Source: Bosea sp. AS-1 | Lineage (GTDB): Bacteria > Pseudomonadota > Alphaproteobacteria > Rhizobiales > Beijerinckiaceae | Reading direction: 5' to 3' | DNA: 64,000 bases | NCBI RefSeq assembly: GCF_002220095.1 | Contig: NZ_CP022371.1 | Location: 48,145-112,144, forward strand | In this document: positions 1 through 64,000 of the stretch, one piece after another | Layout: every line of letters starts with the position of its first letter | Position numbering within the stretch: the first letter of the stretch is position 1 | Program-made: the position numbers and the translations under genes | The notes under the pieces: generated by a model | Database searches by the model: none | What the model was told of the DNA's origin: nothing | Seen by the model: only the letters and a program-made list of their open reading frames with translations

Positions 1-151
1 CCCATTTGCGGTACTTCGCGATGACCTCGGCGCGCGTGCCGTCGCGCCCGATCACGAACGGGTTGCCCCACTTGCTCGGGCGGCCAATGTAAACACGGCC
101 GGCCGTTGAGTGCTTGCCGACCTTCCGTGCGTTTAAGACTTTGCACATCAT
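1..151 (-). CDS. DUF4326 domain protein (3' end outside the window)
   Basis: The first 50 codons are visible and read [20 protein letters not shown], then [20 protein letters not shown]. The [11 protein letters not shown] core is the signature of DUF4326, a small family of unknown function common in phages and plasmids. The start is one of two adjacent ATG codons (151 or 148), preceded by a clear GGAGAG ribosome-binding site near 158. The gene runs off the left edge, so its C-terminus is unseen. It lies downstream of the DUF736 gene on the same strand, with a hairpin between them. The function is unknown; the family assignment is from motif memory only. Confidence 0.75.
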
Positions 152-174
152 CGCTCTCCTTTCCGCGCGCGCCC

Positions 175-202
175 GAAGGCCCCGCCGGCAGGCGGCGCCT
201 TC
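175..202 (-). terminator. Hairpin between the DUF736 and DUF4326 genes
   Basis: GAAGGC at 175-180 pairs with GCCTTC at the other end, and the loop contains GGCA. It lies just after the DUF736 stop on the minus strand. There is no long T run, so it may be an attenuator rather than a true intrinsic terminator. Confidence 0.4.
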
Positions 203-213
203 GTCGCAGCGTC

Positions 214-531
214 TCAGTCGCGGTTCGATCGCGACCAGATGAGCGAGAAGCCTTCCTCGCCTTCGACCTCAACCAGCGTCGCGTAGATCGGAGCCGGGAA
301 GCTCGGGTCGTCCAGCTTGACCGAGTGGTACTCGCGGCCGGTGTCCTGGGACTTCTTCTTCCACATCGCGCCGAACTCGATGTTCGCGCCCGCGAAGATG
401 CGGTAGTCCGGAGCCTTGTCCGAGCTCCGCTCGGCCGGGACGATCTTGGTCTTGACGGTGCCCAGGGCGAGAGTCTTGACGGTGCCGACAAAGCCGTTGC
501 CGTTGGCGGTGAAGTTGCCGATGGTAGCCAT
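214..531 (-). CDS. DUF736 family protein
   Basis: This 105-residue protein starts [20 protein letters not shown] and contains [32 protein letters not shown] and a final FSLIWSR. These are the conserved blocks of DUF736, a small single-domain family that is almost diagnostic of rhizobial-type conjugative plasmids and integrative elements. The ATG at 531 was chosen because the family motif begins there, although the frame stays open upstream. The 660-base leader upstream holds two hairpins. The biochemical role is unknown. The neighbouring antirestriction genes suggest a job in plasmid establishment or transfer, which is inference. Confidence 0.9.
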
Positions 532-1192
532 GTTCGTGTCCTCTTCCGTTTCTCGGGCCGCGACCATCGCGACCTCGATGGCAGTCGTCAGCCGAAGGCG
601 ATCGGACCGGTCACCCGAAGGGCCGCAACGCAGTGGAGGACGGCCAGGGCGAGGCTTTCTTGCCCCGCGAGGAATGGGCGCGCAGCGGCCAGGGGAAGAA
701 AGCCGAGAACGGCCGTTGCGGTCTTGAGATCGAGACGGAGCGCAGCGAACGACGGCCTTCGGATAGACATGCCAAATCGAGGACGCAGTGGGCGCGCCAG
801 GCCGAACGATGAGGAGACGCGGCAACCGTCGGAACGCTGCATCCCCGCGGCGGCATTTCAGGCACCACTCGAACACGCTTGCCCCGCTTCGTCCAAGGCC
901 TCCCGGCCGGCGATCAACGCCGGACGACCGGGGAGACGCGATCGCGGCGCACGCGCACGGCCGACATAGGGAGACTGATCATCCAAACAGCGGGCTGCCG
1001 CCTCGGAAAGCCGCGGCCTGCGCCAGCCTGTCTCGCGACGTGACGGAATGGCGAGGGGTGGGGAGCTCTCACTCCCGGTCGCCACAACAATGACGAAGGA
1101 CACAAGAAAGGCCCCGCCTGCCGGCGGGGCCTTCGGATGCTGGAGAAAGGGAGCGGTGGCCGCAATCACCCACCGCACGGAAACTGGCGCAC
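532..1192. other. Gene-free spacer with structured leader
   Basis: I see no convincing gene here; the open frames look like GC-rich shadows. It is the 5' leader of the DUF736 gene. A hairpin pairs GGCTTTCTTGCCCC (653-666) with GGGGAAGAAAGCC (692-704). Similar long-stem leaders precede several other minus-strand genes of this block. The right part holds the terminator of the ardC gene. Confidence 0.6.
1110..1131 (-). terminator. Intrinsic terminator of the resident ardC gene
   Basis: A perfect 9-bp stem GGCCCCGCC/GGCGGGGCC with a 4-base loop is followed on the minus strand by TTTCTTGT. It lies about 60 bases after the ardC stop codon at 1193. Confidence 0.7.
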
Positions 1193-1408
1193 TTAAGCCG
1201 CCTCGTCGACCTCGGCCGCTTTCGGTTGAAAGCCGTGCAAGTACGTGACGGCGCGCTGCGCGTGCGCCGCAGCCGAGAAGATGAAGCGCTTGTCATTGGA
1301 CAGCACCTCCAACCACGACGCGAGGTAGCTCGCGTGGTCGGCGCGCGGCTCGAGCTCGGGCACGATACCGAGGTCCGCACTGAGGAAGCAGGCGCCGAGC
1401 TCCGCGAT
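1193..1408 (-). pseudogene. ardC: 3' fragment of resident ardC antirestriction gene
   Basis: The fragment begins at the element boundary and reads IAELGACFLSADLGIVPELE, followed by RADHASYLASWLEVLSNDKR, ending in an acidic tail and TAA. This matches the C-terminal part of ArdC-like (DUF1738/zincin-like) antirestriction proteins. The full-length copy at 5282-6205 ends in the same way (ELLSAMICADLNLSVEPRPD then HARYIASWLKVLRSD). The missing N-terminal part lies at 12538-13266 and ends in REELVA, so the two pieces rebuild one gene cut by the 11.1 kb element. The fragment has no start codon or promoter of its own. Confidence 0.9.
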
Positions 1409-1434
1409 TTATCTGAACAGTCAACCTGTCTCAG
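1409..1434 (+). repeat. Left terminal inverted repeat of the mer element
   Basis: The end reads TTATCTGAACAGTCAACC followed by TGTCTCAG. It pairs with the right end (12519-12546, complement strand), which starts TTATCCTGACACTGTGATCC and also finishes in CCTGTCTCAG. The outer 5 and inner 10 bases are identical and the middle differs. A further inverted copy, TGAGACAG, lies at 1494-1501. Confidence 0.75.
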
Positions 1435-1534
1435 GCGGATTTTTCGGCGGCATTTGTCTGAAAATCCACACGCTTCCGATCGATCTCGACGCGTGAGACA
1501 GATTCGAGGGGTGCTCAGAGGCCCTTGCCACTAT

Positions 1535-3771
1535 TCAACCGGCGCAGCAGGACAGCTTGGCGACGTCCCTGTCGAAGGCTAGCGCCGCGAGCTTCAGGCC
1601 CTCGACGGTGGTGAGGTACGGAAAGATCGTGTCCGCCAGATCGTCGACGCTGAGCCCCTGCCGGATTGCCAGTGTTGCGGTCTGGATGCTGTCGGCGCCT
1701 TCCGGCGCGAGGATGTGCGCGCCAAGCAGCCGGCCGCTGCCGGCGTCGGCGACGAGCTTGATGAGCCCACGTGTGTCGCGGGCGGCAAGCGCACGGGGCA
1801 CCTGGTCGAGACCGATCGTCGAGACGCGGACCGCATGCCCGGCGGCGCGCGCTGCGGCCTCGATCAGCCCGACGCTCGCCACCTGCGGATCGGTGAACAC
1901 GATCGCCGGCATGGCGCTGTTGTCATAGCGCAGGCTGTCGCCGTTAAGGGCGTTCTTGGCCGCGAGCTTGGCACCGTAGGCAGCCATGTAGACGAACTGG
2001 TCGCGGCCGGTGACGTCGCCGGCGGCATAGATGCCAGCGCGCGTCGTGCGCATGCGGTCATCGACGACGATGCCGCCCTTCGGCGAGATGGCAATCCCGT
2101 GCTCGGCAAACCCGAGGCCTTCGATGTTGGGCGTGCGGCCGGTGGAAATCAGCACCTGATCGGCGCCGACAGCAATATCCTCGCCGTCGCGCGTAACGGT
2201 CAGTGAAACGCCGCCCTCAGTCTTGCGGATCGTACGGTAGGCGATGCCGGAGACGACAGTGATCCCTTCGTCCTCGAAATACCCCGTCAGCGCCGCGCCG
2301 ATCTCCGGCTCGGCCTCAGGCAACAGTCGCGAGCGACAGACGAGCGTCACCTTGACGCCGGCACGGGCGAACATCTGGGCGAGTTCCGCGCCGATATAGC
2401 CGCCGCCGATGACGAGCAGTGAGGACGGCAGCTTCTCAAGCTCGAGCGCCGACGTGCTGGTCAGATACGGCACGGTCTCGATCCCAGGGATGGCGGGGAT
2501 TGCCGGCCGCGCGCCGGTAGCGATGATGATTTTGCCGGCCGGAATGCGTGTACCATTCACCTCGACACCGTCGTCGACGAGGCGCGCCGGCCCATCGCGA
2601 TACGCGATGCCGTTGTAGGCGGGGAGCAGGTCGACATACTTGGCCCGGCGCAGCTCCGAAACCAGCGCGTCCTTCTGACGAACGGTTCCGCGCCAGTCGG
2701 CCAGTTCGGCCTCGGCTGTGATGCCGGCAAAACGGGCTGCCACGCGAGCGTTGTGCAGCGTCTCAGCGGCGCGGATGAGGGTCTTCGATGGTACGCAGCC
2801 GACATTGACGCAGGTGCCGCCGATGGTACCACTGCCGATCAGCGCGACTTGGGCGCCCTGATCAGCGGCGGTGATCGCGGCAGAGAAGCCGGCCGAGCCG
2901 GCGCCAATCACGACGAGGTCGTAGGTGCCACCATTGCGGCCGTTGGCCGGGAAGGGGCGGCTTGCGACCGCCGTGCTCTTCGACGCCGTATCGAGTCCAG
3001 CAAGGCTCGGCCCGAACAGAGCGCGGCCAGCCTGCAGTCCTTCCTCGATCGACAGCCGGAAACCCGGCTTGTCGGCAGAACGTTCGTCGCGCCAGAGGGA
3101 GAGATGCTCGTCCGAGCAGAAGAAGGCGGTCGTCGCGCAGAGCGAGCTCGCGGCGCAGCCGCCTTCATAGCGGACACTTTGCCACATGACGGCCGTCGAC
3201 GGCGCGACGGCGGCCAGCGCCCGTCCTCGCTCACGCGTCGTGATCCGGATCGGCGCGCCGCAATGGCGGCATTGCGAGGCGATCGCGACGTCACGACCGG
3301 TCATGGCGCCGATGCCGAGCGCGTCGACCGCGCACATGGCGTTGAGAACATGTCCGTCCAGCGTGACCCGATGGCCGGTGTCGCGGTCGGTGAAGGGATA
3401 GGCACCGACGATCTGCTCGCCGTCGAGAACGACGAGGTCGCGCCGGCGAAGTTCTGCGAGCAACGGCCAGATGGCCGTCTCGCTCAAACTTGCACGTTCC
3501 GCAAGCGCGCCTATAGCCGGGGCCTGCCCGTCTTCGGCGTAGAGCTGGAGCAACGCAACGCGCACGCGGTCCGTGGTGGGATCGTAGCCGCTCCAGCGAT
3601 TGAGCACGTGGTCGGAGCCGACCATCGCCTGCAAGGCGTCTCGGACCGCCGGCAATGTGACGGCCGACCAGTCCGGAAACGTAACATCGGGCCGCACGGC
3701 GAAGCTCGGCAGTGTCGCGGGCTGAGAAACGGCAGGTTTGTCCCGGAGGAGGATGCACAGCAATCGTTCAT
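1535..3771 (-). CDS. merA: MerB-MerA fusion: organomercurial lyase plus mercuric reductase
   Basis: Residues 1-250 resemble MerB, with CAVD (Cys144/Asp147, the MerB Cys-x2-Asp pair), CRHCGAPI and a further Cys at 209. Residues 280-742 are a MerA core with the FAD motif VVIGAGSAGFSAA, the redox disulfide GGTCVNVGCVPSK (Cys318, Cys323), the NAD(P)H site VIGGGYIGAELA, and the C-terminal Cys pair KLSCCAG that delivers Hg(II). The usual NmerA GMTCxxC domain is absent and MerB takes its place. The enzyme should cleave C-Hg bonds and reduce Hg(II) to Hg(0) in the cytoplasm. The unbroken frame starts only at a TTG (3763). A better start is ATG 3771 (MNDCCASSSG, AAGGA upstream) if one base is missing near 3730. 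Residue numbers count from the TTG. Confidence 0.88.
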
Positions 3772-3775
3772 GGCT

Positions 3776-4014
3776 TCAGGCTTCCTTGTGGTTCTTGCTC
3801 TCGCCGCAGGCCGCATTCGCCCGGCGGCGGTAGAGGCCCCACGCTATGAGTCCCAGGCTGACGGCCAGCAGTGAAAACGCCATCAGATCCGCGCTGACGA
3901 GCCACGCGCCCAGACCGACGAGCGGCAGCAGGACGGCAAGAATGGGTGTCACGCAGCAGATCGCAGCTATTATGCCGCCGCCACGCCGGTGCGGACCAGG
4001 GCAAGGTCGTTCAT
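3776..4014 (-). CDS. merF: MerF mercury transporter (one-base frameshift)
   Basis: The reading starts MNDLALVRTGVAA and hits a stop. In the next frame it continues GIIAAICCVTPILAVLLPLV, then GLGAWLVSADLMAFSLLAVS, and ends RRRANAACGESKNHKEA. Two hydrophobic helices, the vicinal Cys pair ICCVTP in the first helix and a second Cys near the C-terminus are the MerF pattern. MerF is a small inner-membrane protein that moves Hg(II) into the cytoplasm. The total length is 3n+2, so one base is missing near 3970 in a GGC-repeat run. It sits 1 base after merP and 4 bases before merBA, which supports an intact operon. Confidence 0.85.
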
Positions 4015-4015
4015 G

Positions 4016-4303
4016 TCAACTGCCCTGCCTCGGGTGGGCCGGATAACCGGCATTCATGCTGGCGGCCGCGATGGCATCGGGGTTCGTCTTCGCATCGTCG
4101 AAGGTGACAGTCGCGGTCTTCGCCTCGAAGGAGACGGTCACATTCGCGACGCCGGGGACCGCCGCCATCGTGGTCTTCACAATGTAGGGACACGTGGCGC
4201 AGGTCATGTTGTCGACGGCGAAGGTGATGGTGCGCTCGCCGGCCCAGGCGGCAGGGGCCAGCATCAGCGAGCCGATCAGGGTGCAAACGCTCAAACTCTT
4301 CAT
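4016..4303 (-). CDS. merP: MerP periplasmic mercury-binding protein
   Basis: This 95-residue protein has an N-terminal signal peptide (MKSLSVCTLIGSLMLAPAAW, cleavage after AWA) and one heavy-metal-associated domain with the ligand motif NMTCATCPYIV. It has the normal MerP length. MerP binds Hg(II) in the periplasm and passes it to MerT. It is the second gene of the merT-merP-merF-merBA operon, 23 bases after merT, with a purine-rich ribosome-binding site (GGAGAG) ahead of ATG 4303. Confidence 0.95.
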   Translation of the reverse strand: MKSLSVCTLIGSLMLAPAAWAGERTITFAVDNMTCATCPYIVKTTMAAVPGVANVTVSFEAKTATVTFDDAKTNPDAIAAASMNAGYPAHPRQGS

Positions 4304-4326
4304 AGGGGGAGGCTCTCCTTTCGGTA

Positions 4327-4752
4327 TCAGGCGGAAAGCAGCAGCGGAGCAACGTAGTCGAAGGCGAAGGCAGCAACGACGAGAACCGTTGCCATCCAGA
4401 GTCCGATCTGGACGAGGCGGCTGGGGGCGGGGCGTGTGCAGGCTTCGCCGTCGGCGCAGGCTCGCCGTGGCTTCCAGTAGACGAGGTAAAAGCCGTAGCC
4501 GAGAACGCCTGTCGTCCCAGCGACGAAGAAGGGCTTGTAGGGGGCAAGTGCCGTCAGATTGCCAATCCAGGCACCGCTGATACCAAGGCTGAACAGGATG
4601 AGTGGAATGATGCAGCAGGACGAGGCGCCGATGGCGCCGAGAATACCGCCGACTGCGACCAGGCGCTGCCGCCGGACCTCATTCTGCTCGGGCGTCGTCA
4701 GCTTCGCTGCAGTCGGTGCAATGTCTGCTGGTCCATATCGCGATGCATTCAT
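4327..4752 (-). CDS. merT: MerT mercuric transport protein
   Basis: The protein has 141 residues and three predicted membrane helices. The first helix holds the Hg-binding pair in GAIGASSCCIIPLILFSLG, and a cytoplasmic loop carries a second Cys pair (ACADGEACTRP). This is the standard MerT layout, with a slightly long N-terminal tail of about 30 polar residues. It takes Hg(II) from MerP across the inner membrane. It is the first gene of the operon, divergent from merR, and the shared MerR-type promoter lies 42-72 bases upstream of ATG 4752. Confidence 0.95.
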   Translation of the reverse strand: MNASRYGPADIAPTAAKLTTPEQNEVRRQRLVAVGGILGAIGASSCCIIPLILFSLGISGAWIGNLTALAPYKPFFVAGTTGVLGYGFYLVYWKPRRACADGEACTRPAPSRLVQIGLWMATVLVVAAFAFDYVAPLLLSA

Positions 4753-4793
4753 GTCAGGACTCGCTTTCCTTGCCGAATTCCTATCCAGGCGCT

Positions 4794-4824
4794 AGTGTGC
4801 AGTCTGTAGCAACTACAGAGTCAA
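4794..4824 (-). promoter_or_regulatory. MerR-type promoter and operator for the mer operon
   Basis: On the minus strand, -35 TTGACT (4819-4824) and -10 CACACT (4794-4799) are separated by 19 bases. The spacer contains a perfect 6-bp dyad CTGTAG/CTACAG (4804-4818). An over-long 19-base spacer with a central dyad is the classic MerR-activated promoter. It sits between the divergent merR and merT genes. Confidence 0.85.
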
Positions 4825-4838
4825 GAGGGCTTTTTGCG

Positions 4839-5267
4839 ATGGGCGATCACGCCGGGATGAAGGGCATACAGCGGGCCGAGCTCGCCCGGCGGACGGGCTG
4901 CAATCTGGAGACGGTGCGCTATTATGAGAAGGTCGGCCTTCTGCCCGAGCCGCCGCGCACGGCGAGCGGCTATCGCAGCTACAACAGCACTCACGAGCGG
5001 CGGCTTCGCTTCGTTTTGCGGGCGCGCGAGCTCGGGTTCTCGCTTGACGAAATCCGTGAGCTCCTGCGTCTCGTTGACGAGCGCGACCGGCCCTGTGCCG
5101 AAGCACGCGATGTCGCTGCCGTCCACCTTGCCGACGTCCGGGCGAAGATCGCCGACCTGAGGCGCATGGAGCGGGTGCTCGAGGACGTCGTTGCCCAGTG
5201 CGGCGACGGCACGCTCCCGGAGTGTCCGCTGATCGAGACGCTGTTCCAGGAGCGAACCGTCAACTGA
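4839..5267 (+). CDS. merR: MerR mercury-responsive regulator
   Basis: An N-terminal winged-helix domain (AELARRTGCNLETVRYYEKV) is followed by a dimerisation helix and the three Hg-binding cysteines: one in RDRPCAEA and two in AQCGDGTLPECPLIE. Their spacing fits the Hg(II) branch of the MerR family rather than the Zn/Cd/Cu branches. The length of 142 residues is normal for the family. The ATG at 4839 was chosen as the first one clear of the operator. MerR binds the dyad at 4804-4818, repressing the mer operon without Hg(II) and activating it with Hg(II). The gene converges with ardC of the element, and a hairpin lies between them. Confidence 0.93.
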   Translation: MGDHAGMKGIQRAELARRTGCNLETVRYYEKVGLLPEPPRTASGYRSYNSTHERRLRFVLRARELGFSLDEIRELLRLVDERDRPCAEARDVAAVHLADVRAKIADLRRMERVLEDVVAQCGDGTLPECPLIETLFQERTVN

Positions 5268-5274
5268 TCGAGCA

Positions 5275-5295
5275 GGGGCGCCTATGCGGCGCCCC
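5275..5295. terminator. Hairpin between convergent merR and ardC
   Basis: A perfect 8-bp stem GGGGCGCC/GGCGCCCC with loop TATGC lies at the junction of two convergent genes and overlaps the last codons of ardC. There is no T run, so any terminator activity is inferred. Confidence 0.45.
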
Positions 5296-6205
5296 GGACC
5301 TCGTGCTGGCGATCGCCGACCTGCTGCGCGTGCATCCAGTCGGTGATCTCCTGCGCCTTGCTCGCGGCGGTGAAGATGGCGCGCGAGTCGGAACGCAGCA
5401 CCTTGAGCCAGGAGGCGATGTAACGGGCGTGGTCGGGTCGCGGCTCGACGCTCAGGTTGAGATCGGCGCAGATCATCGCGCTCAAGAGCTCGACCGTGCA
5501 TTCCTCCATCGCGTAGGCGGCCGAGCCGAAGCGTCCGGAAAGATCGCGGTCGAGGCGATGCCTGGCGCCGGAAGCGTGGCCGCATTCATGCAGCAACACG
5601 GCGTAGTAGGCGACCGCGTCGCGGAAGCAGGCGAACTCCGGCATCTGCACCTGGTCGGTAGACGGGCGGTAGTAGGCCTGCGGTCCGCCGTGGCGGATGT
5701 CGATGCCGAGGGCCGCGCAGAACCGTTCGGCCCGCTCGATCCGCTCGACCTCGGGCAGCTCCGGCGTCTCGGGCGGTGTGTAGCCGTCGACCTGCGCGCA
5801 GTTGAAGACGGTGTAGCCGCGGGCGAACATCCGCCGGGCGGGCTCGTCGCGATCCTCGTCGCCGTGTTGGGCGTCCGCATCGCCGCGATCGGTGGTCTTC
5901 CAGAACACGACCAGATGGCCGCGTTCGCCCTTGCGAACCTGGGCGCCGAGCGCCTGCCATTGGCGGTAGGTGCCCCAAATGCCGGCGGGATAGCCGGCCG
6001 CGTGCGCCGCGGCCCAGAGCGAGAGGATGTTGACGCCACGATAGGCCTTGCACGAGGCGACGTTGACCGGCGTGGTGATGGCCGATCCGTCGTGATGCCA
6101 CGGCATCCGGTAGTCGCCGGCGCCGGCTTCGATGGCGGCGATGATCTGGCTGGTGACACGCTCGTAGATATCAGTCCGGGTCGAGTTGCTGCGATCTGTG
6201 GTCAT
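5282..6205 (-). CDS. ardC: ArdC-like antirestriction protein carried by the mer element
   Basis: This intact 307-residue protein has the ArdC layout: an N-terminal ssDNA-binding domain (DIYERVTSQIIAAIEAG, RGVNILSLWAAAHAAGYP, GAQVRKGERGHLVVFWK) and a C-terminal zincin-like domain with the metal motif LLHECGHASG and the downstream YAMEECTVELLSAMICADL. ArdC proteins bind single-stranded DNA and protect incoming plasmid DNA from restriction. ATG 6205 precedes the first conserved block. The gene is only distantly similar to the resident ardC that the element has split. Its leader forms a long inverted repeat (6203-6381). Confidence 0.9.
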   Translation of the reverse strand: MTTDRSNSTRTDIYERVTSQIIAAIEAGAGDYRMPWHHDGSAITTPVNVASCKAYRGVNILSLWAAAHAAGYPAGIWGTYRQWQALGAQVRKGERGHLVVFWKTTDRGDADAQHGDEDRDEPARRMFARGYTVFNCAQVDGYTPPETPELPEVERIERAERFCAALGIDIRHGGPQAYYRPSTDQVQMPEFACFRDAVAYYAVLLHECGHASGARHRLDRDLSGRFGSAAYAMEECTVELLSAMICADLNLSVEPRPDHARYIASWLKVLRSDSRAIFTAASKAQEITDWMHAQQVGDRQHEVRGAA

Positions 6206-6381
6206 GGGTGCCTCCTTCAGCTCGCCCTCTCCGTCGAGGGCGAGGCGGCAGGGGCAGACGCGGGGGGGCCGGCCCGTCACACCCTGTTCTCGGTGCTGGT
6301 GCGGAACAGGGTTGATGGGCTGGCAGCGTCTGCCACACCCGAGCCCCTGCCTCGACGGGCGAGCTTGAAGAGGCACCCATG
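6203..6381. repeat. Long imperfect inverted repeat in the ardC leader
   Basis: The sequence at 6203 reads CATGGGTGCCTCCTTCAG then CTCGCCC. The complement of the segment ending at 6381 reads CATGGGTGCCTCTTCAAG then CTCGCCC. GTCGAG, GCAGGGGC and CAGACGC blocks continue the match, giving arms of about 55-60 bases around a 60-base centre. The right arm even includes an inverted copy of the ardC start region. This is either a cruciform or RNA leader, or a small inverted duplication. Confidence 0.7.
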
Positions 6382-6426
6382 ACCGACGACCGCAAGACCG
6401 GTCGACGATAGGCAGTTGCGCGGCTC

Positions 6427-6866
6427 TCAGCCGGCGCCGTCTCGCGGCGGGCGTCGCAGCGCGACGACCTTGGCCTCGCGCGATCGGTCAAGCTCGTCCT
6501 GCAGACCGGCTATCACCGCATCCCGCTCGGCGATCTGCAGCGTCAGCACCTGGATGTGCTGGGCGAGCGTGCGGGCGAGGCCGCGCAGCTCGGCGATCTC
6601 GGCGCCGCGCACGGCGCGCAGCTCGGCCTCGAGCGCGCGGATGCGCTCCTTGAGGGCTCTCGGAGTGGCTCGCCGGTGGCGTGCTTCGGCGGCACGGAAC
6701 TCGGCGAGAACATCGACCGCACGGTTCGCCGTCGCCCGGCTGACTCCGGCTCGCGCGCCAGGTTGGCGACGGTCAGCGCGCCGTCGGTGCGCTCGGGGCG
6801 GCCGTCGAGCAGCCGTGCCATCGCCGCCCGCAGCGCCGCCTCGCTCTTCGGGCCGAGCGCGCTCAT
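6427..6866 (-). CDS. DUF6262-type accessory protein of the recombinase operon (frameshifted)
   Basis: The N-terminal half (MSALGPKSEAALRAAMARLL) leads into a helix-turn-helix (GVSRATANRAVDVLAEFRAA). After that comes a long coiled coil (IRALEAELRAVRGAEIAELR and IQVLTLQIAERDAVIAGLQD). This matches the small TnpC/DUF6262-like protein that accompanies Tn554-type recombinases. The two halves are in different frames and the total is 3n+2, so one base is missing near 6750. It overlaps the third recombinase gene by 4 bases, as the last gene of the operon. In Tn554 the small third protein promotes and orients insertion; the same role here is inference. Confidence 0.75.
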
Positions 6867-9027
6867 GCGGCGCCCTCTATCAGGGGTGCGATGAGCCGGC
6901 GTTTGCGTTCGTTGTCGCGCGCGATGGCTTCGCGTTGCAACGGCGACAGGCGCCGGTCGGCAAGCAGCCCTTCGCCCTCGGCGATCGAGGCCTGCCACGG
7001 CTCGCGATGCCGGGCGGTCAGACAGGCGTTCGGGCAGCGATCGGGACTGCATCGGGAAAGCGCCGGCGCCGTTCGCTCGGGATCCGCCACGTCCGTGAGG
7101 CAGAGGGCGGTCGCCGCATCGAAGAGGCAGTCATTGAGGAAGCCGACATGCAACGTCCGTCCGAGATGGGCGAGCGTGGTGCGCAACCGCTTGCGGTCCA
7201 TGATCCGGCCGGGAAGATCACCGATCTCGTCGTGGACGCGGGCGAACTCCCGTCGCAATCGCGCCGCACCCGGTCCGGCCGGACCTTCGTCGCGCAGATA
7301 GGCCTCGTAATGGGCGACAATGTCGTCGAGCTGGCCGAGCGCGCGCTCGCGCTCGACGGCGAGGCGGAAGTCGGCCCGCGCCGATCCGGCATAACCTTCG
7401 AACATGGCGACCGAGGCGTGCTTGTACTGGATCTTGCCGGCGATGGTGCCGAACGGCCGGTTGGCGATGTACCAGGAAATTGTGCGGCGCAGCTGCCGCG
7501 TCGTGAACTTCCACGGCTCGTCGCCGGGGCGCGGGATCGCTGGTCCGCCTTCCGAACGCGCGTCCAGGCCGTCGCGGAACAGATTGAGCGTTGCCGTTGC
7601 GCCCATGCCGAGGTGATCGGCGCTCCAGGGCCAATCCTTCAGCGTCACCCACAGGGACGAGAGTCCCTTCTCCTTGCGATTGCGCGCCGAGAGCACCTCC
7701 ATGACTTCCACGGCGCGGGCGACCGGCTCAATGGTGATCCAGTCGGCCGTCACGCCGCGCGGGCCATGGCGCTTGTAGACGGTGCTGCGCACCCGATAGC
7801 GTTCGACCAGGCCGTCGCCGCTACGCACCGGCGACACGCAGCCCGGCTGCATCGCCTGCACCTCGCTGTCGCGCATGCCGGTGAGATAGGCGCAGACGAT
7901 ATAGCAGGCGCCCTGCAGCATCCGCTCCTCGCGGGCGAGACTGAGGCCGTCGAAGCGCTCGCGCCATGACAGGCCGGTGTCCGGATCAATGGAGATCGGC
8001 GTATCGAGACCGCCAACCTCGGTTCCGAGCTCGGCAGCCATCTCCTCGATCAGTCGCGCGGTCGCCTCGGACTGGCTGACGCGGCCGCTCTCCGGCGCAC
8101 CGGCGTGCAGCCGCATCAAGTGCAGATTGTAGGGTGGCAGCTCCTGGCCGGTCAGCGGATCGATCCGGCGGGCGGCGTTGGGCGCGCGCTCCCAGATCGG
8201 GATACCCCGGCCGGCAGCCCGGCGCGCGTCGAGCCACTTCGCCACGCGGGCCCGATAGGTCCTGGCGACGGCCCGTCCGGTCTGCTGATCCCGCGCCATC
8301 AGCCGGGCGCAGCGGGCCTCGAGAGCATCCAGCTCCGCCCGCGCCGCGAGAATGTCGGGTGCATAGATCTCAACATACTTGAGCGCCCAGCGAAGCATGG
8401 CGCCGATGACCGGCTCGGGAATGCGCGGCGTGGCGTTCTCGGCAGGCGCCGGCGGCCGGCCGGCGACACGGTGCGCGGCGTGCCCGCGCCACGGCAGAAA
8501 GCCGATACCGCCGCCGGTCAGCCACGGCGCCAGGTGGTGCAGGTCAATCGGCACCTCGACATACTTCACCGTCTCGTGGGGCGTTCTCCGGCCGCCGTCG
8601 CGGGCATGCACCAGATAGGCGTCGAGCAAAGCCGGATCCACTCGGCCGAGGTCGACGGCGCCGAGCTGCGTCCGAAGGAACGCGGCAAAGTGCTGGATGT
8701 AGCGCAGAAGCCGGATCGCCGAGGTCGCGCCGCAGGCGCACGATATCCCGGCAAGTGGATGCGCAGACGGGCGATTACATACTCTTTCGCCAGACGGCGC
8801 GTGACCGGATCGGCGATGCGGGCGAAGTTGAGCCGGTAATTGCTGTAGCGCGCGTTCACCCGGAAGATGGCGGCGCTCAAATCCCAGTGATCGTCACCGA
8901 AACGGTGGAGCTGCGCGCGGTCGGCATCGTCCCTGATTGCGACGCCGGCGAGCACGGGCTCGTCGTCACTGTAAATGACCGAGGGCAAAGAAGGTCTGGC
9001 TGGAAGTGTGATCGGTGCTGGCATCAT
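6863..9027 (-). CDS. Third tyrosine recombinase of the trio (TnpC-like, frameshifted)
   Basis: The N-terminal part (MMPAPITLPARPSLPSVIYS, then WDLSAAIFRVNARYSNYRLN) continues after a frame change with LLRYIQHFAAFLRTQLGAVD. The long catalytic part contains the arginine box YLTGMRDSEVQAM, then TTRQLRRTISWYIANR, and YKHASVAMFEGY with the likely nucleophile Tyr. The total is 3n+2, so one base is missing near 8737 in GCGGCGCG. A Cys-rich tail (CSPDRCPNACL) may bind zinc. At about 720 residues it is the largest of the three recombinases. It overlaps tnpB and the DUF6262 gene by 4 bases each, so the three recombinases are probably made and act together. Confidence 0.85.
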
Positions 9028-10864
9028 GGCGCTCCCGCTTCAGGCGGAAGGTAGATCAGCCTCGGGTCCGCAGCCGCAGCCTGTCGCGCCTCATCAATCT
9101 CGGCTTCGCTGAACCGGGGCAGGATCTGATCGGCGATCCGGCCATGAACGCGGCCGAACTTGGTCGTCCAGTCGGCTTCGGTGAGCGCTTGTCTCTGCGT
9201 CCTGATAAAGCTGAGGAACGACAGCAGCGCGGGCAGCTTGCGGGCCGTGATCACCGCGTTGCTGCATTCGAGACAGCCCCAAAAGGGCGACGGACAGGCT
9301 TCGCCTCTGGGCCGAACGGGCTCGCGTAGAACCCGCCGCAACTGGCGAGCCAGACATCCTGTTCGCCGCGGAGCAACGCGGTGACAGCGGCGGCGCCGGA
9401 AATGGGAAGACCGGTCGCGTGGTCGGGATCGACCCGGACGGCCGCTTCCTCGTCCGGCGACAGCACGCAGGGACGCAGGGCTGCGTCAAGCGCATCGCTC
9501 ATGGCGTCGGCGATCGTGGCTTCGTGAATATGGCGAAGCGCGGGAATGTCGGCGTAGTGATTGGCCGCAACCGCGGTGCTGTGCCCAACGGCAAAGCGCT
9601 CGAGCTGGCCGCCCGTGCGCCGGTACCATGCCGCCTTGTGAGTCTTGCGCAGGCGAGTCAGGTTGAGACGAAGGGGCTGGTCCTGTTCATCGCGGATGTC
9701 ATGCCGGCGGGTCCATGAAGCCACAGGCTCCTTCATGCCAAGCACGCGCGGGATCAAGCGGCCCCAGGCGTAGTGGACCCAGAGCGTATCGGCGCCGAGC
9801 CGGTCTCGCGCCGGGCCGGTCCACTGCAGCACCTTGCGGATCAGACCGCCCGGAGTCGAGGAACCGCCGTCGCGCACGCGCAGCCGCTTCCACTCAGCGC
9901 CGCGCGCCCGCCGCTTACAATACTCAATCTCGACATAGCCACCCGCCGGATTCTTCAGGCAATCTGCCCGCAGGTCCTTGATCGCTTCGATCTCGAGCCC
10001 CGTGTCGAGCGAGACAAGGACTATGAGCGACACGAGGTCGGCGGCGAGCAGGTGCCGGCGGCCATGCAGATCGTGGATCAGGCGATCGTTCGGCAAGCCG
10101 CTCTCACGGCGGAGTGTGTAGAGCCGCTTGAAGAGAGGATGCCTGTGCCCAATGACGCCTTCCGCATCGATCGCCGCCATGGCCGCTTCGTGTGCCGCCG
10201 CGAGCGCGCTGCTTCGAAAGGCGTCCTCGACCGTCGGCATTCGATCTGCGTCAGCGAAGCGACGGATGATGGCGGCCAGATCGGTGCGTGCCGCGGTCCG
10301 CAACGCCTTCGCGATATCGTCGCCATAGGCATCACGCGGCCGGGCGCGCACGCCCGGCCGGTCGCTCGTGTACATCAAGCGCCGCGAGGCATCGGGCGGC
10401 AGGCGGCCGGGCTCGGCGGCTTCGGCGAGCCGCAGCAAGTTGAGCACCTTGCTCATCCGGTGCAGCCGGTGATTGGGATGCAGGCCGCTCTCCTCCATCC
10501 AGGCGTCGAAGCCGTCGATGCAGGCGGCGCTCACGTCGGACAATCTGACGACGTGGGGACTAACGGCGTCGAGATACCGCCAGAACGTCTTAAGCGCATT
10601 GGCATAGGCGGAAGCGGTCGAGATCGAGCCGGCCGGACCGCCGACCTGGCAGGCGCGCCAGAGAGCACCGGCAAAACTCCGGGCCAACGCCCTGCGGCCG
10701 CTGAGCATCGTCAGGTCGATTGTCTTGCTACGGTCCGCAAGCGTGACGGAGAAGCGCAGCGACGCGATCGCAGCGACGGCTTCACCCTCGGGGTCGGGCA
10801 AGGCTTCGGGAAACAGTGCACGGCGGCCCGGCCACCGCTTTAAGGCAGTCATCGCGGCAATCAT
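9024..10864 (-). CDS. tnpB: Second tyrosine recombinase of the trio (TnpB-like, frameshifted)
   Basis: The protein starts MIAAMTALKRWPGRRALFPE. It has a SAM-like core-binding region (ALWRACQVGG to FDAWMEESG) and a catalytic half with RLRKTHKAAWYRRTG and VAANHYADI (likely nucleophile Tyr). The first arginine box reads LDTGLEIEAIKDL, with Glu where Arg is usual, so this subunit may be partly degenerate and rely on its partners. A Cys-containing tail (CGGFYASPFG, then in the next frame PSPFWGCLECSNAVI) shows that one base is missing near 9300. It overlaps tnpA by ATGA at 10861-10864. Confidence 0.85.
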
Positions 10865-12279
10865 GCGGCATCTCCAGCCGTATCTTCTGCCCAGCGATCC
10901 GCGGCCGCCTCGACCAGCTCCTGCGCCTCGGCAAGGCTGTCGAGATAGATGTAGGTGCTGGTCACGCTGGCGTGCCCCAGCAGGTGCTGCAGCTTCTGCA
11001 GCGGATCGCAGAGAATCCGCCGGTAGGCCGCGCCGTGCCGGTCCTGCGGATCGAACACCGAGCCGATCTGCTCGCGGATCAGCATGGAGAGCATGTTGCC
11101 GGCGAAGGTATGCCGCAAGGTATGCGGCGTCACGTCGATCTCGATGCCGAAGCGACGACAGCGGACGCAGGCCCGGCGGAAGGCAGCTTCCCAGGTGGCC
11201 GGCGGGACAGGCTGGCCGCATTCGGTCAGCCAGAGCACGGCATGCTGCGCCGTAGCGGGTGCACCGATCAGCACGCGCCGGCGCTCGCGTGGCGTCAGGC
11301 GGTCGACCCGAACACGCTTGCCTGCGTCATCTCTTACCTTCCTGTCCACCGGCATTAGCCAGAGCGGATCGGACAGCGCCGGTTCGGACCGGGAGGCGGA
11401 AATCGTGCGCTCGAAGTCGATGTAGTCGGCGATCATCCTCAGCACCCTGCGGGGAATAGGGATGCGCCGTGGCCGTCCGCCCTTGGCGATCGGACCGGCA
11501 AGATCGAACGGCGCTGAGCGCGATCCAGCCTCGGTCAGGCGCGGAAGCTCCGTCAGGAGCAGGCTGCCGGCCTCGGTCAGCCGCAAACCGGTCGTGACGA
11601 GAAGCTCGGCGAAGAGGGCGTTCCGCTCCCCATTGCGGCCACGCCACGCAGGATCCTCGGAACCGTCCGGCAGACGTCCTCTCAGCCCGACGTCGCGAAA
11701 AAGCAGGTAGCGGCCGAGGTCAATGTATCGGGTATCGTGCCGACGCGCTGCGCGCTCACGTGCCCGGTTCGTCGTGACGGCCACCATGGCGCGCCTACCC
11801 GACGCCCGCCGTAGCGCGACGCCGTAGCCGAAGGGCGAGGTCGTGATGATCTCCTCTTCAACGGCCCAGCGATAAAGCTTGTCAAGCGCGGCAACGCAAC
11901 GGTTCCAGCTCGACGCCGAAATGCGGTATGCGGCGTCCGACAGGCGCCGTGCCCGATGAAACGCCAACACGTCATGGCGGTCGGCCTGCCAGACCGTCTT
12001 GCCGCCGCGGCGTTCGTGGAGGAAGCGTGCCCAAACAAGAATATCGCGTGCGTAGGAGCGCCACGTGTTCGGCGATCGCGCCCCCATAGCGGGACAGGCG
12101 CGGAAGAACCGGTTGAGATCAAGATCGTAGCTGCCGTCATCCATCAGGATGAAGGGCATGTCATCGATCAGCCCGGCGCGCTCGGCCGTGTCAAGCGCGC
12201 CGGGCGCAGTGTTCACTGCGAAACCATCTATGGAAAGCGGGCGCGAAACAGCGCCAAGGTCGGTAAAATATAACTGCAC
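10861..12279 (-). CDS. tnpA: First tyrosine recombinase of the trio (TnpA-like)
   Basis: This intact protein of about 472 residues starts at GTG 12279 (QLYFTDLGAVSRPLSIDG), where the family homology begins, although the frame stays open upstream. Residues 70-190 form the core-binding domain (PNTWRSYARDILVWARFLHE). The catalytic set is visible: TGLRLTEAGSLLLTEL (Arg I), HTLRHTFAGN (His-x-x-Arg), LLGHASVTSTYIYLD (His and nucleophile Tyr). It is the first gene of the mobility operon and the only one of the four without a frameshift. Elements with three such recombinases are known as Tn554-like or recombinase-in-trio elements. Confidence 0.92.
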   Translation of the reverse strand: MQLYFTDLGAVSRPLSIDGFAVNTAPGALDTAERAGLIDDMPFILMDDGSYDLDLNRFFRACPAMGARSPNTWRSYARDILVWARFLHERRGGKTVWQADRHDVLAFHRARRLSDAAYRISASSWNRCVAALDKLYRWAVEEEIITTSPFGYGVALRRASGRRAMVAVTTNRARERAARRHDTRYIDLGRYLLFRDVGLRGRLPDGSEDPAWRGRNGERNALFAELLVTTGLRLTEAGSLLLTELPRLTEAGSRSAPFDLAGPIAKGGRPRRIPIPRRVLRMIADYIDFERTISASRSEPALSDPLWLMPVDRKVRDDAGKRVRVDRLTPRERRRVLIGAPATAQHAVLWLTECGQPVPPATWEAAFRRACVRCRRFGIEIDVTPHTLRHTFAGNMLSMLIREQIGSVFDPQDRHGAAYRRILCDPLQKLQHLLGHASVTSTYIYLDSLAEAQELVEAAADRWAEDTAGDAA

Positions 12280-12422
12280 GCACGATACCTGAACGGAGCG
12301 CCTTCGGCGCAACTCTTTTGTTTGGAATGCGAGGGGTTCCCTCGCGCTCTCCCGTTCGCCACGTGGCAGGGGTGCAGGACTTTGCCTGCACCCCATGAAC
12401 AAGCTTGTGGAGTCGCCGCCGC

Positions 12423-12462
12423 GTCAAGCGTTGTCCTCGCTTACGCTGCGGGAACGCTTGAC
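12423..12462. repeat. Subterminal inverted repeat at the right end of the element
   Basis: GTCAAGCGTT (12423-12432) and AACGCTTGAC (12453-12462) form a perfect 10-bp inverted repeat with a 20-base loop. It lies 57 bases inside the right terminal repeat and about 145 bases upstream of tnpA. It may be an accessory recombinase-binding site or part of the tnp leader. The rest of 12280-12518 shows no gene. Confidence 0.6.
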
Positions 12463-12518
12463 TCGGACGTCTGAAGAGCCTCATCGGAACCGCCGATGAT
12501 GCCTCCCCATGCCTGATT

Positions 12519-12546
12519 CTGAGACAGGATCACAGTGTCAGGATAA
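12519..12546 (-). repeat. Right terminal inverted repeat of the mer element
   Basis: Read on the complement strand, it starts TTATCCTGACACTGTGATCC and ends in CCTGTCTCAG. It pairs with 1409-1434. It also supplies the in-frame TGA (12538-12540) that ends the 5' fragment of the split ardC. Confidence 0.75.
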
Positions 12547-13266
12547 GGCGACCAGCTCCTCGCGGGCGCGCTCGCTGCGGTCCTTGGCGTAGCGGCTGAG
12601 ATCGCGGTCGACGCGGTGCGCGGGCGCCGTCCAGTGCACGCATTCGTGCGCGAGCGTCGCCGTGTAGCTCTCCGCGTCGCGGAAGCTTTCAAACGGCGGC
12701 ATCTGGATGAGGTCGAGCGACGGCGCGAAGTAAGCCTTGTCGCCGCCGTGCCGGATCGTCGCGCCGGTGTTGGCGAAGAACGCCTCGGCGTGCGCGATGC
12801 GCTGCGCCGGCGGTGTGGCCGGCGCAGCCGCGGCCTTGTAGTACTGTTCGGGAAGCCCGTCGATCTGGTCGACGCAGAACACCGTGTAGGCGCGCAGGAA
12901 CGGCACCGTGCGCTCGACGTCGTCGCCGTTGTCGTCCGTCTCGGTCTTGGTGACCTTGTTGGCGTAGACCACCATCGTCCCGCTCTCGCCCTTGCGGATG
13001 TGTCCGCCGAGCTCGAGCGACTGCTTGAAGGTCATCCAGGTCGACGACGCGAAGCCGCGCGCCACCGCCTCCGACCAGAGCAGCACGACGTTGATGCCCT
13101 GGTAGGGCATTCCGTTGTGGCGCCGAGGCCGTGTGATGCGGCCGACGGCATTCGCCGCGCTCCAAGGCCTGACCCAAGGGCGCACGCCGCGCTCGAGGTC
13201 CGCGACGATGCGATCGGTGATGCGCGCGTAGACGTCGGCGCGCGGCTTCTCTTCCTTCCTGCTCAT
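12538..13266 (-). pseudogene. ardC: 5' fragment of resident ardC, truncated by the mer element
   Basis: The 242-residue product has the ArdC N-terminal domain (MSRKEEKPRADVYARITDRI, YQGINVVLLWSEAVARGFAS, GGHIRKGESGTMVVYANK) and the zincin motif LAHECVHWTAPAHR. It then stops after REELVALS at the element boundary. The natural continuation (AELGACFL...) is at 1193-1408. The metal site is present but the last 70 or so residues, conserved in the family, are missing, so activity is doubtful. The ssDNA-binding domain could still be made. The leader at 13291-13442 has a long stem. Confidence 0.9.
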
Positions 13267-13571
13267 TTCAATGACCTCCGTTTTGGAGGCCGCGCCTGCC
13301 GCGGCCCCTCACGGGGTCCGCGGCGGCGGCATCGCGCGCTCGCGCACCCGCAGGGCCGCAGCGCAGCGGAGGACGGCGAAGCCGTTGCGCGTGCGTGGCA
13401 TCCGCCGCATGGACCACGGATCGGGGAGGGGCCGCGGGCGCGGAGCGCCGCTCTTTAGATTTTCATTGGTCTTGTCTTGGTTTTGTCGGCGGCACGAAGA
13501 AAGGGCCGGTCTCGCGACCGGCCCTCAGAGAGAGCAGAGTGAAAGGCGGGGCCGGAGCCCCGCCGAGAGTG
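13267..13571 (-). promoter_or_regulatory. ardC leader with long-range stem; no gene
   Basis: CGCGCCTGCCGCGGCCCCTC (13291-13310) pairs with GAGGGGCCGCGGGCGCG (13426-13442) around a 115-base loop, directly upstream of ardC. The rest of the spacer holds the terminator at 13502-13525. No coding frame is convincing. This fits the family of structured leaders seen across this block. Confidence 0.5.
13502..13525 (-). terminator. Intrinsic terminator upstream of the ardC leader
   Basis: A perfect 10-bp stem AGGGCCGGTC/GACCGGCCCT with a 4-base loop is followed on the minus strand by TTTCTTCG. It ends the transcript of the gene at 13572-14158. Confidence 0.75.
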
Positions 13572-14158
13572 CTATTCGAACGCCGACATCTGGGCCGCTG
13601 CGGCCTTCTTCGAGACTGTCTCGCCGGCGTGCTCGACCTGCCGTTCGAATGGCTTCCAGGCTTCGCCGATGACCTGCTCGTAGGCGGCGACGGCCCCTCG
13701 GCCGCCATCCGGAGTGCGTGCGCCTGAAGGCCCATGTCGGCTGCGAACTCGCGCTTGCGCTGCGCCTGGCTGTCGAAGCCGACGGGGCCGTCGAGGTCTT
13801 CGTCGCGGGCGTCGTTGGCGAGTTTGGCAGTGGCCTCGCGAGCTTCGGTCACGGCGCGGGAGTAGAACTGGCCGGCGCCATGCGCGGAGCCGACGTAGGA
13901 GCCGACGATGCGTTGGAGGTGGATCTCCATCGCGCGGTCGCTGAGCCCGTCCTTCAGGGCGTCGGCGGTCTCGACGACGAGCCGCTCGTGCAGGTCGCGG
14001 ATGCCGTCGCTGTCGAGGACGGCGAGGCCGAAGCTCTCGGAGATGCGCAGCGTCTGCGCGGCGTCGGGGCAGGCGAGGCGGACCATTTCGAGGGTCGTGC
14101 CGCGGCGGAGCGGGATGACGCGGGCGGTGGAGCGAGGGGAGCGGGCGGTCTTGGTCAT
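13572..14158 (-). CDS. Unknown plasmid protein (one-base frameshift)
   Basis: The reconstructed 195-residue protein starts MTKTARSPRSTARVIPLRRG and is mostly helical and polar. It contains MEIHLQRIVGSYVGSAHGAG and FDSQAQRKREFAADMGLQAH. After a frame change it ends with AAYEQVIGEAWKPFERQVEH and KKAAAAQMSAFE. The switch lies in GAGGGGCC near 13700 and the total is 3n+2, so one base is missing. I do not recognise a family with certainty. It stands alone between a structured leader (14199-14434) and a terminator (13502-13525), so it is its own transcription unit. Confidence 0.7.
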
Positions 14159-14544
14159 GGTGTGATCCTTTCTCGGTTTCACCTTGGGAGCTGTCGGGCC
14201 TTTGCCGACGCCCCCTCGGGTGCGGTCGACCAGAACCGGCCCCAGCGGGCCGCTTCAGGGGGCGGCGGCTGCCAGGGCGAGCATGGGCGGGTTGCGGACA
14301 AGCGGGCCTTCAGGCCTGCGAGGGACGCGGCCCCCATCGCGAGACGGCGGCTGCCGATCGCTTCGCGACTTGCCCTTGAAGCGGACCGCGGACGGTTCAG
14401 ACCGCAGCACAAGCCGAGGGGGCGTCGGCAAAGGGTCACCCGCCGCCGAAACCGGGAGGTCACCGCAGGCCCTCCGACCGATCGCCGCCGCCGACGCGCG
14501 TCGGGGTCCTTCCTCGCCGTCGCGACGGTGAGGCGCTTGGTCTC
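14159..14544 (-). promoter_or_regulatory. Leader with a perfect 21-bp long-range inverted repeat; no gene
   Basis: The 21 bases at 14199-14219 (CCTTTGCCGACGCCCCCTCG then G) are exactly complementary to 14414-14434. Inside them, GGCCGCTTCAGGGGGC near 14250 pairs imperfectly with GCCCTTGAAGCGGACC near 14380, so the whole 236-base segment can fold into one long hairpin. It lies about 40 bases upstream of the gene starting at 14158. I see no coding frame here. Confidence 0.65.
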
Positions 14545-14877
14545 TCACTCCCCTGCAGCGGAAGCGGAAACGCGATTGCGCCTCCGAAACTCGGCGATCG
14601 CCGTCTCCTGCCGATCGAGCTTGCGTGTGAGCGCGTCGATCTCGCCGCGGCGGGCGAGGGCCAGCTCCGCGAGGCGCTGCTGAAACACACGCTCGTCAGC
14701 GTTCGTCCAGCTCGATGCGCTCCGGCCGTGCTGCCGGCGCTTCGCCCGTTCGGTGATCGTCATCCGCTCTGCGCGTGCCGCGATCTGGCGCTCGACAACG
14801 CGGACATGCCGCTGCGTCTCGGCATGCGCGGCTTCCATGCGCGCAAGCGCGAGACGGCGGTCCGGTGGCCCAGTCAT
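14545..14877 (-). CDS. Small coiled-coil protein, unknown
   Basis: The 110-residue product starts MTGPPDRRLALARMEAAHAE and is predicted to be almost wholly helical and charged, with heptad-like stretches (VFQQRLAELALARRGEIDAL and RKLDRQETAIAEFRRR). It overlaps the upstream gene by ATGA at 14874-14877, the same coupling as the three genes before it, and this is the main reason I accept it as real. No family is recognised. A GC-rich shadow frame is possible but less likely given the overlap. Confidence 0.55.
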   Translation of the reverse strand: MTGPPDRRLALARMEAAHAETQRHVRVVERQIAARAERMTITERAKRRQHGRSASSWTNADERVFQQRLAELALARRGEIDALTRKLDRQETAIAEFRRRNRVSASAAGE

Positions 14878-15125
14878 CGCACAGTCCCCAGCGGCCACAA
14901 TGGAAAAGCGGATTCGTCCGCCGTGTAGTCATCGGGGAGGGAGACGCCCGCGATGGATGAAGAAAGGTCGTCGCCGGCGACCGCCCAGTCGATCAGCGCC
15001 GAGTTGGCCCCGGCGTGCTTGCGCATGTCGGGGGTGAGGATGCCGTCGAGCGCGTCGGCGATGGCGCTCTCTGGATTGTGGTGCGCGTGGACCAGGAGGT
15101 TCACGGCGACGAGGTACGCTTTCAT
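14874..15125 (-). CDS. Small unknown protein
   Basis: This 83-residue protein starts MKAYLVAVNLLVHAHHNPES. It continues AIADALDGILTPDMRKHAGA and SALIDWAVAGDDLSSSIAGV, and ends in LPDDYTADESAFPLWPLGTV plus Arg. The composition is normal for a globular acidic protein. It is coupled by 4-base overlaps both upstream (15122-15125) and downstream (14874-14877). The function is unknown and I see no membrane segment or metal motif. Confidence 0.7.
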   Translation of the reverse strand: MKAYLVAVNLLVHAHHNPESAIADALDGILTPDMRKHAGANSALIDWAVAGDDLSSSIAGVSLPDDYTADESAFPLWPLGTVR

Positions 15126-15325
15126 GGCCGGGCCTCCTTTGTGTCTGCGCCACAAGGGTAGGGCTCGGGCGCGTGGACCGAGACGCGCACGGCGCGCTTC
15201 CAGGCGTCCGAGCCGGTGAAGTGCCGCCCGAGCCGGGGGTGCCAGACGACGAGGACGGGCGTCTCGCTGTCCTCGTCGGTGGCCGAACGCCAGCCGAAGG
15301 CTTTGGCGATGAGGCGCCAGGGCAT
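15122..15325 (-). CDS. Small unknown protein
   Basis: This 67-residue protein reads MPWRLIAKAFGWRSATDEDS, then ETPVLVVWHPRLGRHFTGSD and AWKRAVRVSVHAPEPYPCGA. ATG 15325 was chosen over 15337 because a strong GGAGGT lies 4 bases before it. It is rich in Trp and basic residues and might contact nucleic acid, but no motif proves that. It follows the DUF7007-like gene directly and overlaps the next gene by 4 bases. Confidence 0.65.
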   Translation of the reverse strand: MPWRLIAKAFGWRSATDEDSETPVLVVWHPRLGRHFTGSDAWKRAVRVSVHAPEPYPCGADTKEARP

Positions 15326-15327
15326 GG

Positions 15328-16176
15328 TCACCTCCATCCAATGAAGTCGGAGGGGCCGCCGTAGACCTGGTGGCGCGCCTCGTCGACCACGAAGCCGAAG
15401 CGGCCGACGCTGTAGTCGTCGGATGGGACGAGGAAGCGGCGCTCCTCAGTCCCCGGCCCGCGCTTGCCGCCGAGCGTGGCGACGACTTCGACGAAGCCGG
15501 GCTCGTGCTTCGATGTGATGGCCGAGGCGACGACCCAGTCGTCGGCGTGCGCCGCCTCGAAGGCACGGCGATCCTTCTCGTGCGATTCGCCCGGCATGAG
15601 GATCGTGCCGAAGATCGCCTCCCATGCGTCCGGCCACGAATCCTTGACGGTTCGCTCCGCGCAGCGCCGCTCGAACGCCGTGAAGAGGTGCGGAAAGGTG
15701 ATCGCGACGATCGCCCACTCGGCATCTTCTTCGTACCAGCCGCCCGCCGAGCGCAGTGTGGGATGGACCTTGCGGTTGCGCGCGGCCGAAAGCTTGAAGC
15801 CGCCGTGTCCGGCGGTCGAATGCGAGGTCACGCCCTCGGCATAGACCGTCGCGCCCTGCGAGGCGCCCCATGGCGTGTGCGCGCGCGAATGCTCTTCGAC
15901 GCGACCCAGCATCCTGCGCTCGCGCTGGTGCTCGGCGTTTTCGAGCACCCGGGCGCGAAACGCCGCCTCGTCGGCGAGCTCGCCGGAGTAGCCGTAGAAA
16001 TCGTCGCGCTTCCACTCCACCATCGGGCGCCGAATGCGCCAGCCGGTGACGAGATTGTGCCGACCGTCGCGCGCCGGCGCCATCGCGAACGCCGTGTCGA
16101 CGACGAGCGCGACGAGAAGGCCGTCGGCGCTGCGGCCGAAGGAGACGTGATCGAGAAGGAGAGATGGAGTGTTCAT
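15328..16176 (-). CDS. DUF7007-like protein
   Basis: This 282-residue protein starts MNTPSLLLDHVSFGRSADGL. It contains HTPWGASQGATVYAEGVTSH, KLSAARNRKVHPTLRSAGGW and YEEDAEWAIVAITFPHLFTA. The blocks TPWGASQ and GGWYEEDAEWAIV resemble the DUF7007 family of rhizobial plasmid proteins, as far as I can recall. No enzymatic motif is evident. It overlaps the upstream gene (16173-16649) by ATGA, placing it in a five-gene chain of coupled unknown genes. Confidence 0.6.
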   Translation of the reverse strand: MNTPSLLLDHVSFGRSADGLLVALVVDTAFAMAPARDGRHNLVTGWRIRRPMVEWKRDDFYGYSGELADEAAFRARVLENAEHQRERRMLGRVEEHSRAHTPWGASQGATVYAEGVTSHSTAGHGGFKLSAARNRKVHPTLRSAGGWYEEDAEWAIVAITFPHLFTAFERRCAERTVKDSWPDAWEAIFGTILMPGESHEKDRRAFEAAHADDWVVASAITSKHEPGFVEVVATLGGKRGPGTEERRFLVPSDDYSVGRFGFVVDEARHQVYGGPSDFIGWR

Positions 16177-16649
16177 GCCACGGCCCTCCCTTCGACGGCG
16201 TCGGCGCCGACCTCGTCGGCCGTGACCGCCTCGAGCACCGCGCGCGGATAGCCGTGCCGCGTCAGCCACTCCCTCGCGTCAGCCTCGTTGGTCGCCAGGC
16301 AGACGAGCTCGGCGTCATCGCCGGCGCGGTCGAACACGCGGACCGCGCCGACGGCGGGACGCTCGACGACGGCGAAGCAGAGCTTCGACTTCACCGAGAA
16401 CGTCCGGTGCACGCGGATGGCGACGCCGCCGCCGGCGCCGTAGTCGGCCTCGTGCAGCGTGAAGTAGGCCGGGCGCGGGATATTGCCGACGCCTCGGCCG
16501 CCCTGCTTGCGGATCAGGCGGCCGCTGCTGTTGCTGGTGCGCCAGGCGGCCAGCTTCTTGTTGAAGCGAGCCGGTGGCCGCGGCGTCCCATCCGACCAGG
16601 CGACGGTCGAGCCGACGGGTGCGTCGTCGAAGATTTCTTGCGCGGACAT
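16173..16649 (-). CDS. Unknown plasmid protein
   Basis: This 158-residue protein starts MSAQEIFDDAPVGSTVAWSD at ATG 16649, with AAGGAGG just upstream. It contains ARFNKKLAAWRTSNSSGRLI and RPAYFTLHEADYGAGGGVAI, and a basic N-terminal half followed by an acidic C-terminus. The function is unknown. It is the first of the five overlapping small genes running down to 14545 and follows the ParB-like gene after a strong hairpin at 16683-16709, so it may be expressed by read-through or from its own promoter. Confidence 0.65.
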   Translation of the reverse strand: MSAQEIFDDAPVGSTVAWSDGTPRPPARFNKKLAAWRTSNSSGRLIRKQGGRGVGNIPRPAYFTLHEADYGAGGGVAIRVHRTFSVKSKLCFAVVERPAVGAVRVFDRAGDDAELVCLATNEADAREWLTRHGYPRAVLEAVTADEVGADAVEGRAVA

Positions 16650-16682
16650 GTCGTCCTCCTTTTGCGCGAGAGTGAGAACAGA

Positions 16683-16709
16683 GCCGCCGCCGGCCAAGCC
16701 GGCGGCGGC
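16683..16709 (-). terminator. Strong hairpin after the parB-like gene
   Basis: A perfect 12-bp GC stem GCCGCCGCCGGC/GCCGGCGGCGGC with loop CAA lies in the 90-base spacer between the parB-like stop and the next start. There is only a weak T-rich tail, so it is an attenuator or terminator candidate. Confidence 0.55.
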
Positions 16710-16737
16710 GGATCGTTCGGGAGAAGAGGCGCGCCGC

Positions 16738-18414
16738 TTACTCGGCGGCCTCCTGGAAGGCCTCGGCCTCTTCGCCGGGGAAGCCGTCGTCGCTGCCGTC
16801 GGCGTCCTCCTCCGTCTCGTCGTCGCCGGGCGAGATCGCGCTCGACGACAGCCAGTCGGCGAGCTTCGCCGGATCGGGCGCGAAGAGCGCGGAGGGGTGG
16901 ACGAGGTGCCCGTCCTTGAAGTGCTCGACGAGCGCGGCGCGCGTGTCCTTCACGCGCTGGCGCGGCAGGACCGGCGTGTCCTTGCACGACGCCTCGAGGG
17001 CGCCGCGCGAGAGGCAGGACAGGAAGTCCTCCGTGCCCATGTTCGGCAGGAACGCGTCCGCGCCGACCACCTCGCCGGCGACTCGGGCGACGACGCCGCT
17101 GTTGGTGGCGTTCTCGCGGCACGAGAAGACGTCGACCAGCATGGTGCGCGCCGCGCCGCGCAGCGTGTCAATGTCGAAGGCGAGCTTGCCGTCGGCGTCG
17201 AACAGCACCGCCGCGTTCTTCGCCAGCCGGCTGTGGCCGTAGGTAGTGCCGCCGCCTCCCGTCGTGACGGAGACGTTCTGCCCGGCGAAGGCGAGGATGA
17301 GCAGCGCCATCAGCGTGTCGTCCTCGATCGGTGCGCGGCCGAGCGCTTCGCGCAGCGCGTCGGTGCGCAGGTCGCCGATCATCTCGACGCCCTTGCGCGT
17401 CACGTCGGGACGCGGCTTCGAGACCTCGCCGACGTCGTCCGCGGCGTTGTCCGGAGCGGTCGCGCCCTTACCCTTCGGCTTCTTCGCCGCCGGCATGCGG
17501 TAGTGCACGGTCTGCACGCGGCCGTCGCGGTCGAGGTACATCGCCGTGCAGTCGGACTTCGCCGGCTTGCCGTAGACGCGCTCCGCCTTCGGCGGCAGCT
17601 TCACCTCACCCCAGTTCGTGGTCTCGGCGATGACGCCCTTCTTCGGCAGGTTCGCCGTCATCCACTCCTGCTGCGCGCCGAGGAAGGCCTCGACGTCGGT
17701 GGTGTAGCGGCTGTCCTCGTCCGCCGGGGCGAACAGGTCCTCGACCCACGCGATGCCGTAGGCCTGCGCGAGGTCGTCGCCGAAGCTTGCGTGACGCGCG
17801 AACATGCGCGTCTTCTGCAGCGCCTGCGCCACGCTCCACCACGAGACCTGCGGGTCGGCCTTCGACGGCTTGTGCTTCTTCCAGACCTCCTTCTGCTCGT
17901 CGAGCGACGCAGCCGCGATGGTGCGGAGCTGGCGCTCGTCGGGCATGTCGCCCTTGGCCATGTGGTCGAGCATCGCCGGCAGCACGTTCGCCAGCAGGCG
18001 GAGTTTCTTGATCTGGCGCACCGGCAGCGCGAGCGCGACACCGATCGCCTCCTCCGTCCAGCCGAGCGCGACCAGGCGCTCGATCGCCCGCCACTGGTCG
18101 ACCGGGTTCAGCGCCTCGCGGGCGATGTTCTCGACCATGGAGCGCATGGCGCCGTTGTCGTTCGCCGCGTCGTCGACGAGGACGTCGATCTCCTCGAGCC
18201 CGGCGGCGATCGCCTGCTTCACGCGGCGGTGGCCGGCGTTGATGACGTAGCCGTTGCCGCCTCCGGTCTCCGGCGTGATCACCGGCGGCTGCACGATGCC
18301 CACGGCCTTGATCGTCGCCAGCAGCAGCGCGTCGGCCTGCGGCGTCGACTTGGTCTGGCGCATGCGGTCGGGATTCTCCTTCAGCGCGCGCGGGTCGACC
18401 TTGATGAGTTGCAT
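16738..18414 (-). CDS. parB: ParB/RepB-like nuclease-domain protein
   Basis: This 558-residue protein starts MQLIKVDPRALKENPDRMRQ. Its ParB N-terminal box is clear: YVINAGHRRVKQAI (the GHRR motif) and MVENIAREALNPVDQWRAIE, followed by a helix-turn-helix (WTEEAIGVALALPVRQIKKL). The C-terminal 300 residues are not typical of chromosomal ParB and are longer. Such large ParB-like proteins on conjugative elements sit among antirestriction genes and may act in DNA processing rather than partition. No parA is visible nearby. An acidic tail ends the protein. Confidence 0.85.
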   Translation of the reverse strand: MQLIKVDPRALKENPDRMRQTKSTPQADALLLATIKAVGIVQPPVITPETGGGNGYVINAGHRRVKQAIAAGLEEIDVLVDDAANDNGAMRSMVENIAREALNPVDQWRAIERLVALGWTEEAIGVALALPVRQIKKLRLLANVLPAMLDHMAKGDMPDERQLRTIAAASLDEQKEVWKKHKPSKADPQVSWWSVAQALQKTRMFARHASFGDDLAQAYGIAWVEDLFAPADEDSRYTTDVEAFLGAQQEWMTANLPKKGVIAETTNWGEVKLPPKAERVYGKPAKSDCTAMYLDRDGRVQTVHYRMPAAKKPKGKGATAPDNAADDVGEVSKPRPDVTRKGVEMIGDLRTDALREALGRAPIEDDTLMALLILAFAGQNVSVTTGGGGTTYGHSRLAKNAAVLFDADGKLAFDIDTLRGAARTMLVDVFSCRENATNSGVVARVAGEVVGADAFLPNMGTEDFLSCLSRGALEASCKDTPVLPRQRVKDTRAALVEHFKDGHLVHPSALFAPDPAKLADWLSSSAISPGDDETEEDADGSDDGFPGEEAEAFQEAAE

Positions 18415-18632
18415 GGAAGTGCTCCTTTTGGGGTTGCGGGACCGGCTTCCCCGGCCCTTTCTCGTCTTCTTCCCGAAGACACCCCCCGGCCCGCGGAGCG
18501 GACGGGCCGGTGCAACTGCGGCCGAGCATCCCTGCCCGGCAGGACCAGCAGGGCCGAAGCCCTGCGCAGGACGACGGGCCGGGATCGCGCAGGCGGCGGT
18601 TGAGCGCAGCGCCGGCGGCCCGCCCGATCTGC
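18415..18632 (-). other. Spacer upstream of the parB-like gene; no gene
   Basis: The sequence is GC-rich with short palindromes, for example around 18490-18545, and the block CAGGGCCGAAGCCCTG near 18556. It is the leader of the parB-like gene and shows no convincing coding frame. Confidence 0.5.
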
Positions 18633-18653
18633 GAGCGGGCTTTTCTCCCGCTC
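18633..18653 (-). terminator. Terminator of the methylase-helicase gene
   Basis: A 7-bp stem GAGCGGG/CCCGCTC with a 7-base loop lies 21 bases after the stop of the methylase-helicase gene. Confidence 0.5.
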
Positions 18654-18673
18654 TTCTTCTTTTCTATTTCCTT

Positions 18674-21600
18674 TCATGCTGCTGCCTGCATCCCGCCGGC
18701 GCTTCCGTCGTCCTCCGCCAGTGCCTTCTCCACCTCGGCCAACTGCCGGCGCTTGTCGGCGAGCTCGCCGGCGAAGGCGAAGTCGCCGGCGTCGCGTGAC
18801 TCGTAGGAGGCGAGCCGCCTGCGCGCGTCGGCCAGCCGCTGGCTGTAGCGCTCCCGCTCGCCCTCGAAGTCGTCGAGCGCGTGCTCGAGGCGAGCGACCG
18901 CGCCGAGCGGCGTCACCGTAACCGGCAGCTCGATCTCATACTCCGCACCAGTTCGCAGAAGCATCGTGGCGAAGCGGTATCCATCGCGGCCGAAGCGCTC
19001 GCCGGAGTACTCGAGGTCGAAGCCGCCGATCAACGCGATGACGGTTTCGCCTTCCTGCTGAAGCTGGACGAGGGTGAGAATCTCCTTCAGCAGCGCGCGG
19101 CCCGCAAGCTTGCGCTCGGCGTAGGTCTCTCCGGTCACCGCCATCGCAAAGGCGTCGCCCGAGGTCGGGGTGCGACGCGCGATGTCCTGGCCGATCTCAC
19201 CGATGCGGCGCGTCGAATATTCGACGTCGCGCTCGGCGTCGCGGATCTGCCGTCGCACCGCGTGCTGGTCGTCGATGTGCGCGGCCCGCAGCCGTTCGAG
19301 CCGCGCGATGTCCGCCTCGAGTCCGGCCTTCTGCATCAGCCGCGGGTCGCCTGACGCGATCGCCTTCGCCATGGCGAACTGGTTGGCCTGGCTCTCGCCC
19401 ATGTCTTCGAGCCGTCGGATCGAGGTGTCGCCCGAGAGCGCGGCGGCGATGAAGCGGGCCTTGCGCTCGTTGTTCTGCCACATCTGCGCGTCGAGGCTGC
19501 CCTCGGTCGCGTAGGCGAAGATGTCGACCTCGTCGTGCTGGTTGCCCTGCCGCACGATGCGCCCCTCGCGCTGCTCGATCTGCGACGGCAGCCACGGCAC
19601 GTCGAGGTGGTGCAGCGCCTTCAGGCGCAGCTGCGCGTTGACGCCGGTCCCCATCGTCTCCGACGAGCCGATCAGGAAGCGGACCTTGCCGGCGCGCACG
19701 TCGCCGAACAGGCGCTGCTTCGCCTCCGACTTCTTGTAGTCCTGCATGAAGGCGATCTCGGAGGCCGGCACACCCATGCGGACGAGCTCGTCGCGGATCC
19801 AGCGGTACGCCGAGAAGCCGCGCGACTTCTCGACGCTGATGGTGCCGAGGTCCGAGAAGATCATCTGCGCGGCGCCGGGCAGGTCGAACGGCTTCCCGTC
19901 GGAGCGGACGTATGTGCTCTCGGCAGTGTCGCTCCAGATGCGGAAGGCGTTGCCGACGAGCTGGTTCAGCTTGTTGTCGGCCTCGTTGTCGTTGTCGGGG
20001 TCGACGAGGCGCAGGTCGATCGCCGCGTGGCGGCCGTCGGTGATGACCGAGAGCAGGATGTCGTCGCCAGGCTCGGGCGCGCGGTCGCGCTCCTCGATCG
20101 CCTTGATGCGCTCGCCGAGCAGCGCTTGGTAGCGCTTGAACGCCGCCGACGGCTTCGCGGTGAGGATCTGCCGCTTGCCGGTCGAGACCGCCGGCACCCT
20201 GACGTACTGGCGCAGGTCCTCAGGCATCACCACGTCCGCAAAGGAGCGGAACATCGCGATCAGCTCCGGGACGTTGACGAAGGTGGCGAAGCGCGTGACC
20301 GACTTGTACTTGCCGGACGGCTGCAGCTCGAGCTCGGTCGTGACGTCGCCGAAGGTCGACGCCCACGCGTCGAACTCGTGCAGGCCGCGCTCGCTGAGCG
20401 CCGCGTAGCCGAGGTAGCGCTGCACCGAGAACATCTCGCCGAGCGTGTTGGTGATCGGGGTGCCGGAGGCGAGCACGAGCGCGCGGCCCGGGTTCTTCAT
20501 GTCGACGTAACGAGACTTGACGAACAGGTCCCAGGCCCGCTGCGAGCCGTTCGGGTCGACGCCCTTCAAGGTGCTCATATTCGTGGCAAAGGAGAGCTTG
20601 CGGAACTCCTGCGCCTCGTCGACGATGATCTGGTCGACGCCGATCTCGGAGATGGTCAGCAGGTCGTCCTTGCGCGTCGACAGCGACTCCAGCCGCTCCT
20701 GCAGTCCCTCTTTCAAGCGCTCGAGGCGCTTGCGCGAGACGCGGTCGTCACTCTCGACCTTGGTCAGCAGCGTCTCATAGAGCTCGAGCTCGTCCTGGAT
20801 CATCTGCTGCTCGAACGCTGACGGCACGCTGATAAAGCGGAAGGCGGAGTGCGTGATGATGATCGCGTCCCAGGTCGCGGTCGCGGCGCGCGACAGGAGA
20901 CGGTGCCGCTTATCCTTGGTGAAATTGGTCTCGTCGGCGACGAGGATGCGGGCGTTCGGGTAGAGCGCCAGGAATTCCCGCGCGGCCTGCGCCAGGCAGT
21001 GACCGGGCACGACGAGCATCGCCTTCGCGATCAGGCCGAGCCGGCGCTGCTCCATGACGGCAGCCGCCATCGTCATGGTCTTGCCCGCGCCGACGGCGTG
21101 GGCGAGGTAGGTCGAGCCGGCTGAGACGATGCGCCAAATGCCGCGCTTCTGGTGCCCATAAAGAACAAAGACGCCAGAGGCGCCGGGAAGTCTCAGGTGG
21201 GAGCCGTCGAAGGCCCGTGGCGCGATGTTGTTGAAGCGGTCATTGTAGACGCGCGCCAGGCGGTCGGTGCGGTCGGGATCGGACCAGATCCAGCGCTGGA
21301 AGGCGTCCTTGATCTTTTGCAGTTTGGTCTTCGCGGCCTCGGTGTCGACGACGTTGAGGACGCGGCGCTCGCTGTCGCCGTCCTTCACCGTGTCGAAGAT
21401 CTGCGGCACGCGGCTGTTGAGTGCGTCGGCGAGCAGCTCGCCGGCGTGACGCCGGTCGGTGCCCCATTCCGAGGTCCCCGCCGCCATCCAGCCGAGTTGC
21501 CGTGCTTCCACCGTCCACGACGCGAGTTCCGGCATGTGGTGGATCTTGATGTCGGCCCCCATCGTCTCCTTGACGAAGGCGATGACGTCGGCGGCCGGAA

Positions 21601-23773
21601 TCCACGGCGCGCCGAGCCGTGCGGTGATGTCCGACGGGCTGAGATCGGCGGGCTGGACTGCCTGCAGCGCGGTGACGTTGCGCTCATAGTCCGGATCGAG
21701 CGCGGCCGCCGCTTCCGCCGTCTTCAGCTTGTCGCGGACAGGGCCCGACAGATACGCGTCGGCTGTCTGCCATGAGCCGTCGGCCGGATCGCGGAAGATG
21801 GCGCTGCCGAGCTCGGCGACGACGTTGTCGCGATCACGGTGCAACAGCTCGGCGATGTGCTCGACGTCGACGTGGCCGCGCTCGTTCAGCACGACGGCGA
21901 GCGCGTCGGCCGCACTGGTGATCACCGGCGCCGCCGGCGGCGAGATCACGCGCTGGGTGAAGAGCGGCCCGGGCTTTGCAGTGTTGGTATCGAGGTCGTA
22001 CTCCTCGATCGAGGCGACCAGCCAGCAGTCGGGGTCGTCGAGGAAGGGCTGTATGTTCGGCCGGCGGTGCGTCTCGCGCACTTCGCCCGTCTCCTCGTCT
22101 TCCGTCATGGAGACTGTGGTGAAGTTGATCGGGCCGAAGTCGCGCACGAAGCTCGACCACGCGATGCGCAGGCGGACCTGCGCGTCCTTCCACGGCCGGT
22201 CCAGCTCTTGGCACCTCAGCACCTCGCGGACGGCGTCGCGGACCGGGATCAGCTTCTGGATGATGCGGACGTGCTTCTCCGGAATGCCGTCCGCGCTGCG
22301 CCCCTTGCGCGCCTTGACGGCGACGGCCGCGCCGTCGAGGAGCTGCATCAGGCCGTGGGACTGGTCGAAGAAATAGCTGCCCTCCCGCACATGGCGATCA
22401 GAAGGAAGGTCGACGTCCCCGAGATCGCCCATGTCTTCCAACTCGGGGTCGATCGCGTCGGGCTCGCCGTCGTAGATGGCTTCCGGGAGAAGAGAGACCA
22501 CTGCGGAGAGAGCCTGATCGAGATCGACATCCGGATGCGGCAGGCACGTGTAAGCCTCGCCGAAGGGGCCCGAGGTGAGCGCGTGCGCGCCGAGTGCGGA
22601 GTCGGGGTGCCGCGCGAACCAGCGGTTCACGCGGATAGCACCGTCGTCACCGGCCGCGGACCGGACTTCCTCGAGGTCGAGCCACGACAGGTCGCCTTCC
22701 GGATCGCCGACCTTGCGCTTGCGGAAGAAGAGAATGTCGACGACGACGTCCGTGCCGGCATCGGCGCGGAAGCTGCCCTCCGGCAGGCGGATTGCCGCAA
22801 CCAGGTCGGCCGACTTGGCGATGTGCTCGCGGGCGGAAGAGTCCACCTTGTCCATTGTGCCGTGCGATGTGACGAAGGCCGCGAGCGCCCCGGGCTTCAA
22901 GAGGTCGATCGCCCGCGCGATGAAGTAGTCGTGCAGGCGCAGGCCCATCGAGCGGTACGCCCGGTCCGATCTGACGGTGCGGTCGGAGAAGGGCGGGTTG
23001 CCGATGGCGAGGTCGAAGGCCGCCGGCAATTCGGTGCGCGCGAAGTCGCCGGTGACGATGCGTGCCCGTGGCTGCAGCAGGCGCACGATGCGCGCCGTCA
23101 CCGGGTCGAGCTCGATGCCGGTGACGTGCGAGGCGGCGCGAAGCTCTTCGGGCATCAGCGCCGGAAACAGCCCGGCGCCGACGCCGGGCTCGAGCACGCG
23201 GCCGCCGCGCCAGCCGAGACGCTGAAGTCCTGCCCACATCGCTCGGACGATGAATTCCGGGGTGAAGTGCGCGTACTGGGTGCAGCGCGCGAGTGAGGCG
23301 TGCTCGAGGTCTCCGACCGCCTCTTCCAGCTCCTCGCCGATCGCCTCCCAGCTCTTGCGGAAGTCAGCCTCACCAGGCTGCCGGAAGACGGAGTTCGCGA
23401 GCTCCGAAGCACCGAACCCGGTGAAGCGGATCAACTGCTCCTGCTCGTCGATTGTCGCCGGCCGTGCCTCGGCCTCGATCGCGGCGGCAAGCCGGATCGC
23501 GTTGATGTTGTCGCGCGCGCGGCTCCTCCAGCCCTTCGCGAGGGCGCGGTCGCCGGCGAGATGGAAGTTCGCGCCTCTCGCCCGGTGCGCGGGCGAGATC
23601 GAACGGCCGACGGCCGCAGCCGGACGCGCAGGTGCTGGCGTCGACGGATCGCGATCGTCATCGTCCGGCTCGACGGCCATGTCACCGGCGAACGCAGTGA
23701 CGCCGAGGCCGAGGCCCGACGAGAGCGCGGTGTTGTTGAAGAGATCGAGGGTGAAGGGATCGTCATGCGCCAT
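18674..23773 (-). CDS. Giant N6-adenine methylase-helicase (DarB-like)
   Basis: This 1699-residue fusion has an N-terminal methyltransferase with SAM motif VLEPGVGAG (residues 193-201) and catalytic NPPF (259-262). An SF2 helicase follows: AHAVGAGKT Walker A (about 893), VDEAQEFRKLS (about 1050), LASGTPITNT, and QREGRIVRQGNQ (about 1402). Between the domains lies a long region without clear motifs, and a coiled-coil tail closes the protein. Proteins of this build include the antirestriction protein DarB of phage P1, which protects DNA in cis. On a conjugative element it probably modifies or shields incoming DNA, which is inference. It is the largest gene here and is unbroken. Confidence 0.88.
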   Translation of the reverse strand: MAHDDPFTLDLFNNTALSSGLGLGVTAFAGDMAVEPDDDDRDPSTPAPARPAAAVGRSISPAHRARGANFHLAGDRALAKGWRSRARDNINAIRLAAAIEAEARPATIDEQEQLIRFTGFGASELANSVFRQPGEADFRKSWEAIGEELEEAVGDLEHASLARCTQYAHFTPEFIVRAMWAGLQRLGWRGGRVLEPGVGAGLFPALMPEELRAASHVTGIELDPVTARIVRLLQPRARIVTGDFARTELPAAFDLAIGNPPFSDRTVRSDRAYRSMGLRLHDYFIARAIDLLKPGALAAFVTSHGTMDKVDSSAREHIAKSADLVAAIRLPEGSFRADAGTDVVVDILFFRKRKVGDPEGDLSWLDLEEVRSAAGDDGAIRVNRWFARHPDSALGAHALTSGPFGEAYTCLPHPDVDLDQALSAVVSLLPEAIYDGEPDAIDPELEDMGDLGDVDLPSDRHVREGSYFFDQSHGLMQLLDGAAVAVKARKGRSADGIPEKHVRIIQKLIPVRDAVREVLRCQELDRPWKDAQVRLRIAWSSFVRDFGPINFTTVSMTEDEETGEVRETHRRPNIQPFLDDPDCWLVASIEEYDLDTNTAKPGPLFTQRVISPPAAPVITSAADALAVVLNERGHVDVEHIAELLHRDRDNVVAELGSAIFRDPADGSWQTADAYLSGPVRDKLKTAEAAAALDPDYERNVTALQAVQPADLSPSDITARLGAPWIPAADVIAFVKETMGADIKIHHMPELASWTVEARQLGWMAAGTSEWGTDRRHAGELLADALNSRVPQIFDTVKDGDSERRVLNVVDTEAAKTKLQKIKDAFQRWIWSDPDRTDRLARVYNDRFNNIAPRAFDGSHLRLPGASGVFVLYGHQKRGIWRIVSAGSTYLAHAVGAGKTMTMAAAVMEQRRLGLIAKAMLVVPGHCLAQAAREFLALYPNARILVADETNFTKDKRHRLLSRAATATWDAIIITHSAFRFISVPSAFEQQMIQDELELYETLLTKVESDDRVSRKRLERLKEGLQERLESLSTRKDDLLTISEIGVDQIIVDEAQEFRKLSFATNMSTLKGVDPNGSQRAWDLFVKSRYVDMKNPGRALVLASGTPITNTLGEMFSVQRYLGYAALSERGLHEFDAWASTFGDVTTELELQPSGKYKSVTRFATFVNVPELIAMFRSFADVVMPEDLRQYVRVPAVSTGKRQILTAKPSAAFKRYQALLGERIKAIEERDRAPEPGDDILLSVITDGRHAAIDLRLVDPDNDNEADNKLNQLVGNAFRIWSDTAESTYVRSDGKPFDLPGAAQMIFSDLGTISVEKSRGFSAYRWIRDELVRMGVPASEIAFMQDYKKSEAKQRLFGDVRAGKVRFLIGSSETMGTGVNAQLRLKALHHLDVPWLPSQIEQREGRIVRQGNQHDEVDIFAYATEGSLDAQMWQNNERKARFIAAALSGDTSIRRLEDMGESQANQFAMAKAIASGDPRLMQKAGLEADIARLERLRAAHIDDQHAVRRQIRDAERDVEYSTRRIGEIGQDIARRTPTSGDAFAMAVTGETYAERKLAGRALLKEILTLVQLQQEGETVIALIGGFDLEYSGERFGRDGYRFATMLLRTGAEYEIELPVTVTPLGAVARLEHALDDFEGERERYSQRLADARRRLASYESRDAGDFAFAGELADKRRQLAEVEKALAEDDGSAGGMQAAA

Positions 23774-23898
23774 TGGAATGTCTCCTTGTGGTGAGGGCGA
23801 GCGCCATCGGCCCGCTGGAGTGCTCCAGCCGGCTGGACGTGCGCGGATTTTGGGAACGGGTCGGGCACGGCCGCCGAGCGGCGACCGTCGTCGGATCG

Positions 23899-24300
23899 CT
23901 AGTCTCTAGCGATCACGTAGAGCTGCATCGAATTCGGGAGGAAGACGATCCGCAGATGCGTGCAGCCGGGGCTGGCCGCGATCAGCTTCACAAGCATGAC
24001 GGCGTCGATAAACTCGATCCCGTCATCGCCGCCGAAATGCTGGCGCTTGTAGTGCCAGTAGTCGGCGTTGGTCTTCGGGTCGCATTCGTCGGCATAGACG
24101 ACGAACGGGCGCTGCCCCTTCTTGAGCTTGCCGTTCGAGAGGATGTACACGCCCTCGTCGCCGACCAGCCAGATGCCGGGTTTCTCATCTCGGCCGGGAT
24201 GCAGGCCATAATGGGGATTACGGAAACCCCCGTTGAGGTAGGCGTCGAGCCGTCCACGCATGAGGACGGCGCGGACGTCCGTGACGGAGAAGGTGAACAT
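23899..24300 (-). CDS. DUF3085 domain protein
   Basis: This 133-residue protein starts MFTFSVTDVRAVLMRGRLDA and has the family blocks PGIWLVGDEGVYILSNGKLK, FVVYADECDPKTNADYWHYK and FGGDDGIEFID. DUF3085 is a small family of alphaproteobacterial plasmids with unknown function, often next to DUF1419 and antirestriction genes as here. The start is ATG 4-6 codons ahead of the first conserved block. It lies 12 bases after DUF1419, so the two are probably co-transcribed. Confidence 0.8.
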   Translation of the reverse strand: MFTFSVTDVRAVLMRGRLDAYLNGGFRNPHYGLHPGRDEKPGIWLVGDEGVYILSNGKLKKGQRPFVVYADECDPKTNADYWHYKRQHFGGDDGIEFIDAVMLVKLIAASPGCTHLRIVFLPNSMQLYVIARD

Positions 24301-24312
24301 CGCCGCCTCCCG

Positions 24313-24915
24313 TCACGCTGCGATCGCGTCAGGGAGGTAGCGCAAGTGCACGGGCAGCTTCGCCGAGACCTCCGCGTCGGTCAGGCGGTCAAGCAGCTTC
24401 GCGACCGTGCCCTGCTTTCCACCGTAGACCAGCACCGTGCGCAGCCCGCGCAGATGCGCGGGCCAATTCTCGCCTGCGTATCCGCGGTAGTCGCCGTGCG
24501 TGCTCGACCAGATGTGCTCAAGCCGTTCCTCGCGTGTCATCGCCTTCACCGGCCGCGACTCGCGGTCGACGATGACGGCGCGCATGCGCGCCGGGGAGGC
24601 GCGGTCCGCGAGATCGCAGTAGCCGTGGAAAAACCGTTGGCGGCCATCGATCGCCAGGGAGAAGAAGACGCCGGTGACGCTGCCGGTGAGGAATTCGCGC
24701 ATCGCGAACATGTCGGCGCGCATCCACAGCGGCGGCAGGATATCGAGCATGTAGTGGTACTCGGCCTCGCCGACTTCGAACCACTCGCCGCAGTGAAGGG
24801 CGCTGTCGTCGTTCTGCCAGCGGATCGGCCGCTGCGCGTGGCGGTTGAACATGTTGAACATCTGCCGGCGGTCGGCGATGCCTTGGTACACCTTGCGAAT
24901 GGAGGGGAGGGTCAT
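24313..24915 (-). CDS. DUF1419 domain protein
   Basis: This 200-residue protein starts MTLPSIRKVYQGIADRRQMF at ATG 24915. It contains HCGEWFEVGEAEYHYMLDIL, LPPLWMRADMFAMREFLTGS and VFFSLAIDGRQRFFHGYCDL. These are DUF1419 features, known mainly from rhizobial plasmids. The Trp, Tyr and His-rich centre suggests a compact enzyme-like domain, but no active site is established. A hairpin leader lies 106-155 bases upstream (25021-25070). Confidence 0.8.
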   Translation of the reverse strand: MTLPSIRKVYQGIADRRQMFNMFNRHAQRPIRWQNDDSALHCGEWFEVGEAEYHYMLDILPPLWMRADMFAMREFLTGSVTGVFFSLAIDGRQRFFHGYCDLADRASPARMRAVIVDRESRPVKAMTREERLEHIWSSTHGDYRGYAGENWPAHLRGLRTVLVYGGKQGTVAKLLDRLTDAEVSAKLPVHLRYLPDAIAA

Positions 24916-25020
24916 GAGCGGGCTCCTTTCAGCCTCGTCGGGCTGGAGCGCGGCTCGCCTGCTTCGGCTCGCCATCCTCTTCAGCCCTTCTGACCCTCCT
25001 TCATGGCCGCCTCTCCGGTC

Positions 25021-25070
25021 CGGCGGGTCAAGGGCCGCGGCACGCGGGCGAAGCCTCCCTTGACGCGCCG
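25021..25070 (-). promoter_or_regulatory. Structured leader of the DUF1419 gene
   Basis: CGGCGGGTCAAGGG (25021-25034) pairs with CCCTTGACGCGCCG (25057-25070) with one mismatch. The surrounding 85 bases (about 25012-25098) closely resemble 25811-25900. Stem bases differ between copies while pairing is kept, which suggests a conserved RNA element. Confidence 0.6.
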
Positions 25071-25114
25071 GCCGGGCATGCGGCAGGTCACTCCTTCTTT
25101 TCCCTTCCCCGTCT

Positions 25115-25768
25115 TTATCCCTCCTTCACTCTCCCAAGCCGCTGCTCAGCGCTCCGGATGGCGGCGAGCGCAGCCCTGAACAGCGCGGAGCCGCGCTCCT
25201 CCGAAAGGTCCGACGCGACCGCCACAGCGACGCAGGCGGCGTGGATGTCCGCATCGGCGACGGAAGCCGGCGACAGCGTGACGGCGTCGTCGTTCGCAAT
25301 GACTTCCTCGACGGCCGCGCGCGCCTCCTGCTCGTCGAAGGACAGGAGGATGTGCGCGCGCGGCTGGGTCGCGTCGGCATCGGGGTCCCGCGCGCCGGCA
25401 AGGATCGCTTCGGCCTTGGCGGCCGCGAGCGCCGCGCGGTCTCCCCAGTAGGCGCGAGCCGCCGCGTCCTGCGTGCCGGCCAGCACCTTGACCAGGCCGA
25501 GCAGCACCTCGAAGTGGTCTGCCTTGCGCTGCAGGGGCTCGTCGTAGTGCGACGGCACTTGCAGCGCGGGGCCGCCATAGGCGGTGTCCGCGCCCTCCCA
25601 GGCGCCGGTGACGTATGTCTCGCCGGCCGACTCGTAGTCGCGCTTGCCGTCATCCCAGTCGTTGTCGTCGACGGCGAGGCGGCAGGCGTCAGCGAGGGTC
25701 GGCGCCTCGTACCTGCGCTGGCGGTAGACGGGCAGGCGGTAGGTGGTCTCGATTGTGTAGACAGGCAT
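25115..25768 (-). CDS. Unknown plasmid protein
   Basis: This 217-residue acidic protein starts MPVYTIETTYRLPVYRQRRY. It continues LADACRLAVDDNDWDDGKRD and YESAGETYVTGAWEGADTAY, then has an Ala-rich helical second half. The N-terminal strand pattern (polar-hydrophobic alternation, EAPTLADACRLA) resembles small immunity or antirestriction-like folds, but I recognise no family. It has its own structured leader (25823-25877), like the other genes of this block, and ends near a weakly T-rich stretch. Confidence 0.7.
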   Translation of the reverse strand: MPVYTIETTYRLPVYRQRRYEAPTLADACRLAVDDNDWDDGKRDYESAGETYVTGAWEGADTAYGGPALQVPSHYDEPLQRKADHFEVLLGLVKVLAGTQDAAARAYWGDRAALAAAKAEAILAGARDPDADATQPRAHILLSFDEQEARAAVEEVIANDDAVTLSPASVADADIHAACVAVAVASDLSEERGSALFRAALAAIRSAEQRLGRVKEG

Positions 25769-25822
25769 TGGCGGTCCCTTTCCTTCGGGTGTTCAAGACA
25801 CCCTCGGCGGCCGCCTCTCCGC

Positions 25823-25877
25823 CCGGCCGGGTCAAGGGCCGCGGGACGCGGGCGAGCTCCACCCTTGATGCGGCCGG
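25823..25877 (-). promoter_or_regulatory. Structured leader of the 25115-25768 gene
   Basis: CCGGCCGGGTCAAGGG (25823-25838) pairs with CCCTTGATGCGGCCGG (25862-25877), with one mismatch and one G-T pair. The sequence is a diverged copy of the leader at 25021-25070, about 55 bases upstream of the start. Confidence 0.6.
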
Positions 25878-25980
25878 CGAGCATGCGGCAGCGGACACCC
25901 TCTGCCGGCATCTTTTTCGTCTCACTTGTTCCTTAACACCGTTTGGACGGCGGTCGCCGCGCCGCTTGTCGCGACGGGCG

Positions 25981-26551
25981 CTACTTGCCGGCAGCGGAGG
26001 CTTGCCTCGGGAGTGGAAGCGGATCGTCGGAGAGCATCCGGAGGAAGGCGATGACGTTCGCTCGGTCGTTCGCGTCGGGCAGGCCCGCGAACGTCATGAA
26101 TGTGCCCTTCACGTAGTCCCGCGGCGAGGTGATGAAGTCGCTGACCATCTGGTAGTCCCAGTGGGCCTTCCCGCCCATCGAGAAGGCTTTCATCGCCGGC
26201 GAGTAGTTGAACCCGGGGTGCGAGGCGACTGCGCGCCCGATCACGCCCCAGAGATTCGGGCCGACTTTGTTCGGGCCGCCTTTGGTGCCGTCGTGGCAAG
26301 CTTGGCAGCGCTTGAAGATTGCTTCGCTCTTCGTGGCGTCGGCCGACAGGGAGGAGCGCGCTGATTGCGACGCGCTTCGGCGCGGCGGCCGCAGCGCTCT
26401 GACCCATCGGCGCCGCCGCTTTCAGGATGTAGCCGGGTATCCGCGGCGCGGGGTTGGCGAAGATCGCGTCGGACAGAAGTGAGATCGTGAAGACGACGAA
26501 GGCGGCCCCGAGCAGGCCGCCAAGTATTTTGTTGATCTCGAACGAATCCAT
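25981..26551 (-). CDS. Membrane-anchored c-type cytochrome (frameshifted)
   Basis: Residues 1-60 (MDSFEINKILGGLLGAAFVV) give a single N-terminal membrane anchor. After a frame change near 26345 the heme domain follows: EAIFKRCQACHDGTKGGPNK with the CxxCH site, VGPNLWGVIGR, FNYSPAMKAF, and a distal GTFMTFAGLPDANDRANVIA with the Met ligand. It is a class I cytochrome of the membrane-bound cytochrome c552/CycM type. The length is 3n+1, so here one extra or two missing bases explain the break, unlike most other frameshifts in the window. It is an odd resident among plasmid housekeeping genes; its electron partner is unknown. Confidence 0.82.
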
Positions 26552-26791
26552 GAACCACTTCCTCCATCGCACAGAGCAAGGTTCGCGCTGCAGTCGTCGC
26601 GACGCCCTCTCTGCTCGCCGGTTCGGTCTGGATTCTCCTTGTGAGCGAGGGTCGCCGGGCACGGAGGGGTCCCGAAAACAATCAAGGAACCCCTACTGCA
26701 CAATGAGAGCGTGCGGGCCTAGCGGAAGCGTCGCCGCGTGGACGAGCGGCACCGTCTTTTGGACTTCTCGCCGCGTGCTCCGCCGATGCCG

Positions 26792-27718
26792 CTATCCCGC
26801 CTTGGCCAAGGGCTCACTGTCGATGCGCGCGAGAAGCGCCTTCAGGTCTTCGTTCCAGTCGCCGGCGCGCGGCCGCGAGCGCGCGTAGGCCGCGCCAGCC
26901 TCGGACGCGATCAGGCGGATGCGGTCGGCGTAGACGTCGCCCTGGCGGTTGTTGTCCGTCGCGGCGACAAGCCGGGCGCCCGGCCGCTCGGCGAGCCGGC
27001 GGATGGCGTGCTCGCTCGCGGGCGACCAGCCGCCGCCCGTGCTGACGTAGAGGGTGTCGGGGCGCAGCACCTGGATCGCGGCGAGGCTCATCGCGTCGAT
27101 CGCGGCCTCGGTGACGCAGACCCGCGCTGCCGCCAAGGGGCCGAGCCGGAACAGTTCCTTGGCGCCGCCGGTGGAGAAGCCGCGCCACTGCGGGCCGCGC
27201 TCCTCCCACCCCAGGAGCATGCCGCCGCCGTCGCCGTGCGCCGCCCACATGCTGCCGTGCGGCCCCTCCCGCAGCAGGTCCTGCCGGACCGCGGTGGCGA
27301 CGACGGACTCCGGGATGCCCCGCTCGCCCGTCAGGTAGCGCCACGTCGCCGAGCCCGGCCGAGGCTTTGCGCGGCGGCCCCAGCGGTCGGCGACGGAGTG
27401 GACGGGCGCCGGACGGCTCGGCCGCTCCCACGCCGGCGCGGCGGGGACGAAGCCGACGAGGGCCGCGACGCGGGCCGAGGCTTCGGGAAAGCCGTGGGCG
27501 CCCAAGTGCTCGGCCAGGTCGAACACGTCGCCCTTCGCCGTCGACAGCGGGTCGAACCAGCCGCGGCCGTCGTGGATCACGATGACGATCCTCGCGTCGC
27601 GGCGGTATTTCACGGCGCGCCGCGTGCTCTCCTTCACGTCGACCTTCCAGCCGTCGTCCTCCAGCAGGGCAGCGCAGCCGACCCTCCGTCTCAATTCCTC
27701 GATTTCGCTCTTCTCCAT
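26792..27718 (-). CDS. DUF3991 and toprim domain protein
   Basis: This 308-residue protein starts MEKSEIEELRRRVGCAALLE at ATG 27718. An N-terminal zinc-finger-less primase-like region and the DUF3991 block (WRYLTGERGIPESVVATAVR) are followed by a toprim fold: ARVCVTEAAIDAMSLAAIQV with the catalytic Glu, then ARLVAATDNNRQGD with Asp residues. Such proteins are found on conjugative plasmids and may prime or process transferred DNA; the activity is inferred from the fold. A structured leader lies upstream at 27810-27886. Confidence 0.85.
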   Translation of the reverse strand: MEKSEIEELRRRVGCAALLEDDGWKVDVKESTRRAVKYRRDARIVIVIHDGRGWFDPLSTAKGDVFDLAEHLGAHGFPEASARVAALVGFVPAAPAWERPSRPAPVHSVADRWGRRAKPRPGSATWRYLTGERGIPESVVATAVRQDLLREGPHGSMWAAHGDGGGMLLGWEERGPQWRGFSTGGAKELFRLGPLAAARVCVTEAAIDAMSLAAIQVLRPDTLYVSTGGGWSPASEHAIRRLAERPGARLVAATDNNRQGDVYADRIRLIASEAGAAYARSRPRAGDWNEDLKALLARIDSEPLAKAG

Positions 27719-27809
27719 GGCCTTCACTACGCGGGCTTCCAGCCCGCTCCTTTCTTCGGTTGACGCCCGTCTCCACACCAACGGACGCCGCCCGCCTGCC
27801 GCGAAGCGT

Positions 27810-27886
27810 GCCGGATGCAAGGGCGCGACGGCAAGTGGTCGCGATCGTTCGGCTTGGGCCGCGGCGCAGCCTCCCTTGCATCGGGC
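27810..27886 (-). promoter_or_regulatory. Structured leader of the DUF3991 gene
   Basis: GCCGGATGCAAGGG (27810-27823) pairs with CCCTTGCATCGGGC (27873-27886), 13 of 14 positions. It is a third member of the AAGGG/CCCTT leader set, with a longer 49-base loop, 92 bases upstream of the start. Confidence 0.6.
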
Positions 27887-27910
27887 GCGGCGCCAGCGGC
27901 ACCGGCCGGC

Positions 27911-28087
27911 TTAGTAGGCCGGCGACCATGGATCGTACTCGTGCACAATCGTGTCCTCGTCGCCGTCGTACTCGCTCGAGACCATGACGCCGAAGGCGTC
28001 GTCGACCTGGAAGAGTACCACGGGGACCATCAGGGTGCGGGCGAGGTTGAAGGCGTTCTCCTGGGCGAGGTTGAGGTTCTGCGACAT
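27911..28087 (-). CDS. Small acidic protein, unknown
   Basis: This 58-residue protein reads MSQNLNLAQENAFNLARTLM, then VPVVLFQVDDAFGVMVSSEY and DGDEDTIVHEYDPWSPAY. The composition and codon use look like a real gene, with a start near a GGGAG sequence. The acidic, strand-rich pattern resembles small plasmid accessory proteins. No family is recognised. It is the distal end of the minus-strand housekeeping block. Confidence 0.65.
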   Translation of the reverse strand: MSQNLNLAQENAFNLARTLMVPVVLFQVDDAFGVMVSSEYDGDEDTIVHEYDPWSPAY

Positions 28088-28657
28088 CGTGGGGCTCCCG
28101 TCTTGGGGCGGGGACCATCCCCGCTCGACAGGCGCCGACGTGTCCGGGCGCGGCCGCGATCACCTCGCAGGCGCAGCCGGAGAGGTCGCACGCTTGCGTA
28201 GCGAACCCCTCGCGGGTTGATCGTGGAAGGCCGCGGCCGGACCAAGGAAAGCCCATTCGAGAGCGGGTGGTCCTTCCCGGACGCATGGAAGTCCGATCGT
28301 CGCTGCATCGACTGAGGTAGGTGCCGTCGCTTCAGGTTGCGCCGCGTCGCGTGTGTGTTTTGCGGGACTCTCCCGGCACCGGCGAGGGCTGCTCGCCATC
28401 GTGTGCGGCCTGCGATTGCAGCGCTCCTCTGCCCGAGCTTGTCACGCTTGCTTAGGAAGTAACCGCGCCCGAGGTCTCGGGCGCGGTTCGAACACGTTTC
28501 GTATGTCGCGTTTGTCTTCCCGGATCGCGCTACCTTGGCAGAGCGATCGTGACCCGCACGGGCCGAAACCGCCGCCGGCGGGTTCGGTCGGAGGCCGCCT
28601 GAACGGCCGGAGGTAGAGCGCGTCCGCGCATGAGCGCGGCTGCGCCCAACAACAGGT
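28088..28657. other. Gene-free spacer of about 570 bases
   Basis: I find no convincing gene. The frames that are open have a shadow-like composition. Short palindromes occur, for example GAACCC/GGGTTG near 28204-28222. It separates the plasmid housekeeping block from the metal exporter module and may be an old junction. Confidence 0.5.
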
Positions 28658-29395
28658 CTATTTCGCCGCAACAGAACGCGGCGTGTGCTCCTGCCAATAT
28701 TCCCTCCAGGCCTGCCGGAGGATCTGAACGGCCGAAGTCAGGAAGACGCCTGCCATGATGCCGGCCACAATCAAGTCGGGCCACGCTGTGGCGCTTCCCC
28801 AGACACCAAGGGCCGCAAACAACACCGCGATATTGCCGATGGCGTCATTGCGCGAGCAGAGCCAGACCGAGCGGACGTTGGCATCGCCATCCTTGTAAGG
28901 GAGCAAGAGGCCGACCGACGCGAGGTTCGCAGCGAGCGCCAGGAAGCCGACGATTCCCATGATGTCAGCGCTGGGCACGCCGAGGATGAGGGCCCGGTAG
29001 GCCGTGGAGCCGAACACCCAGAGCCCCATCAGGCTCAGGGACAGACCCTTGGCCAGCGCGGCGCTCGCCCGCGTGCGGAGCGAGGCGCCGATCACCGCCA
29101 GGCTCAATCCGTAGGTCACGGTGTCGCCCAGGAAGTCCAGCGCGTCGGCCTGCAGGGCTTGGGAGCCGGCGAGCCGGCCCGCGACCATCTCGAATAGGAA
29201 CATTGCCCCATTGAGGCCGATGACGGCCCACAGCACGCGTTTGTAGCGCGGGTCGACGCCATCAAAGACGGGAACGCCGTGGGAGCAGCACGCGTCCGCC
29301 GTCTCGCGCGCTAATGCGCTCTTCTTCGCGGGGAGGACCAGCGGCGCCGGCCTGGAGCAGGCGTCGCCCTCTCGATTGCAGCATTCGTCGGCCAT
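28658..29395 (-). CDS. Cation diffusion facilitator (CDF) metal exporter
   Basis: This 245-residue protein has an N-terminal Cys-rich tail (MADECCNREGDACSRPAPL and DACCSHG) that may bind metal. CDF helices follow: WAVIGLNGAMFLFEMVAGRL, SQALQADALDFLGDTVTYGL with the conserved Asp metal sites (D/xxxD), and later SRNDAIGNIAVLFAALGVWG. The long cytoplasmic domain of many CDFs is missing, giving a short form. It should export a divalent cation from the cytoplasm in exchange for protons. The divergent MerR-type regulator and promoter (29419-29449) suggest control by Cd, Zn, Co or Pb. Confidence 0.88.
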   Translation of the reverse strand: MADECCNREGDACSRPAPLVLPAKKSALARETADACCSHGVPVFDGVDPRYKRVLWAVIGLNGAMFLFEMVAGRLAGSQALQADALDFLGDTVTYGLSLAVIGASLRTRASAALAKGLSLSLMGLWVFGSTAYRALILGVPSADIMGIVGFLALAANLASVGLLLPYKDGDANVRSVWLCSRNDAIGNIAVLFAALGVWGSATAWPDLIVAGIMAGVFLTSAVQILRQAWREYWQEHTPRSVAAK

Positions 29396-29418
29396 TCCGC
29401 GCCTCCTTTTCAGAGAAG

Positions 29419-29449
29419 ACCGTAATCCCTATAGTGACTAGAGGTTCAA
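29419..29449 (-). promoter_or_regulatory. MerR-type promoter of the CDF exporter
   Basis: On the minus strand, -35 TTGAAC (29444-29449) and -10 TACGGT (29419-29424) are 19 bases apart. The spacer holds the dyad CTCTAG/CTATAG. This matches CadR/PbrR/ZntR-type operators. Confidence 0.8.
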
Positions 29450-29461
29450 GAGGGTTTTTCG

Positions 29462-29950
29462 ATGGAGTTCGCGATCGGGGAGCTAGCGCGGCGTTCGGGC
29501 GTCAAGGTGCCAACGATCCGCTACTACGAGCAGGTCGGCTTGCTGCCCGCGCCGCCGCGCACGCAAGGCCAGCAGCGGCGGTACGACGAGAGCCACGCGT
29601 CGCGGCTCGTCTTCGTGCGCTACGCCCGCGAGCTTGGATTCGAAGTCGAGGCCATCCGCGAATTGCTGGCGATGAGCGCGAAGCCGGAGCAGTCTTGCGC
29701 CGAGGTCGACGAGATAGCACGGCGACATATCGCCGAGAGCGACCAGCGCGTAGAACACTTGTCGAAACTGCGCGCGGAGCTGATGCGCACGGTGGAGGAG
29801 TGCGAACGGGGGCGGGTGCGGGAGTGCCGTGTCATCGGGACGCTGGCCGAAGGCCGTCACGACCGCGCTGCGCCGATCGAGCGGTCGGCGTCAAGGCCGT
29901 TGCGCGCAGCGGCGGGGAGACGGACGCGGCGAGGAACACCTCCCCGATAG
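29462..29950 (+). CDS. MerR family metal regulator (CadR/PbrR-like)
   Basis: This 162-residue protein starts MEFAIGELARRSGVKVPTIR, the winged-helix domain, with YYEQVGLLPAPPRTQGQQRR as the second wing. The dimerisation helix follows, with Cys in AKPEQSCAEVDEIA and in VRECRVIGTLAEGR, two positions used for metal by CadR, PbrR and ZntR. The last 25 residues are Arg-rich and not typical. It lies divergent to the CDF exporter and should activate it through the operator at 29419-29449. Confidence 0.88.
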   Translation: MEFAIGELARRSGVKVPTIRYYEQVGLLPAPPRTQGQQRRYDESHASRLVFVRYARELGFEVEAIRELLAMSAKPEQSCAEVDEIARRHIAESDQRVEHLSKLRAELMRTVEECERGRVRECRVIGTLAEGRHDRAAPIERSASRPLRAAAGRRTRRGTPPR

Positions 29951-30049
29951 CGCTTCAGGCTCTGACCATTTAAGTAGGTCGGTACGCCTGCCTGTTGGTC
30001 GCTGCGGCGCCTGAGCCCTCGCGGGAGGAAATCCGACCCGGGGGCACGC

Positions 30050-31093
30050 ATGACCGACGAACAACCGCAAAGTAGTCAGCAAGGCCTGCCCAGGCCTGGA
30101 GCCGATCGTCAGGCAGCCGAGGCGGCCGCGTGGCTGTCCGCCGTCGTGGAGAACTCGGACGATGCGATCCTGAGCAAGACGCTCGACGGCGTCATCATGA
30201 CGTGGAATCGCGGCGCCGAGCGCATGTTCGGCTTCAGCGCGAACGAGGCGGTCGGCCGGTCGATCACGATGATCATTCCCGACGACAGGCTGGCGGAGGA
30301 GACGGAGATCCTGCACCGCCTGCGCGCCGGCGAGCGCATCGAGCACTTCGAGACGGTCCGCCGCCGCAAGGACGGCGAACTCATCGACATCTCGCTCACC
30401 GTGTCCCCGGTGCGGAACGCGGCGGGCGAGATTCTCGGCGCCTCGAAGATCGCGCGCGACATCAGTGTGCAGAAGCGCGCCTTCGCCCAGCAGAACCTGC
30501 TGCTGCGCGAGATGAACCACCACATCAAGAACCTGTTCAGCCTTACCGCGGCGCTTGTCGGGCTCAGCGCCCGCGCGACCAAAGGCGGGGAGGCCCTCGC
30601 GGCCGACCTGTCCGAGCGCCTTCGCGCCCTCGCGCGGGCCCACGCGCTGACAATGCCGGAGCTCTCCGAAGACGCCACGGGCGCGAGCGCCACGACGTTC
30701 GTGGCACTGCTCGAGGCCGTCCTCGCGCCGCACGCGAGCGACGGGGATCCCCGCTTTGCCATCAGTGGGAGCGACGCGCCGCTCTCGGGCAACGCCCTGA
30801 CGTCCGCGGCGCTGCTGCTGCACGAGCTCGCCACCAACGCAGCCAAGTACGGCGCGCTCTCCGTGCCGGAGGGCCGGCTGCGCATCGAGTTGAGCACGCA
30901 AGGGGACAGCCTGCGCGTGCAGTAGCGCGAGGCGGGCGTCCCGAACGCGCCCGGAGCGAGCCGGGGCGAGGGCTTCGGCTCCACGCTTGAGCGCGCGGCC
31001 CTTGCGGGACTGCAAGGCAGCCTGACGCGCGACTGGCATGCCGACGGCGTGTCGATCCTGCTCGAGCTGCCGTTGGCGCGACTGGCCGGCTGA
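30050..31093 (+). pseudogene. PAS-HWE histidine kinase interrupted by an amber codon
   Basis: Residues 25-130 form a PAS domain (WLSAVVENSDDAILSKTLDG, GRSITMIIPDDRLAEETEIL) with a PAC extension. The kinase core has the phospho-acceptor block EMNHHIKNLFSLTAALVG and the N-box LLLHELATNAAKYGAL of the HWE family. At 30923-30925 the frame meets TAG where the family has Trp of the WxE motif. The following codons continue perfectly (REAGVPNAPGASRGEGFGST and LLELPLARLAG) to a TGA at 31091. The stop removes the last 56 residues of the ATPase domain. It is either a point mutation or a base-call error. No response regulator is adjacent. Confidence 0.85.
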
Positions 31094-31420
31094 CGTCGGC
31101 AGGCTGCGCGCGTCGCGTCGCAGCCGGCTCCTTAACGAATCTGTCTGGAACGCGGCCCCCCAAGGGGCTATGAGTCGTGCGGGGCGGTACGCGTCGCCCT
31201 GGGGCGTCGAAACCCCGCTGTTACCGGTTGGTGCCGGCCGTTACGGCACCGCACTCCTTGACCTTATGGTCGGGGAGCCTGTGGCGTATACAACAGGCTC
31301 TCCGAGCTAAAGGCCATAGGGCCGTGTAACAGCGGTTTCGAACTCCCCGATCACCAAGAGTCAGAGAGGTTCGTTTGCGGGGGCGTACCGCAGACACTGT
31401 TCTCTTCGGGGAGAGTTCGG
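31094..31420. other. Structured, gene-free intergenic region
   Basis: Three nested hairpins are visible. CGAAACCCCGCTGTTAC (31208-31224) pairs with GTAACAGCGGTTTCG (31326-31340), two bulged C. GGTGCCG (31230-31236) pairs with CGGCACC (31244-31250). GGAGCCTGT (31274-31282) pairs with ACAGGCTCTCC (31293-31303). The whole 133-base segment can form one branched fold. No coding frame is convincing. It may be an RNA gene, a regulatory leader or a recombination site. Confidence 0.6.
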
Positions 31421-31699
31421 GTGGCTAGTAGCTCGCTGGAGTCGCAGGCAGTCGACGCCCACCGCGCTTACGTCGCGGCGCTGGCCGAGTGGGAGCGCGC
31501 TTTCCACACCGCGAACTGTCCCGCCTGCCGGTTGGGAGACGCGACCGACAGCGAGCACGCCGCGCGCTGCGCGTTCGCCGAGGCGGAGAAGGAGCGCCGC
31601 CGCCTCGTTTTCCGAGACTTGTGCGACGAGCTCGGCTACATACCTGTGGGGCACGGGGTCGCCCTGCCGTCGACGGAGTGCCCGGCGCGCGGCGGCTAG
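31421..31699 (+). CDS. Small unknown protein ahead of luxI
   Basis: This 92-residue protein starts at GTG 31421 (MASSSLESQAVDAHRAYVAA) with GGGAGAG upstream. It is helical and charged, with a CxxC (HTANCPACRLGD) and a basic stretch AEKERRRLVFRDLCDELGYI. It could be a small zinc-binding or regulatory protein. I recognise no family. It lies 221 bases upstream of luxI. Confidence 0.5.
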   Translation: MASSSLESQAVDAHRAYVAALAEWERAFHTANCPACRLGDATDSEHAARCAFAEAEKERRRLVFRDLCDELGYIPVGHGVALPSTECPARGG

Positions 31700-31844
31700 C
31701 GCCAGCCTCGCGTCTGCCCCTTCGTCATCAGCCTGTCACGGCGCTCTGCGATAAGGCTCGCGCTCGCAAGCCGGTTGTCGACCGCACTGGTCGAGGCGGC
31801 TGCGCTCGCGCAATCCTGGTCGAAATCCAGCCCTTCCCGCGGCA

Positions 31845-31862
31845 ATGGTCTTTTTTGACCAT
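31845..31862 (+). promoter_or_regulatory. Perfect dyad upstream of luxI (lux-box-like candidate)
   Basis: ATGGTC-TTTTTT-GACCAT is an 18-base inverted repeat 59 bases upstream of the luxI start, the usual place of a lux box. The half-sites do not match the classic lux-box consensus well, so the regulator could be of another type. Alternatively it is a weak terminator. Confidence 0.4.
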
Positions 31863-31920
31863 ACCGGCGCTTCGCCGTGCATGGCCAACTCGGCTCGTCC
31901 AGCAAGCCGAGGAGACGCCC

Positions 31921-32529
31921 ATGCTCTTGGTCATCCCTGGCTCGGACGTCAGCCGCCACGCGGCGCTGATGGACCGGGCCTTCCGCTTCCGCCACGCGGT
32001 GTTCGTCGAGGAGAAGGGCTGGGAGGACCTGCGCCAACCTGACGGGCTCGAGCGCGACAGGTTCGACGACGCGCACGCGGTCCACCAGCTCTGCGTGCGC
32101 GGCGACGAGATCGTCGGCTACCAGCGCCTGCTGCCGACGACGCGCCCGCATCTGCTGACAGACGTGCTGGGAGATCTGTGCCGGCGGCGCCCGCCGCGCG
32201 GCCCGCGCGTCTTCGAGTGGACGCGCTTCTGCGTCGCGCGCGGGCACCGCGAGATGCGACCGTGCGGCGAGAGCCCCTTTCTCGAGCTCGCCCAGGGCGT
32301 CGTCGAGTGGGGGATGGCGAGCAAGGTCGACACGGTCACGGTCGCGATCGACTGGCGGCTGATGGTGATCGCCATGCAGCTGCGCTTCTTCGTCCGGCCG
32401 CTCGGATTCCCGAAGCGCATCGGCCGCGACGAGGTGGTCGCGCTGCGCATGTCCTTCAACCGGGAGACCCTCGACGCGATCCAGGCGGCGCGCGGCACGG
32501 GCGAGCCCGTCCTCGCCGAGGCCGCGTGA
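31921..32529 (+). CDS. luxI: LuxI-family acyl-homoserine-lactone synthase
   Basis: This 202-residue protein starts at ATG 31921 with GAGGAG upstream. The LuxI signature residues are present: RFRHAVFVEEKGWED (Arg, Phe, Trp), FDDAHAVH (Asp residues) and VFEWTRFCVARGHRE (Glu and Arg). It should make an acyl-HSL or aryl-HSL from S-adenosylmethionine and an acyl donor. No luxR gene is next to it; the only LuxR-type protein (53620-54570) lacks an autoinducer domain and belongs to another module. The enzyme may control conjugation, as in other rhizobial plasmids, but no direct link is visible. Confidence 0.9.
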   Translation: MLLVIPGSDVSRHAALMDRAFRFRHAVFVEEKGWEDLRQPDGLERDRFDDAHAVHQLCVRGDEIVGYQRLLPTTRPHLLTDVLGDLCRRRPPRGPRVFEWTRFCVARGHREMRPCGESPFLELAQGVVEWGMASKVDTVTVAIDWRLMVIAMQLRFFVRPLGFPKRIGRDEVVALRMSFNRETLDAIQAARGTGEPVLAEAA

Positions 32530-32557
32530 ACAACCGATTCGAACCGAGGAGATGCCT

Positions 32558-32803
32558 GTGATCCGGACTGCCGACACCAAGATCGTCGCCCACGAGCTCC
32601 ACGCCCGCTACGACCACCTCAGGGCCGTCACGCTGATCGGCAGGACCATGCAGAAGGCGCTGTTCGCCGGCCGCTCGGACGAGGTCGTGTTCTGGGCGCT
32701 TGTCCACGCGCACTACTGCGGCGGCGAGCTCTGCGATTCGACAGAGGAGCAGCTCCGCTTCTTCGCGCCCTTCATCGTGCCCGACCCTTCAGAGGTGAAC
32801 TGA
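32558..32803 (+). CDS. Small unknown protein after luxI
   Basis: The product starts MIRTADTKIVAHELHARYDH at GTG 32558, which is better spaced from GAGGAG (32546-32551) than ATG 32552. It is about 81 residues, with HAHYCGGELCDSTEEQLRFF near the C-terminus. It follows luxI by 28 bases, so the two are probably one operon. Small genes of this type sit after luxI in several alphaproteobacteria, but I cannot name the family. Confidence 0.6.
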   Translation: MIRTADTKIVAHELHARYDHLRAVTLIGRTMQKALFAGRSDEVVFWALVHAHYCGGELCDSTEEQLRFFAPFIVPDPSEVN

Positions 32804-32848
32804 TCTCCGCGAGCCGGGCCGACATAGAGAGCGCATGAAGTCCCATCG

Positions 32849-33688
32849 TTACCATTCGCGGTCAACGAACTCCGCAGGATAGCCGCGCGCAAGCGCCGCG
32901 AAGTTCGGCTCGCCCTGCGTGTGTACTCCCAGCACAGCGTCGGGGGCGAGCGCTGCCTTCGTGTACAGGTCGAACGCCGGCCACTCCGCCTCGCAGCCAA
33001 GTGATCGGACAAAGCTGGCGACGACGGCCTTGGCCGCCGGGTAGCTGTGGGACGTGGTCTCCAGCGGCACCGCCAGCTCGAGGATCCGCGGCCGCCCGAA
33101 ACTCTTCACCAATTCGACGAGCTCCGGGTCCTCGAGCCAGAAATACACGCCTTCGCCACCCCAATGCTCCAGCAGGAGCTCCACGAGGCCGTTGTCCGCA
33201 GACATAGGATGAGAGGTCATCCAGAATTTGCCGGAACGCGAGTCGTTCTGCTGGTGAAAGGGGCTTGCGGCAAACAGCGCATCGGCAATCTCGGGCGACA
33301 GCACGCCGGCGGAAACCTGCACATCCAACCTTCGACGAATGGTCTCCAGGTTCGAGGTGTATACGCCGCCCGTTCGCAGCAGCGCGGTCTCGTCCTCCGT
33401 CAGCCGCGTGTAATGCCATGCCCGAATCGAGCGGCGATCCATCGCAGGCACGACGACGTGCTCGACAAACTCATTTCGTGCCGCTGCATACGGGTTGGTC
33501 GCGGGCGGGGTCCAATGCGCCGCCGCTTGGCGCTCGAGGAATTGTCGCTTGTCCGTGAGGGCGTAGTCGCGAAGCAAATCGCGCTCTGAATTGAGGATCG
33601 CCAAGAGAGCCTCATCGAAGGTCTCTCTGTTCCAGACGTCGATGGGCGTTGTTTGAGTGTCTTTCCCCGTCAACGAGGTTGGAACCAT
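32849..33688 (-). CDS. Unknown protein with HYTRL motif
   Basis: This 279-residue protein starts MVPTSLTGKDTQTTPIDVWN. A helical N-terminus is followed by AWHYTRLTEDETALLRTGGV, FHQQNDSRSGKFWMTSHPMS, LLLEHWGGEGVYFWLEDPEL and VLGVHTQGEPNFAALARGYP. The His-Tyr-Thr start and later FW/YFW blocks recall ADP-ribosyl-transferase-like folds, but the match is weak and I assign no function. It overlaps the end of the broken SEC-C gene by 19 bases, so the two form a cassette. Codon use matches that of the rest of the region. Confidence 0.65.
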   Translation of the reverse strand: MVPTSLTGKDTQTTPIDVWNRETFDEALLAILNSERDLLRDYALTDKRQFLERQAAAHWTPPATNPYAAARNEFVEHVVVPAMDRRSIRAWHYTRLTEDETALLRTGGVYTSNLETIRRRLDVQVSAGVLSPEIADALFAASPFHQQNDSRSGKFWMTSHPMSADNGLVELLLEHWGGEGVYFWLEDPELVELVKSFGRPRILELAVPLETTSHSYPAAKAVVASFVRSLGCEAEWPAFDLYTKAALAPDAVLGVHTQGEPNFAALARGYPAEFVDREW

Positions 33689-34573
33689 TGGACCGTCAGC
33701 TCCTCGTGCTTTCCGTCATCCTCCCAACTCAGCGTCAGCCAATTGGTTGATTCGGGATACGACACCAGAATTCTGCTCGGTCGGTATCGTGCGCCAGCCA
33801 AGAATGGGTATTGGATTGGATCGGGCGCCTCGAGCGGCAGCATGAAGCGAAAACCCATGATGCTGATCGCCATGGCTTTGATCTCGTCGCGCTCGTCCGT
33901 GAGAGGCAGGAGCTGAAAGCGTGGGGTGTTCTCGGTCATGTCGCCAGCGTTCATGGTGCAGTAAAGCCCCGCGCCCTCGGCGCCAGTGGCGAGGATCGTC
34001 GAGCATGTCGAGGACAGCCTCGTCCCGCGAGAACGCACCGGACAGCCTCTCCCGTCCGCGCGCCAAGTTCCGTGAGACGGCCGCCGCTTTGGCAGTCTTC
34101 AAAATCCAGCGTTCGAGGTCATGGCCGGATACGATCGCGTGTCACGAGCCATCATCATCTTCGAGATACGACTTGAGCGATGCGAAGAAGTAACGCGCGG
34201 CATCGTCGAGCGGGCTCAGCGCGCTGTTGTGCTTCGTGCAGAGGCAGTTTGCCTGCGGCGGCGGGATTATCTTCATCTCGCCGGCCTCCAGCCAGGGAAC
34301 GCCTGAGATGGAAAACTCGCCGCCGCCTGTCAGCACGCGGCAGACAGAATCGGATATGATGTGCTCGCCCGAGATCGGGGCGACGCACGATCCCAGCTCC
34401 TTCATGTAGCATTTTTCAACGCGGCCCCGCGCGGGCAGCGCCTTGAGGCCGAGGACTGTTGGCGGTTTGTGCCAACGGTGGCCATCGAAGCAGCAAGTGC
34501 GCGCGGGCTTCATCGAACCGCAAGGACACGGCCCGCTCAAGACGGCTTCCCGTTTTCGTTTCGCCTCGCCCAT
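33670..34573 (-). pseudogene. SEC-C and HNH-like protein, broken by a stop and a frameshift
   Basis: The protein starts MGEAKRKREAVLSGPCPCGS with a SEC-C zinc motif (CPCGSMKPARTCC), then GEHIISDSVCRVLTGGGEFS and CLCTKHNSALSPLDDAARYF, an HNH-like arrangement. An in-frame TGA (34142-34144) interrupts it after SYLEDDDGS; the same frame then continues HAIVSGHDLERWILKTAK. A +1 shift near 33970 leads to LYCTMNAGDMTENTPRFQLL and the end at 33670. Two independent lesions argue that this gene is truly decayed. The last 89 residues could still be made from ATG 33939. Confidence 0.7.
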
Positions 34574-34774
34574 CGTCGCGCATTTGAAACTGAAGTGTGA
34601 TCGCGCACGCCCGGAGTTCTCCAAGCTCTCGCGCAGGCGTTCGTAACAGGAGCCGGCGCGTGGTTACAAGCGGCTCCAAGCAATGGGCGCGGTTGCCCTG
34701 TCTCAATACTTGACGAAAAAGAGAGGCATCGTTGCCGCACGACACGGCCGCAAGGTTGCGTCAGGCCGGTCCGC

Positions 34775-35464
34775 CTACACGTCGGTCGGGCTGACGACGA
34801 TCGACGCGCTCGAGGCGGTCGGCGGGTTGGCGGCGATGCCGGTCGAGGTCGGGAAGTCGCCCGGCCCGCTCGGGCTCTCCTGGCACACCGCCGATTGGTC
34901 GCCGGTGAAGCACGACGCGTCGTAGCCGGCGCCGCGGATGAGGTAGCTGCAGACGCTGACGCCGTTGCCGTCCTTCACATTGCGCGCGTTGCAGTCGCCG
35001 CTCGCGGCGTAGTTCGCGAGCTTGCCGTTCTTGCCGCAGCCGAACTGGCAGGCCATCAGGATCGCCGACTGGTCGATCGTGGCGCAGCGGCCGCCCGAGC
35101 AGACCTGCTGACCGACGAGCGAGGTGAGGCCGTTCTTCTGCGCCTGCGACCAGGAGTTCTGCTCGTACTGCGTCCAGGCGACCGTCTGCGCCTGCGGGTT
35201 TGAGAGGAAGCTTTGCGCGCTGCCGCTGTAGTAGCGCTCGAACGTACCGGGGCAGAACTGGAAGGCCCCGAGGCAGCCCGCCTGGTTGACCGACCCGAAA
35301 TTCCCCTCGCTGCTGGACACCTTGGCGGCGAAGTCGGCGCAGTTCGCGGGGATCCCGGCCGACGTCAGGCTCGCGGCCGACTCGCCCGCGAGCGCGAGCG
35401 TCGCCGACAGGCAGAGCGCCACGCCTGCGTTGAACAAGGCCGACTGGACGGCGCGGCGGCTCAT
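34775..35464 (-). CDS. Exported lysozyme-like protein
   Basis: This 229-residue protein starts MSRRAVQSALFNAGVALCLS, a signal peptide, with cleavage near LALA-GES. It contains CADFAAKVSSSEGNFGSVNQ and AGCLGAFQFCPGTFERYYSG, reminiscent of the lytic transglycosylase core (catalytic Glu, GAFQF like GLMQL). Eleven or more Cys suggest disulfides in the periplasm. It ends in a Ser/Thr-rich tail. It overlaps the next gene upstream by ATGA. It probably remodels peptidoglycan for the transfer apparatus. Confidence 0.65.
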   Translation of the reverse strand: MSRRAVQSALFNAGVALCLSATLALAGESAASLTSAGIPANCADFAAKVSSSEGNFGSVNQAGCLGAFQFCPGTFERYYSGSAQSFLSNPQAQTVAWTQYEQNSWSQAQKNGLTSLVGQQVCSGGRCATIDQSAILMACQFGCGKNGKLANYAASGDCNARNVKDGNGVSVCSYLIRGAGYDASCFTGDQSAVCQESPSGPGDFPTSTGIAANPPTASSASIVVSPTDV

Positions 35465-35943
35465 GGCTTGCCCGCCCCGACCTCGAACTTGAAGTCGCCG
35501 TTGACCAACGTCTTGCCGTCGGCGCTGAGGAGGAAGGGGTGCTCGGCGAACGCCGCAGCCGGCCCCGTCTTCGACAACCCCGCGAAGCGCGGGTCGTTCG
35601 GCGGGATAACCTGGTGCATCATGTCGTCGACGAGAACCGTGCGGCGGCCGCCCGGCCCGATGCGCACGAGGCGCGTCGGGCAGGTGCTCGACGAGCAGTC
35701 GTCGTTCCAGACCTGCGAGACGAGGAGGTCGCCCTTGGCGCTGCGCAGCTCGTACTCGTGGATCGTCGCGCCGCCGGCACCGCCCGCGAGTGCGTCGTCC
35801 GCCCAGACCTTGTCGGGGTCGTGCTCTACGTTCCGGTAGGTGGTCTTGTAGGCGAAGGCGGCGTCGGCCGCCGAGGCCGGCGCCGCCGCCCCGGCTGCAA
35901 GGAGTGCGACCGCCGCCAACAGCGGGATGGCGTGGTTTCGCAT
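35461..35943 (-). CDS. Exported protein, unknown
   Basis: This 160-residue protein starts MRNHAIPLLAAVALLAAGAA with a signal peptide cleaved near ASA-AD. The mature part has FAYKTTYRNVEHDPDKVWAD, IHEYELRSAKGDLLVSQVWN and a disulfide candidate DDCSSSTCPTRLV, and looks strand-rich. No family is recognised. It is translationally coupled to the lysozyme-like gene (35461-35464) and 14 bases from the next exported gene. Confidence 0.7.
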   Translation of the reverse strand: MRNHAIPLLAAVALLAAGAAAPASAADAAFAYKTTYRNVEHDPDKVWADDALAGGAGGATIHEYELRSAKGDLLVSQVWNDDCSSSTCPTRLVRIGPGGRRTVLVDDMMHQVIPPNDPRFAGLSKTGPAAAFAEHPFLLSADGKTLVNGDFKFEVGAGKP

Positions 35944-35957
35944 GGGCGGTCTCCTTC

Positions 35958-36578
35958 TCATTGCGGACCCGCGGCGGGCGCGAGCGGCGCAAGCGGTATG
36001 GCGAGCGAGCAGCCCTCCACCGCCTTGTGGTTCACGATCATCCCGGTCCTCAGCGTCCGGGTCTGCACGTCGTAGGACGCGTACGCGGCGGATGCGGCCG
36101 GGTCGGGCGGCGCGCCGGGGGCGAGCTCGAGGAAGCAGGCGCGGCCTCCGTCCATGGTGCGGACCTGCACTCCCTCGTAGACCGCGATGCGCAGCGGGCA
36201 GAGCTTCACCGTCGCGCGCGCGCCGGGCGCGACCGACTTCACCGTGCAGCCGATCGCGGTGTCGAGGACGCTGAGGACGACGGAACGCCGGCTGCTCCAG
36301 ATCACGAAGTGCGCCTCGGTGACGGGCGCGTTGCCGCCGGCGAAGCGGCGGTCGCCCCGTGCGCGGTATCCTTCGTTGTTGCGCTCGATTGCCTCTTTCC
36401 AGATGTCGGCGTAGGTGGCGGTCGCGGGGGAGGGGCGCTGCAGGTCGGCGTAGGACATCGGCCGCCAGGAGCCCGGGTCGGGCGTCACCGATTGCGCGAG
36501 GGATTGAACGTCCGACATAGCGAGCCCAGCCAGCAAGAACGAGGCGAGCGCAGCCTTCCGAGCAAACGCCCGCGGCAC
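35958..36578 (-). CDS. Exported protein, unknown
   Basis: I place the start at GTG 36578 (PRAFARKAALASFLLAGLAM, signal peptide ending at LAQ-S), because upstream codons lie inside the operator at 36583-36599; ATG 36518 is an alternative. The mature protein contains WRPMSYADLQRPSPATATYA, NNEGYRARGDRRFAGGNAPV and a Cys pair (IGCTVKS, CPLRIAVYE). No family is recognised. It is first in the minus-strand chain 36578-34775, whose promoter region carries the same dyad as the virB operon. Confidence 0.65.
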   Translation of the reverse strand: MPRAFARKAALASFLLAGLAMSDVQSLAQSVTPDPGSWRPMSYADLQRPSPATATYADIWKEAIERNNEGYRARGDRRFAGGNAPVTEAHFVIWSSRRSVVLSVLDTAIGCTVKSVAPGARATVKLCPLRIAVYEGVQVRTMDGGRACFLELAPGAPPDPAASAAYASYDVQTRTLRTGMIVNHKAVEGCSLAIPLAPLAPAAGPQ

Positions 36579-36582
36579 CTTA

Positions 36583-36599
36583 CAACATCTAATATACTG
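36583..36599. promoter_or_regulatory. Operator-like dyad (copy 1)
   Basis: CAACAT-CTAAT-ATACTG is an imperfect 6-5-6 dyad, AT-rich in a GC-rich region. It closely matches 39288-39304 and lies 5 bases upstream of the GTG start of the exported-protein chain. On the minus strand it includes a TATATT -10-like box. Confidence 0.65.
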
Positions 36600-36634
36600 T
36601 CTCAACCCCGACCGCGTCCGCATGGCGCAGGCCG

Positions 36635-37183
36635 CTACTCGTAGCGGTCGCGGCCCGGGACCCACCACCAGAAGTCCTTCGGCGAGCGCTCGCGGTTGCG
36701 CCACGGCACGGCGGTGCGCGGCGGGTAGACGGGCTGCATGCTCCAGGCGTCGGCGTAGTAGTAGAAGTTCGCCGTCTCGCGCCGCACGCGGCGGCCGCCC
36801 GCGTCGAGGAAGTCGGTGGCGCAGTGCACGACGGGGCCGCTGTAGCGGGTCACGCGCGCCGTCTGGGCGTCGAGCGCGCCGGGCTTGCAGCCGAACAGCC
36901 AGACCGAGGCGGGGTACGCGCGGTCGGGCGGAGCCGAGGCGAGCAGGCGGTGGTACGCCGCGTTCGCCTCGGGCTGGGTCGGGTAGGGGAAGCGCTCAGT
37001 CAGGATGGGCGCGAAGGTCGAGCGGTCGGGGGCGTACTCGAGGCGGCCGGGCTTGACCTGCGCCGGCGCGTACATCGGCTCCGGCAAGGGCGGGCCGAGG
37101 TCGGCCGCCGGCGGGCGCGGCCCGGCGCAGCCGCAGAGCGACAGCGCCAAGGGAGCGACGAGGGCGAGGGCTGCGCGGATCAT
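36635..37183 (-). CDS. Lipoprotein, unknown
   Basis: This 182-residue protein starts MIRAALALVAPLALSLCGCA with a lipobox ending in Cys 17 or 19 (LSLC-G or LCGC-A). The mature part has APDRSTFAPILTERFPYPTQ, FGCKPGALDAQTARVTRYSG and an aromatic tail NFYYYADAWSMQPVYPPRTA. It is anchored in the outer membrane by prediction. It overlaps the nuclease-like gene upstream by ATGA (37180-37183). Confidence 0.75.
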   Translation of the reverse strand: MIRAALALVAPLALSLCGCAGPRPPAADLGPPLPEPMYAPAQVKPGRLEYAPDRSTFAPILTERFPYPTQPEANAAYHRLLASAPPDRAYPASVWLFGCKPGALDAQTARVTRYSGPVVHCATDFLDAGGRRVRRETANFYYYADAWSMQPVYPPRTAVPWRNRERSPKDFWWWVPGRDRYE

Positions 37184-37767
37184 CGCGTCGCCTCGCTGCG
37201 CGCGGGGGACGGTGCCGGGTGGCTGGCGCGCCAGTCCCACGGCATCTGGAAGGTGCTGGACCAGAGGCCGCGGTAGGCCTTGCGCGCCTCCTGCTCCGCC
37301 AGCGCGTACGCGCGGATGGCCGGGTCCGCGTCGGTGCCGGGCTTGGCGACGGCGACGCCGGCGCGCAGCATGTCCGCCGCGAGGTCGGGGTGGCCCGCCG
37401 TCGCGCAGCGGACCAAGCGCTCGCCCGCCTCCTCGCGCAGCGTCGCGCAGGCGAGCCACGCGTTGAGCGTCGCGGTGACGAGCCACGCGGTCGCCATCGT
37501 CCCGCACGGCCACGGCTGGCGGCCGAGGCGCGCCGTCTGGCCCGGCGCGCAGGTTTCGATGCCGTAGAGCTGGTAGGCCTGGCCCGTCTCGATGTCGCGG
37601 AAGCGCTGGCCGTCGACGACCTCGACGCGCAGCGGCGGAGACTGCGGCGGGATCTTCGGCGCGTAGATGCCGGCGTCCCGCTCCGCCGGCTGCGAGGCGG
37701 CTACGCCGCCTCCCGCCGCGGCGAGGAGGACCGCTGTCAGCAGCAGCACGCGGTCACGCCGCGGCAT
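37180..37767 (-). CDS. Exported staphylococcal-nuclease-fold protein
   Basis: This 195-residue protein starts MPRRDRVLLLTAVLLAAAGG, a signal peptide. The mature part contains VEVVDGQRFRDIETGQAYQL and YGIETCAPGQTARLGRQPWP, then an Ala-rich helix and EQEARKAYRGLWS, which together resemble the SNase/thermonuclease family (beta-barrel strand, RLYGI, and GLW near the end). The usual catalytic Asp-Arg-Glu set is not fully evident, so it may be a non-catalytic form. It overlaps ssb by 14 bases. Confidence 0.65.
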   Translation of the reverse strand: MPRRDRVLLLTAVLLAAAGGGVAASQPAERDAGIYAPKIPPQSPPLRVEVVDGQRFRDIETGQAYQLYGIETCAPGQTARLGRQPWPCGTMATAWLVTATLNAWLACATLREEAGERLVRCATAGHPDLAADMLRAGVAVAKPGTDADPAIRAYALAEQEARKAYRGLWSSTFQMPWDWRASHPAPSPARSEATR

Positions 37768-38092
37768 CGTCGCGGGCGCCGAGGTCGAGCTTGTTGAAGA
37801 CGCTGGCGATGATGTCGGTCGTGTAGACGGTCTCGCCGTCCTTCTTGTACGACCCGTCGGCGATCCGGCACTCCGCGTAGACGGGGTCCCCCTTCGCGAC
37901 GTTGGCGATGACCCAGGCGGCGGCCTTCTCGTTGAGGATGCTGACGGTGACCCAGTCCGTCTCCTCGTGGCGCTCGCCCTTGCCGTCGGTCCACGCCCGG
38001 TCGGTGGCGATGTTGACCTTGGCCGACTTGTTGAAGGCTTTCGGCGCCTGGCCGACGAAGCCGCGGACGATGAAAAGGTTTGTGGTTCGCAT
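37754..38092 (-). CDS. ssb: Single-stranded DNA-binding protein
   Basis: This 112-residue protein starts MRTTNLFIVRGFVGQAPKAF and has the OB-fold pattern VNIATDRAWTDGKGERHEET and DWVTVSILNEKAAAWVIANV, followed by GDPVYAECRIADGSYKKDGE. It is a short SSB without the acidic C-terminal tip of chromosomal SSB (it ends GARDDAAA), as often found on plasmids. It should coat transferred single strands. It lies between the two nuclease-fold genes and is the only cytoplasmic protein of this cluster. Confidence 0.88.
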   Translation of the reverse strand: MRTTNLFIVRGFVGQAPKAFNKSAKVNIATDRAWTDGKGERHEETDWVTVSILNEKAAAWVIANVAKGDPVYAECRIADGSYKKDGETVYTTDIIASVFNKLDLGARDDAAA

Positions 38093-38120
38093 GCTCGCTC
38101 CTCTGGTTGGCAGTGGTGGC

Positions 38121-38723
38121 TCAGGGCTTTTTCGCCGCATCCGGCGGGGCTGCTGGCTCGGCGCCCGCTTGGTTCCGGCGCAGCGCGCGCAGGATGATCG
38201 CGTTCGGGTCGGGCACGTCGGCGAAGGCCCAGAAGCCGGCCTTGGCGCGCTGGGCGACGAGCTGCGCGACGAAGTAGGGCGTGTGGACCGGCTGGCCGTC
38301 GGGCTTCAGCGCGGCGAAGGCGAAGCCCGTCGAGATCAGCGCCGTGCCGAGGTCGATGCGCCAGCCTGCGGCCGCGCCCTTGGTCGGGCTCGCGAGGCAG
38401 AACACGAAGACGGTCCGGAGCTGGCGCGACTCGGCCGCGTCGTAGCACTGCGGGCGCAGGTCGCGGGCGAGCGCCGCGAGCATGGCGAGGGAGGCCTCGC
38501 CGCAGTCGCGCTTGAGGCCGTGGGCGTTGGTGAAGTCGGTGCCCCTGAGGCAGGCCTGCACGCCGTAGAGGCGGTAGGTGACGCCTGACGACGACCAGCT
38601 GTCGCCGGTCAGGTAGACGGCGTCGTCCGGAATCGGAAACCAGGGCGACGCCCCCTGCGCGGCCGCCGGCGCGGCGAAGAGGACCGCCGCGAGGACTGCC
38701 GCCGAGGCCGCAGCGGGCGCCAC
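38121..38723 (-). CDS. Exported staphylococcal-nuclease-fold protein, second copy
   Basis: The product (about 200 residues, GTG start at 38723) begins MAPAAASAAVLAAVLFAAPA, a signal peptide. It continues DDAVYLTGDSWSSSGVTYRL, YGVQACLRGTDFTNAHGLKR and CGEASLAMLAALARDLRPQC, parallel to the 37180-37767 protein (YRLYGVQAC against YQLYGIETC). C-terminal AKAGFWAFADVPDPNA matches the GLW end of the SNase fold. The role may be DNA processing in the periplasm, or purely structural. Confidence 0.65.
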   Translation of the reverse strand: MAPAAASAAVLAAVLFAAPAAAQGASPWFPIPDDAVYLTGDSWSSSGVTYRLYGVQACLRGTDFTNAHGLKRDCGEASLAMLAALARDLRPQCYDAAESRQLRTVFVFCLASPTKGAAAGWRIDLGTALISTGFAFAALKPDGQPVHTPYFVAQLVAQRAKAGFWAFADVPDPNAIILRALRRNQAGAEPAAPPDAAKKP

Positions 38724-38724
38724 C

Positions 38725-39219
38725 CTAGTAGCCCTGCAGCGAGAAGTAGAACCGCTGGACCCCGTTCGCGGTGCTGATGTCGACGAAGTAGGGGTCGCTC
38801 CGGCGCGCCCTCGCCGTCGTCGGGTAAGTCGTGGTGCAGCCGCCGTCCCCGCCCGAGCAGCTCCGCTGCGGCTTCGACAGGTCGGCGCAGAGCTCGCCGT
38901 CCGGCGAGGGCGTCACCGCGCCGCCCGCAGAGCCCGTGGCGGCCGTCAGCCCGGCCGGGCAGGCTTGGTAGGGCTCGTAGCCCGGCCTGCTGGCGTGGCC
39001 CTCCGAACACGACGGCCAGCCGCCGCCGTGCGCGAGCTGGCGAAACAGCTCCTGCATCGCCGGGACGCAGTAGGGGATGCCGGACCAGCCCGGGCTGCTC
39101 GCCGCCGCGCACAGCAGGACCTTGCAGCCGAACGACGCGTCCTGCGCTGCCGCCGGCGCGGCGGCGGCGGGCGCGAGGCCGAGGCAAAGCACGGCCGACA
39201 AGGCTGCGAAGCGGTTCAT
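38725..39219 (-). CDS. Exported Cys-rich protein, unknown
   Basis: This 164-residue protein starts MNRFAALSAVLCLGLAPAAA at ATG 39219 (GGGAGGGG upstream), with cleavage near AAA-QD. The mature part has eight or more Cys (FGCKVLLCAAASSPGWSGIP, YCVPAMQELF, CSEGHASR, RSCSGGDGGCTTTYP). Its pattern GCKVLLCAA...PGW...YC resembles the conjugal transfer TrbM family, which I rate as likely. It is the first gene of the minus-strand chain facing virB1, and the dyad at 39288-39304 lies between them. Confidence 0.7.
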   Translation of the reverse strand: MNRFAALSAVLCLGLAPAAAAPAAAQDASFGCKVLLCAAASSPGWSGIPYCVPAMQELFRQLAHGGGWPSCSEGHASRPGYEPYQACPAGLTAATGSAGGAVTPSPDGELCADLSKPQRSCSGGDGGCTTTYPTTARARRSDPYFVDISTANGVQRFYFSLQGY

Positions 39220-39251
39220 CCACCCCTCCCGATCGAACTGGGGACGTCGGG

Positions 39252-39279
39252 CAAGAAGCTGTTGCCAAGAAGCTGTTGC
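39252..39279. repeat. Perfect 14-base tandem repeat between divergent operons
   Basis: CAAGAAGCTGTTGC occurs twice in tandem (39252-39265, 39266-39279) followed by a third partial CAAGAT. It lies between the two divergent starts, beside the operator dyad, and may be part of the control region. Confidence 0.8.
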
Positions 39280-39287
39280 CAAGATAT

Positions 39288-39304
39288 CAATATCTAATAT
39301 ATTG
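39288..39304. promoter_or_regulatory. Operator-like dyad (copy 2) upstream of the virB operon
   Basis: CAATAT-CTAAT-ATATTG is a near-perfect 6-5-6 dyad between the divergent genes at 39219 and 39332. It shares 14 of 17 bases with 36583-36599. Consensus CAAYATCTAATATAYTG. It probably binds a transfer regulator that is not encoded in this window. Confidence 0.7.
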
Positions 39305-39331
39305 TCTATTGAAAAATGGAGGCAGGCTGGC

Positions 39332-40057
39332 ATGCGGAAGGGGGTGGCTGCAATCGGGTTGGGCGTTCTCGCCGCTTGCGGCGCTGCCCGCGCGCAGGAC
39401 CTCCCGAAGCAGCCCCGCCTCGCGGCTGTCGACGCCTCCGGCCGAATCCTGCCGCTCGACGCCTTCGCGCTCGGAACCAGGGCGACCGCCGCAGGGCCGT
39501 GCCCGGCCGCGAAGGCCATGGCCCCCGAGGACGCCAAGGCGCTCGTGGCGCGCATAGCGGCGGAGGAGGGGTTCTACCCCGACCTCGTCCAGGCGGTGGC
39601 GAAGAGCGAGAGCCACTACGACTCCGCCGCGCTGTCCGACAAGGGCGCCTTCGGGCTGATGCAGCTGCTTCCGCAGACCGCCGACCGCTTCAAGGTCGAG
39701 CTGTGCGATCCGGCCGGCAACGTCCGCGGCGGCGTCCGATTCCTGCGCAGCCTGCTCGACAAGTACAACAACCCGTTCTTCGTCCTCGCCGCCTACAACG
39801 CCGGCGAGGACGCGGTCGCGAAAAGCCGCGGCGTGCCGCCCTACCCGGAGACCGTCCGCTTCGTCGCCCAGGTCGTCAACGACGTCTACGGCTGGCCCGG
39901 CCCGGGCGCGCCTGAGCGCGGCGCCGCCGGCACGCTCGCGACCGCGCAGCCCGACGTGGTCGAGGTCAGGCCCAAGGACGAGCTTCCGCGCCCGGCCTCA
40001 AGCAAACCGCCAGGAAAAGGGGAGTGGAGCGATGGCTTCGTCATGCACGTCGACTGA
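39332..40057 (+). CDS. virB1: VirB1-like lytic transglycosylase
   Basis: This 241-residue protein starts MRKGVAAIGLGVLAACGAAR with a signal peptide. The SLT domain is clear: VQAVAKSESHYDSAALSDKG with the catalytic Glu, AFGLMQLLPQTADRFKVELC, and YNNPFFVLAAYNAGEDAVAK. It opens peptidoglycan for the transfer channel. It is the first gene of the plus-strand operon, 27 bases after the dyad at 39288-39304, and is followed by virB2 after 13 bases. Confidence 0.92.
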   Translation: MRKGVAAIGLGVLAACGAARAQDLPKQPRLAAVDASGRILPLDAFALGTRATAAGPCPAAKAMAPEDAKALVARIAAEEGFYPDLVQAVAKSESHYDSAALSDKGAFGLMQLLPQTADRFKVELCDPAGNVRGGVRFLRSLLDKYNNPFFVLAAYNAGEDAVAKSRGVPPYPETVRFVAQVVNDVYGWPGPGAPERGAAGTLATAQPDVVEVRPKDELPRPASSKPPGKGEWSDGFVMHVD

Positions 40058-40070
40058 GAGGGAGGACTTA

Positions 40071-40373
40071 ATGAAGCGACTGCTTTCGCGCGGGCCGGCA
40101 GCGCTCGCACTGCTGGCGATGAGCGCCGTCGACGCCGCGGCGCAGTCCGGCGGGACGCTCCAGCCCGTGCAGTCGACGCTGACGCAGCTCGTGCAGGCGC
40201 TGACCGGCCCGATCGCCACCGCGCTCGCGACGCTGGCCGTGATCGCCTGCGGCCTGTTCGCGTGGTCGGGCCGGCTGACCTGGGGCATCGCCGGCAGCGT
40301 CATCTTCGGCATCGTGCTGGTGTTCGGGTCGGCGCAGATCGTCCAGTTCTTCCAGTCGGCGGTCGGCCAATGA
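40071..40373 (+). CDS. virB2: VirB2 pilin
   Basis: This 100-residue protein starts at ATG 40071 (MKRLLSRGPAALALLAMSAV) with GGGAGGA upstream. A long signal peptide is followed by two hydrophobic helices (ATALATLAVIACGLFAWSGR and GIAGSVIFGIVLVFGSAQIV), the VirB2/TrbC major pilin pattern. It forms the pilus shaft. Its stop overlaps the virB3 start by ATGA. Confidence 0.9.
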   Translation: MKRLLSRGPAALALLAMSAVDAAAQSGGTLQPVQSTLTQLVQALTGPIATALATLAVIACGLFAWSGRLTWGIAGSVIFGIVLVFGSAQIVQFFQSAVGQ

Positions 40374-40666
40374 CCGAGAGCGAGCTCGACGACCCCCTCA
40401 TCACGCCGCTGGTCAAGGCGCTGACCCGCGCGCCGACGCTGATGGGCGTGCCCTACATGTACTTCATGTTCAACGGCGTGGTGTCGAGCGTCTGCTTCCT
40501 CGTCACGCACAACCTGCTGATGCTGCTGGTCGCCATCCCGCTGCACCTGTTCGGCTACGTCATGACGCTGAGGGACGACAGGATCTTCGAGATCCTGTTC
40601 GTGCGCTCGACGAAGTGCCCGCCGCGCACGCGCGCCTTCTGGGGCGCCGACAGCTACTCACCGTGA
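40370..40666 (+). CDS. virB3: VirB3 inner-membrane protein
   Basis: This 98-residue protein starts MTESELDDPLITPLVKALTR with one or two N-terminal membrane helices (YMYFMFNGVVSSVCFLVTHN and LLVAIPLHLFGYVMTLRDDR) and the conserved C-terminal RDDRIFEILFVR. VirB3 works with VirB4 at the inner membrane. It overlaps virB2 by 4 bases and lies 7 bases before virB4. Confidence 0.92.
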   Translation: MTESELDDPLITPLVKALTRAPTLMGVPYMYFMFNGVVSSVCFLVTHNLLMLLVAIPLHLFGYVMTLRDDRIFEILFVRSTKCPPRTRAFWGADSYSP

Positions 40667-40673
40667 GGCGGCG

Positions 40674-43085
40674 ATGGTCGCGCGGGCGCTCCTCGACGAA
40701 CTGACCTACGGCGCCGTGTCGCGGCGGGAGCGGCCGGTCGCGTCGCACATCCCCTACACGCGCCACGTCGACGACAACATCGTCAAGACGCGCGACGGCC
40801 TCGTCCTCACCGTGCTCAAGCTCGACGGCTACTCGTTCGAGACCTCCGACATGAGCGAGGTCAACGCACGGCTCCTCGGCCGCAACGACATCGTCCGCAC
40901 GCTCGCCAACTCGCGCTTCGCGCTCGCGTCCCACATCGTGCGCCGCGAGGTGCAGCCGCGCATCGCCTCGACCTTCGACAACGCGCTCTGCCGCGAGATC
41001 GACGAGCGCTACGACGCCGCGCTGTCGAAGCGGCGGATGTTCGTCAACGACATCTACCTCACCATCGTGCGCCGCCCGCTGCAGGGGCAGGCGGGCACGT
41101 TCGACGCGCTGATGACGAAAGCGCTGGGCCGCAGGGACGCGGCGGGCGAGTCGGTCGCCATGCAGACCGCGCTCAACGAGCTCAGGGACGCGGCGACCGC
41201 GCTCCGCGAGAACCTCGCCGCCTACGGCGCGCGCCAGCTCGGCGTGGTGCGGCGCGACGGCGTTTGGTTCTCCGAGCCGCTCGAGTTCCTCGTCCAGATC
41301 GTCGACGGCGGGCTGCCTCGCCCGATGCACCTGCCGCGCATGAACCTCGCCGACGCCCTTTCGCTGAAGCGCATCTTCTTCGGCCGCAACGCCATCGAGG
41401 TCCGCGGCGCGGGGCCAGAGGACACGCGCTTCGCGGCGATGATCTCGATCCGCGAGTACCCGGCGCAGAGCGGCCCCGGCTCGTTCGACAACCTTCTGCG
41501 CGTCCCGCACGAGTTCATCGCGACGCAGACCTTCGCCATCGTCGACCGGCCGGTCGCCGCAAAGCAGATCGACCGCGTGTCGCGGCAGGTCGACATGTCC
41601 GACGAGGCGGGCTCGATCGTCGCCGAGCACCTCGACGAGGCGCGGGACGAGCTGCTCGCCTCGGAGGCGATCTACGGCGAGCACCACATGACCGTGATGT
41701 GCCTCGGCCGCGACCTCGCGGAAGTCGGGGCCGCCGTGACCGCGGCGGGCGCCGCGCTGACGGACCGCTCGGTGATTTGGGTGCGTGAGGACCTGAACTG
41801 CGAGCCGGCGTTCTGGGCGCAGCTGCCCGGCAACTTCGCCTACATCGCGCGCAAGGCCGTGATCTCGTCGAAGAACTTCGCCGGCTTCGCGTCGCTGCAC
41901 AACTACCCGAGCGGGAAGCCGGACGGAAACCACTGGGGGCCGGCGATCTCGGTGTTCGAGACCACATCGCAGACGGCCTACTACTACAACCACCACGTCC
42001 GCGACATCGGCAACTTCACCGTCGTCGGCCCGACGGGCTCCGGCAAGACGGTGTTCCTCTCCTTCATCGCGGCGCAGACGCAGCGGATCGAGCCCCGCCC
42101 GAAGGTCGTCTTCGTCGACAAGGACCGCGGCGCCGAGATCTTCATCCGGGCGCTCGGCGGCCAGTACGAGGCGCTCGTCCCCGGCGAGCCGACGGGCTTC
42201 AACCCGCTGTCGCTGCCCGACTCGGCGGCGAACCGCGAGTTCCTCTACCAGCTCTTCGCCTTCATGCTGAGGCCGGCCAAGGGCGGCGACCTCTCCGCGT
42301 CCGAGGAGCAGGTCATCCGCAACGCGATCGCCGCCGCGCTCGCGGCGGGGCCGGAAGGGCGGACGCTCAAGGCGTTCTCGACCCTGCTGCGCGGCCGCAT
42401 CAGGGCGGGCGAGGGCGACCTGCTGGCGCGGCTGGAGAGCTGGATGCGGCCGGACCAGCGCGGCTGGCTGTTCAACAACGACGAGGACCAGTTCGCGATC
42501 TCGAGCATCTTCGGCTTCGACATGACGCGCGTGCTCGACGACCCGGTCATCCGCGCCGCGGCGCTGATGTACATCTTCCACCGCACCGACGAGCTTCTGA
42601 CCGGCGACCCCGTCATGATCTTCCTCGACGAGGGCTGGCGGCTGCTCGACGACGAGGTGTTCGCCTTCTTCATCCGCGACAAGCTGAAGACCATCCGCAA
42701 GCAGAACGGGATCATCGGCTTCGGCACGCAGTCGGCGGCCGACATCGTGCGCTCGCGCGCCTCCAACACGCTGATCGAGCAGACCAGCACGAACATCTTC
42801 TTCCCCAACCCGAAGGCCGACGACGAGAGCTACAGGCAGGCCTTCCGCCTCTCCGGCCGCGAGGTGGACTGGATCCGCAGCACCGTCCCCGAGAGCCGCT
42901 CGTTCCTGATCAAGCACGGCCGCGACAGCGTCGTCGCGCGCCTCAACCTGTCGAGCATGCCGGACCTGATCAAGGTCCTGTCGGGCAGGACGGAGACCGT
43001 CGCCGAGCTCGACGCGCTCCGCGCCCGCGTCGGCGACGACCCGGCGGCCTGGCTGCCGATCTTCCTCGGGAGGGACCAGTCGTGA
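40674..43085 (+). CDS. virB4: VirB4 transfer ATPase
   Basis: This 803-residue ATPase starts MVARALLDELTYGAVSRRER. The N-terminal domain (residues 1-400) is followed by Walker A VVGPTGSGKTVFLSF (about 445), then Walker B PVMIFLDEGWRLLDDEVF and the conserved KTIRKQNGIIGFGTQSAADI. It powers substrate transfer and pilus assembly. The frame is unbroken and its stop overlaps the next gene by 4 bases (43082-43085). Confidence 0.95.
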   Translation: MVARALLDELTYGAVSRRERPVASHIPYTRHVDDNIVKTRDGLVLTVLKLDGYSFETSDMSEVNARLLGRNDIVRTLANSRFALASHIVRREVQPRIASTFDNALCREIDERYDAALSKRRMFVNDIYLTIVRRPLQGQAGTFDALMTKALGRRDAAGESVAMQTALNELRDAATALRENLAAYGARQLGVVRRDGVWFSEPLEFLVQIVDGGLPRPMHLPRMNLADALSLKRIFFGRNAIEVRGAGPEDTRFAAMISIREYPAQSGPGSFDNLLRVPHEFIATQTFAIVDRPVAAKQIDRVSRQVDMSDEAGSIVAEHLDEARDELLASEAIYGEHHMTVMCLGRDLAEVGAAVTAAGAALTDRSVIWVREDLNCEPAFWAQLPGNFAYIARKAVISSKNFAGFASLHNYPSGKPDGNHWGPAISVFETTSQTAYYYNHHVRDIGNFTVVGPTGSGKTVFLSFIAAQTQRIEPRPKVVFVDKDRGAEIFIRALGGQYEALVPGEPTGFNPLSLPDSAANREFLYQLFAFMLRPAKGGDLSASEEQVIRNAIAAALAAGPEGRTLKAFSTLLRGRIRAGEGDLLARLESWMRPDQRGWLFNNDEDQFAISSIFGFDMTRVLDDPVIRAAALMYIFHRTDELLTGDPVMIFLDEGWRLLDDEVFAFFIRDKLKTIRKQNGIIGFGTQSAADIVRSRASNTLIEQTSTNIFFPNPKADDESYRQAFRLSGREVDWIRSTVPESRSFLIKHGRDSVVARLNLSSMPDLIKVLSGRTETVAELDALRARVGDDPAAWLPIFLGRDQS

Positions 43086-43969
43086 GGCGCGCGCTCATCG
43101 CCTTCGCCTTGCTGACGGCGCTCGCCGCGCAGGCCCGCGCCTCGATCCCCGTCGACGACGCCGCGCAGCTCACCCAGCACTCGGTGACGGCGAGCACGAC
43201 CGTCAAGCTCGTCCCGGTGACGACGCAGCGCAAGGACGCCAACAACGGGGTCAAGTGCGCGGTCACGACAGGCAAGAAGGCCAGCGTCACCGACCCGACC
43301 GTCAAGCCGCAGGACGGCGCGGGCAGCCAGGAGATCCACGCCTACGCGCCGGACCTGCCGGCGACGCCCGACCCCGCCGCGCAGGGCGCCGCGCTCAGCA
43401 GCCAGACGCTGTTCAAGTCGAGCGGCGACGTCGTCGCCGGCGTCGACGCCAGCCGCTCGACGCTCTCGGCCGCGCAGTCGGGCTTCAAGGCGGCCGGCCA
43501 GCAAGTCGGCACCGCGACCACCGTGATGGCGGCGATCGACATGAACAGCGCCGCGCGCCTGCAGAACGACTTCGCCTGGAACGGCGTCACCGGCTCGACC
43601 AACCTCTGGGTCACCGCGCTCAACGCGCTGAACCTCGCAATGGCGAGCGACACCAGCCGCGCGGCGGGCGGGATGCGGGCCGCGGCCGCAAGCCCCCAGC
43701 CAAGGGGCCCGTCCTGCCCGTCCGGCATGGCTGGGAGCGGCACGGCGTCGGACCCGTGCCGGGCTCCCACCGGCTGCTCCACCACGCCGCCGGGGACGCC
43801 TACCGACCCCGGCTGCGTCGCCGCCCGCTACGTCGACACCGACGGCGACGTCGTCTTCTACCTCGCGCGGGCGCAGGACGCCGCGTCGAGCGCGCCTGCA
43901 GGGGATGCGCCCCTGACCGTGGCCGACGTCGCCGCCGCGCTCGCCGCCATCAACGCCAACAGCCGCTAG
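43082..43969 (+). CDS. Exported T4SS protein, VirB5-like position
   Basis: This 295-residue protein starts at GTG 43082 (MRRALIAFALLTALAAQARA), a signal peptide. It continues SIPVDDAAQLTQHSVTASTT and GADVVAGVDASRSTLSAAQ-like helical blocks (SSGDVVAGVDASRSTLSAAQ, GFKAAGQQVGTATTVMAAID), and ends with six Cys in the region CPSGMAGSGTASDPCRAPTG. The helical part resembles VirB5, so this may be a second minor pilin, or a surface adhesin. It sits between virB4 and the main virB5 gene. Confidence 0.65.
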   Translation: MRRALIAFALLTALAAQARASIPVDDAAQLTQHSVTASTTVKLVPVTTQRKDANNGVKCAVTTGKKASVTDPTVKPQDGAGSQEIHAYAPDLPATPDPAAQGAALSSQTLFKSSGDVVAGVDASRSTLSAAQSGFKAAGQQVGTATTVMAAIDMNSAARLQNDFAWNGVTGSTNLWVTALNALNLAMASDTSRAAGGMRAAAASPQPRGPSCPSGMAGSGTASDPCRAPTGCSTTPPGTPTDPGCVAARYVDTDGDVVFYLARAQDAASSAPAGDAPLTVADVAAALAAINANSR

Positions 43970-43979
43970 GGAGGACCTC

Positions 43980-44692
43980 ATGCGGACCATGCTTCCCCTC
44001 GTCACCGGGCTCGCCTTCGCCGCACACGCCTCGCAGGCGCTGGCGCAGGTGCCCGTCATTGACAACGCCAACCTGCAGAAAGCCCAGGAGATCGCGACCA
44101 GCACGCAGAAGATCCTGAGCGCCGACCAGCAGATCATGCAGTTCACGCAGAAGACGCTGCAGGCTGTGACGGGCGACCGCTCCTCGCAGGCGCAGGGCAC
44201 GCTGGCCCAGATGGCGCTCGGCAGCGGCTTCTCGATGGCGCAGGCACCATCGCTCGGGTCCGTGATCTCCGGGGGCGCGCTCTCGTTCGCGGGCATGGGT
44301 CGAACTCGCAGAACATCGTGTCGACGCTGATCAACGGCCTCCAGCTCGTGCAGACGATCACCGGCCTCGCCAGCGGCCAGACCCACCCGGTCGACACGGC
44401 CTACAAGAACTCGGTCAACGTCGCGGCGACCTTGTCGGGCCTCATCAACTCGACGCAGGGCGCGATTCAGCAGCGCTCCAGCGCGTTCAAGCAGGGCGGC
44501 CAGCAGATCGGCCAGGCGCAGGACCTGAAGGGGAGCATCGACCAGAACACGCAGGTCCAAGTCCAGACCGGCTTGACGATCAACGAGCTCAACGGCGTCG
44601 TGAACAACGCCGCGGCGGCCGCGAACCAGGCCAACCTCGACCGCATCGCCGCGGAGTCGGCGGCCGCGCGCGCGATGAAGTTCTCGCAGTGA
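43980..44692 (+). CDS. virB5: VirB5 minor pilin (one-base frameshift)
   Basis: The first frame gives MRTMLPLVTGLAFAAHASQA (signal peptide) and QKAQEIATSTQKILSADQQI. In the next frame, QNIVSTLINGLQLVQTITGL and AFKQGGQQIGQAQDLKGSID follow. The helical, Gln-rich pattern is typical of VirB5. The switch is near 44300 in GGCATGGGTCG and the total is 3n+2, so one base is missing. VirB5 caps the pilus tip. It lies 10 bases after the previous gene. Confidence 0.82.
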
Positions 44693-44745
44693 GCGCCGCG
44701 GGTGGAGCACGGCTGCGCGGCCGGCAAAAGGGAGTGACGAAGGGA

Positions 44746-44934
44746 ATGTCGAAGACCACTGTCATCGCGATCGCAATCGTGGCCGTCGTCGTGGGCATCG
44801 CCGTCGGACGCTACGCCTTGCGTCCCGCCGCGCCGCCCGCCGCCACGGCGAGCCAGCCGACCCCGCAGGACGGCGCCGCGGAGTCCGCCTCGCGCGCGAT
44901 GACGTTCACCCAGCCGAAGGCGCCCGGGAAGTGA
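44746..44934 (+). CDS. Small membrane protein in the virB operon
   Basis: This 62-residue protein starts MSKTTVIAIAIVAVVVGIAV at ATG 44746, with GAAGGGA just upstream. It has one N-terminal membrane helix and a Pro/Ala-rich periplasmic tail (RPAAPPAATASQPTPQDGAA). The position before the VirB7-like gene suggests a TrbK-like entry-exclusion protein or a small channel part. The assignment is uncertain. Confidence 0.6.
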   Translation: MSKTTVIAIAIVAVVVGIAVGRYALRPAAPPAATASQPTPQDGAAESASRAMTFTQPKAPGK

Positions 44935-45128
44935 GGGGCGCGCTTGCCCTCCTTGCGACCCTCGCGGCCGCTCTCGCGCTCGGCGGCTGCGCCTACAAGC
45001 CGCTGAAGGCGCCGTGCTCGCCGGACGAGGGCGGAACGCCGCTCGCCTACACGGAGCTCGCTCCGACGCCGCCCGCCGCGGCCGCGATCCGCGGGGTCGA
45101 CTCGTGCGGCCCGATGCGGCCGATCTGA
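44931..45128 (+). CDS. virB7: VirB7-like lipoprotein
   Basis: This 65-residue lipoprotein starts at GTG 44931 (MRGALALLATLAAALALGGC), with lipobox ALGGC. The mature part reads AYKPLKAPCSPDEGGTPLAY and ends VDSCGPMRPI. Two further Cys could form a disulfide with VirB9, as in classic VirB7. It overlaps the previous gene by 4 bases (GTGA) and lies 7 bases before virB6. Confidence 0.8.
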   Translation: MRGALALLATLAAALALGGCAYKPLKAPCSPDEGGTPLAYTELAPTPPAAAAIRGVDSCGPMRPI

Positions 45129-45135
45129 GGGCGCG

Positions 45136-46266
45136 ATGGCGAACGGCTTCAACATCACGTCGCTGCTCCAATCCGTCGACCAGCTCGGCCAGAACTACGT
45201 CTCGACGGCCTACCAGGCGCTCGCGAACGCAGCCACCTCGGGCGGCGCGACCGGCGTCGCGGGGCTGCTGCTGACGCTCTACGTCATCTTCTGGGGCGTC
45301 GGCATCTGGCAGGGCACTGCGACCGGCGGCCCGGCGGACCACGCCTTCCGCCTGTTCCGCGCGGTGATGATCTACGTGCTCGCGACGCAGTGGGGTGACT
45401 TCCAGACCCTGGTCTACACAGCGCTCAACGACGGCCCGTCGGCGATCGGCAACGCGCTGCTGAGCGCCGTGACCTCCGCCAACAACACCGGCACGTCGGC
45501 CAACCTCACCTCGGTCAACGGCGTCCAGACGGCGCTGCAGAACATGTGGGACACGACCAACACCGCGACCGAGGCCTTCCTGCAGAACGCCGGCATCACC
45601 AACTGGGGGCCGTACATCTTCGCCGCGGTGTTCTACGTCGTCATGGCGATCCTGATCGGCTTCGCGATCTTCCTGATCGTGCTGTCGAAGATGTTCATGT
45701 GGCTGCTGCTGGCGCTCGCGCCGCTCTTCATCATCCTGCTGCTGTTCGGCGTCACGTCGCGCTTCTTCAGCGGCTGGATGAGCTCGCTGGCGCAGTACTT
45801 CCTGGTGCAGGTTCTCGTCTACGCCTTCCTCGCCTTCTACGTCTCGCTGATCCAGCAGTCGATCGACATGCTCAACGGCGTCGGCAACTCCAAGTCGGCG
45901 ACCTGGGCGACCATCGGCCCGGTCGTGCTGCTCGCCATCATCGGCATCCTGCTGCTCAGCCAGATCAACAACATGGCGGCCGCGATCGCCGGAGGCATCC
46001 CGATCTTCTCGCCGCGCATCGGCGCGGTCCTCGCGACCGCTTCGGGCTACAGGCTCGGCGCGGCCGCGAACCGCGCGCGCCTCGCGTTCCGCAACCCGCT
46101 CAACCCCGCCTCGATGTCGCGCCGCGAGGAGCTCGCCTCGCGGCAGCGCGCGCGGGTCGGCCTGCGCTCGGCGAGTTGGGCGCAGTCGGCGGAATTCCGG
46201 CGCCTCGCCGACCAGCTGCGCAACCCCGGAACGCCGCCGTCGGCGCAGACGGGAGGGCGGCCATGA
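45136..46266 (+). CDS. virB6: VirB6 polytopic inner-membrane protein
   Basis: This 376-residue protein starts MANGFNITSLLQSVDQLGQN. Five to six membrane helices are visible, including GVAGLLLTLYVIFWGVGIWQ, FYVVMAILIGFAIFLIVLSK, MFMWLLLALAPLFIILLLFG and TIGPVVLLAIIGILLLSQIN. The C-terminus is basic and cytoplasmic. VirB6 forms part of the inner-membrane channel. Its stop overlaps virB8 by ATGA. Confidence 0.92.
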   Translation: MANGFNITSLLQSVDQLGQNYVSTAYQALANAATSGGATGVAGLLLTLYVIFWGVGIWQGTATGGPADHAFRLFRAVMIYVLATQWGDFQTLVYTALNDGPSAIGNALLSAVTSANNTGTSANLTSVNGVQTALQNMWDTTNTATEAFLQNAGITNWGPYIFAAVFYVVMAILIGFAIFLIVLSKMFMWLLLALAPLFIILLLFGVTSRFFSGWMSSLAQYFLVQVLVYAFLAFYVSLIQQSIDMLNGVGNSKSATWATIGPVVLLAIIGILLLSQINNMAAAIAGGIPIFSPRIGAVLATASGYRLGAAANRARLAFRNPLNPASMSRREELASRQRARVGLRSASWAQSAEFRRLADQLRNPGTPPSAQTGGRP

Positions 46267-46976
46267 CGGAGGGCACGGCAGGGGAGACGCGCGTCGACCC
46301 GCGCTACTACGCGGAGGGCGCGACGTGGGAGCGCGACATCGCGCGGCGCAACCGCAACTCGCGCGCGCTCGCCTGGATCGTCGCTGCCGCGATGACGGTC
46401 GTCGCCGTTACGGCGCTCGGCGTGCTGGCGCTCCTCGTGCCGCTGAAGACCTACGAGCCCTACATGGTCGTCGTCGACAAGACGACGGGCTTCGTCGAGG
46501 TCAAGCGGCCGATGGCCGAGGGACCGCTGACGCAGGACGAGGCCGTCACGATGTTCAACGTCGTGCGCTACATCAAGGCGCGCGAGACCTACGACCCGAA
46601 GGCGTTGAAGGACAATTTCGACCTCGCGCAGCTGCTCGCCGCCGGCGACGCGGCGCGCGAGCTCACGGAGATCTACTCGCCGGCCAACCCGAGCAACCCG
46701 GTGAAGCTCTACGGCACCAACACGGAGGTCAGCGTCGACATCAAGTCGGTGACGTTCCCGAACAATCGCACCGCGCTGGTGCGCTTCTCGACCGACGAGA
46801 AGTCCGCGACGAACATCGTCACCCGGCACTGGGTGTCGCTCGTGCGCTTCCGCTATACCTCGTCGCCGATGCGCAACGAGTGGCGGTTCGACAACCCGCT
46901 CGGCTTCCAGGTGCTCGAGTATCGCCGCGACCAGGAGTCGGCGCCGACGCCCCGCACGGTCGGTGCGCAGCAATGA
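46263..46976 (+). CDS. virB8: VirB8 assembly factor
   Basis: This 237-residue protein starts MTEGTAGETRVDPRYYAEGA. A single membrane helix (IVAAAMTVVAVTALGVLALL) is followed by a periplasmic NTF2-like domain with YEPYMVVVDKTTGFVEVKRP, YIKARETYDPKALKDNFDLA and NPLGFQVLEYRRDQE, the normal VirB8 layout. It nucleates the channel. It overlaps virB6 and virB9 by 4 bases each. Confidence 0.94.
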   Translation: MTEGTAGETRVDPRYYAEGATWERDIARRNRNSRALAWIVAAAMTVVAVTALGVLALLVPLKTYEPYMVVVDKTTGFVEVKRPMAEGPLTQDEAVTMFNVVRYIKARETYDPKALKDNFDLAQLLAAGDAARELTEIYSPANPSNPVKLYGTNTEVSVDIKSVTFPNNRTALVRFSTDEKSATNIVTRHWVSLVRFRYTSSPMRNEWRFDNPLGFQVLEYRRDQESAPTPRTVGAQQ

Positions 46977-47776
46977 AGCGTTTTGTCGTCGCGATCACGC
47001 TCTTGATGGCGCTCCCTTCCGGCGCGGCCCTCGCCGAGTCCACGCCGCGTCCGGGCCGCCTCGACTCGCGCATCCGCAACGTCGTCTACAGCCCGGACAA
47101 CGTCACGGCGATCGACGCGTCCTACGGGACGTCGACGATGATCGAGCTGCAGCCGGACGAGAAGATCGAGACGCTGGCACTCGGCGATTCCATCGCCTGG
47201 CGGGTGGAGCCGAACCGCAAGGGCGACATCATCTTCGTCAAGCCGGTGGAGAAGAACGCGCAGTCGAACCTGAACGTCGTGACCGACAAGCGCATCTACA
47301 CCTTCCTGCTGCGCTCGAACACGCGCCCGGCCGCCGGCCAGATCTACGCGGTGCGCTTCCGCTTCCCCGACGACGAGGCCAATGCGAGACTGCTCGCGGA
47401 AGCCAAGGAGCGCGCGGCGAACCCGAACCTGAAGGCGCTCAACATCGCCAACGCCAACAGCGACTACGGCTACAAGGGGTCGTCGGCGAACAAGCCGGTC
47501 GCGGTGTTCGACGACGGGACGAAGACCTGGTTTCGCTTCGAAGGCGAGACGCCGGCGATCTACATCGTCGACGCCGACCGCAACGAGAGCCTCGTCAACT
47601 ACCGGACCGAAGGGCCCTACGTCGTCGTCGACAAGGTGTCGCCGCAGTGGACGCTGCGCAACGGCAAGGAGTCGACCTGCATCTTCAACCGCCGCCTGAC
47701 GAACGTGCACGAGCCGAACGGGCTCGAGCCCTACGCGCCCCAGCGCGTCGGCGCGGCAGCGACTTCGGGAGGCTGA
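46973..47776 (+). CDS. virB9: VirB9 outer-membrane core protein
   Basis: This 267-residue protein starts MKRFVVAITLLMALPSGAAL, signal peptide. It contains DSRIRNVVYSPDNVTAIDAS, ETLALGDSIAWRVEPNRKGD, PVAVFDDGTKTWFRFEGETP and YVVVDKVSPQWTLRNGKEST, all VirB9 landmarks. With VirB7 and VirB10 it forms the outer-membrane core complex. It lies 6 bases before virB10. Confidence 0.95.
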   Translation: MKRFVVAITLLMALPSGAALAESTPRPGRLDSRIRNVVYSPDNVTAIDASYGTSTMIELQPDEKIETLALGDSIAWRVEPNRKGDIIFVKPVEKNAQSNLNVVTDKRIYTFLLRSNTRPAAGQIYAVRFRFPDDEANARLLAEAKERAANPNLKALNIANANSDYGYKGSSANKPVAVFDDGTKTWFRFEGETPAIYIVDADRNESLVNYRTEGPYVVVDKVSPQWTLRNGKESTCIFNRRLTNVHEPNGLEPYAPQRVGAAATSGG

Positions 47777-47782
47777 GCGCCG

Positions 47783-49131
47783 ATGCCGACCGCCGACGAG
47801 TACCGATCGCTGGAGATGGACGCCGCCGCCGCGACCTCCGTCGCGCGCGGCCGCACCGCGCTCGGACGCTTCCTGAAGGTCGCGGTCCCGCTCGGCGCGC
47901 TCGCCGTCGCCGGCTGGCTCGTCTGGGGCACGCTGTCGCGGCGCACGTCGACGATGACGACGCCAGACAAGGAGGCGTTCACCACCACGCAGTTTCCGGC
48001 GCCGTCGCTGTCGACACCGCGGCCGCAGACCAACCAGGGAACGATCGTCATCCCGCCCGCCCCGCCCGAGCAGCCGCCGCCAGCTCCCCCGGTCGCGCCT
48101 CCGCTCGCGCTGCCGCCCCGCCGGCGCCGGAGCCGCCGCTGGCGGCAGCGCCCCCCAACGACGACGAGACACGCCGCCTCGCCGAGCTCGAGCGCCAGCG
48201 CCTGGAGGAGGAGCGCAAGCGCTGGGAGCGGCTGCGCGCGCCGCAGGTCATCGACGACAACGCCGCAGCGGCCGCGACGGCCCCCAACGGCGACGAGAGC
48301 GGCCGGGCCGCAGCCGGCGCCGACGACGACCCGAACCGGCGCTTCCTCGCGTCGGTCTCCTCCGCGGGCGTCGAGGTCGCCCGCGCGACGAAGAACAACC
48401 GGATCGACGCGTTGGTCGCGCAGGGCACCTTCATCCGCGGCGTGCTGGAGACGGCCGTGCAGAGCGACCTGCCGGGAATGGTGCGCGCCGTGGTGACGGA
48501 GAACGTGTGGTCGTTCGACGGCCGCCGCGTGCTGATCCCCGCCGGCAGCCGCCTCATCGGCGAGTACAAGTCGGGAATCGCGCAAGGCCAGACGCGGGTC
48601 TTCATCGTCTGGACCCGCATGCTGCGCTCCGACGGCGTGTCGGTGCAGCTCGGCTCGAACGGCGCCGACGACCTCGGCCGGGCCGGTAACGCCGGCTTCG
48701 TCGACAACCACTACCTCGAGCGTTTCGGATCTGCGGTCATGCTGTCGCTGGTCGGCGGCGCGGCGCAGTTCCTCAGCGCCTACGGCCAGAACACCAACGG
48801 CTACGGCAACGGCACGGTGATCACGTCGACCGACCCGGTCACCGGCGTGGTGACGCAGACGCAGACGGGCGTGAACCAGAACCAGCTCTCGCTGCAGGCG
48901 CGCGAGATCGCCGCGCAGAACATCTCGCAGACCCTGACCAACATCGCGCAGGAGGCGCTCCGCAACTCGATCAACATCCCGCCGACGATCTACCTCGACC
49001 AGGGCACGCGCATCATCGTGTTCGTGCGCCGCGACCTCGACTTCTCGGCGCTCTACCCCGACCCGGTCAAGGAAGCCCTGAGGGAGCTCAAGCGTGAACG
49101 CGCCGGCGCGAAGCCTGACAGTCTTCATTGA
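47783..49131 (+). CDS. virB10: VirB10 channel protein (one-base frameshift)
   Basis: The first frame gives MPTADEYRSLEMDAAAATSV, one membrane helix (VAVPLGALAVAGWLVWGTLS) and a Pro-rich linker up to about 48115. The next frame continues EPPLAAAPPNDDETRRLAEL and the C-terminal barrel: GTFIRGVLETAVQSDLPGMV, VLIPAGSRLIGEYKSGIAQG and PPTIYLDQGTRIIVFVRRDL. The total is 3n+2 and the switch lies in a run of CCGCC repeats, so one base is missing. VirB10 links the two membranes. Its end overlaps virB11 by 38 bases. Confidence 0.9.
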
Positions 49132-50134
49132 CCGCGCGCTCGAGCCGGTGCGGCCCTGGCTCGAGGACGACCAGGTCGTCGAGATCTGCGCCAACGGCCC
49201 CGGCGAGGTCTGGGTCGAGCGCTTCGGCCAGTCCGCCATGGAGCGCCACGACGTGCCGGCCCTGACCGAGCACGCGATCCGCCACCTGGCCGAGCGCGTC
49301 GCCGGCCACTCCGGGCAGAGCGTCAACGAGGAGCACCCGCTGCTGTCGGCCGCGCTGCCGACCGGCGAGCGCTTCCAGGGCGTGATCCCGCCGGCGACGA
49401 CCGCCGGCGGCGCCTTCGCGATCCGCAAGCAGGTCATCAAGGAGATGCGGCTCGACGACTACAGGCGGCTCGGCTCCTTCGCGAAGGTGAGGACCGCGGA
49501 GGAGGGCGCGCTGTCCGACGTCGACCGCGCGCTCTGCGAGCACCTGGACGCCGGCCGGATCGAGGAGTTCATCCGCCTCGCCGTGGTCAACCGCTACTCC
49601 ATCCTGCTCTCGGGAGGGACGAGCTCGGGCAAGACCACGTTCCTGAACGCGATCCTGAAGGAGGTGCCGGCGGAGGAGCGCATCATCACGATCGAGGACA
49701 CGCGCGAGGTCAACCCGGTCCAGAGGAACTACCTGCCGCTGGTCGCCTCGAAGGGCGACCAGGGCGAGGCGCGGGTCACGGTCGAGACGCTGCTGCAGGC
49801 CTCGATGCGGCTTCGGCCCGACCGCATCTTCCTCGGCGAGATCCGCGGCGCGGAGGCCTACTCGTTCCTGCGCGCTATCAACACCGGCCACCCCGGCAGC
49901 ATCACGACCGTCCACGCCGACAGCTCGGCCGGCGCGTTCGAGCAGCTTGCCTTGATGGTGATGCAGGCCGCGCTCGGCCTGCGGCGCGACGAGATCATCG
50001 CCTACATCAAGTCCGTGCTGCCGATCGTCATCCAGCAGACGAAGGTCGGCGGCTGGCGCGGCACGTCGGAGGTCTACTTCTCGCGGATGGCCGACTGGCG
50101 GCGCGAGGGCGCGAAGCGGGAGGCCGCGCCGTGA
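49094..50134 (+). CDS. virB11: VirB11 transfer ATPase
   Basis: This 346-residue ATPase starts MNAPARSLTVFIDRALEPVR. An N-terminal domain (VWVERFGQSAMERHDVPALT) is followed by Walker A LLSGGTSSGKTTFLNAIL, ITIEDTREVNPVQRNYLPLV (Asp box), RPDRIFLGEIRGAEAYSFLR (Walker B) and NTGHPGSITTVHADSS (His box). It forms a hexamer that switches between pilus assembly and transport. GTG of the next gene overlaps its stop. Confidence 0.95.
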   Translation: MNAPARSLTVFIDRALEPVRPWLEDDQVVEICANGPGEVWVERFGQSAMERHDVPALTEHAIRHLAERVAGHSGQSVNEEHPLLSAALPTGERFQGVIPPATTAGGAFAIRKQVIKEMRLDDYRRLGSFAKVRTAEEGALSDVDRALCEHLDAGRIEEFIRLAVVNRYSILLSGGTSSGKTTFLNAILKEVPAEERIITIEDTREVNPVQRNYLPLVASKGDQGEARVTVETLLQASMRLRPDRIFLGEIRGAEAYSFLRAINTGHPGSITTVHADSSAGAFEQLALMVMQAALGLRRDEIIAYIKSVLPIVIQQTKVGGWRGTSEVYFSRMADWRREGAKREAAP

Positions 50135-52268
50135 GCCGGGTCGTGGCCTACCGGGTCGGCGTCGGGCTCCTCTGCGCTCTGGCGTTCTGGCTGCTCTGGA
50201 GCCTCGCCTACGAGGTGGTGGTCGCGCTGCGCTGGGCGCCGCACCGCTTCCCGAGCGAAGGCGCCTCGCGCTGGGCGCTGTTCGCGATGCAGAACGCAGA
50301 CCGCTCGGCCGACTTCTTCCTCGTCGCGTGGCGGCACTTCCACGACCGCCTCGTCTACGCACCGACGCGGGCCGAGGCGCTGGTCCGCGCCGGCTACGCT
50401 GCGGCGGCCGTCGTCGCGCTTGGCCTCGGCGGCGCTGTCTTCGCCTACGTCAACCGGCGCCAGATGCCCTACGGGGCCGCCCGATTCGGCAGCGTCATGG
50501 AGGCGGCGAAGCAGGGGCTGACCTCCAAGCGCGGCATCGTGCTCGGCACGCTCAGCGGCGCCACGCTCCGCTCCGACGAGCCGGCGCACGTCCTCGTCGT
50601 GGGGCCGTCGCGCTCCGGCAAGGGCACCGGCTTCGTGCTGCCGAACGGCTACCTGTGGGAGGGGTCGGCCGTCTTCTTCGACCCGAAGCGCGAGAACTTC
50701 GAGGCGCTCGCCAACCACCGCGGGCGAAAAGGCAACAAAGTGTTCATGTTCTCGCCGGGCTCGAACGACACGCACCGCTACAATCCGCTCGACTTCGTGC
50801 GCCGCGACGAGCGCATGGCGACCGACTGCCTCGTCGTCGCGTCGTTCGTGATCCCCGAGAAGGCCGACGACACCTGGGCCGGCGCCGGGCGCCTCCTGCT
50901 GTCCGCGCTGATCGGCTACGTGCTCGCCTCGCCGCTGATCGCCGGCGCGCAGCACATGCGCACCGTCGCGCGGATGACGACGACAGGCAAGGACATCTCA
51001 TCGGTGCTGCGCGCGATCGTCAAGACGGAGCGCCAGCACCTGCCGACCTGGGTCGTCGACAGCTTCAACCAGTACATCGCGCTGGAGCCCGAGACGCGCA
51101 ACAGCGCCGTGTTCAACGTCAACATGGCGATGTCGCTGTGGAACAACGGGCTGATCTCGGCCGCGACGGAGACGTCCGACTTCGACATCCGCGAGCTGCG
51201 GCGCACGCCGATGACGATCTTCATCGGCTGCACGATCGCGGAGCTCTCGATCTTCCGGCCGCTGATCCGCATCCTCTTCCAGCAGATCCACGACCTCTTG
51301 ATGGTGAAGATCCCCGGCGACGACGAGCCGCACCAGCTGCTGCTGATGCTCGACGAGTTCTACCACGTCGGGCGCATGGACTCGCTGATCTCCAAGATCA
51401 CGATTAGCGCGGGCTACGGCTTCCGCATGGCGATCGTCATGCAGGACCTCGCGCAGCTTGACGAGCTCTACGGCAAGAATACGCGCGTCACGACGGTCTC
51501 CGGCTCGCAGATCAAGCTGTTTATCCAGATCAACGACCTCGAGACGTCGGAGTTCGTGTCGGAGATGCTCGGCGAGACGACGCAGGTCTACAAGACGCCG
51601 ATCCAGCGCCCGGGGCAGGGGATCTTCGCTCCGCGCGTCTGGGCGCCGCACTACACGCCGCGGCCGCTGCGCAGCCCGCTCGAGCTGCGCGAGATGTCGT
51701 CGCGCCTCTCGATCCTGATGGTGAAAAACTCGCCGTCGTTCGAGCTGACGAAGATACGTCATTACCAAGACAAGCCGTACCGCGGCTACTTCGAGCGCGC
51801 GAAGGGCTCGCCGCCGGTCCTGCCGCGGCTGCGCCTCTGGCAGGACGAGGCCCTGCAGGGCGCGATCAACCCGGCTCCCGAGCAGCAGGAGGCGCAAGAC
51901 GAACCCGCGACGGCATCGCGGCCGCGAAAGGCGCCCGCGCGGCGCCAGCCGCAGCGCCCGGCCGCGAAAGCCAGGAGCGCCCCCGCCGGGCACGAGGAGG
52001 CGGCGTCGCCGGCGCTCGCGCTGCGGCGCCCTGGCGCTCCGCCGCCCAAGCCCGAGCCACGCAAGACGCTCAGCCTCGGCGCGCAGCCTGCCGCTCCCCG
52101 GGGGAGAGCTGCGACGTGCGCGAGATCCTCGCCGCCGCGGCGGAAGAGCAGGACGACGGCTTCAAGGCGATGACGGCCGTGCTCCGCGGGGAGCAGGGGC
52201 CGAAGGTCCGGCAGGCCGTCGACACGCTCGACGCGCTACACCGCGCGTTCGGCGACGACGACAAATAG
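50131..52268 (+). CDS. virD4: VirD4/TraG coupling protein (one-base frameshift near the end)
   Basis: Residues 1-110 hold two or three membrane helices (GLLCALAFWLLWSLAYEVVV). The ATPase domain has Walker A VVGPSRSGKGTGFVLPNGYL and Walker B LLLMLDEFYHVGRMDS. After 51900 comes a basic Ala/Pro-rich tail. The first frame ends in a false tail at 52173. One missing base near 52095 leads instead to GESCDVREILAAAAEEQDDG and DTLDALHRAFGDDDK. VirD4 brings the relaxase-DNA complex to the channel. No relaxase gene is in the window. Confidence 0.92.
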
Positions 52269-52579
52269 GTAACGGTTCGAAGGAAACGTCGCGGTCCGGA
52301 AATCGTCAGATCAGGAGAGGTGCGCCTTGCCCGCCGCTGGAGCATGCTCCGACCCGGATAGCCGAGGACGAGAGCGGGCGGTAAGTTGCCGCCATCTTAC
52401 TTGACCGCTGTAAGGACAGCGCTGGTCCGGGACCCCGTAGGAACCGGTTGCGGGTGGCGAGAACAAACTCCTGATCGAGATGTTGGAAAGCGAGAGACGT
52501 GCATCTCTCGGTTTGCGCCGGCTAGCTTAGGTTCGAGCTTGGACGACCGCGTATCTTGAAGCCGGGCGTGAGAACGGGC
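52269..52579. other. Gene-free spacer after virD4
   Basis: I see no gene. A hairpin CGAGAGA/TCTCTCG with a 6-base loop near 52492-52511 may end virD4 transcription. Base composition starts to fall in GC toward the right, marking a change of DNA type. Confidence 0.5.
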
Positions 52580-52861
52580 ATGACGGTGCAAGAAACAACA
52601 TCGAAGGATGGAGGTGGCAGATTGCGCTTTGCCTATGCGCTGCACCCGGCTACGATCTTATTATTCCTTGCCATCAGATACTTTGGAACGAGCGTTTTGG
52701 CACAATGGCCCAATCCGCTCGTGCTAGTTCACGGTGATGTAACCCTTGAAGTAATTTTACTCTTCGTTCTGACGCTTATTCTGTTCGTCATTGAGACAGT
52801 CGGATTCCTGATTGCAGTCCGCCGGCACAACCTAGCCCAATATCCGACTTTACTAATATAG
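52580..52861 (+). CDS. Small membrane protein, unknown
   Basis: This 93-residue protein starts MTVQETTSKDGGGRLRFAYA at ATG 52580 (alternative 52556). Two hydrophobic helices (PATILLFLAIRYFGTSVLAQ and LEVILLFVLTLILFVIETVG) are separated by a short loop; the C-terminus is RRHNLAQYPTLLI. The GC content is much lower than in the transfer genes, so it is of other origin. No family is recognised. Confidence 0.6.
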   Translation: MTVQETTSKDGGGRLRFAYALHPATILLFLAIRYFGTSVLAQWPNPLVLVHGDVTLEVILLFVLTLILFVIETVGFLIAVRRHNLAQYPTLLI

Positions 52862-52965
52862 AATATACGCTCCTTCGCTCCTTTGGGCGATGATCCCACC
52901 GTCAGCCTCCCGGCAATCGCCAGCTGACAATCCGGCCGCCGGCGATGTGGTGACCCACACCCAGC

Positions 52966-53211
52966 TACACCACGCTGCGGGACACGATCCTCGGATCGCC
53001 GTCGGAGAAATGCGCGATGCTTAATCTCGTTGATCTTCGCTCAGGCCAGCGGGCGCGGATCACCCAGACTCGTGGCAGAGAATCGCGCGGTTGCAAGCTC
53101 GATGAGCAGGGACTCGTCGCTCTTTCGCACCGTATCGATGCTTCAATCGCTGACCGCGTTGACCTCATCGTCATCAGCCGGTTCGGCAGGGCAGAAGCCG
53201 CCGATGGGTGA
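52966..53211 (+). pseudogene. Remnant of a DUF2478 protein
   Basis: A frame without a proper start reads TTLRDTILGSPSEKCAMLNL, then VDLRSGQRARITQTRGRESR, GCKLDEQGLVALSHRIDASI and ADRVDLIVISRFGRAEAADG before a stop. RGxxxRGCxLD and the ending NRFGRAE-type block are known from DUF2478 proteins, which are linked to molybdenum transport operons. Both ends are missing. The location beside a molybdenum enzyme operon fits. A start at ATG 53017 would give only 64 residues. Confidence 0.55.
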
Positions 53212-53619
53212 TGGTTTGCTCGCCTATGTAGCGCGACAATGAAGCTGAGAGTCTTTTCATCAAGATTGTCGCGCTACACGCCTGCTTCACTGAGCCAGTT
53301 TGCGCCGGCATTCCGCTTCTAACCGCAGTGCGAGAGCCCTATGTTGAGCGGTGGCGCGAATTTCATGGCGGTTTGGCTGTTGATTTGCCGACCTCTCCGG
53401 AGGCGTTCTGAATTGGTTTTGGTCCGCCGCTCGGATGCAGGAATGCAGACGGCAGCTCCTGCGCCACCCAGCATCCCGATGATTGGAACTTCCCCACTCG
53501 GAGACGCCGAGAAAGGCACCGCCGCCAGCAGAGCTATAATCAGTTGCAGCATAGATGGCCGTAGACGGCGCGCGAGGCTTCGCAAGGCCCGGTGGCTCGA
53601 TCGAAGTATTCGGCGCGTA
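53212..53619. other. Gene-free spacer with a perfect hairpin
   Basis: No gene is convincing. The hairpin at 53228-53277 is the main feature. The remaining bases between 53280 and 53619 show only shadow frames. Confidence 0.5.
53228..53277. repeat. Perfect 13-bp inverted repeat
   Basis: GTAGCGCGACAAT (53228-53240) and ATTGTCGCGCTAC (53265-53277) are exact complements around a 24-base loop; a T/A pair extends the outside by one base. It lies 16 bases after the DUF2478 remnant. It could be a transcription terminator or the joined ends of a lost insertion sequence. Confidence 0.7.
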
Positions 53620-54570
53620 TCAGCTCGCGTTTTGGACCAGCATGGCCAATTGGATTCGCTTGTGAGCGCCACACTTAGACATAATATGGCGCACATGGTT
53701 CTTCACAGTATGCGTGCTGAGTTGCAGTCTTTCGGCAATGCTGGCGTCAGTCAGTCCCCGGTAGAGGAGCGCTAGAACCTCACGTTCCCGGAGGCTCAAA
53801 CTTGCAAGCCGGATCGCATCCGATATCTCGACGGCAGCGCTCCGTTGAGGGGCACTCGCCAAACGCACCACCGCTCGGAGGCTCGAAACCAGCTCTTCCT
53901 GCAATTCGCCTTGAGGTGTGCTGATCAGAAGGACTCTCGGCTGCACCTGGTCAGCATTCGCGAAGACTCGTCTTATTATTTTCTTGCGCCCCCTCTGCAA
54001 GCTGATGTCGAACGGCACATCCCAACCAACCTTCCCAAGACCACTCCTGATTGCGTGAGTGACCGCATCGTCTTTTTCATCGAGTTCGAACCATTCGAGC
54101 CACACGCCCCAAGTGGCACGAAAGAACTCGGTAGCCCAAAGCTGAAATTTCGTCACGGTGTCGAAATGCTGGCGGATCGCCTCAAACAGCTGCATCGTCG
54201 CTTGCGAGGGAGCGCCCAGCGGCCGAACCCGCAGGTGCATGAAGCCGTGTTCGCCCAACAGGTCGATCGTCCCCAGTTTGCAAATGGTTGAAACAAAACC
54301 TCCATTGGCCAGCTGGATCGGCCAAAGCGCATCGCAACCGCAGGCAAGATAGTCGTCAAGCATATCCCAGCAGCAGGACGTCCCAGCTGGCCCGGTTGGC
54401 GCAGTTGCAAGCAGGTCTTCGCAAGCGCATCCGCCCGTGGCCCGTTTGGCCAGTCGTTCAAAGGACTCCGTGGCAAACACCACCTGCCGGCGTGAGTCGA
54501 TCAGAAGGCCCGGCTCCGCGAAACGACAAATGACGTCTTGTAGGAAGTGGTTCGAAACGACGTCCCTCAT
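53620..54570 (-). CDS. Cys-rich LuxR-type transcription regulator
   Basis: This 316-residue protein starts MRDVVSNHFLQDVICRFAEP. Residues 10-130 look like a PAS-type sensor with seven Cys (48, 50, 66, 67, 77, 79, 97, as in GGCACEDL, TSCCWDMLDDYLACGCDALW). The C-terminal LuxR helix-turn-helix is clear: SLREREVLALLYRGLTDASI and LQLSTHTVKNHVRHIMSKCG. No autoinducer or phospho-receiver domain is present, so the Cys cluster may sense metalloid or redox state (inference). It is divergent to the Rieske gene and a dyad (54580-54599) lies just before its start. Confidence 0.85.
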   Translation of the reverse strand: MRDVVSNHFLQDVICRFAEPGLLIDSRRQVVFATESFERLAKRATGGCACEDLLATAPTGPAGTSCCWDMLDDYLACGCDALWPIQLANGGFVSTICKLGTIDLLGEHGFMHLRVRPLGAPSQATMQLFEAIRQHFDTVTKFQLWATEFFRATWGVWLEWFELDEKDDAVTHAIRSGLGKVGWDVPFDISLQRGRKKIIRRVFANADQVQPRVLLISTPQGELQEELVSSLRAVVRLASAPQRSAAVEISDAIRLASLSLREREVLALLYRGLTDASIAERLQLSTHTVKNHVRHIMSKCGAHKRIQLAMLVQNAS

Positions 54571-54579
54571 CAGGCCTCC

Positions 54580-54599
54580 GATGACACGTTTGTGTCATC
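54580..54599. promoter_or_regulatory. Perfect operator-like dyad upstream of the LuxR gene
   Basis: GATGACAC-GTTT-GTGTCATC is a perfect 8-4-8 inverted repeat starting 10 bases before the LuxR gene start, in the divergent spacer ahead of the Rieske gene. It fits a dimeric regulator site for autoregulation and control of the oxidase operon. Confidence 0.7.
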
Positions 54600-54745
54600 A
54601 TAGAATTTTTTGCAAGAAACAACAACGGGTTATTCCGAAAGCCAGCCTCTTGCGGTTTGTTTTGTCGGGGGTCGGGCGCTTGAGTCGGGCGCTTGCGCGC
54701 CTTTTTCCCCGGTAATCCGAATTCCATAAGACCACAGGAGGAAAA

Positions 54746-55231
54746 ATGGACAACAAGTCAATCAAGCGGCGCGATGCGCTACGTCTTGCTGGCACGGTCG
54801 CGGCGGGTGGTGGACTGGCGGTGGCAGGGCTCGCAATGCCGGCGACCGCGGCATCGCCTCGCGTTCGCGTCGCTGCGCTGTCGCAAGTCGTTCCAGGCCA
54901 GCCCATCGAATTCAGTTTTCCAAAGGACGCCACAGCGGCGCTGATCGATCTTGGGGAGGCCGTTGCTGACGGCATCGGACCCAACAGCTCGGTCGTCGCC
55001 TACAGCGCGTTGTGCCAGCACATGGGCTGTCCGGTCGAATTCCGCGTCGACTCAAAGGAATTCGTCTGCGGGTGCCATGCAAGCCGTTTCGATGTGAGGC
55101 GCGGAGGGATGGCCGTCGAGGGGCCCGCCACGCGCGGTCTGCCACGTATCGCGCTCGAGATCGAAGACGGCGTTATCTATGCCACAGGCGTCGCCGGGGG
55201 CGTGGTCTATGGATACGCGTGCGACGCCTGA
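54746..55231 (+). CDS. aioB: Rieske subunit of an arsenite-oxidase-like enzyme
   Basis: This 161-residue protein starts MDNKSIKRRDALRLAGTVAA with a Tat signal (KRRDALRLAG) and has AGGAGGA 3 bases before the ATG. The Rieske ligands are LCQHMGC (Cys, His) and VCGCHASRF (Cys, His), with the two additional Cys that form a disulfide. It is the AioB length and fold. It should carry electrons from the catalytic subunit to a cytochrome c in the periplasm. It lies 49 bases before the catalytic subunit. Confidence 0.85.
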   Translation: MDNKSIKRRDALRLAGTVAAGGGLAVAGLAMPATAASPRVRVAALSQVVPGQPIEFSFPKDATAALIDLGEAVADGIGPNSSVVAYSALCQHMGCPVEFRVDSKEFVCGCHASRFDVRRGGMAVEGPATRGLPRIALEIEDGVIYATGVAGGVVYGYACDA

Positions 55232-55280
55232 TCCGATCTGCTCGGCAATGAAACAAGAACGGTTTGGGAGGAATGAACAG

Positions 55281-57586
55281 ATGACAGAGGCATTCAAACC
55301 CGGTGCGCGGGTGCCGGGGACACGCCGGGGTTTTCTCAAGGGGCTTTGGCCGGGGGCGCTGCGTTCCCAGCACTGACCATGGGCACTGGGGCGAAAGCGC
55401 AGGGCGATCAAGGCTCTTGCCTGGAACTGCCGCCCGAAAACGCCGAAGTGTTCAACGCAACTTGCCAGTATTGCATGGTGCAATGCGGCTACAAGGTGCA
55501 CGTGTGGGAACAGGGCACAGGCATCAAGCCTGAAGGCTCCTATACGGGTGCCCTTTCCGGGGAATGGTATTCGCCGTCTTTCGTGATTCCGGCCGAAAAA
55601 AACGGCAAACAAGTTTTCATCGCTGCCATTCCCGACAAGGATTGTGTCGTTAACGCCGGCGATTATTCGATCCGCGGTGGCACCAATGCCGAGACGCTGT
55701 TCTCCAAGAACCTTCCGACGGCTCACCGACGGTTGCTGCATCCGATGATCCGAAAGGGAGGGAAGGGGTCGCCGCTAACGCAGGTGAGCTGGGACGAGGC
55801 CATCGATTTTGTCGTGACCAATCTCGGGCGGATCAGGGATGAGCACGGCCCGGACGCCCTTTCCCTCGTGTGGGGCGATTGGCTCTACAACCTGCACACC
55901 TATGCGATGCTGAAGCTCTGGTTTACCGGCATCGGCTCGTCGACTCACGCTGGGAACGGCTGGTTCTACGACGAGGAAAGCGCCGGCATCTCCGCCGCGT
56001 TCGGCACCGGAACGCGCTCCTTCACTGAGGAGGATTTCGAGCTCACCAAGCTTCTGGTCACAGTCGGCACCAATATCGAGGCCAACGGCTCGGTCTGGTA
56101 TCTTCGTTTCTACCAGAACAACATGTCAGGCGGGAGCGCCAAGCATATCGAGATCGATCCCCGCCGTACCTATCAGGCGCGGCTTGCCGAAGAACACGGT
56201 GGGCTGCACCTTCAGGTTCGGCCCGGTTCAGACGCCATTTTGCTCGGCGCGATCATCCGTGAGATCATCAATCGCGGCGGCTATGACAAGGAGTTCGTCG
56301 CGGAGTACGTTAACGGCTTCGACGGATTGCGCGAGACGGTGGCCGATGCGAAGTTCGAGCTTGCGGCTGCCGCCCGAGAGACCTGGGTCCCAGCGGACAA
56401 GATCCAGCGCGCCGTGGATATGCTGATCGAAGCGCGCGGCAAGACGATGATGCTGAACGAGAAGGGCATCATGCACCAGATGGCCGCCTTCGAGGCGCAG
56501 CACGCGCTGGCGGCACTCGGCGCCATTCTGGGCAATGTCGGCAAGCCGGGCGCCTGTACGTCGCGCGCGGGCGGACACCCTGGTGGCTCCCTCGTCTGGC
56601 CGCCTGAGCCTCCGAGCCGCAAGGACAACAACTACATGTATAAGCGCCTTGCGGCCGGCGGCATCAAGGCAACCTGGGCTTTTGGCTGCAACATCGCCAA
56701 GCAACTGCCATCCCTCACAAAATACCTGCCGATGATCAAAGAGACGTTCGTCATCGTGCAGGACCGGGCGCACACGGATATGGACGAATTTGCCGACGTC
56801 CTTTTGCCCGCCGCGACTTGGGGGGAAAACGATACCCTACTCACCAGCGTTACCCGCCGTCTGCGCATGACGCAGCAGTTCATGAATCCACCCGCCGAGG
56901 CAAGGCCCGATTGGTGGATCGTGTCGCAGATTGCCAAGCGGATGGGCTACAGCGGTTATGACTGGCAGACACCCAAAGACGTCTGGGACGAGATGCGGGT
57001 GCAAAGCGGCGACGTCAAGGACATCACTTGGGAAATGCTGCTGAAGGCCGGGACCAACGGGGTCCGCTTCCCCTACATCAATGGCAAGGCGCCCGAGCGC
57101 TTCTTTTCCGATGAGTATGCGCAACTCACGGGCAAGCGGTTTCCGACATCGGACGGTAAGGTGCACCTGGAAAAGACTGTTGTGCTGAAGGACTTCCGTG
57201 TCGGCCAGTATGAATGGCAGGAGATCAGCGGCGACTATCCACTGATGGCCATAGACTTCCGACTGAACGAGCTGTGGAACACCGGCTATACCTACTGGGA
57301 GAAGCCCACTGTCAGCGCTCGTACGCCGGATGCCTATATCCAGATCCATCCGGAGGACGCGAAAGCGCGGGGCATCGCAGAGGGCGAGATGGTCGAGATC
57401 CGATCGCCCTATGGCAAATGCAGAGGCGTAGCGCGCGTGACCGAAGATATCATCAAGGGCGTCGTCGGTATTCCAGCTCTCTTCCCCAAGGCAGGACAGG
57501 AATTCAATTTCGCGACACGCCCGCACGTTAGTCCGGTCAACGGCGACTTCGACACTATGGTCGCCTGCGATGTGGCAAAGGGCTAA
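55281..57586 (+). CDS. AioA-like molybdopterin oxidoreductase, substrate unknown (frameshifted)
   Basis: The start is ATG 55281 (MTEAFKPGARVPGTRRGFLK), with a Tat-like RRGFLK, and one base is missing near 55345; the total is 3n+2. The catalytic frame then has NATCQYCMVQCGYKVHVWEQ (Cys-x2-Cys-x3-Cys, a [3Fe-4S] site with Ser in YSIRGG as in AioA). Molybdopterin domains follow through to HVSPVNGDFDTMVACDVAKG. RAGGHPGG near residue 430 keeps the Arg and His of the AioA pocket. The AioA segment HGGAGGGYE, which carries the other His and Glu, reads instead as WGDWLYNLHTYAML. It is about 769 residues, shorter than AioA (about 845). Substrate may be arsenite, antimonite or another oxyanion. Confidence 0.82.
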
Positions 57587-57728
57587 CCGGGCTTTTGCAA
57601 ATCACCGGCGTTCTGTCGTTCAAGGCGAAGAGAAGGTACAGCGCCTCTTCATCGACGCCGCCGCGGTGTCAGGCCGCGGCGGGGTGACCTCATTCACTGT
57701 GATCATCAACAAAAAGGATTGATGCAAC
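57587..57728 (+). other. Short spacer between the catalytic subunit and cytochrome c
   Basis: No gene. An imperfect GC-rich hairpin near 57655-57683 (GCCGCGG repeats) lies in the middle and may modulate the transcript ratio between the oxidase and the cytochrome. Confidence 0.4.
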
Positions 57729-58108
57729 GTGAAACTATACAAACTAATAGCTGCGACCCTGGTTCTGTTTTTGACCCCTCAGCTTGCCACTGCTCAGGAT
57801 GTCAGCACTGGCGAGACGGTATTCAAGAAATGCGCGGCTTGCCACGCGGCAGACGACAGCACCAACAAAGTTGGTCCGCCTCTCGGTCACGTCGTCGGCC
57901 GCACCCCCGGGACGGTCGAAGGCTTCAAATACTCAAAGGCGATGATCGATGCTGGAGCGTCTGGCCTGGTGTGGAATGAGGTCGCGCTGTCCGAATATCT
58001 TGTCGCCCCAAGGCGAAGGTTCCCGGTACGAAGATGACCTTTGCCGGGCTGAAAAAGCCGGAGGAAGTCCAGAGTGTCATCGCGTATCTCAAGAGTATAT
58101 CTCAGTAG
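57729..58108 (+). CDS. Cytochrome c of the oxidase operon (one-base frameshift)
   Basis: The start (GTG 57729) gives MKLYKLIAATLVLFLTPQLA, a signal peptide, then TGETVFKKCAACHAADDSTN with the heme site CAACH and KVGPPLGHVVGRTPGTVEGF. After one missing base near 58005 (GCCCCAAGG) it ends TKMTFAGLKKPEEVQSVIAY and LKSISQ; the Met ligand is in TKMTFAG. It is a class I cytochrome of about 126 residues. In arsenite oxidase operons the cytochrome after aioA accepts electrons. The stop is 10 bases before the moeA start. Confidence 0.85.
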
Positions 58109-58118
58109 GAGGCTGGCG

Positions 58119-59396
58119 ATGGCGTCTTTGGCCGCAGAGTCCGATACAGCCTGCTATGCAGGATCGCCAGGCAAGGTCATTCCCGTCGACATCGCCGCCG
58201 GGAAGGCGCTCGCGATTGCCAGACCCGTACGCGAAACCCTCCGGGTGCCCCTACTCGCTGCGGCCGGTCGCGTTCTCGCCGTGCCGGTGGACGCGCCGAT
58301 CAACCTGCCGCCCTTCGACAATGCCGCGATGGACGGGTACGCTATAAGGGTTGCGACCTTCGGCGGCGAAGGGCCCTGGAGCTTGGCCGTTAACTGCCGT
58401 ATTGCGGCCGGCGAATGCGGCGGGCCAATGCCTTCCCGGCGGAACGAGGCCATCCGCATTTTTACCGGCGCGCCGGTTCCTGCGGGCTTCGACGCCGTCG
58501 TCATGCAGGAACACGTCGAGCGAAGCGGCGTCGAAATTATTGTCGATCACCGACCGAGAGTGGGCGAGAACATCAGGTGGGCAGGAGAGGATATGCGCTC
58601 CGGCGACCGGCTGTTGGAGCCTGGTGTGCTTCTGAGCGCACATAAGCTTCCACTCCTGGCGGGGGTAGGCTTTGCGGAGGTCGAGATCGTCCGTAAAGTT
58701 CGGATCGGGATGATCTCGACCGGATCCGAATTGCGAAATCCCGGCGAGGAACTGGGCGAGGGACAGATCTACAATTCGAACAGGTTCATGATCCTTTCGT
58801 TGCTGGCGGCGCGAGCCTGGGCCGAAGTCGTCGATTTTGGAATCGTGCCGGACCGGCCGGAGGCGCTTTCCGAGACGATCAGCAAAGCGGCCAGGGCCTG
58901 CGATGCGCTCGTCACGACCGGAGGGGTCTCGGCGGGTGAGGAAGACCACATCGTCGCTGTCCTCGACGGCTTGGGCGCCAATCTGGACGTCCTCAAAGTG
59001 GCGATGCGTCCGGGGAAGCCGCTCAAGATCGGCACCATCGGGTCGATGTTCTTCGCTGGTCTGCCGGGCAATCCGAATGCGGCGCTCGTGACGTTCCGCC
59101 AGATTGCGCTGCCGGCGATCCACGCGATCGCGGGCCTTCGCGAGACCGGGCCCGACTGGCAGCCCGCAGTGGCTGGCTTCACCTGCGCCAAAAAGCTGGG
59201 ACGCACAGAGTTTGTGCCGGTCAGGATATGCGGACGAGACGAAACCGGCCGGCCCGTGCTCGAAATGCTTGGCAGAGGATCGTCAGCAAGCCTCTCGACG
59301 ATGGCGGCCGCCGAAGGCATCGCGCTGCTGCCGCCCGAAATCGGAATGATCGAGCGAGGTTCGGTGCTGCGTTTCGAGCGCTTCTGCGATTGTTGA
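58119..59396 (+). CDS. moeA: MoeA molybdopterin molybdenumtransferase
   Basis: This 425-residue protein starts MASLAAESDTACYAGSPGKV at ATG 58119, with AGGAGG directly after the cytochrome stop. MoeA signatures are INLPPFDNAAMDGYAIR, IFTGAPVPAGFDAVVMQE, ISTGSELRNPGEELGEGQIY, LVTTGGVSAGEEDHI and AGLPGNPNAALVTF. It inserts molybdenum into molybdopterin. The order B subunit, A subunit, cytochrome c, moeA matches known arsenite oxidase operons, so it supplies cofactor to the AioA-like enzyme. Confidence 0.93.
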   Translation: MASLAAESDTACYAGSPGKVIPVDIAAGKALAIARPVRETLRVPLLAAAGRVLAVPVDAPINLPPFDNAAMDGYAIRVATFGGEGPWSLAVNCRIAAGECGGPMPSRRNEAIRIFTGAPVPAGFDAVVMQEHVERSGVEIIVDHRPRVGENIRWAGEDMRSGDRLLEPGVLLSAHKLPLLAGVGFAEVEIVRKVRIGMISTGSELRNPGEELGEGQIYNSNRFMILSLLAARAWAEVVDFGIVPDRPEALSETISKAARACDALVTTGGVSAGEEDHIVAVLDGLGANLDVLKVAMRPGKPLKIGTIGSMFFAGLPGNPNAALVTFRQIALPAIHAIAGLRETGPDWQPAVAGFTCAKKLGRTEFVPVRICGRDETGRPVLEMLGRGSSASLSTMAAAEGIALLPPEIGMIERGSVLRFERFCDC

Positions 59397-59562
59397 GACA
59401 GAGTGCCCCTGGCCGAGGAACCTCCGTCGTCTTGCTTTACTTCGTCGTACTTTGGAAGCCCGGCCGATGATTGAGGATTGTCCGGTAGTGCCAGCAACCG
59501 CGTTCAGAAACGTAACCGCGATAGCGGCCATCCGTTTTCGCGATGGTGAGCCGGTTGATCGG

Positions 59563-59871
59563 CTGTCGCACCCCGAGCCGAGCTTCTACACCGCCGGCAT
59601 CAAGAGCTATGGCCGTGCGCCGACCTTTCTCATGCTGACCGGCTACGAGCAGGTCCGCTTGATCGCGTTGGCGTTGGCCGGCGACCTCTTGGCCGCCGAC
59701 AAGGTCGAGCTCGTCCTGCCCGAAACCGGCGTCTGCTCGACTGACCAATCCGGCGCCGTGTCGTCCTGTCGCGGCAGCTCGCAAACCGTACTCGTGTTCG
59801 TGCCCAGGACGAATGACAGGTGCTGCGGCGAGCCAGCGCTGGCGGGCGCGGAAGAGTTCTGCGCCAATGAC
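59563..59871 (+). pseudogene. C-terminal tail of a lost flavoprotein (copy 1)
   Basis: The in-frame text LSHPEPSFYTAGIKSYGRAP, then TFLMLTGYEQVRLIALALAG and VELVLPETGVCSTD matches the end of NAD(P)/FAD-binding proteins found next to MFS exporters in arsenic operons. A degraded Cys-rich tail follows (DRCCGEPALAGAEEFCAND). Everything N-terminal to HPEP is missing and the preceding 110 bases do not match the family. The segment 59637-59752 is similar to 61240-61356, so two copies existed. Confidence 0.6.
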
Positions 59872-59950
59872 TTTCATGGGGGGCGACCGGAAAGAAGGAC
59901 TGCGGTCCCCTGGGCGAGGCAGTGCCCTCGCCGGCCAGCGGCTGCTGCTG

Positions 59951-61240
59951 ATGACGACTTTGGCCCACGCGCGACGGCAGAGCCGGGTAATCGACGCCTC
60001 ACCGGTGCATTACGGGTGGATTATCCTGGCCGCTGGCATTGTCGGCGCCTTCATGACCACGCCGGGTCAAACGGCCGGGGTGTCGGTCTTTTTCGACCCG
60101 ATGACCGCAGATCTCGACATCTCGCGGACGTGGGCTTCTTTCGCCTACACCGTCGGGACGCTTGCTGGCATTCTTCCGGCACCGCTCATCGGGCGTTGGA
60201 TCGACAGACGCGGCCCGCGCATCACGGCAACCGTCATCGCCGTCGGCCTGGCCCTGGCCTGTGCCTTCATGGCGCTTATTCGGTCGGACCTGATGCTGCT
60301 TCTCGGCTTCGCGTTGCTGCGCGGGACAGCCGTAGGCGGGCTCAGCCTCGTCAGCCAGCACGTCGTGAACCTGTGGTTTGTCCAGCGCCGGGGGATCGCG
60401 GCCGCTGGCGCCACCCTCGGATTAGCCGCCGGAGCGGTCGTGTTCCCGCAGCTGATAGAGTTCCTCATTCAGCTATACGGATGGCGTGGGGCATACTTGG
60501 CGTTGGCTGGAATTGTTGTCGTAACCATCCTGCCTGTTGCCGCCGGACTCTTCCGCGACCGCCCCGAGTCTTTCGGCCTGCTCCCGGATGCCGGTCTGCC
60601 GCCGCCCACGCAGGTTGTGCACGTCGAGCGATCGTTCACGCGAGACGAAGCGTTGCGGTCTGGCGTATTCTGGCTTCTGTGCGCTGCCAGCTTCCTCAGC
60701 AACGCTATCGGCACCGGCCTGCTGCTTAACCATTTCTCGATCATGGAAAAGGTCGGGTTGGCGCGAAGCAGCGCCCTTCAACTCTTGGCGCCTCTGGCCG
60801 GGGTGCAGATTGTGGCCACCCTTGCCATAGGCGCTCTGATGGACCGCACCGAGCCACGACATCTCGTGCCGGTGCCCATGCTGGCACTCGCCGCGGGTTC
60901 CGCCTTGGCCGCCTTCGGCGGCGGCTCTGCCTTTGGCTGGCTCTATGCGTTGACGACAGGAGCAGCGCTCGGAGCGACCCAGGCCATCCAAGCGGCCGGC
61001 TACGCGCAGTATTTCGGTCGTGATCACCTCGGGGCGATCCGGGGGGTGTCCTACGCCTTCGGCATCAGCGGTGCCGCGTTCGGACCGCTACCTTTTGCAG
61101 CGAGTGTCGCCGGGACGGGAAGCTATGCCGCAGTGCTGGCCGGCAGCTGCTTTCTGTGCGCGGCGTGTGCTGCGGCCGCTATCTTCGTTAGATGGCCTTT
61201 TTCGGCGGCGCTGTCGGAAAGACCCTCTCCTCCCTTATGA
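59951..61240 (+). CDS. MFS transporter
   Basis: I place the start at ATG 59951 (MTTLAHARRQSRVIDASPVH); the frame is open further upstream but that part lacks the family pattern. About 429 residues with 12 predicted helices, including YGWIILAAGIVGAFMTTPGQ, the MFS loop GRWIDRRGPR, LLLGFALLRGTAVGGLSLVS and AYLALAGIVVVTILPVAAGL. The neighbours suggest export of arsenicals or another oxyanion-linked compound, but the substrate is unknown. Its end overlaps the second flavoprotein tail by 4 bases. Confidence 0.85.
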   Translation: MTTLAHARRQSRVIDASPVHYGWIILAAGIVGAFMTTPGQTAGVSVFFDPMTADLDISRTWASFAYTVGTLAGILPAPLIGRWIDRRGPRITATVIAVGLALACAFMALIRSDLMLLLGFALLRGTAVGGLSLVSQHVVNLWFVQRRGIAAAGATLGLAAGAVVFPQLIEFLIQLYGWRGAYLALAGIVVVTILPVAAGLFRDRPESFGLLPDAGLPPPTQVVHVERSFTRDEALRSGVFWLLCAASFLSNAIGTGLLLNHFSIMEKVGLARSSALQLLAPLAGVQIVATLAIGALMDRTEPRHLVPVPMLALAAGSALAAFGGGSAFGWLYALTTGAALGATQAIQAAGYAQYFGRDHLGAIRGVSYAFGISGAAFGPLPFAASVAGTGSYAAVLAGSCFLCAACAAAAIFVRWPFSAALSERPSPPL

Positions 61241-61512
61241 CGACCGGCTACGAGCAGATCCGCTCGAACTCAGCGGCGATTGCCGGCGATCTCGCAGCGG
61301 CCAACAAGGGCGAGTTCGTCCTGCACGAAACCTGCGTCTGCTCGACCGACCGATCCTGGGACGAGTCGGCCGGCTGCTGCGGCGGGCCTTCCCCGGCAGG
61401 CGTCGGCGCATGCTGCGTGGCCAACGCGGTCGCAAAGGCCGAAGGCGAAGCCGGATGCGGCTGCGCCGCGCCTCCCGCCCTTTCAACGGCGCGCGCAAGC
61501 TGCTGCGGATGA
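61237..61512 (+). pseudogene. C-terminal tail of a lost flavoprotein (copy 2)
   Basis: A 91-codon frame starts MTTGYEQIRSNSAAIAGDLA and ends with a Cys-rich tail ESAGCCGGPSPAGVGACCVA and AGCGCAAPPALSTARASCCG. It matches the last 90 residues of the flavoprotein family seen in copy 1. Its stop overlaps the second MFS start by ATGA, the coupling expected in an intact flavoprotein-MFS pair. It may still be translated as a small Cys-rich peptide. Confidence 0.65.
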
Positions 61513-62702
61513 GCGGAGCAGCGAGGACGACTGGTGTCGTAGTCGCATTGGGGACCGCCCAGACGCTGGCCTGGGCGTCCACCTACTATCTGCCCGCGAT
61601 CCTCGCCGTGCCGATGGCGCGAGATCTCGGCGTGCCGCCGTCCTGGGTCTTCGGGGCGTTCTCGGTGGGGCTCGTCGTCTCGGCCCTGCTCGGGCCGGCC
61701 GCCGGCCGTGCCATCGACGCGCGCGGCGGCAGGCCGGTGCTGGTCCTCTCGAGCCTCGTCTTCTCGGGCGGTCTCGCGCTGCTCGCCGTCGCGAACGGCG
61801 TGACGCTCTCGGTCCTCGGTTGGATCGTTCTCGGGGCCGGCATGGCGTTCGGCCTGTACGATGCGGCCTTTTCGACCTTGGCGCACCTCTATGGACGTGA
61901 CGCACGCGGACCGATCACGGGCATCAGCTTGATCGCCGGCTTTGCCAGCACGGTCGGCTGGCCGCTGTCGGCCTTGTCCGAAGCCGAGCTCGGATGGCGC
62001 GGTGCCTGCCTAGCCTGGGCCAGCCTGCATCTGTTCACCGGCCTGCCCACGAACCGCTTTCTGATACCGGCCGCGGCTTCAGCGGCCCGCGACCTCCCAG
62101 AGGTTTCCTCGGCCGAGGCTGGCATCTCCGGACCCTCTGCGCGGCGCGCGATGGCGCTGCTGGCGTTCGTCTTTGCCGTGACCTGGTTCGTGTCGACGGC
62201 GATGGCCGCTCACCTGCCGCGGTTGCTCGAAGCCGCCGGGGCGTCGTCGGCCGCGGCCGTCGCCGCGGGCGCGCTGATTGGGCCAGCCCAGGTCGGCGCG
62301 AGACTCTTGGAGTTTGGTTTTCTTCTGCGCTATCACCCGCTCGTGTCTGCCCGGCTCGCCGCGCTAGCGCACCCCCTTGGGGCGGCGACTCTCCTGACGT
62401 TCGGCGGCCCGGCAGCAGCCGCTTTCACGCTCCTGCACGGTGCAGGCAACGGCGTGCTCACGATCGCAAAAGGCACCTTACCGCTCGCCATCTTCGGGCC
62501 GGCCGGCTACGGCCTGCGCCAAGGCATACTCGGCGCGCCCTCGCGCCTGCTCCAGGCCGGCGCGCCGCTCGCGTTCGGCCTGGTGATCGACGCTTACGGC
62601 GCTCTCGCGGCTCTTGCGTTGTCGACGAGCGTAAGCTTGGCCGCCTTCGTGGCGCTTCTCAGCCTGCGGCTCGATAGCGAGCCAACGACTACGCGGACCT
62701 GA
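61509..62702 (+). CDS. MFS transporter (arsenic operon type)
   Basis: This 397-residue protein starts MSGAARTTGVVVALGTAQTL at ATG 61509. Helices include ASTYYLPAILAVPMARDLGV, WVFGAFSVGLVVSALLGPAA, GRAIDARGGRPVLVLSSLVF (the MFS loop) and FIGPAQVGAR-like LIGPAQVGARLLEFGFLLRY. It resembles the MFS exporters that follow flavoproteins in alphaproteobacterial arsenic operons (ArsK-like). It should pump an arsenical or related compound outward. The other MFS gene in this window is clearly different in sequence. Confidence 0.85.
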   Translation: MSGAARTTGVVVALGTAQTLAWASTYYLPAILAVPMARDLGVPPSWVFGAFSVGLVVSALLGPAAGRAIDARGGRPVLVLSSLVFSGGLALLAVANGVTLSVLGWIVLGAGMAFGLYDAAFSTLAHLYGRDARGPITGISLIAGFASTVGWPLSALSEAELGWRGACLAWASLHLFTGLPTNRFLIPAAASAARDLPEVSSAEAGISGPSARRAMALLAFVFAVTWFVSTAMAAHLPRLLEAAGASSAAAVAAGALIGPAQVGARLLEFGFLLRYHPLVSARLAALAHPLGAATLLTFGGPAAAAFTLLHGAGNGVLTIAKGTLPLAIFGPAGYGLRQGILGAPSRLLQAGAPLAFGLVIDAYGALAALALSTSVSLAAFVALLSLRLDSEPTTTRT

Positions 62703-62889
62703 CCGCGCCCATGCTGTTGTCGCGACCGTTCAGGCGTCGCGAGAGGCGACGATCGGCAGCGCGCAGTGTTGCCAAACGGAGGGTGTATCGTGACCCCGGG
62801 CGTGCTGGCTGAGCTCCGCGCCAGCTACTCCGGTCAGGCGAGCGCCTGTCATCATTGAGCTTGCACTTGAGGTTTGTGGACCGACGGGA
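62703..62889. other. Spacer between convergent MFS and arsC genes
   Basis: I see no gene. Short inverted stretches such as CGTCGCGAGAGGCGACG (about 62734-62751) may act as a terminator for the MFS operon. Confidence 0.4.
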
Positions 62890-63311
62890 TCAGCCGGCTC
62901 GCTGCCCTTCCGCGTCGATCAGCAGAGAACCGTCTTCCTTGCGGAATGGTCCTGGCGGAAGACGGTCGAGAAGATCCAGCACCGTCTCGCTCGGCCGGCA
63001 CAGCCTCACGCCCTTGGCCGTGCAAACAATCGGCCGATTGACCAGCACCGGGTGCTCGATCATGGCGGCGAGCAACGTCTCATCGTCGACTGCAGGGTCC
63101 AGCAATCCTAGTTCTGCGGCCGGCGATTTGGTCTCACGCAATGCCGTGCGTGGGTGAGGCCAGCCGCAGCGAACAGGCTCAGAAGCTGTGGCCTGGTCCA
63201 ACCCGTCTTGAGGTATTCAATCACGGTCGGGCGATAGTCCGCCGCCTCGATGATGGCGAGCACGTTGCGCGATGTGCCGCATTCGGGATTGTGGTGGATG
63301 ACGACATTCAT
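62890..63311 (-). CDS. arsC: ArsC arsenate reductase, glutaredoxin type (one-base frameshift)
   Basis: The first frame starts MNVVIHHNPECGTSRNVLAI with the catalytic Cys in HNPECGTSRN. The second frame continues PRTALRETKSPAAELGLLDP, MIEHPVLVNRPIVCTAKGVR and ends LIDAEGQRAG. The total is 3n+2 and the switch lies in a CCC run near 63138, so one base is missing. About 140 residues is normal for the family. It reduces arsenate to arsenite for the Acr3 pump directly upstream. Confidence 0.9.
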
Positions 63312-63315
63312 GGAA

Positions 63316-64000
63316 TCAGCCACGGAAGGCCTCTCGGATCCCCGTCTCCGCCACCCGTCCTCCTGCTGCGACACGTCGCTTGACCGCCGGGCCGGCCTCG
63401 TACCAACCGCGCGTACCGTTTACGATCTTGACTACCGACAGCATCACCGGAACCTCGATAAGGACGCCCACCACTGTCGCCAGCGCCGCGCCGGAATTGA
63501 ATCCGAAGAGGCTGATGGCCGCGGCGACCGCCAGTTCAAAGAAATTGCTGGCGCCGATAAGCGCTGACGGCGCCGCGACGCAATGCGCCTCGCCGGTTGC
63601 GCGGTTGAGCAGATAGGCAAGACCGGAATTGAAATAGACCTGGATCAGGATCGGCACCGCCAGGATGGCGATGATCAGCGGCTGCGCCAGGATCTGCTCG
63701 CCCTGGAACCCGAACAGCAGCACCAGCGTCGTAAGCAGCGCGACGAGCGAGAGCGGTTGCAGGGTTTTCAGGAGACGAAGCAGGGCAGGCTCGCCGCCGC
63801 TCGCCATGATCGACCGGCGGACGACTTGGGCGATGATCACGGGCACAACGATGTAAAGCGCGACCGACAGGAGCAGCGTCTCCCACGGCACGGTGATCGC
63901 CGACAGGCCAAGAAGAAGCCCGACAATGGGCGCGAAGGCGACGATCATGATGAGGTCGTTGAGGGCCACCTGGCTCAATGTGAAGTGCGGCTCGCCATCG
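63316..64000 (-). CDS. acr3: ACR3-family arsenite efflux pump (5' end outside the window)
   Basis: The visible part reads TLSQVALNDLIMIVAFAPIV, then TVPWETLLLSVALYIVVPVI, FNSGLAYLLNRATGEAHCVA, PSALIGASNFFELAVAAAIS and ALATVVGVLIEVPVMLSVVK. The NFFELAVAAAI block and GVLIEVPVML are strong ACR3 landmarks. The frame continues past the right edge. It exports arsenite. The gene lies 4 bases upstream of arsC in one operon. Confidence 0.92.
   Translation of the reverse strand, partial: DGEPHFTLSQVALNDLIMIVAFAPIVGLLLGLSAITVPWETLLLSVALYIVVPVIIAQVVRRSIMASGGEPALLRLLKTLQPLSLVALLTTLVLLFGFQGEQILAQPLIIAILAVPILIQVYFNSGLAYLLNRATGEAHCVAAPSALIGASNFFELAVAAAISLFGFNSGAALATVVGVLIEVPVMLSVVKIVNGTRGWYEAGPAVKRRVAAGGRVAETGIREAFRG

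Follow-up and report, generated by a model that had tools for sequence, protein, structure and literature searches.

Bosea sp. AS-1 oxidises both Sb(III) and As(III), and in the account given by a review it carries aioAB, lacks anoA and is suspected of having a further Sb(III) oxidase (PMC8453088). Its genome also holds a divergent AioAB-like gene set on a plasmid-like contig. Does this module act on arsenite, on antimonite or on another oxyanion? The window analysed here is the whole stretch of 64,000 nucleotides around it. Judging from sequence, we read the module as a candidate molybdenum-Rieske oxidase that would act in the periplasm on a trivalent metalloid oxyanion, with antimonite, Sb(III), as the likeliest substrate, and put this reading at roughly 45%.

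Gene content of the module and its flanks

The source genome comprises 5,838,389 bases in three contigs, and the published genome is described as 5.83 Mb in one chromosome and two plasmids (PMC11804256). Among plasmids, the transfer region is matched best by records from Afipia and Bradyrhizobium; one Bosea record ranks lower among the matches listed. The original prediction named a Rieske subunit, an AioA-like subunit, a cytochrome c and MoeA in the order of arsenite oxidase operons. All four were found by family profile searches, and the order small subunit, large subunit, cytochrome and MoeA matches that of the NT-26 aio operon.

The AioB-like Rieske [2Fe-2S] small subunit (54746..55231, + strand) scores 110.7 bits with TIGR02694, the AioB family, above the curated cut-off of 95.65, and the Pfam family Rieske_3 is above its cut-off in the module as well. 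In the alignment, this subunit has an extra Cys pair that is absent from NT-26 AioB. Tat signals had been claimed for both subunits. The twin-arginine region of the Rieske subunit (KRRDALRL) lies in its frame, but the large-subunit motif RRGFLKG, seen by three-frame translation at 55282..55344 (+), lies outside the 746-residue open frame of the AioA-like molybdenum catalytic subunit (55346..57586, +). All eight other clade members carry their own RRxFL or RRxML motif on the large subunit, in which they differ from AioA. Downstream, also on the + strand, follow a c-type cytochrome (57729..58037), which is CycA/c550-like with a score below the cut-off of that family, and the molybdopterin molybdotransferase MoeA (58074..59396). 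In a search of the eight other clade loci, the cytochrome had no match and MoeA had one only at L012, about 4 kb away. At L016, a c-type cytochrome that looks unrelated to the one in the window lies downstream of the enzyme.

Beyond MoeA lie an MFS transporter with no substrate assigned (59813..61240, +; PF07690, with NCBIfam matches only below their cut-offs), an ArsK-like MFS transporter (61434..62702, +; NF033733 at 221.8 bits, below the cut-off of 400), a glutaredoxin-type arsC in two overlapping frames that both match TIGR00014 (62890..63374, −) and a partial acr3 (63316..63978, −; TIGR00832). The remainder of acr3 occupies more than one frame and was traced past the end of contig C2 (112,144 bases) by joining the contig ends. 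No more than about 6.5 kb separates the large-subunit gene from arsC, acr3 and the ArsK-like gene, and we count this proximity in favour of a metalloid substrate. When the acr3 and ArsK-like proteins of the window were compared with the eight other loci, only acr3 had a match, only at L009, and the gene there scores 113 bits, below the acr3 cut-off of 282.8. The L015 locus carries an aquaporin-type gene.

A LuxR/GerE-type transcriptional regulator (53620..54570, −; PF00196) diverges from the module and stands beside it in place of AioXSR. Homologues adjoin the enzyme at five of the eight other clade loci, and C50, C66 and C67 in the N-terminal sensor part are invariant in all six proteins. Outside the HTH, no clear Pfam family was found in the six; the only match is PAS at E 0.069 in one of them. 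A survey of 279 genomes from the order finds the regulator in two, and these are also the two in which the enzyme occurs among 397. The divergent intergenic region contains a 9-bp inverted repeat with one mismatch, GATGACACG-TT-TGTGTCATC (54580..54599, no strand), which is a candidate operator. The repeat as such was not found at the other clade loci.

Several frames of this copy are broken. According to three-frame translation, the large-subunit frame breaks inside the signal region and the C-terminal part of the cytochrome is in a different frame; arsC (in two pieces) and acr3 are broken as well. An acquired module that was disabled by frame breaks and is now decaying would look like this, but we consider such a history quite improbable. 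The transfer genes of the same contig are also broken, at three of 20 matched Bradyrhizobium proteins including VirB10 (the third is split on the strength of a weak C-terminal piece only), which suggests assembly indels. Moreover, 746 codons are open in the large subunit, and the differences from L009 pile up at third codon positions (0.147, 0.125, 0.489). A bias of this kind is compatible with recent loss of function as well. With breaks in the cytochrome and in the signal region of the large subunit, the copy in the window may be inactive.

Position of the large subunit relative to AioA and IdrA

With TIGR02693, the AioA family, the large subunit scores 313.2 bits against a curated cut-off of 359.05, so surveys using the AioA model at this cut-off would miss the clade gene as a marker. 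Searches of the other carrier genomes with TIGR02693 pick up the clade member only in pieces that score 200 bits or less, and no piece exceeds the cut-off. The Pfam families Molybdopterin and Molydop_binding are both above their cut-offs. The predicted C-x2-C-x3-C [3Fe-4S] pattern is present in all nine clade members with Ser at the place of the fourth Cys, and this cluster motif is common to IdrA. The aligned Mo-ligand place holds Phe or Val in 9/9; as in AioA, no Cys, Sec or Ser is available as a ligand. The protein had rightly been called short: counted from the first Cys of the cluster, it has 707 residues versus 794 to 849 in 20 AioA rows, and the clade core falls short of AioA by at least 87 residues.

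The clade is rare and consists of nine distinct loci, at 57 to 77% identity to the large subunit of the window. The eight other members all come from MAGs, several of them on contigs of 3 to 10 kb. Duplicates were removed (L018 is the L015 MAG, L008 is the L023 gene, and the window gene recurs as L006, L017 and L069), and tblastn yielded no match for L001 or L005. With 2 to 10 candidates scored per genome, no members beyond those known were found in 101 relatives and 397 genomes of the order, in 367 genomes of the class, in 300 genomes of the order of the Burkholderiales MAG or in 136 genomes of the phylum of the Aquificaceae MAG. In PLSDB, 981 plasmid records match, all below 60% identity, the best among the matches listed at 31%.

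The separate clade that had been proposed is recovered with 100/100 support in the careful tree and 100 in both quick trees. It lies outside the 20 to 21 AioA and six IdrA rows, and a position firmly inside canonical AioA was not seen. AioA groups without the clade at 100/99 (21 rows, careful tree) and at 97 and 99 (20 rows, two quick trees), and the six IdrA-type rows do so at 100/100 (careful tree). The careful tree omits L004, L007, L008 and L055. It includes L054 and L002, which are absent from the quick trees, and the fragment L046, which is in neither the quick trees nor the pocket alignment nor the comparison of core length and Tat motifs. Identity to AioA records among the matches listed is about 26 to 29%, and canonical AioA membership is ruled out by the position of the clade, the TIGR02693 cut-off and the pocket. 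In the careful tree, the clade appears as sister of all the rest; we do not claim this placement, since neither the AU tests nor the quick trees settle the branching order. The AU test gave p 0.044 for the clade with AioA and p 0.095 for the clade with IdrA. The order in the trees shifts with the rows included, and one quick tree joins the clade to IdrA at only 48% support.

Residues of the substrate pocket

The pocket of NT-26 AioA is described as Asp169, His199, Arg201, Glu207, Lys413, Arg447, His451 and Glu453, of which His199, Glu207, Arg447 and His451 are pivotal (PMC10448176). The numbering was verified on the NT-26 sequence, where the positions map to the motifs HNRPAYNSE and RxGGHQE, the K of YEKG and the D of DHGGAG. 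The residues were paired by two alignment methods that agree, one of them hhalign.

All nine clade members keep Asp169, Glu207, Lys413, Arg447 and His451, five of the eight second-sphere pocket residues, as Asp178, Glu211, Lys373, Arg407 and His411 in the window. The GGH and Arg part is retained as RAGGH, as originally noted. The arsenite-binding His and Glu had been assigned to an HGGAGGGYE segment replaced in this protein, but the published pocket residues sit in other motifs. The Glu thought to be missing is recovered as E211, and the His is not, G203 being in its place. Since the Glu was found and only the His is lost, the pocket is nearer to AioA than had been held.

His199, Arg201 and Glu453 are lost in 9/9 members, and Gly replaces both His199 and Arg201. 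Hence, three of the four pivotal residues are kept throughout the clade, with His199, which is Gly in all nine, as the exception. His199 of AioA hydrogen-bonds the Mo oxo ligand, and we count its loss in every member against the antimonite-oxidase reading. The HGGAGGG stretch is absent from the clade, from all six IdrA rows and from L033, an AioA-like protein in which all eight pocket residues are present; as it is also missing in these relatives, its absence is not diagnostic.

The pocket argument is based on alignments because a large-subunit model by AlphaFold (nine-sequence input; mean pLDDT 60.6, pTM 0.49) does not bear conclusions on pocket geometry: the two loops that line the pocket, 204-230 and 398-416, are at pLDDT below 50. 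By sequence, the best PDB match is AioA (5.3e-57). A fold search with this weak model gave arsenite oxidases first and formate dehydrogenases close behind, at an rmsd of about 11 Å.

Candidate reactions and substrates

A metalloid had been the first guess for the substrate. The guess is strengthened by the ars genes, by the three-cysteine regulator and by the company the clade keeps, although the substrate itself stays putative. AioA is present in six of nine carrier genomes versus 9 of 397 others (Fisher p 6.6e-8), counted from matches over the TIGR02693 cut-off because a search at E 1e-20 is loose (six of 14 control genomes match, none over the cut-off). Arsenic-rich habitats could also account for this co-occurrence, as could binning errors, since the other members are all MAG genes, several of them on short contigs. 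In Bosea sp. AS-1 itself, the genes aioB, aioA, moeA and a cytochrome gene form a canonical cluster on the chromosome. Ahead of it lie genes for a PhnD-type periplasmic protein, a histidine kinase and a sigma-54 regulator, which we read as aioX/S/R.

As a periplasmic oxidase, the enzyme would work as follows. Both subunits would be exported folded via Tat, for which the clade has the motifs, out of frame on the large subunit in the window. The substrate would bind at a Mo-bisPGD centre in which no residue of the protein ligates Mo, held by Asp178, Glu211, Lys373, Arg407 and His411 in a pocket that Gly at the places of His199 and Arg201 may open. Two electrons would pass from Mo via the [3Fe-4S] and Rieske [2Fe-2S] clusters to cytochrome c, a path modelled on AioAB and compatible with the motifs present. 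The LuxR-type regulator, which is inherited together with the enzyme, may sense a trivalent metalloid and switch the divergent operon. From their families, Acr3 and the ArsK-like pump would export what enters the cytoplasm.

The module resembles AioAB of NT-26 and Alcaligenes faecalis in its Rieske subunit, [3Fe-4S] motif, gene order, Mo site and best PDB match, and it could be a second arsenite oxidase, catalysing the AioAB reaction at another pH, arsenite level or electron acceptor under different regulation. The adjoining ars genes and the retained pocket residues, the Glu207 equivalent included, suit this explanation, to which we give a real but clearly minor chance. Since the chromosome already has a complete canonical aio operon, another enzyme for plain arsenite would only duplicate it; together with AioA in most carrier genomes, this argues for a different job for the clade, and the loss of His199, Arg201 and Glu453 also stands against it. 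Gly at two pocket places would probably enlarge the pocket and could admit methylarsenite, thioarsenite, tellurite or selenite. Besides As(III) and Sb(III), ArsK exporters also take trivalent arsenicals that are methylated, which would fit such a substrate, although the neighbouring gene is only ArsK-like. As no pointer here favours these compounds over inorganic Sb(III) or As(III), we regard their oxidation as improbable.

The reverse direction, in which electrons would run from cytochrome c to the Rieske centre and reduce iodate or another oxyanion as in IdrA, is very improbable in our view. It draws on the pairing with IdrA that the AU test leaves unrejected and on a short loop common to the clade and IdrA. 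The IdrA-type locus L034 has a Rieske partner as well. The pocket points the other way: all six IdrA rows keep His199 and lose Asp169 and Glu207, the reverse of the clade. Iodate reductase loci are described as showing idrABP1P2 synteny with di-haem peroxidases (PMC8692401), and such genes flank L034, the one IdrA-type locus examined. The paper also has an unassigned clade with proteins from haloarchaea and Dehalococcoidia. As predicted, none was found among the 11 reading frames scanned in the window, from 52.5 to 64 kb. The separate clade, the pocket pattern and the missing peroxidases are why we rank this reading low.

We therefore return to antimonite. Efficient antimonite-oxidising enzymes are hardly known: with AioAB, oxidation of Sb(III) is reported to be about 6500-fold slower than that of As(III) (PMC10448176), and others are mentioned as suspected (PMC8453088). 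A clade that stands next to AioA and IdrA, has a pocket altered in part and brings a three-cysteine regulator of its own is a testable candidate, and a natural contrast set for residues that set As, Sb and iodate specificity. More tentatively, and doubtful as a whole, the clade could be a dedicated antimonite oxidase, namely the one suspected in Bosea sp. AS-1, under a new one-component LuxR-family regulator that binds a trivalent metalloid by three cysteines.

NaoABC, described as a nitrate-dependent Sb(III) oxidase of Symbiobacteriaceae, has a catalytic subunit nearest to NapA and a separate 4Fe-4S subunit, NaoB; Rhodopseudomonas palustris served as its laboratory host (PMC11521347). Both systems have a DMSO-reductase family enzyme and a Rieske subunit related to AioB, with Sb(III) a hypothetical substrate here. 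By its published description NaoABC is set apart, as no 4Fe-4S gene occurs among the window frames scanned. L033, from a plasmid of Cytobacillus firmus M7, shares the large-subunit Tat motif, the short loop and nearby ars genes with the clade, but it differs in its complete AioA pocket, at 31% identity and on a long branch of its own.

A clade of AioA-like large subunits

A scan of genome contigs with the AioA-like large subunit of the window (55346-57586) found eight relatives, all from MAGs, which are 57-77% identical in the multiple alignment. As the scan required exact short peptides, more distant members can be missed. The MAGs are placed in the Burkholderiales (two), Rhodobacteraceae, Hyphomicrobiales, Aquificaceae and a Bipolaricaulota bin (one each), and two are placed in the Pseudomonadota only. 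Among the best 40 of 981 rows of a plasmid search, the top match was the AioA-like protein L033 of Cytobacillus firmus M7 plasmid p1 (31% identity to the window protein); AioA records reached about 26-29%.

A maximum-likelihood tree of 40 rows groups the nine members together (100/100), apart from a clade of 21 AioA rows (100/99) and from a third clade of six rows of the iodate reductase (IdrA) type (100/100). The IdrA-type label was given by clade, and neighbours were checked for one row, L034, whose large-subunit gene and a Tat-motif gene are preceded by two di-haem MauG/MbnH-type peroxidase genes. The three groups also stay apart in two quick trees built with a smaller set of outgroups. The 40-row tree places the new clade outside AioA plus IdrA. 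In AU tests, joining it to AioA was marginally rejected (p 0.044), and joining it to IdrA was not (p 0.095); the quick trees conflict on the branching order, with low support (48 and 46).

A Tat motif precedes the first cluster Cys by 45-50 residues in all eight other members, and it lies in another frame in the window protein. None of the 20 AioA and six IdrA-type large subunits carries one, pattern matches in L021 and L023 not being counted as they lie upstream of the likely start. Counted from the first cluster Cys, the core is 703-707 residues long in all eight members that are complete (the contig of L010 ends within the gene); AioA cores measure 794-849 residues and those of the IdrA type 862-873. 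L033, which also has a Tat motif on its large subunit, represents another AioA-like lineage; it is encoded at 7254-10286, between pst and ars genes. In locus L016, the clade member is followed after about 2.4 kb by another molybdopterin oxidoreductase (12536-15112), which has a Molybdopterin_N domain; the intervening stretch holds a reading frame for a c-type cytochrome.

Among the open-access papers listed on AioA-like proteins, IdrA or novel clades, no title or opening of an abstract described the clade; subscription papers and preprints were outside this scope. In the parts of the sources covered, a clade of proteins from arsenite oxidisers near IdrA is termed unknown, and Halorubrum and Dehalococcoidia homologues serve as outgroups of IdrA (PMC8692401). 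AioA and IdrA are treated as one family, with no third lineage named in the part covered (PMC10100899), and NaoABC, as described in part of PMC11521347, is arranged differently from the clade module.

Pocket residues

For AioA of NT-26, Asp169, His199, Arg201, Glu207, Lys413, Arg447, His451 and Glu453 are given as second-sphere residues, with His199, Glu207, Arg447 and His451 as pivotal (PMC10448176, in part). These numbers agree with the translated NT-26 protein. We aligned 36 rows (nine clade, 20 AioA, six IdrA-type and L033), and a profile-profile alignment gave the same residue pairing.

Asp169, His199, Arg201 and Glu207: the clade has Asp178, Gly203, Gly205 and Glu211 at these places. The IdrA-type rows keep His199, lose Asp169 and Glu207 in all six cases, and have Lys or Thr in place of Arg201.

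Lys413, Arg447, His451 and Glu453: the equivalents of the first three are Lys373, Arg407 and His411 in the clade, and these are also kept in the IdrA-type rows. Glu453 is replaced by Gly (six of nine), Lys (two) or Asp (one) in the clade and is lost in all six IdrA-type rows.

Hence, five of the eight residues are kept in the clade, among them three of the four termed pivotal. As the kept and lost sets differ from those of both families, the pocket pattern is, as aligned, neither that of AioA nor that of IdrA. The original prediction had argued for a changed pocket from the replaced HGGAGGGYE segment. This argument is not supported, as the stretch is AioA-only here and just its leading Asp169, which the clade keeps, belongs to the pocket. 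L033 is without the HGGAGGG stretch, yet has all eight pocket residues.

Gene module, replicon and regulator

The large subunit follows a LuxR-type regulator (53620-54570, minus strand) and a Rieske subunit (54746-55231), and is followed by a cytochrome c (57729-58037) and MoeA (58074-59396); an MFS transporter, an ArsK-like MFS transporter, arsC and acr3 come next. In the alignment, the Rieske subunit has a Cys pair that NT-26 AioB is without and which presumably forms a disulphide. Conservation of neighbours in the eight other loci is low apart from the regulator, Rieske and large subunits: acr3 has a match in L009 only, MoeA in L012 only, and the ArsK-like protein and the cytochrome in none. 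A further c-type cytochrome reading frame lies distant from the module (25984-26421, minus strand).

The genome assembly has three contigs (5,838,389 bases), and Bosea sp. AS-1 is published as a genome of 5.83 Mb at 66% G+C, made up of a chromosome and two plasmids (PMC11804256). We read the 112,144-base contig C2, which carries the window at 48,145-112,144, as a plasmid because of its VirB10/VirB11/VirD4-type transfer region. Among plasmid records, this region matches Afipia and Bradyrhizobium best (83-85%), with a Bosea record lower (82.6%). The module looks acquired, as G+C is 59.5-60% at 52 to 58 kb, compared with 64% at 58-60 kb and 65-73% elsewhere in the window. Outside the window, C2 (L063) encodes a SoxB-like protein (10668-12140; 315 bits against a family cut-off of 550) and, near acr3 across the contig end, a MerR-type regulator (2094-2867) close to the mercury family and below its cut-off (132.9 vs 150.85 bits).

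The signal region of the large subunit, the cytochrome, arsC and acr3 are each split between frames. A comparison with 27 Bradyrhizobium plasmid proteins gave matches on C2 for 20; three of these 20 lie as pieces in different frames, one of them by a weak C-terminal piece only. As the breaks are spread across unrelated genes, they look more like assembly indels than decay. Intact-frame copies of the enzyme are present in the relatives.

Regulator homologues adjoin the enzyme in five of the eight other loci (L009, L011, L013, L014 and L015) and were not found in L012, L016 and L010, a 3 kb contig. They are just 23-39% identical to the window regulator. C50, C66 and C67 are invariant in all six proteins and make up three of the eleven invariant positions ahead of the DNA-binding domain; these three thiols suggest a sensor of a trivalent metalloid. 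The sensor part has no clear Pfam family; one of the six proteins matches PAS at E 0.069. Its profile, with up to eight candidates scored per genome, matches two of 279 genomes of the order, Bosea sp. AS-1 and G066, which are also the two enzyme carriers among 397 genomes. No open-access paper linking a LuxR-type regulator with antimonite was found.

Arsenite oxidase in the carriers and the candidate substrate

AioAB is already present in the host, whose 5,536,255-base contig carries a canonical aioB-aioA-moeA-cytochrome set. Ahead of this set are genes for a PhnD-type periplasmic protein, a histidine kinase and a sigma-54 regulator, resembling the NT-26 aioXSR arrangement. For AioAB, turnover of Sb(III) is about 6500-fold slower than that of As(III) (PMC10448176). 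Bosea sp. AS-1 oxidises both, with aioAB present and anoA absent; according to a review (PMC8453088), the authors of that work suspected an additional oxidase. Hence, antimonite is our leading guess for the substrate of the clade enzyme. No title or opening of an abstract described the clade among the open-access papers listed on antimonite oxidase and Bosea, two of these listings covering the best 15 of 18 and the best 12 of 26.

AioA exceeds the family cut-off in five of the eight other carriers, G807 (in pieces), G808, G809, G812 and G813, and not in G806, G810 and G811. In the phylum sample, the AioA model matches 14 of 398 genomes, ten of which, including Bosea sp. AS-1, fall in the AioA clade. 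AioA thus occurs in 6/9 carriers vs 9/397 genomes (Fisher p 6.6e-8, assuming independence), a co-occurrence that is weakened by shared habitat, kinship and MAG binning. One MAG (G812, identical with G066; L015/L018) holds a clade member, a canonical AioA (L042) and an IdrA-type protein (L050), as well as a C-terminal fragment of AioA that contains two stops (L058).
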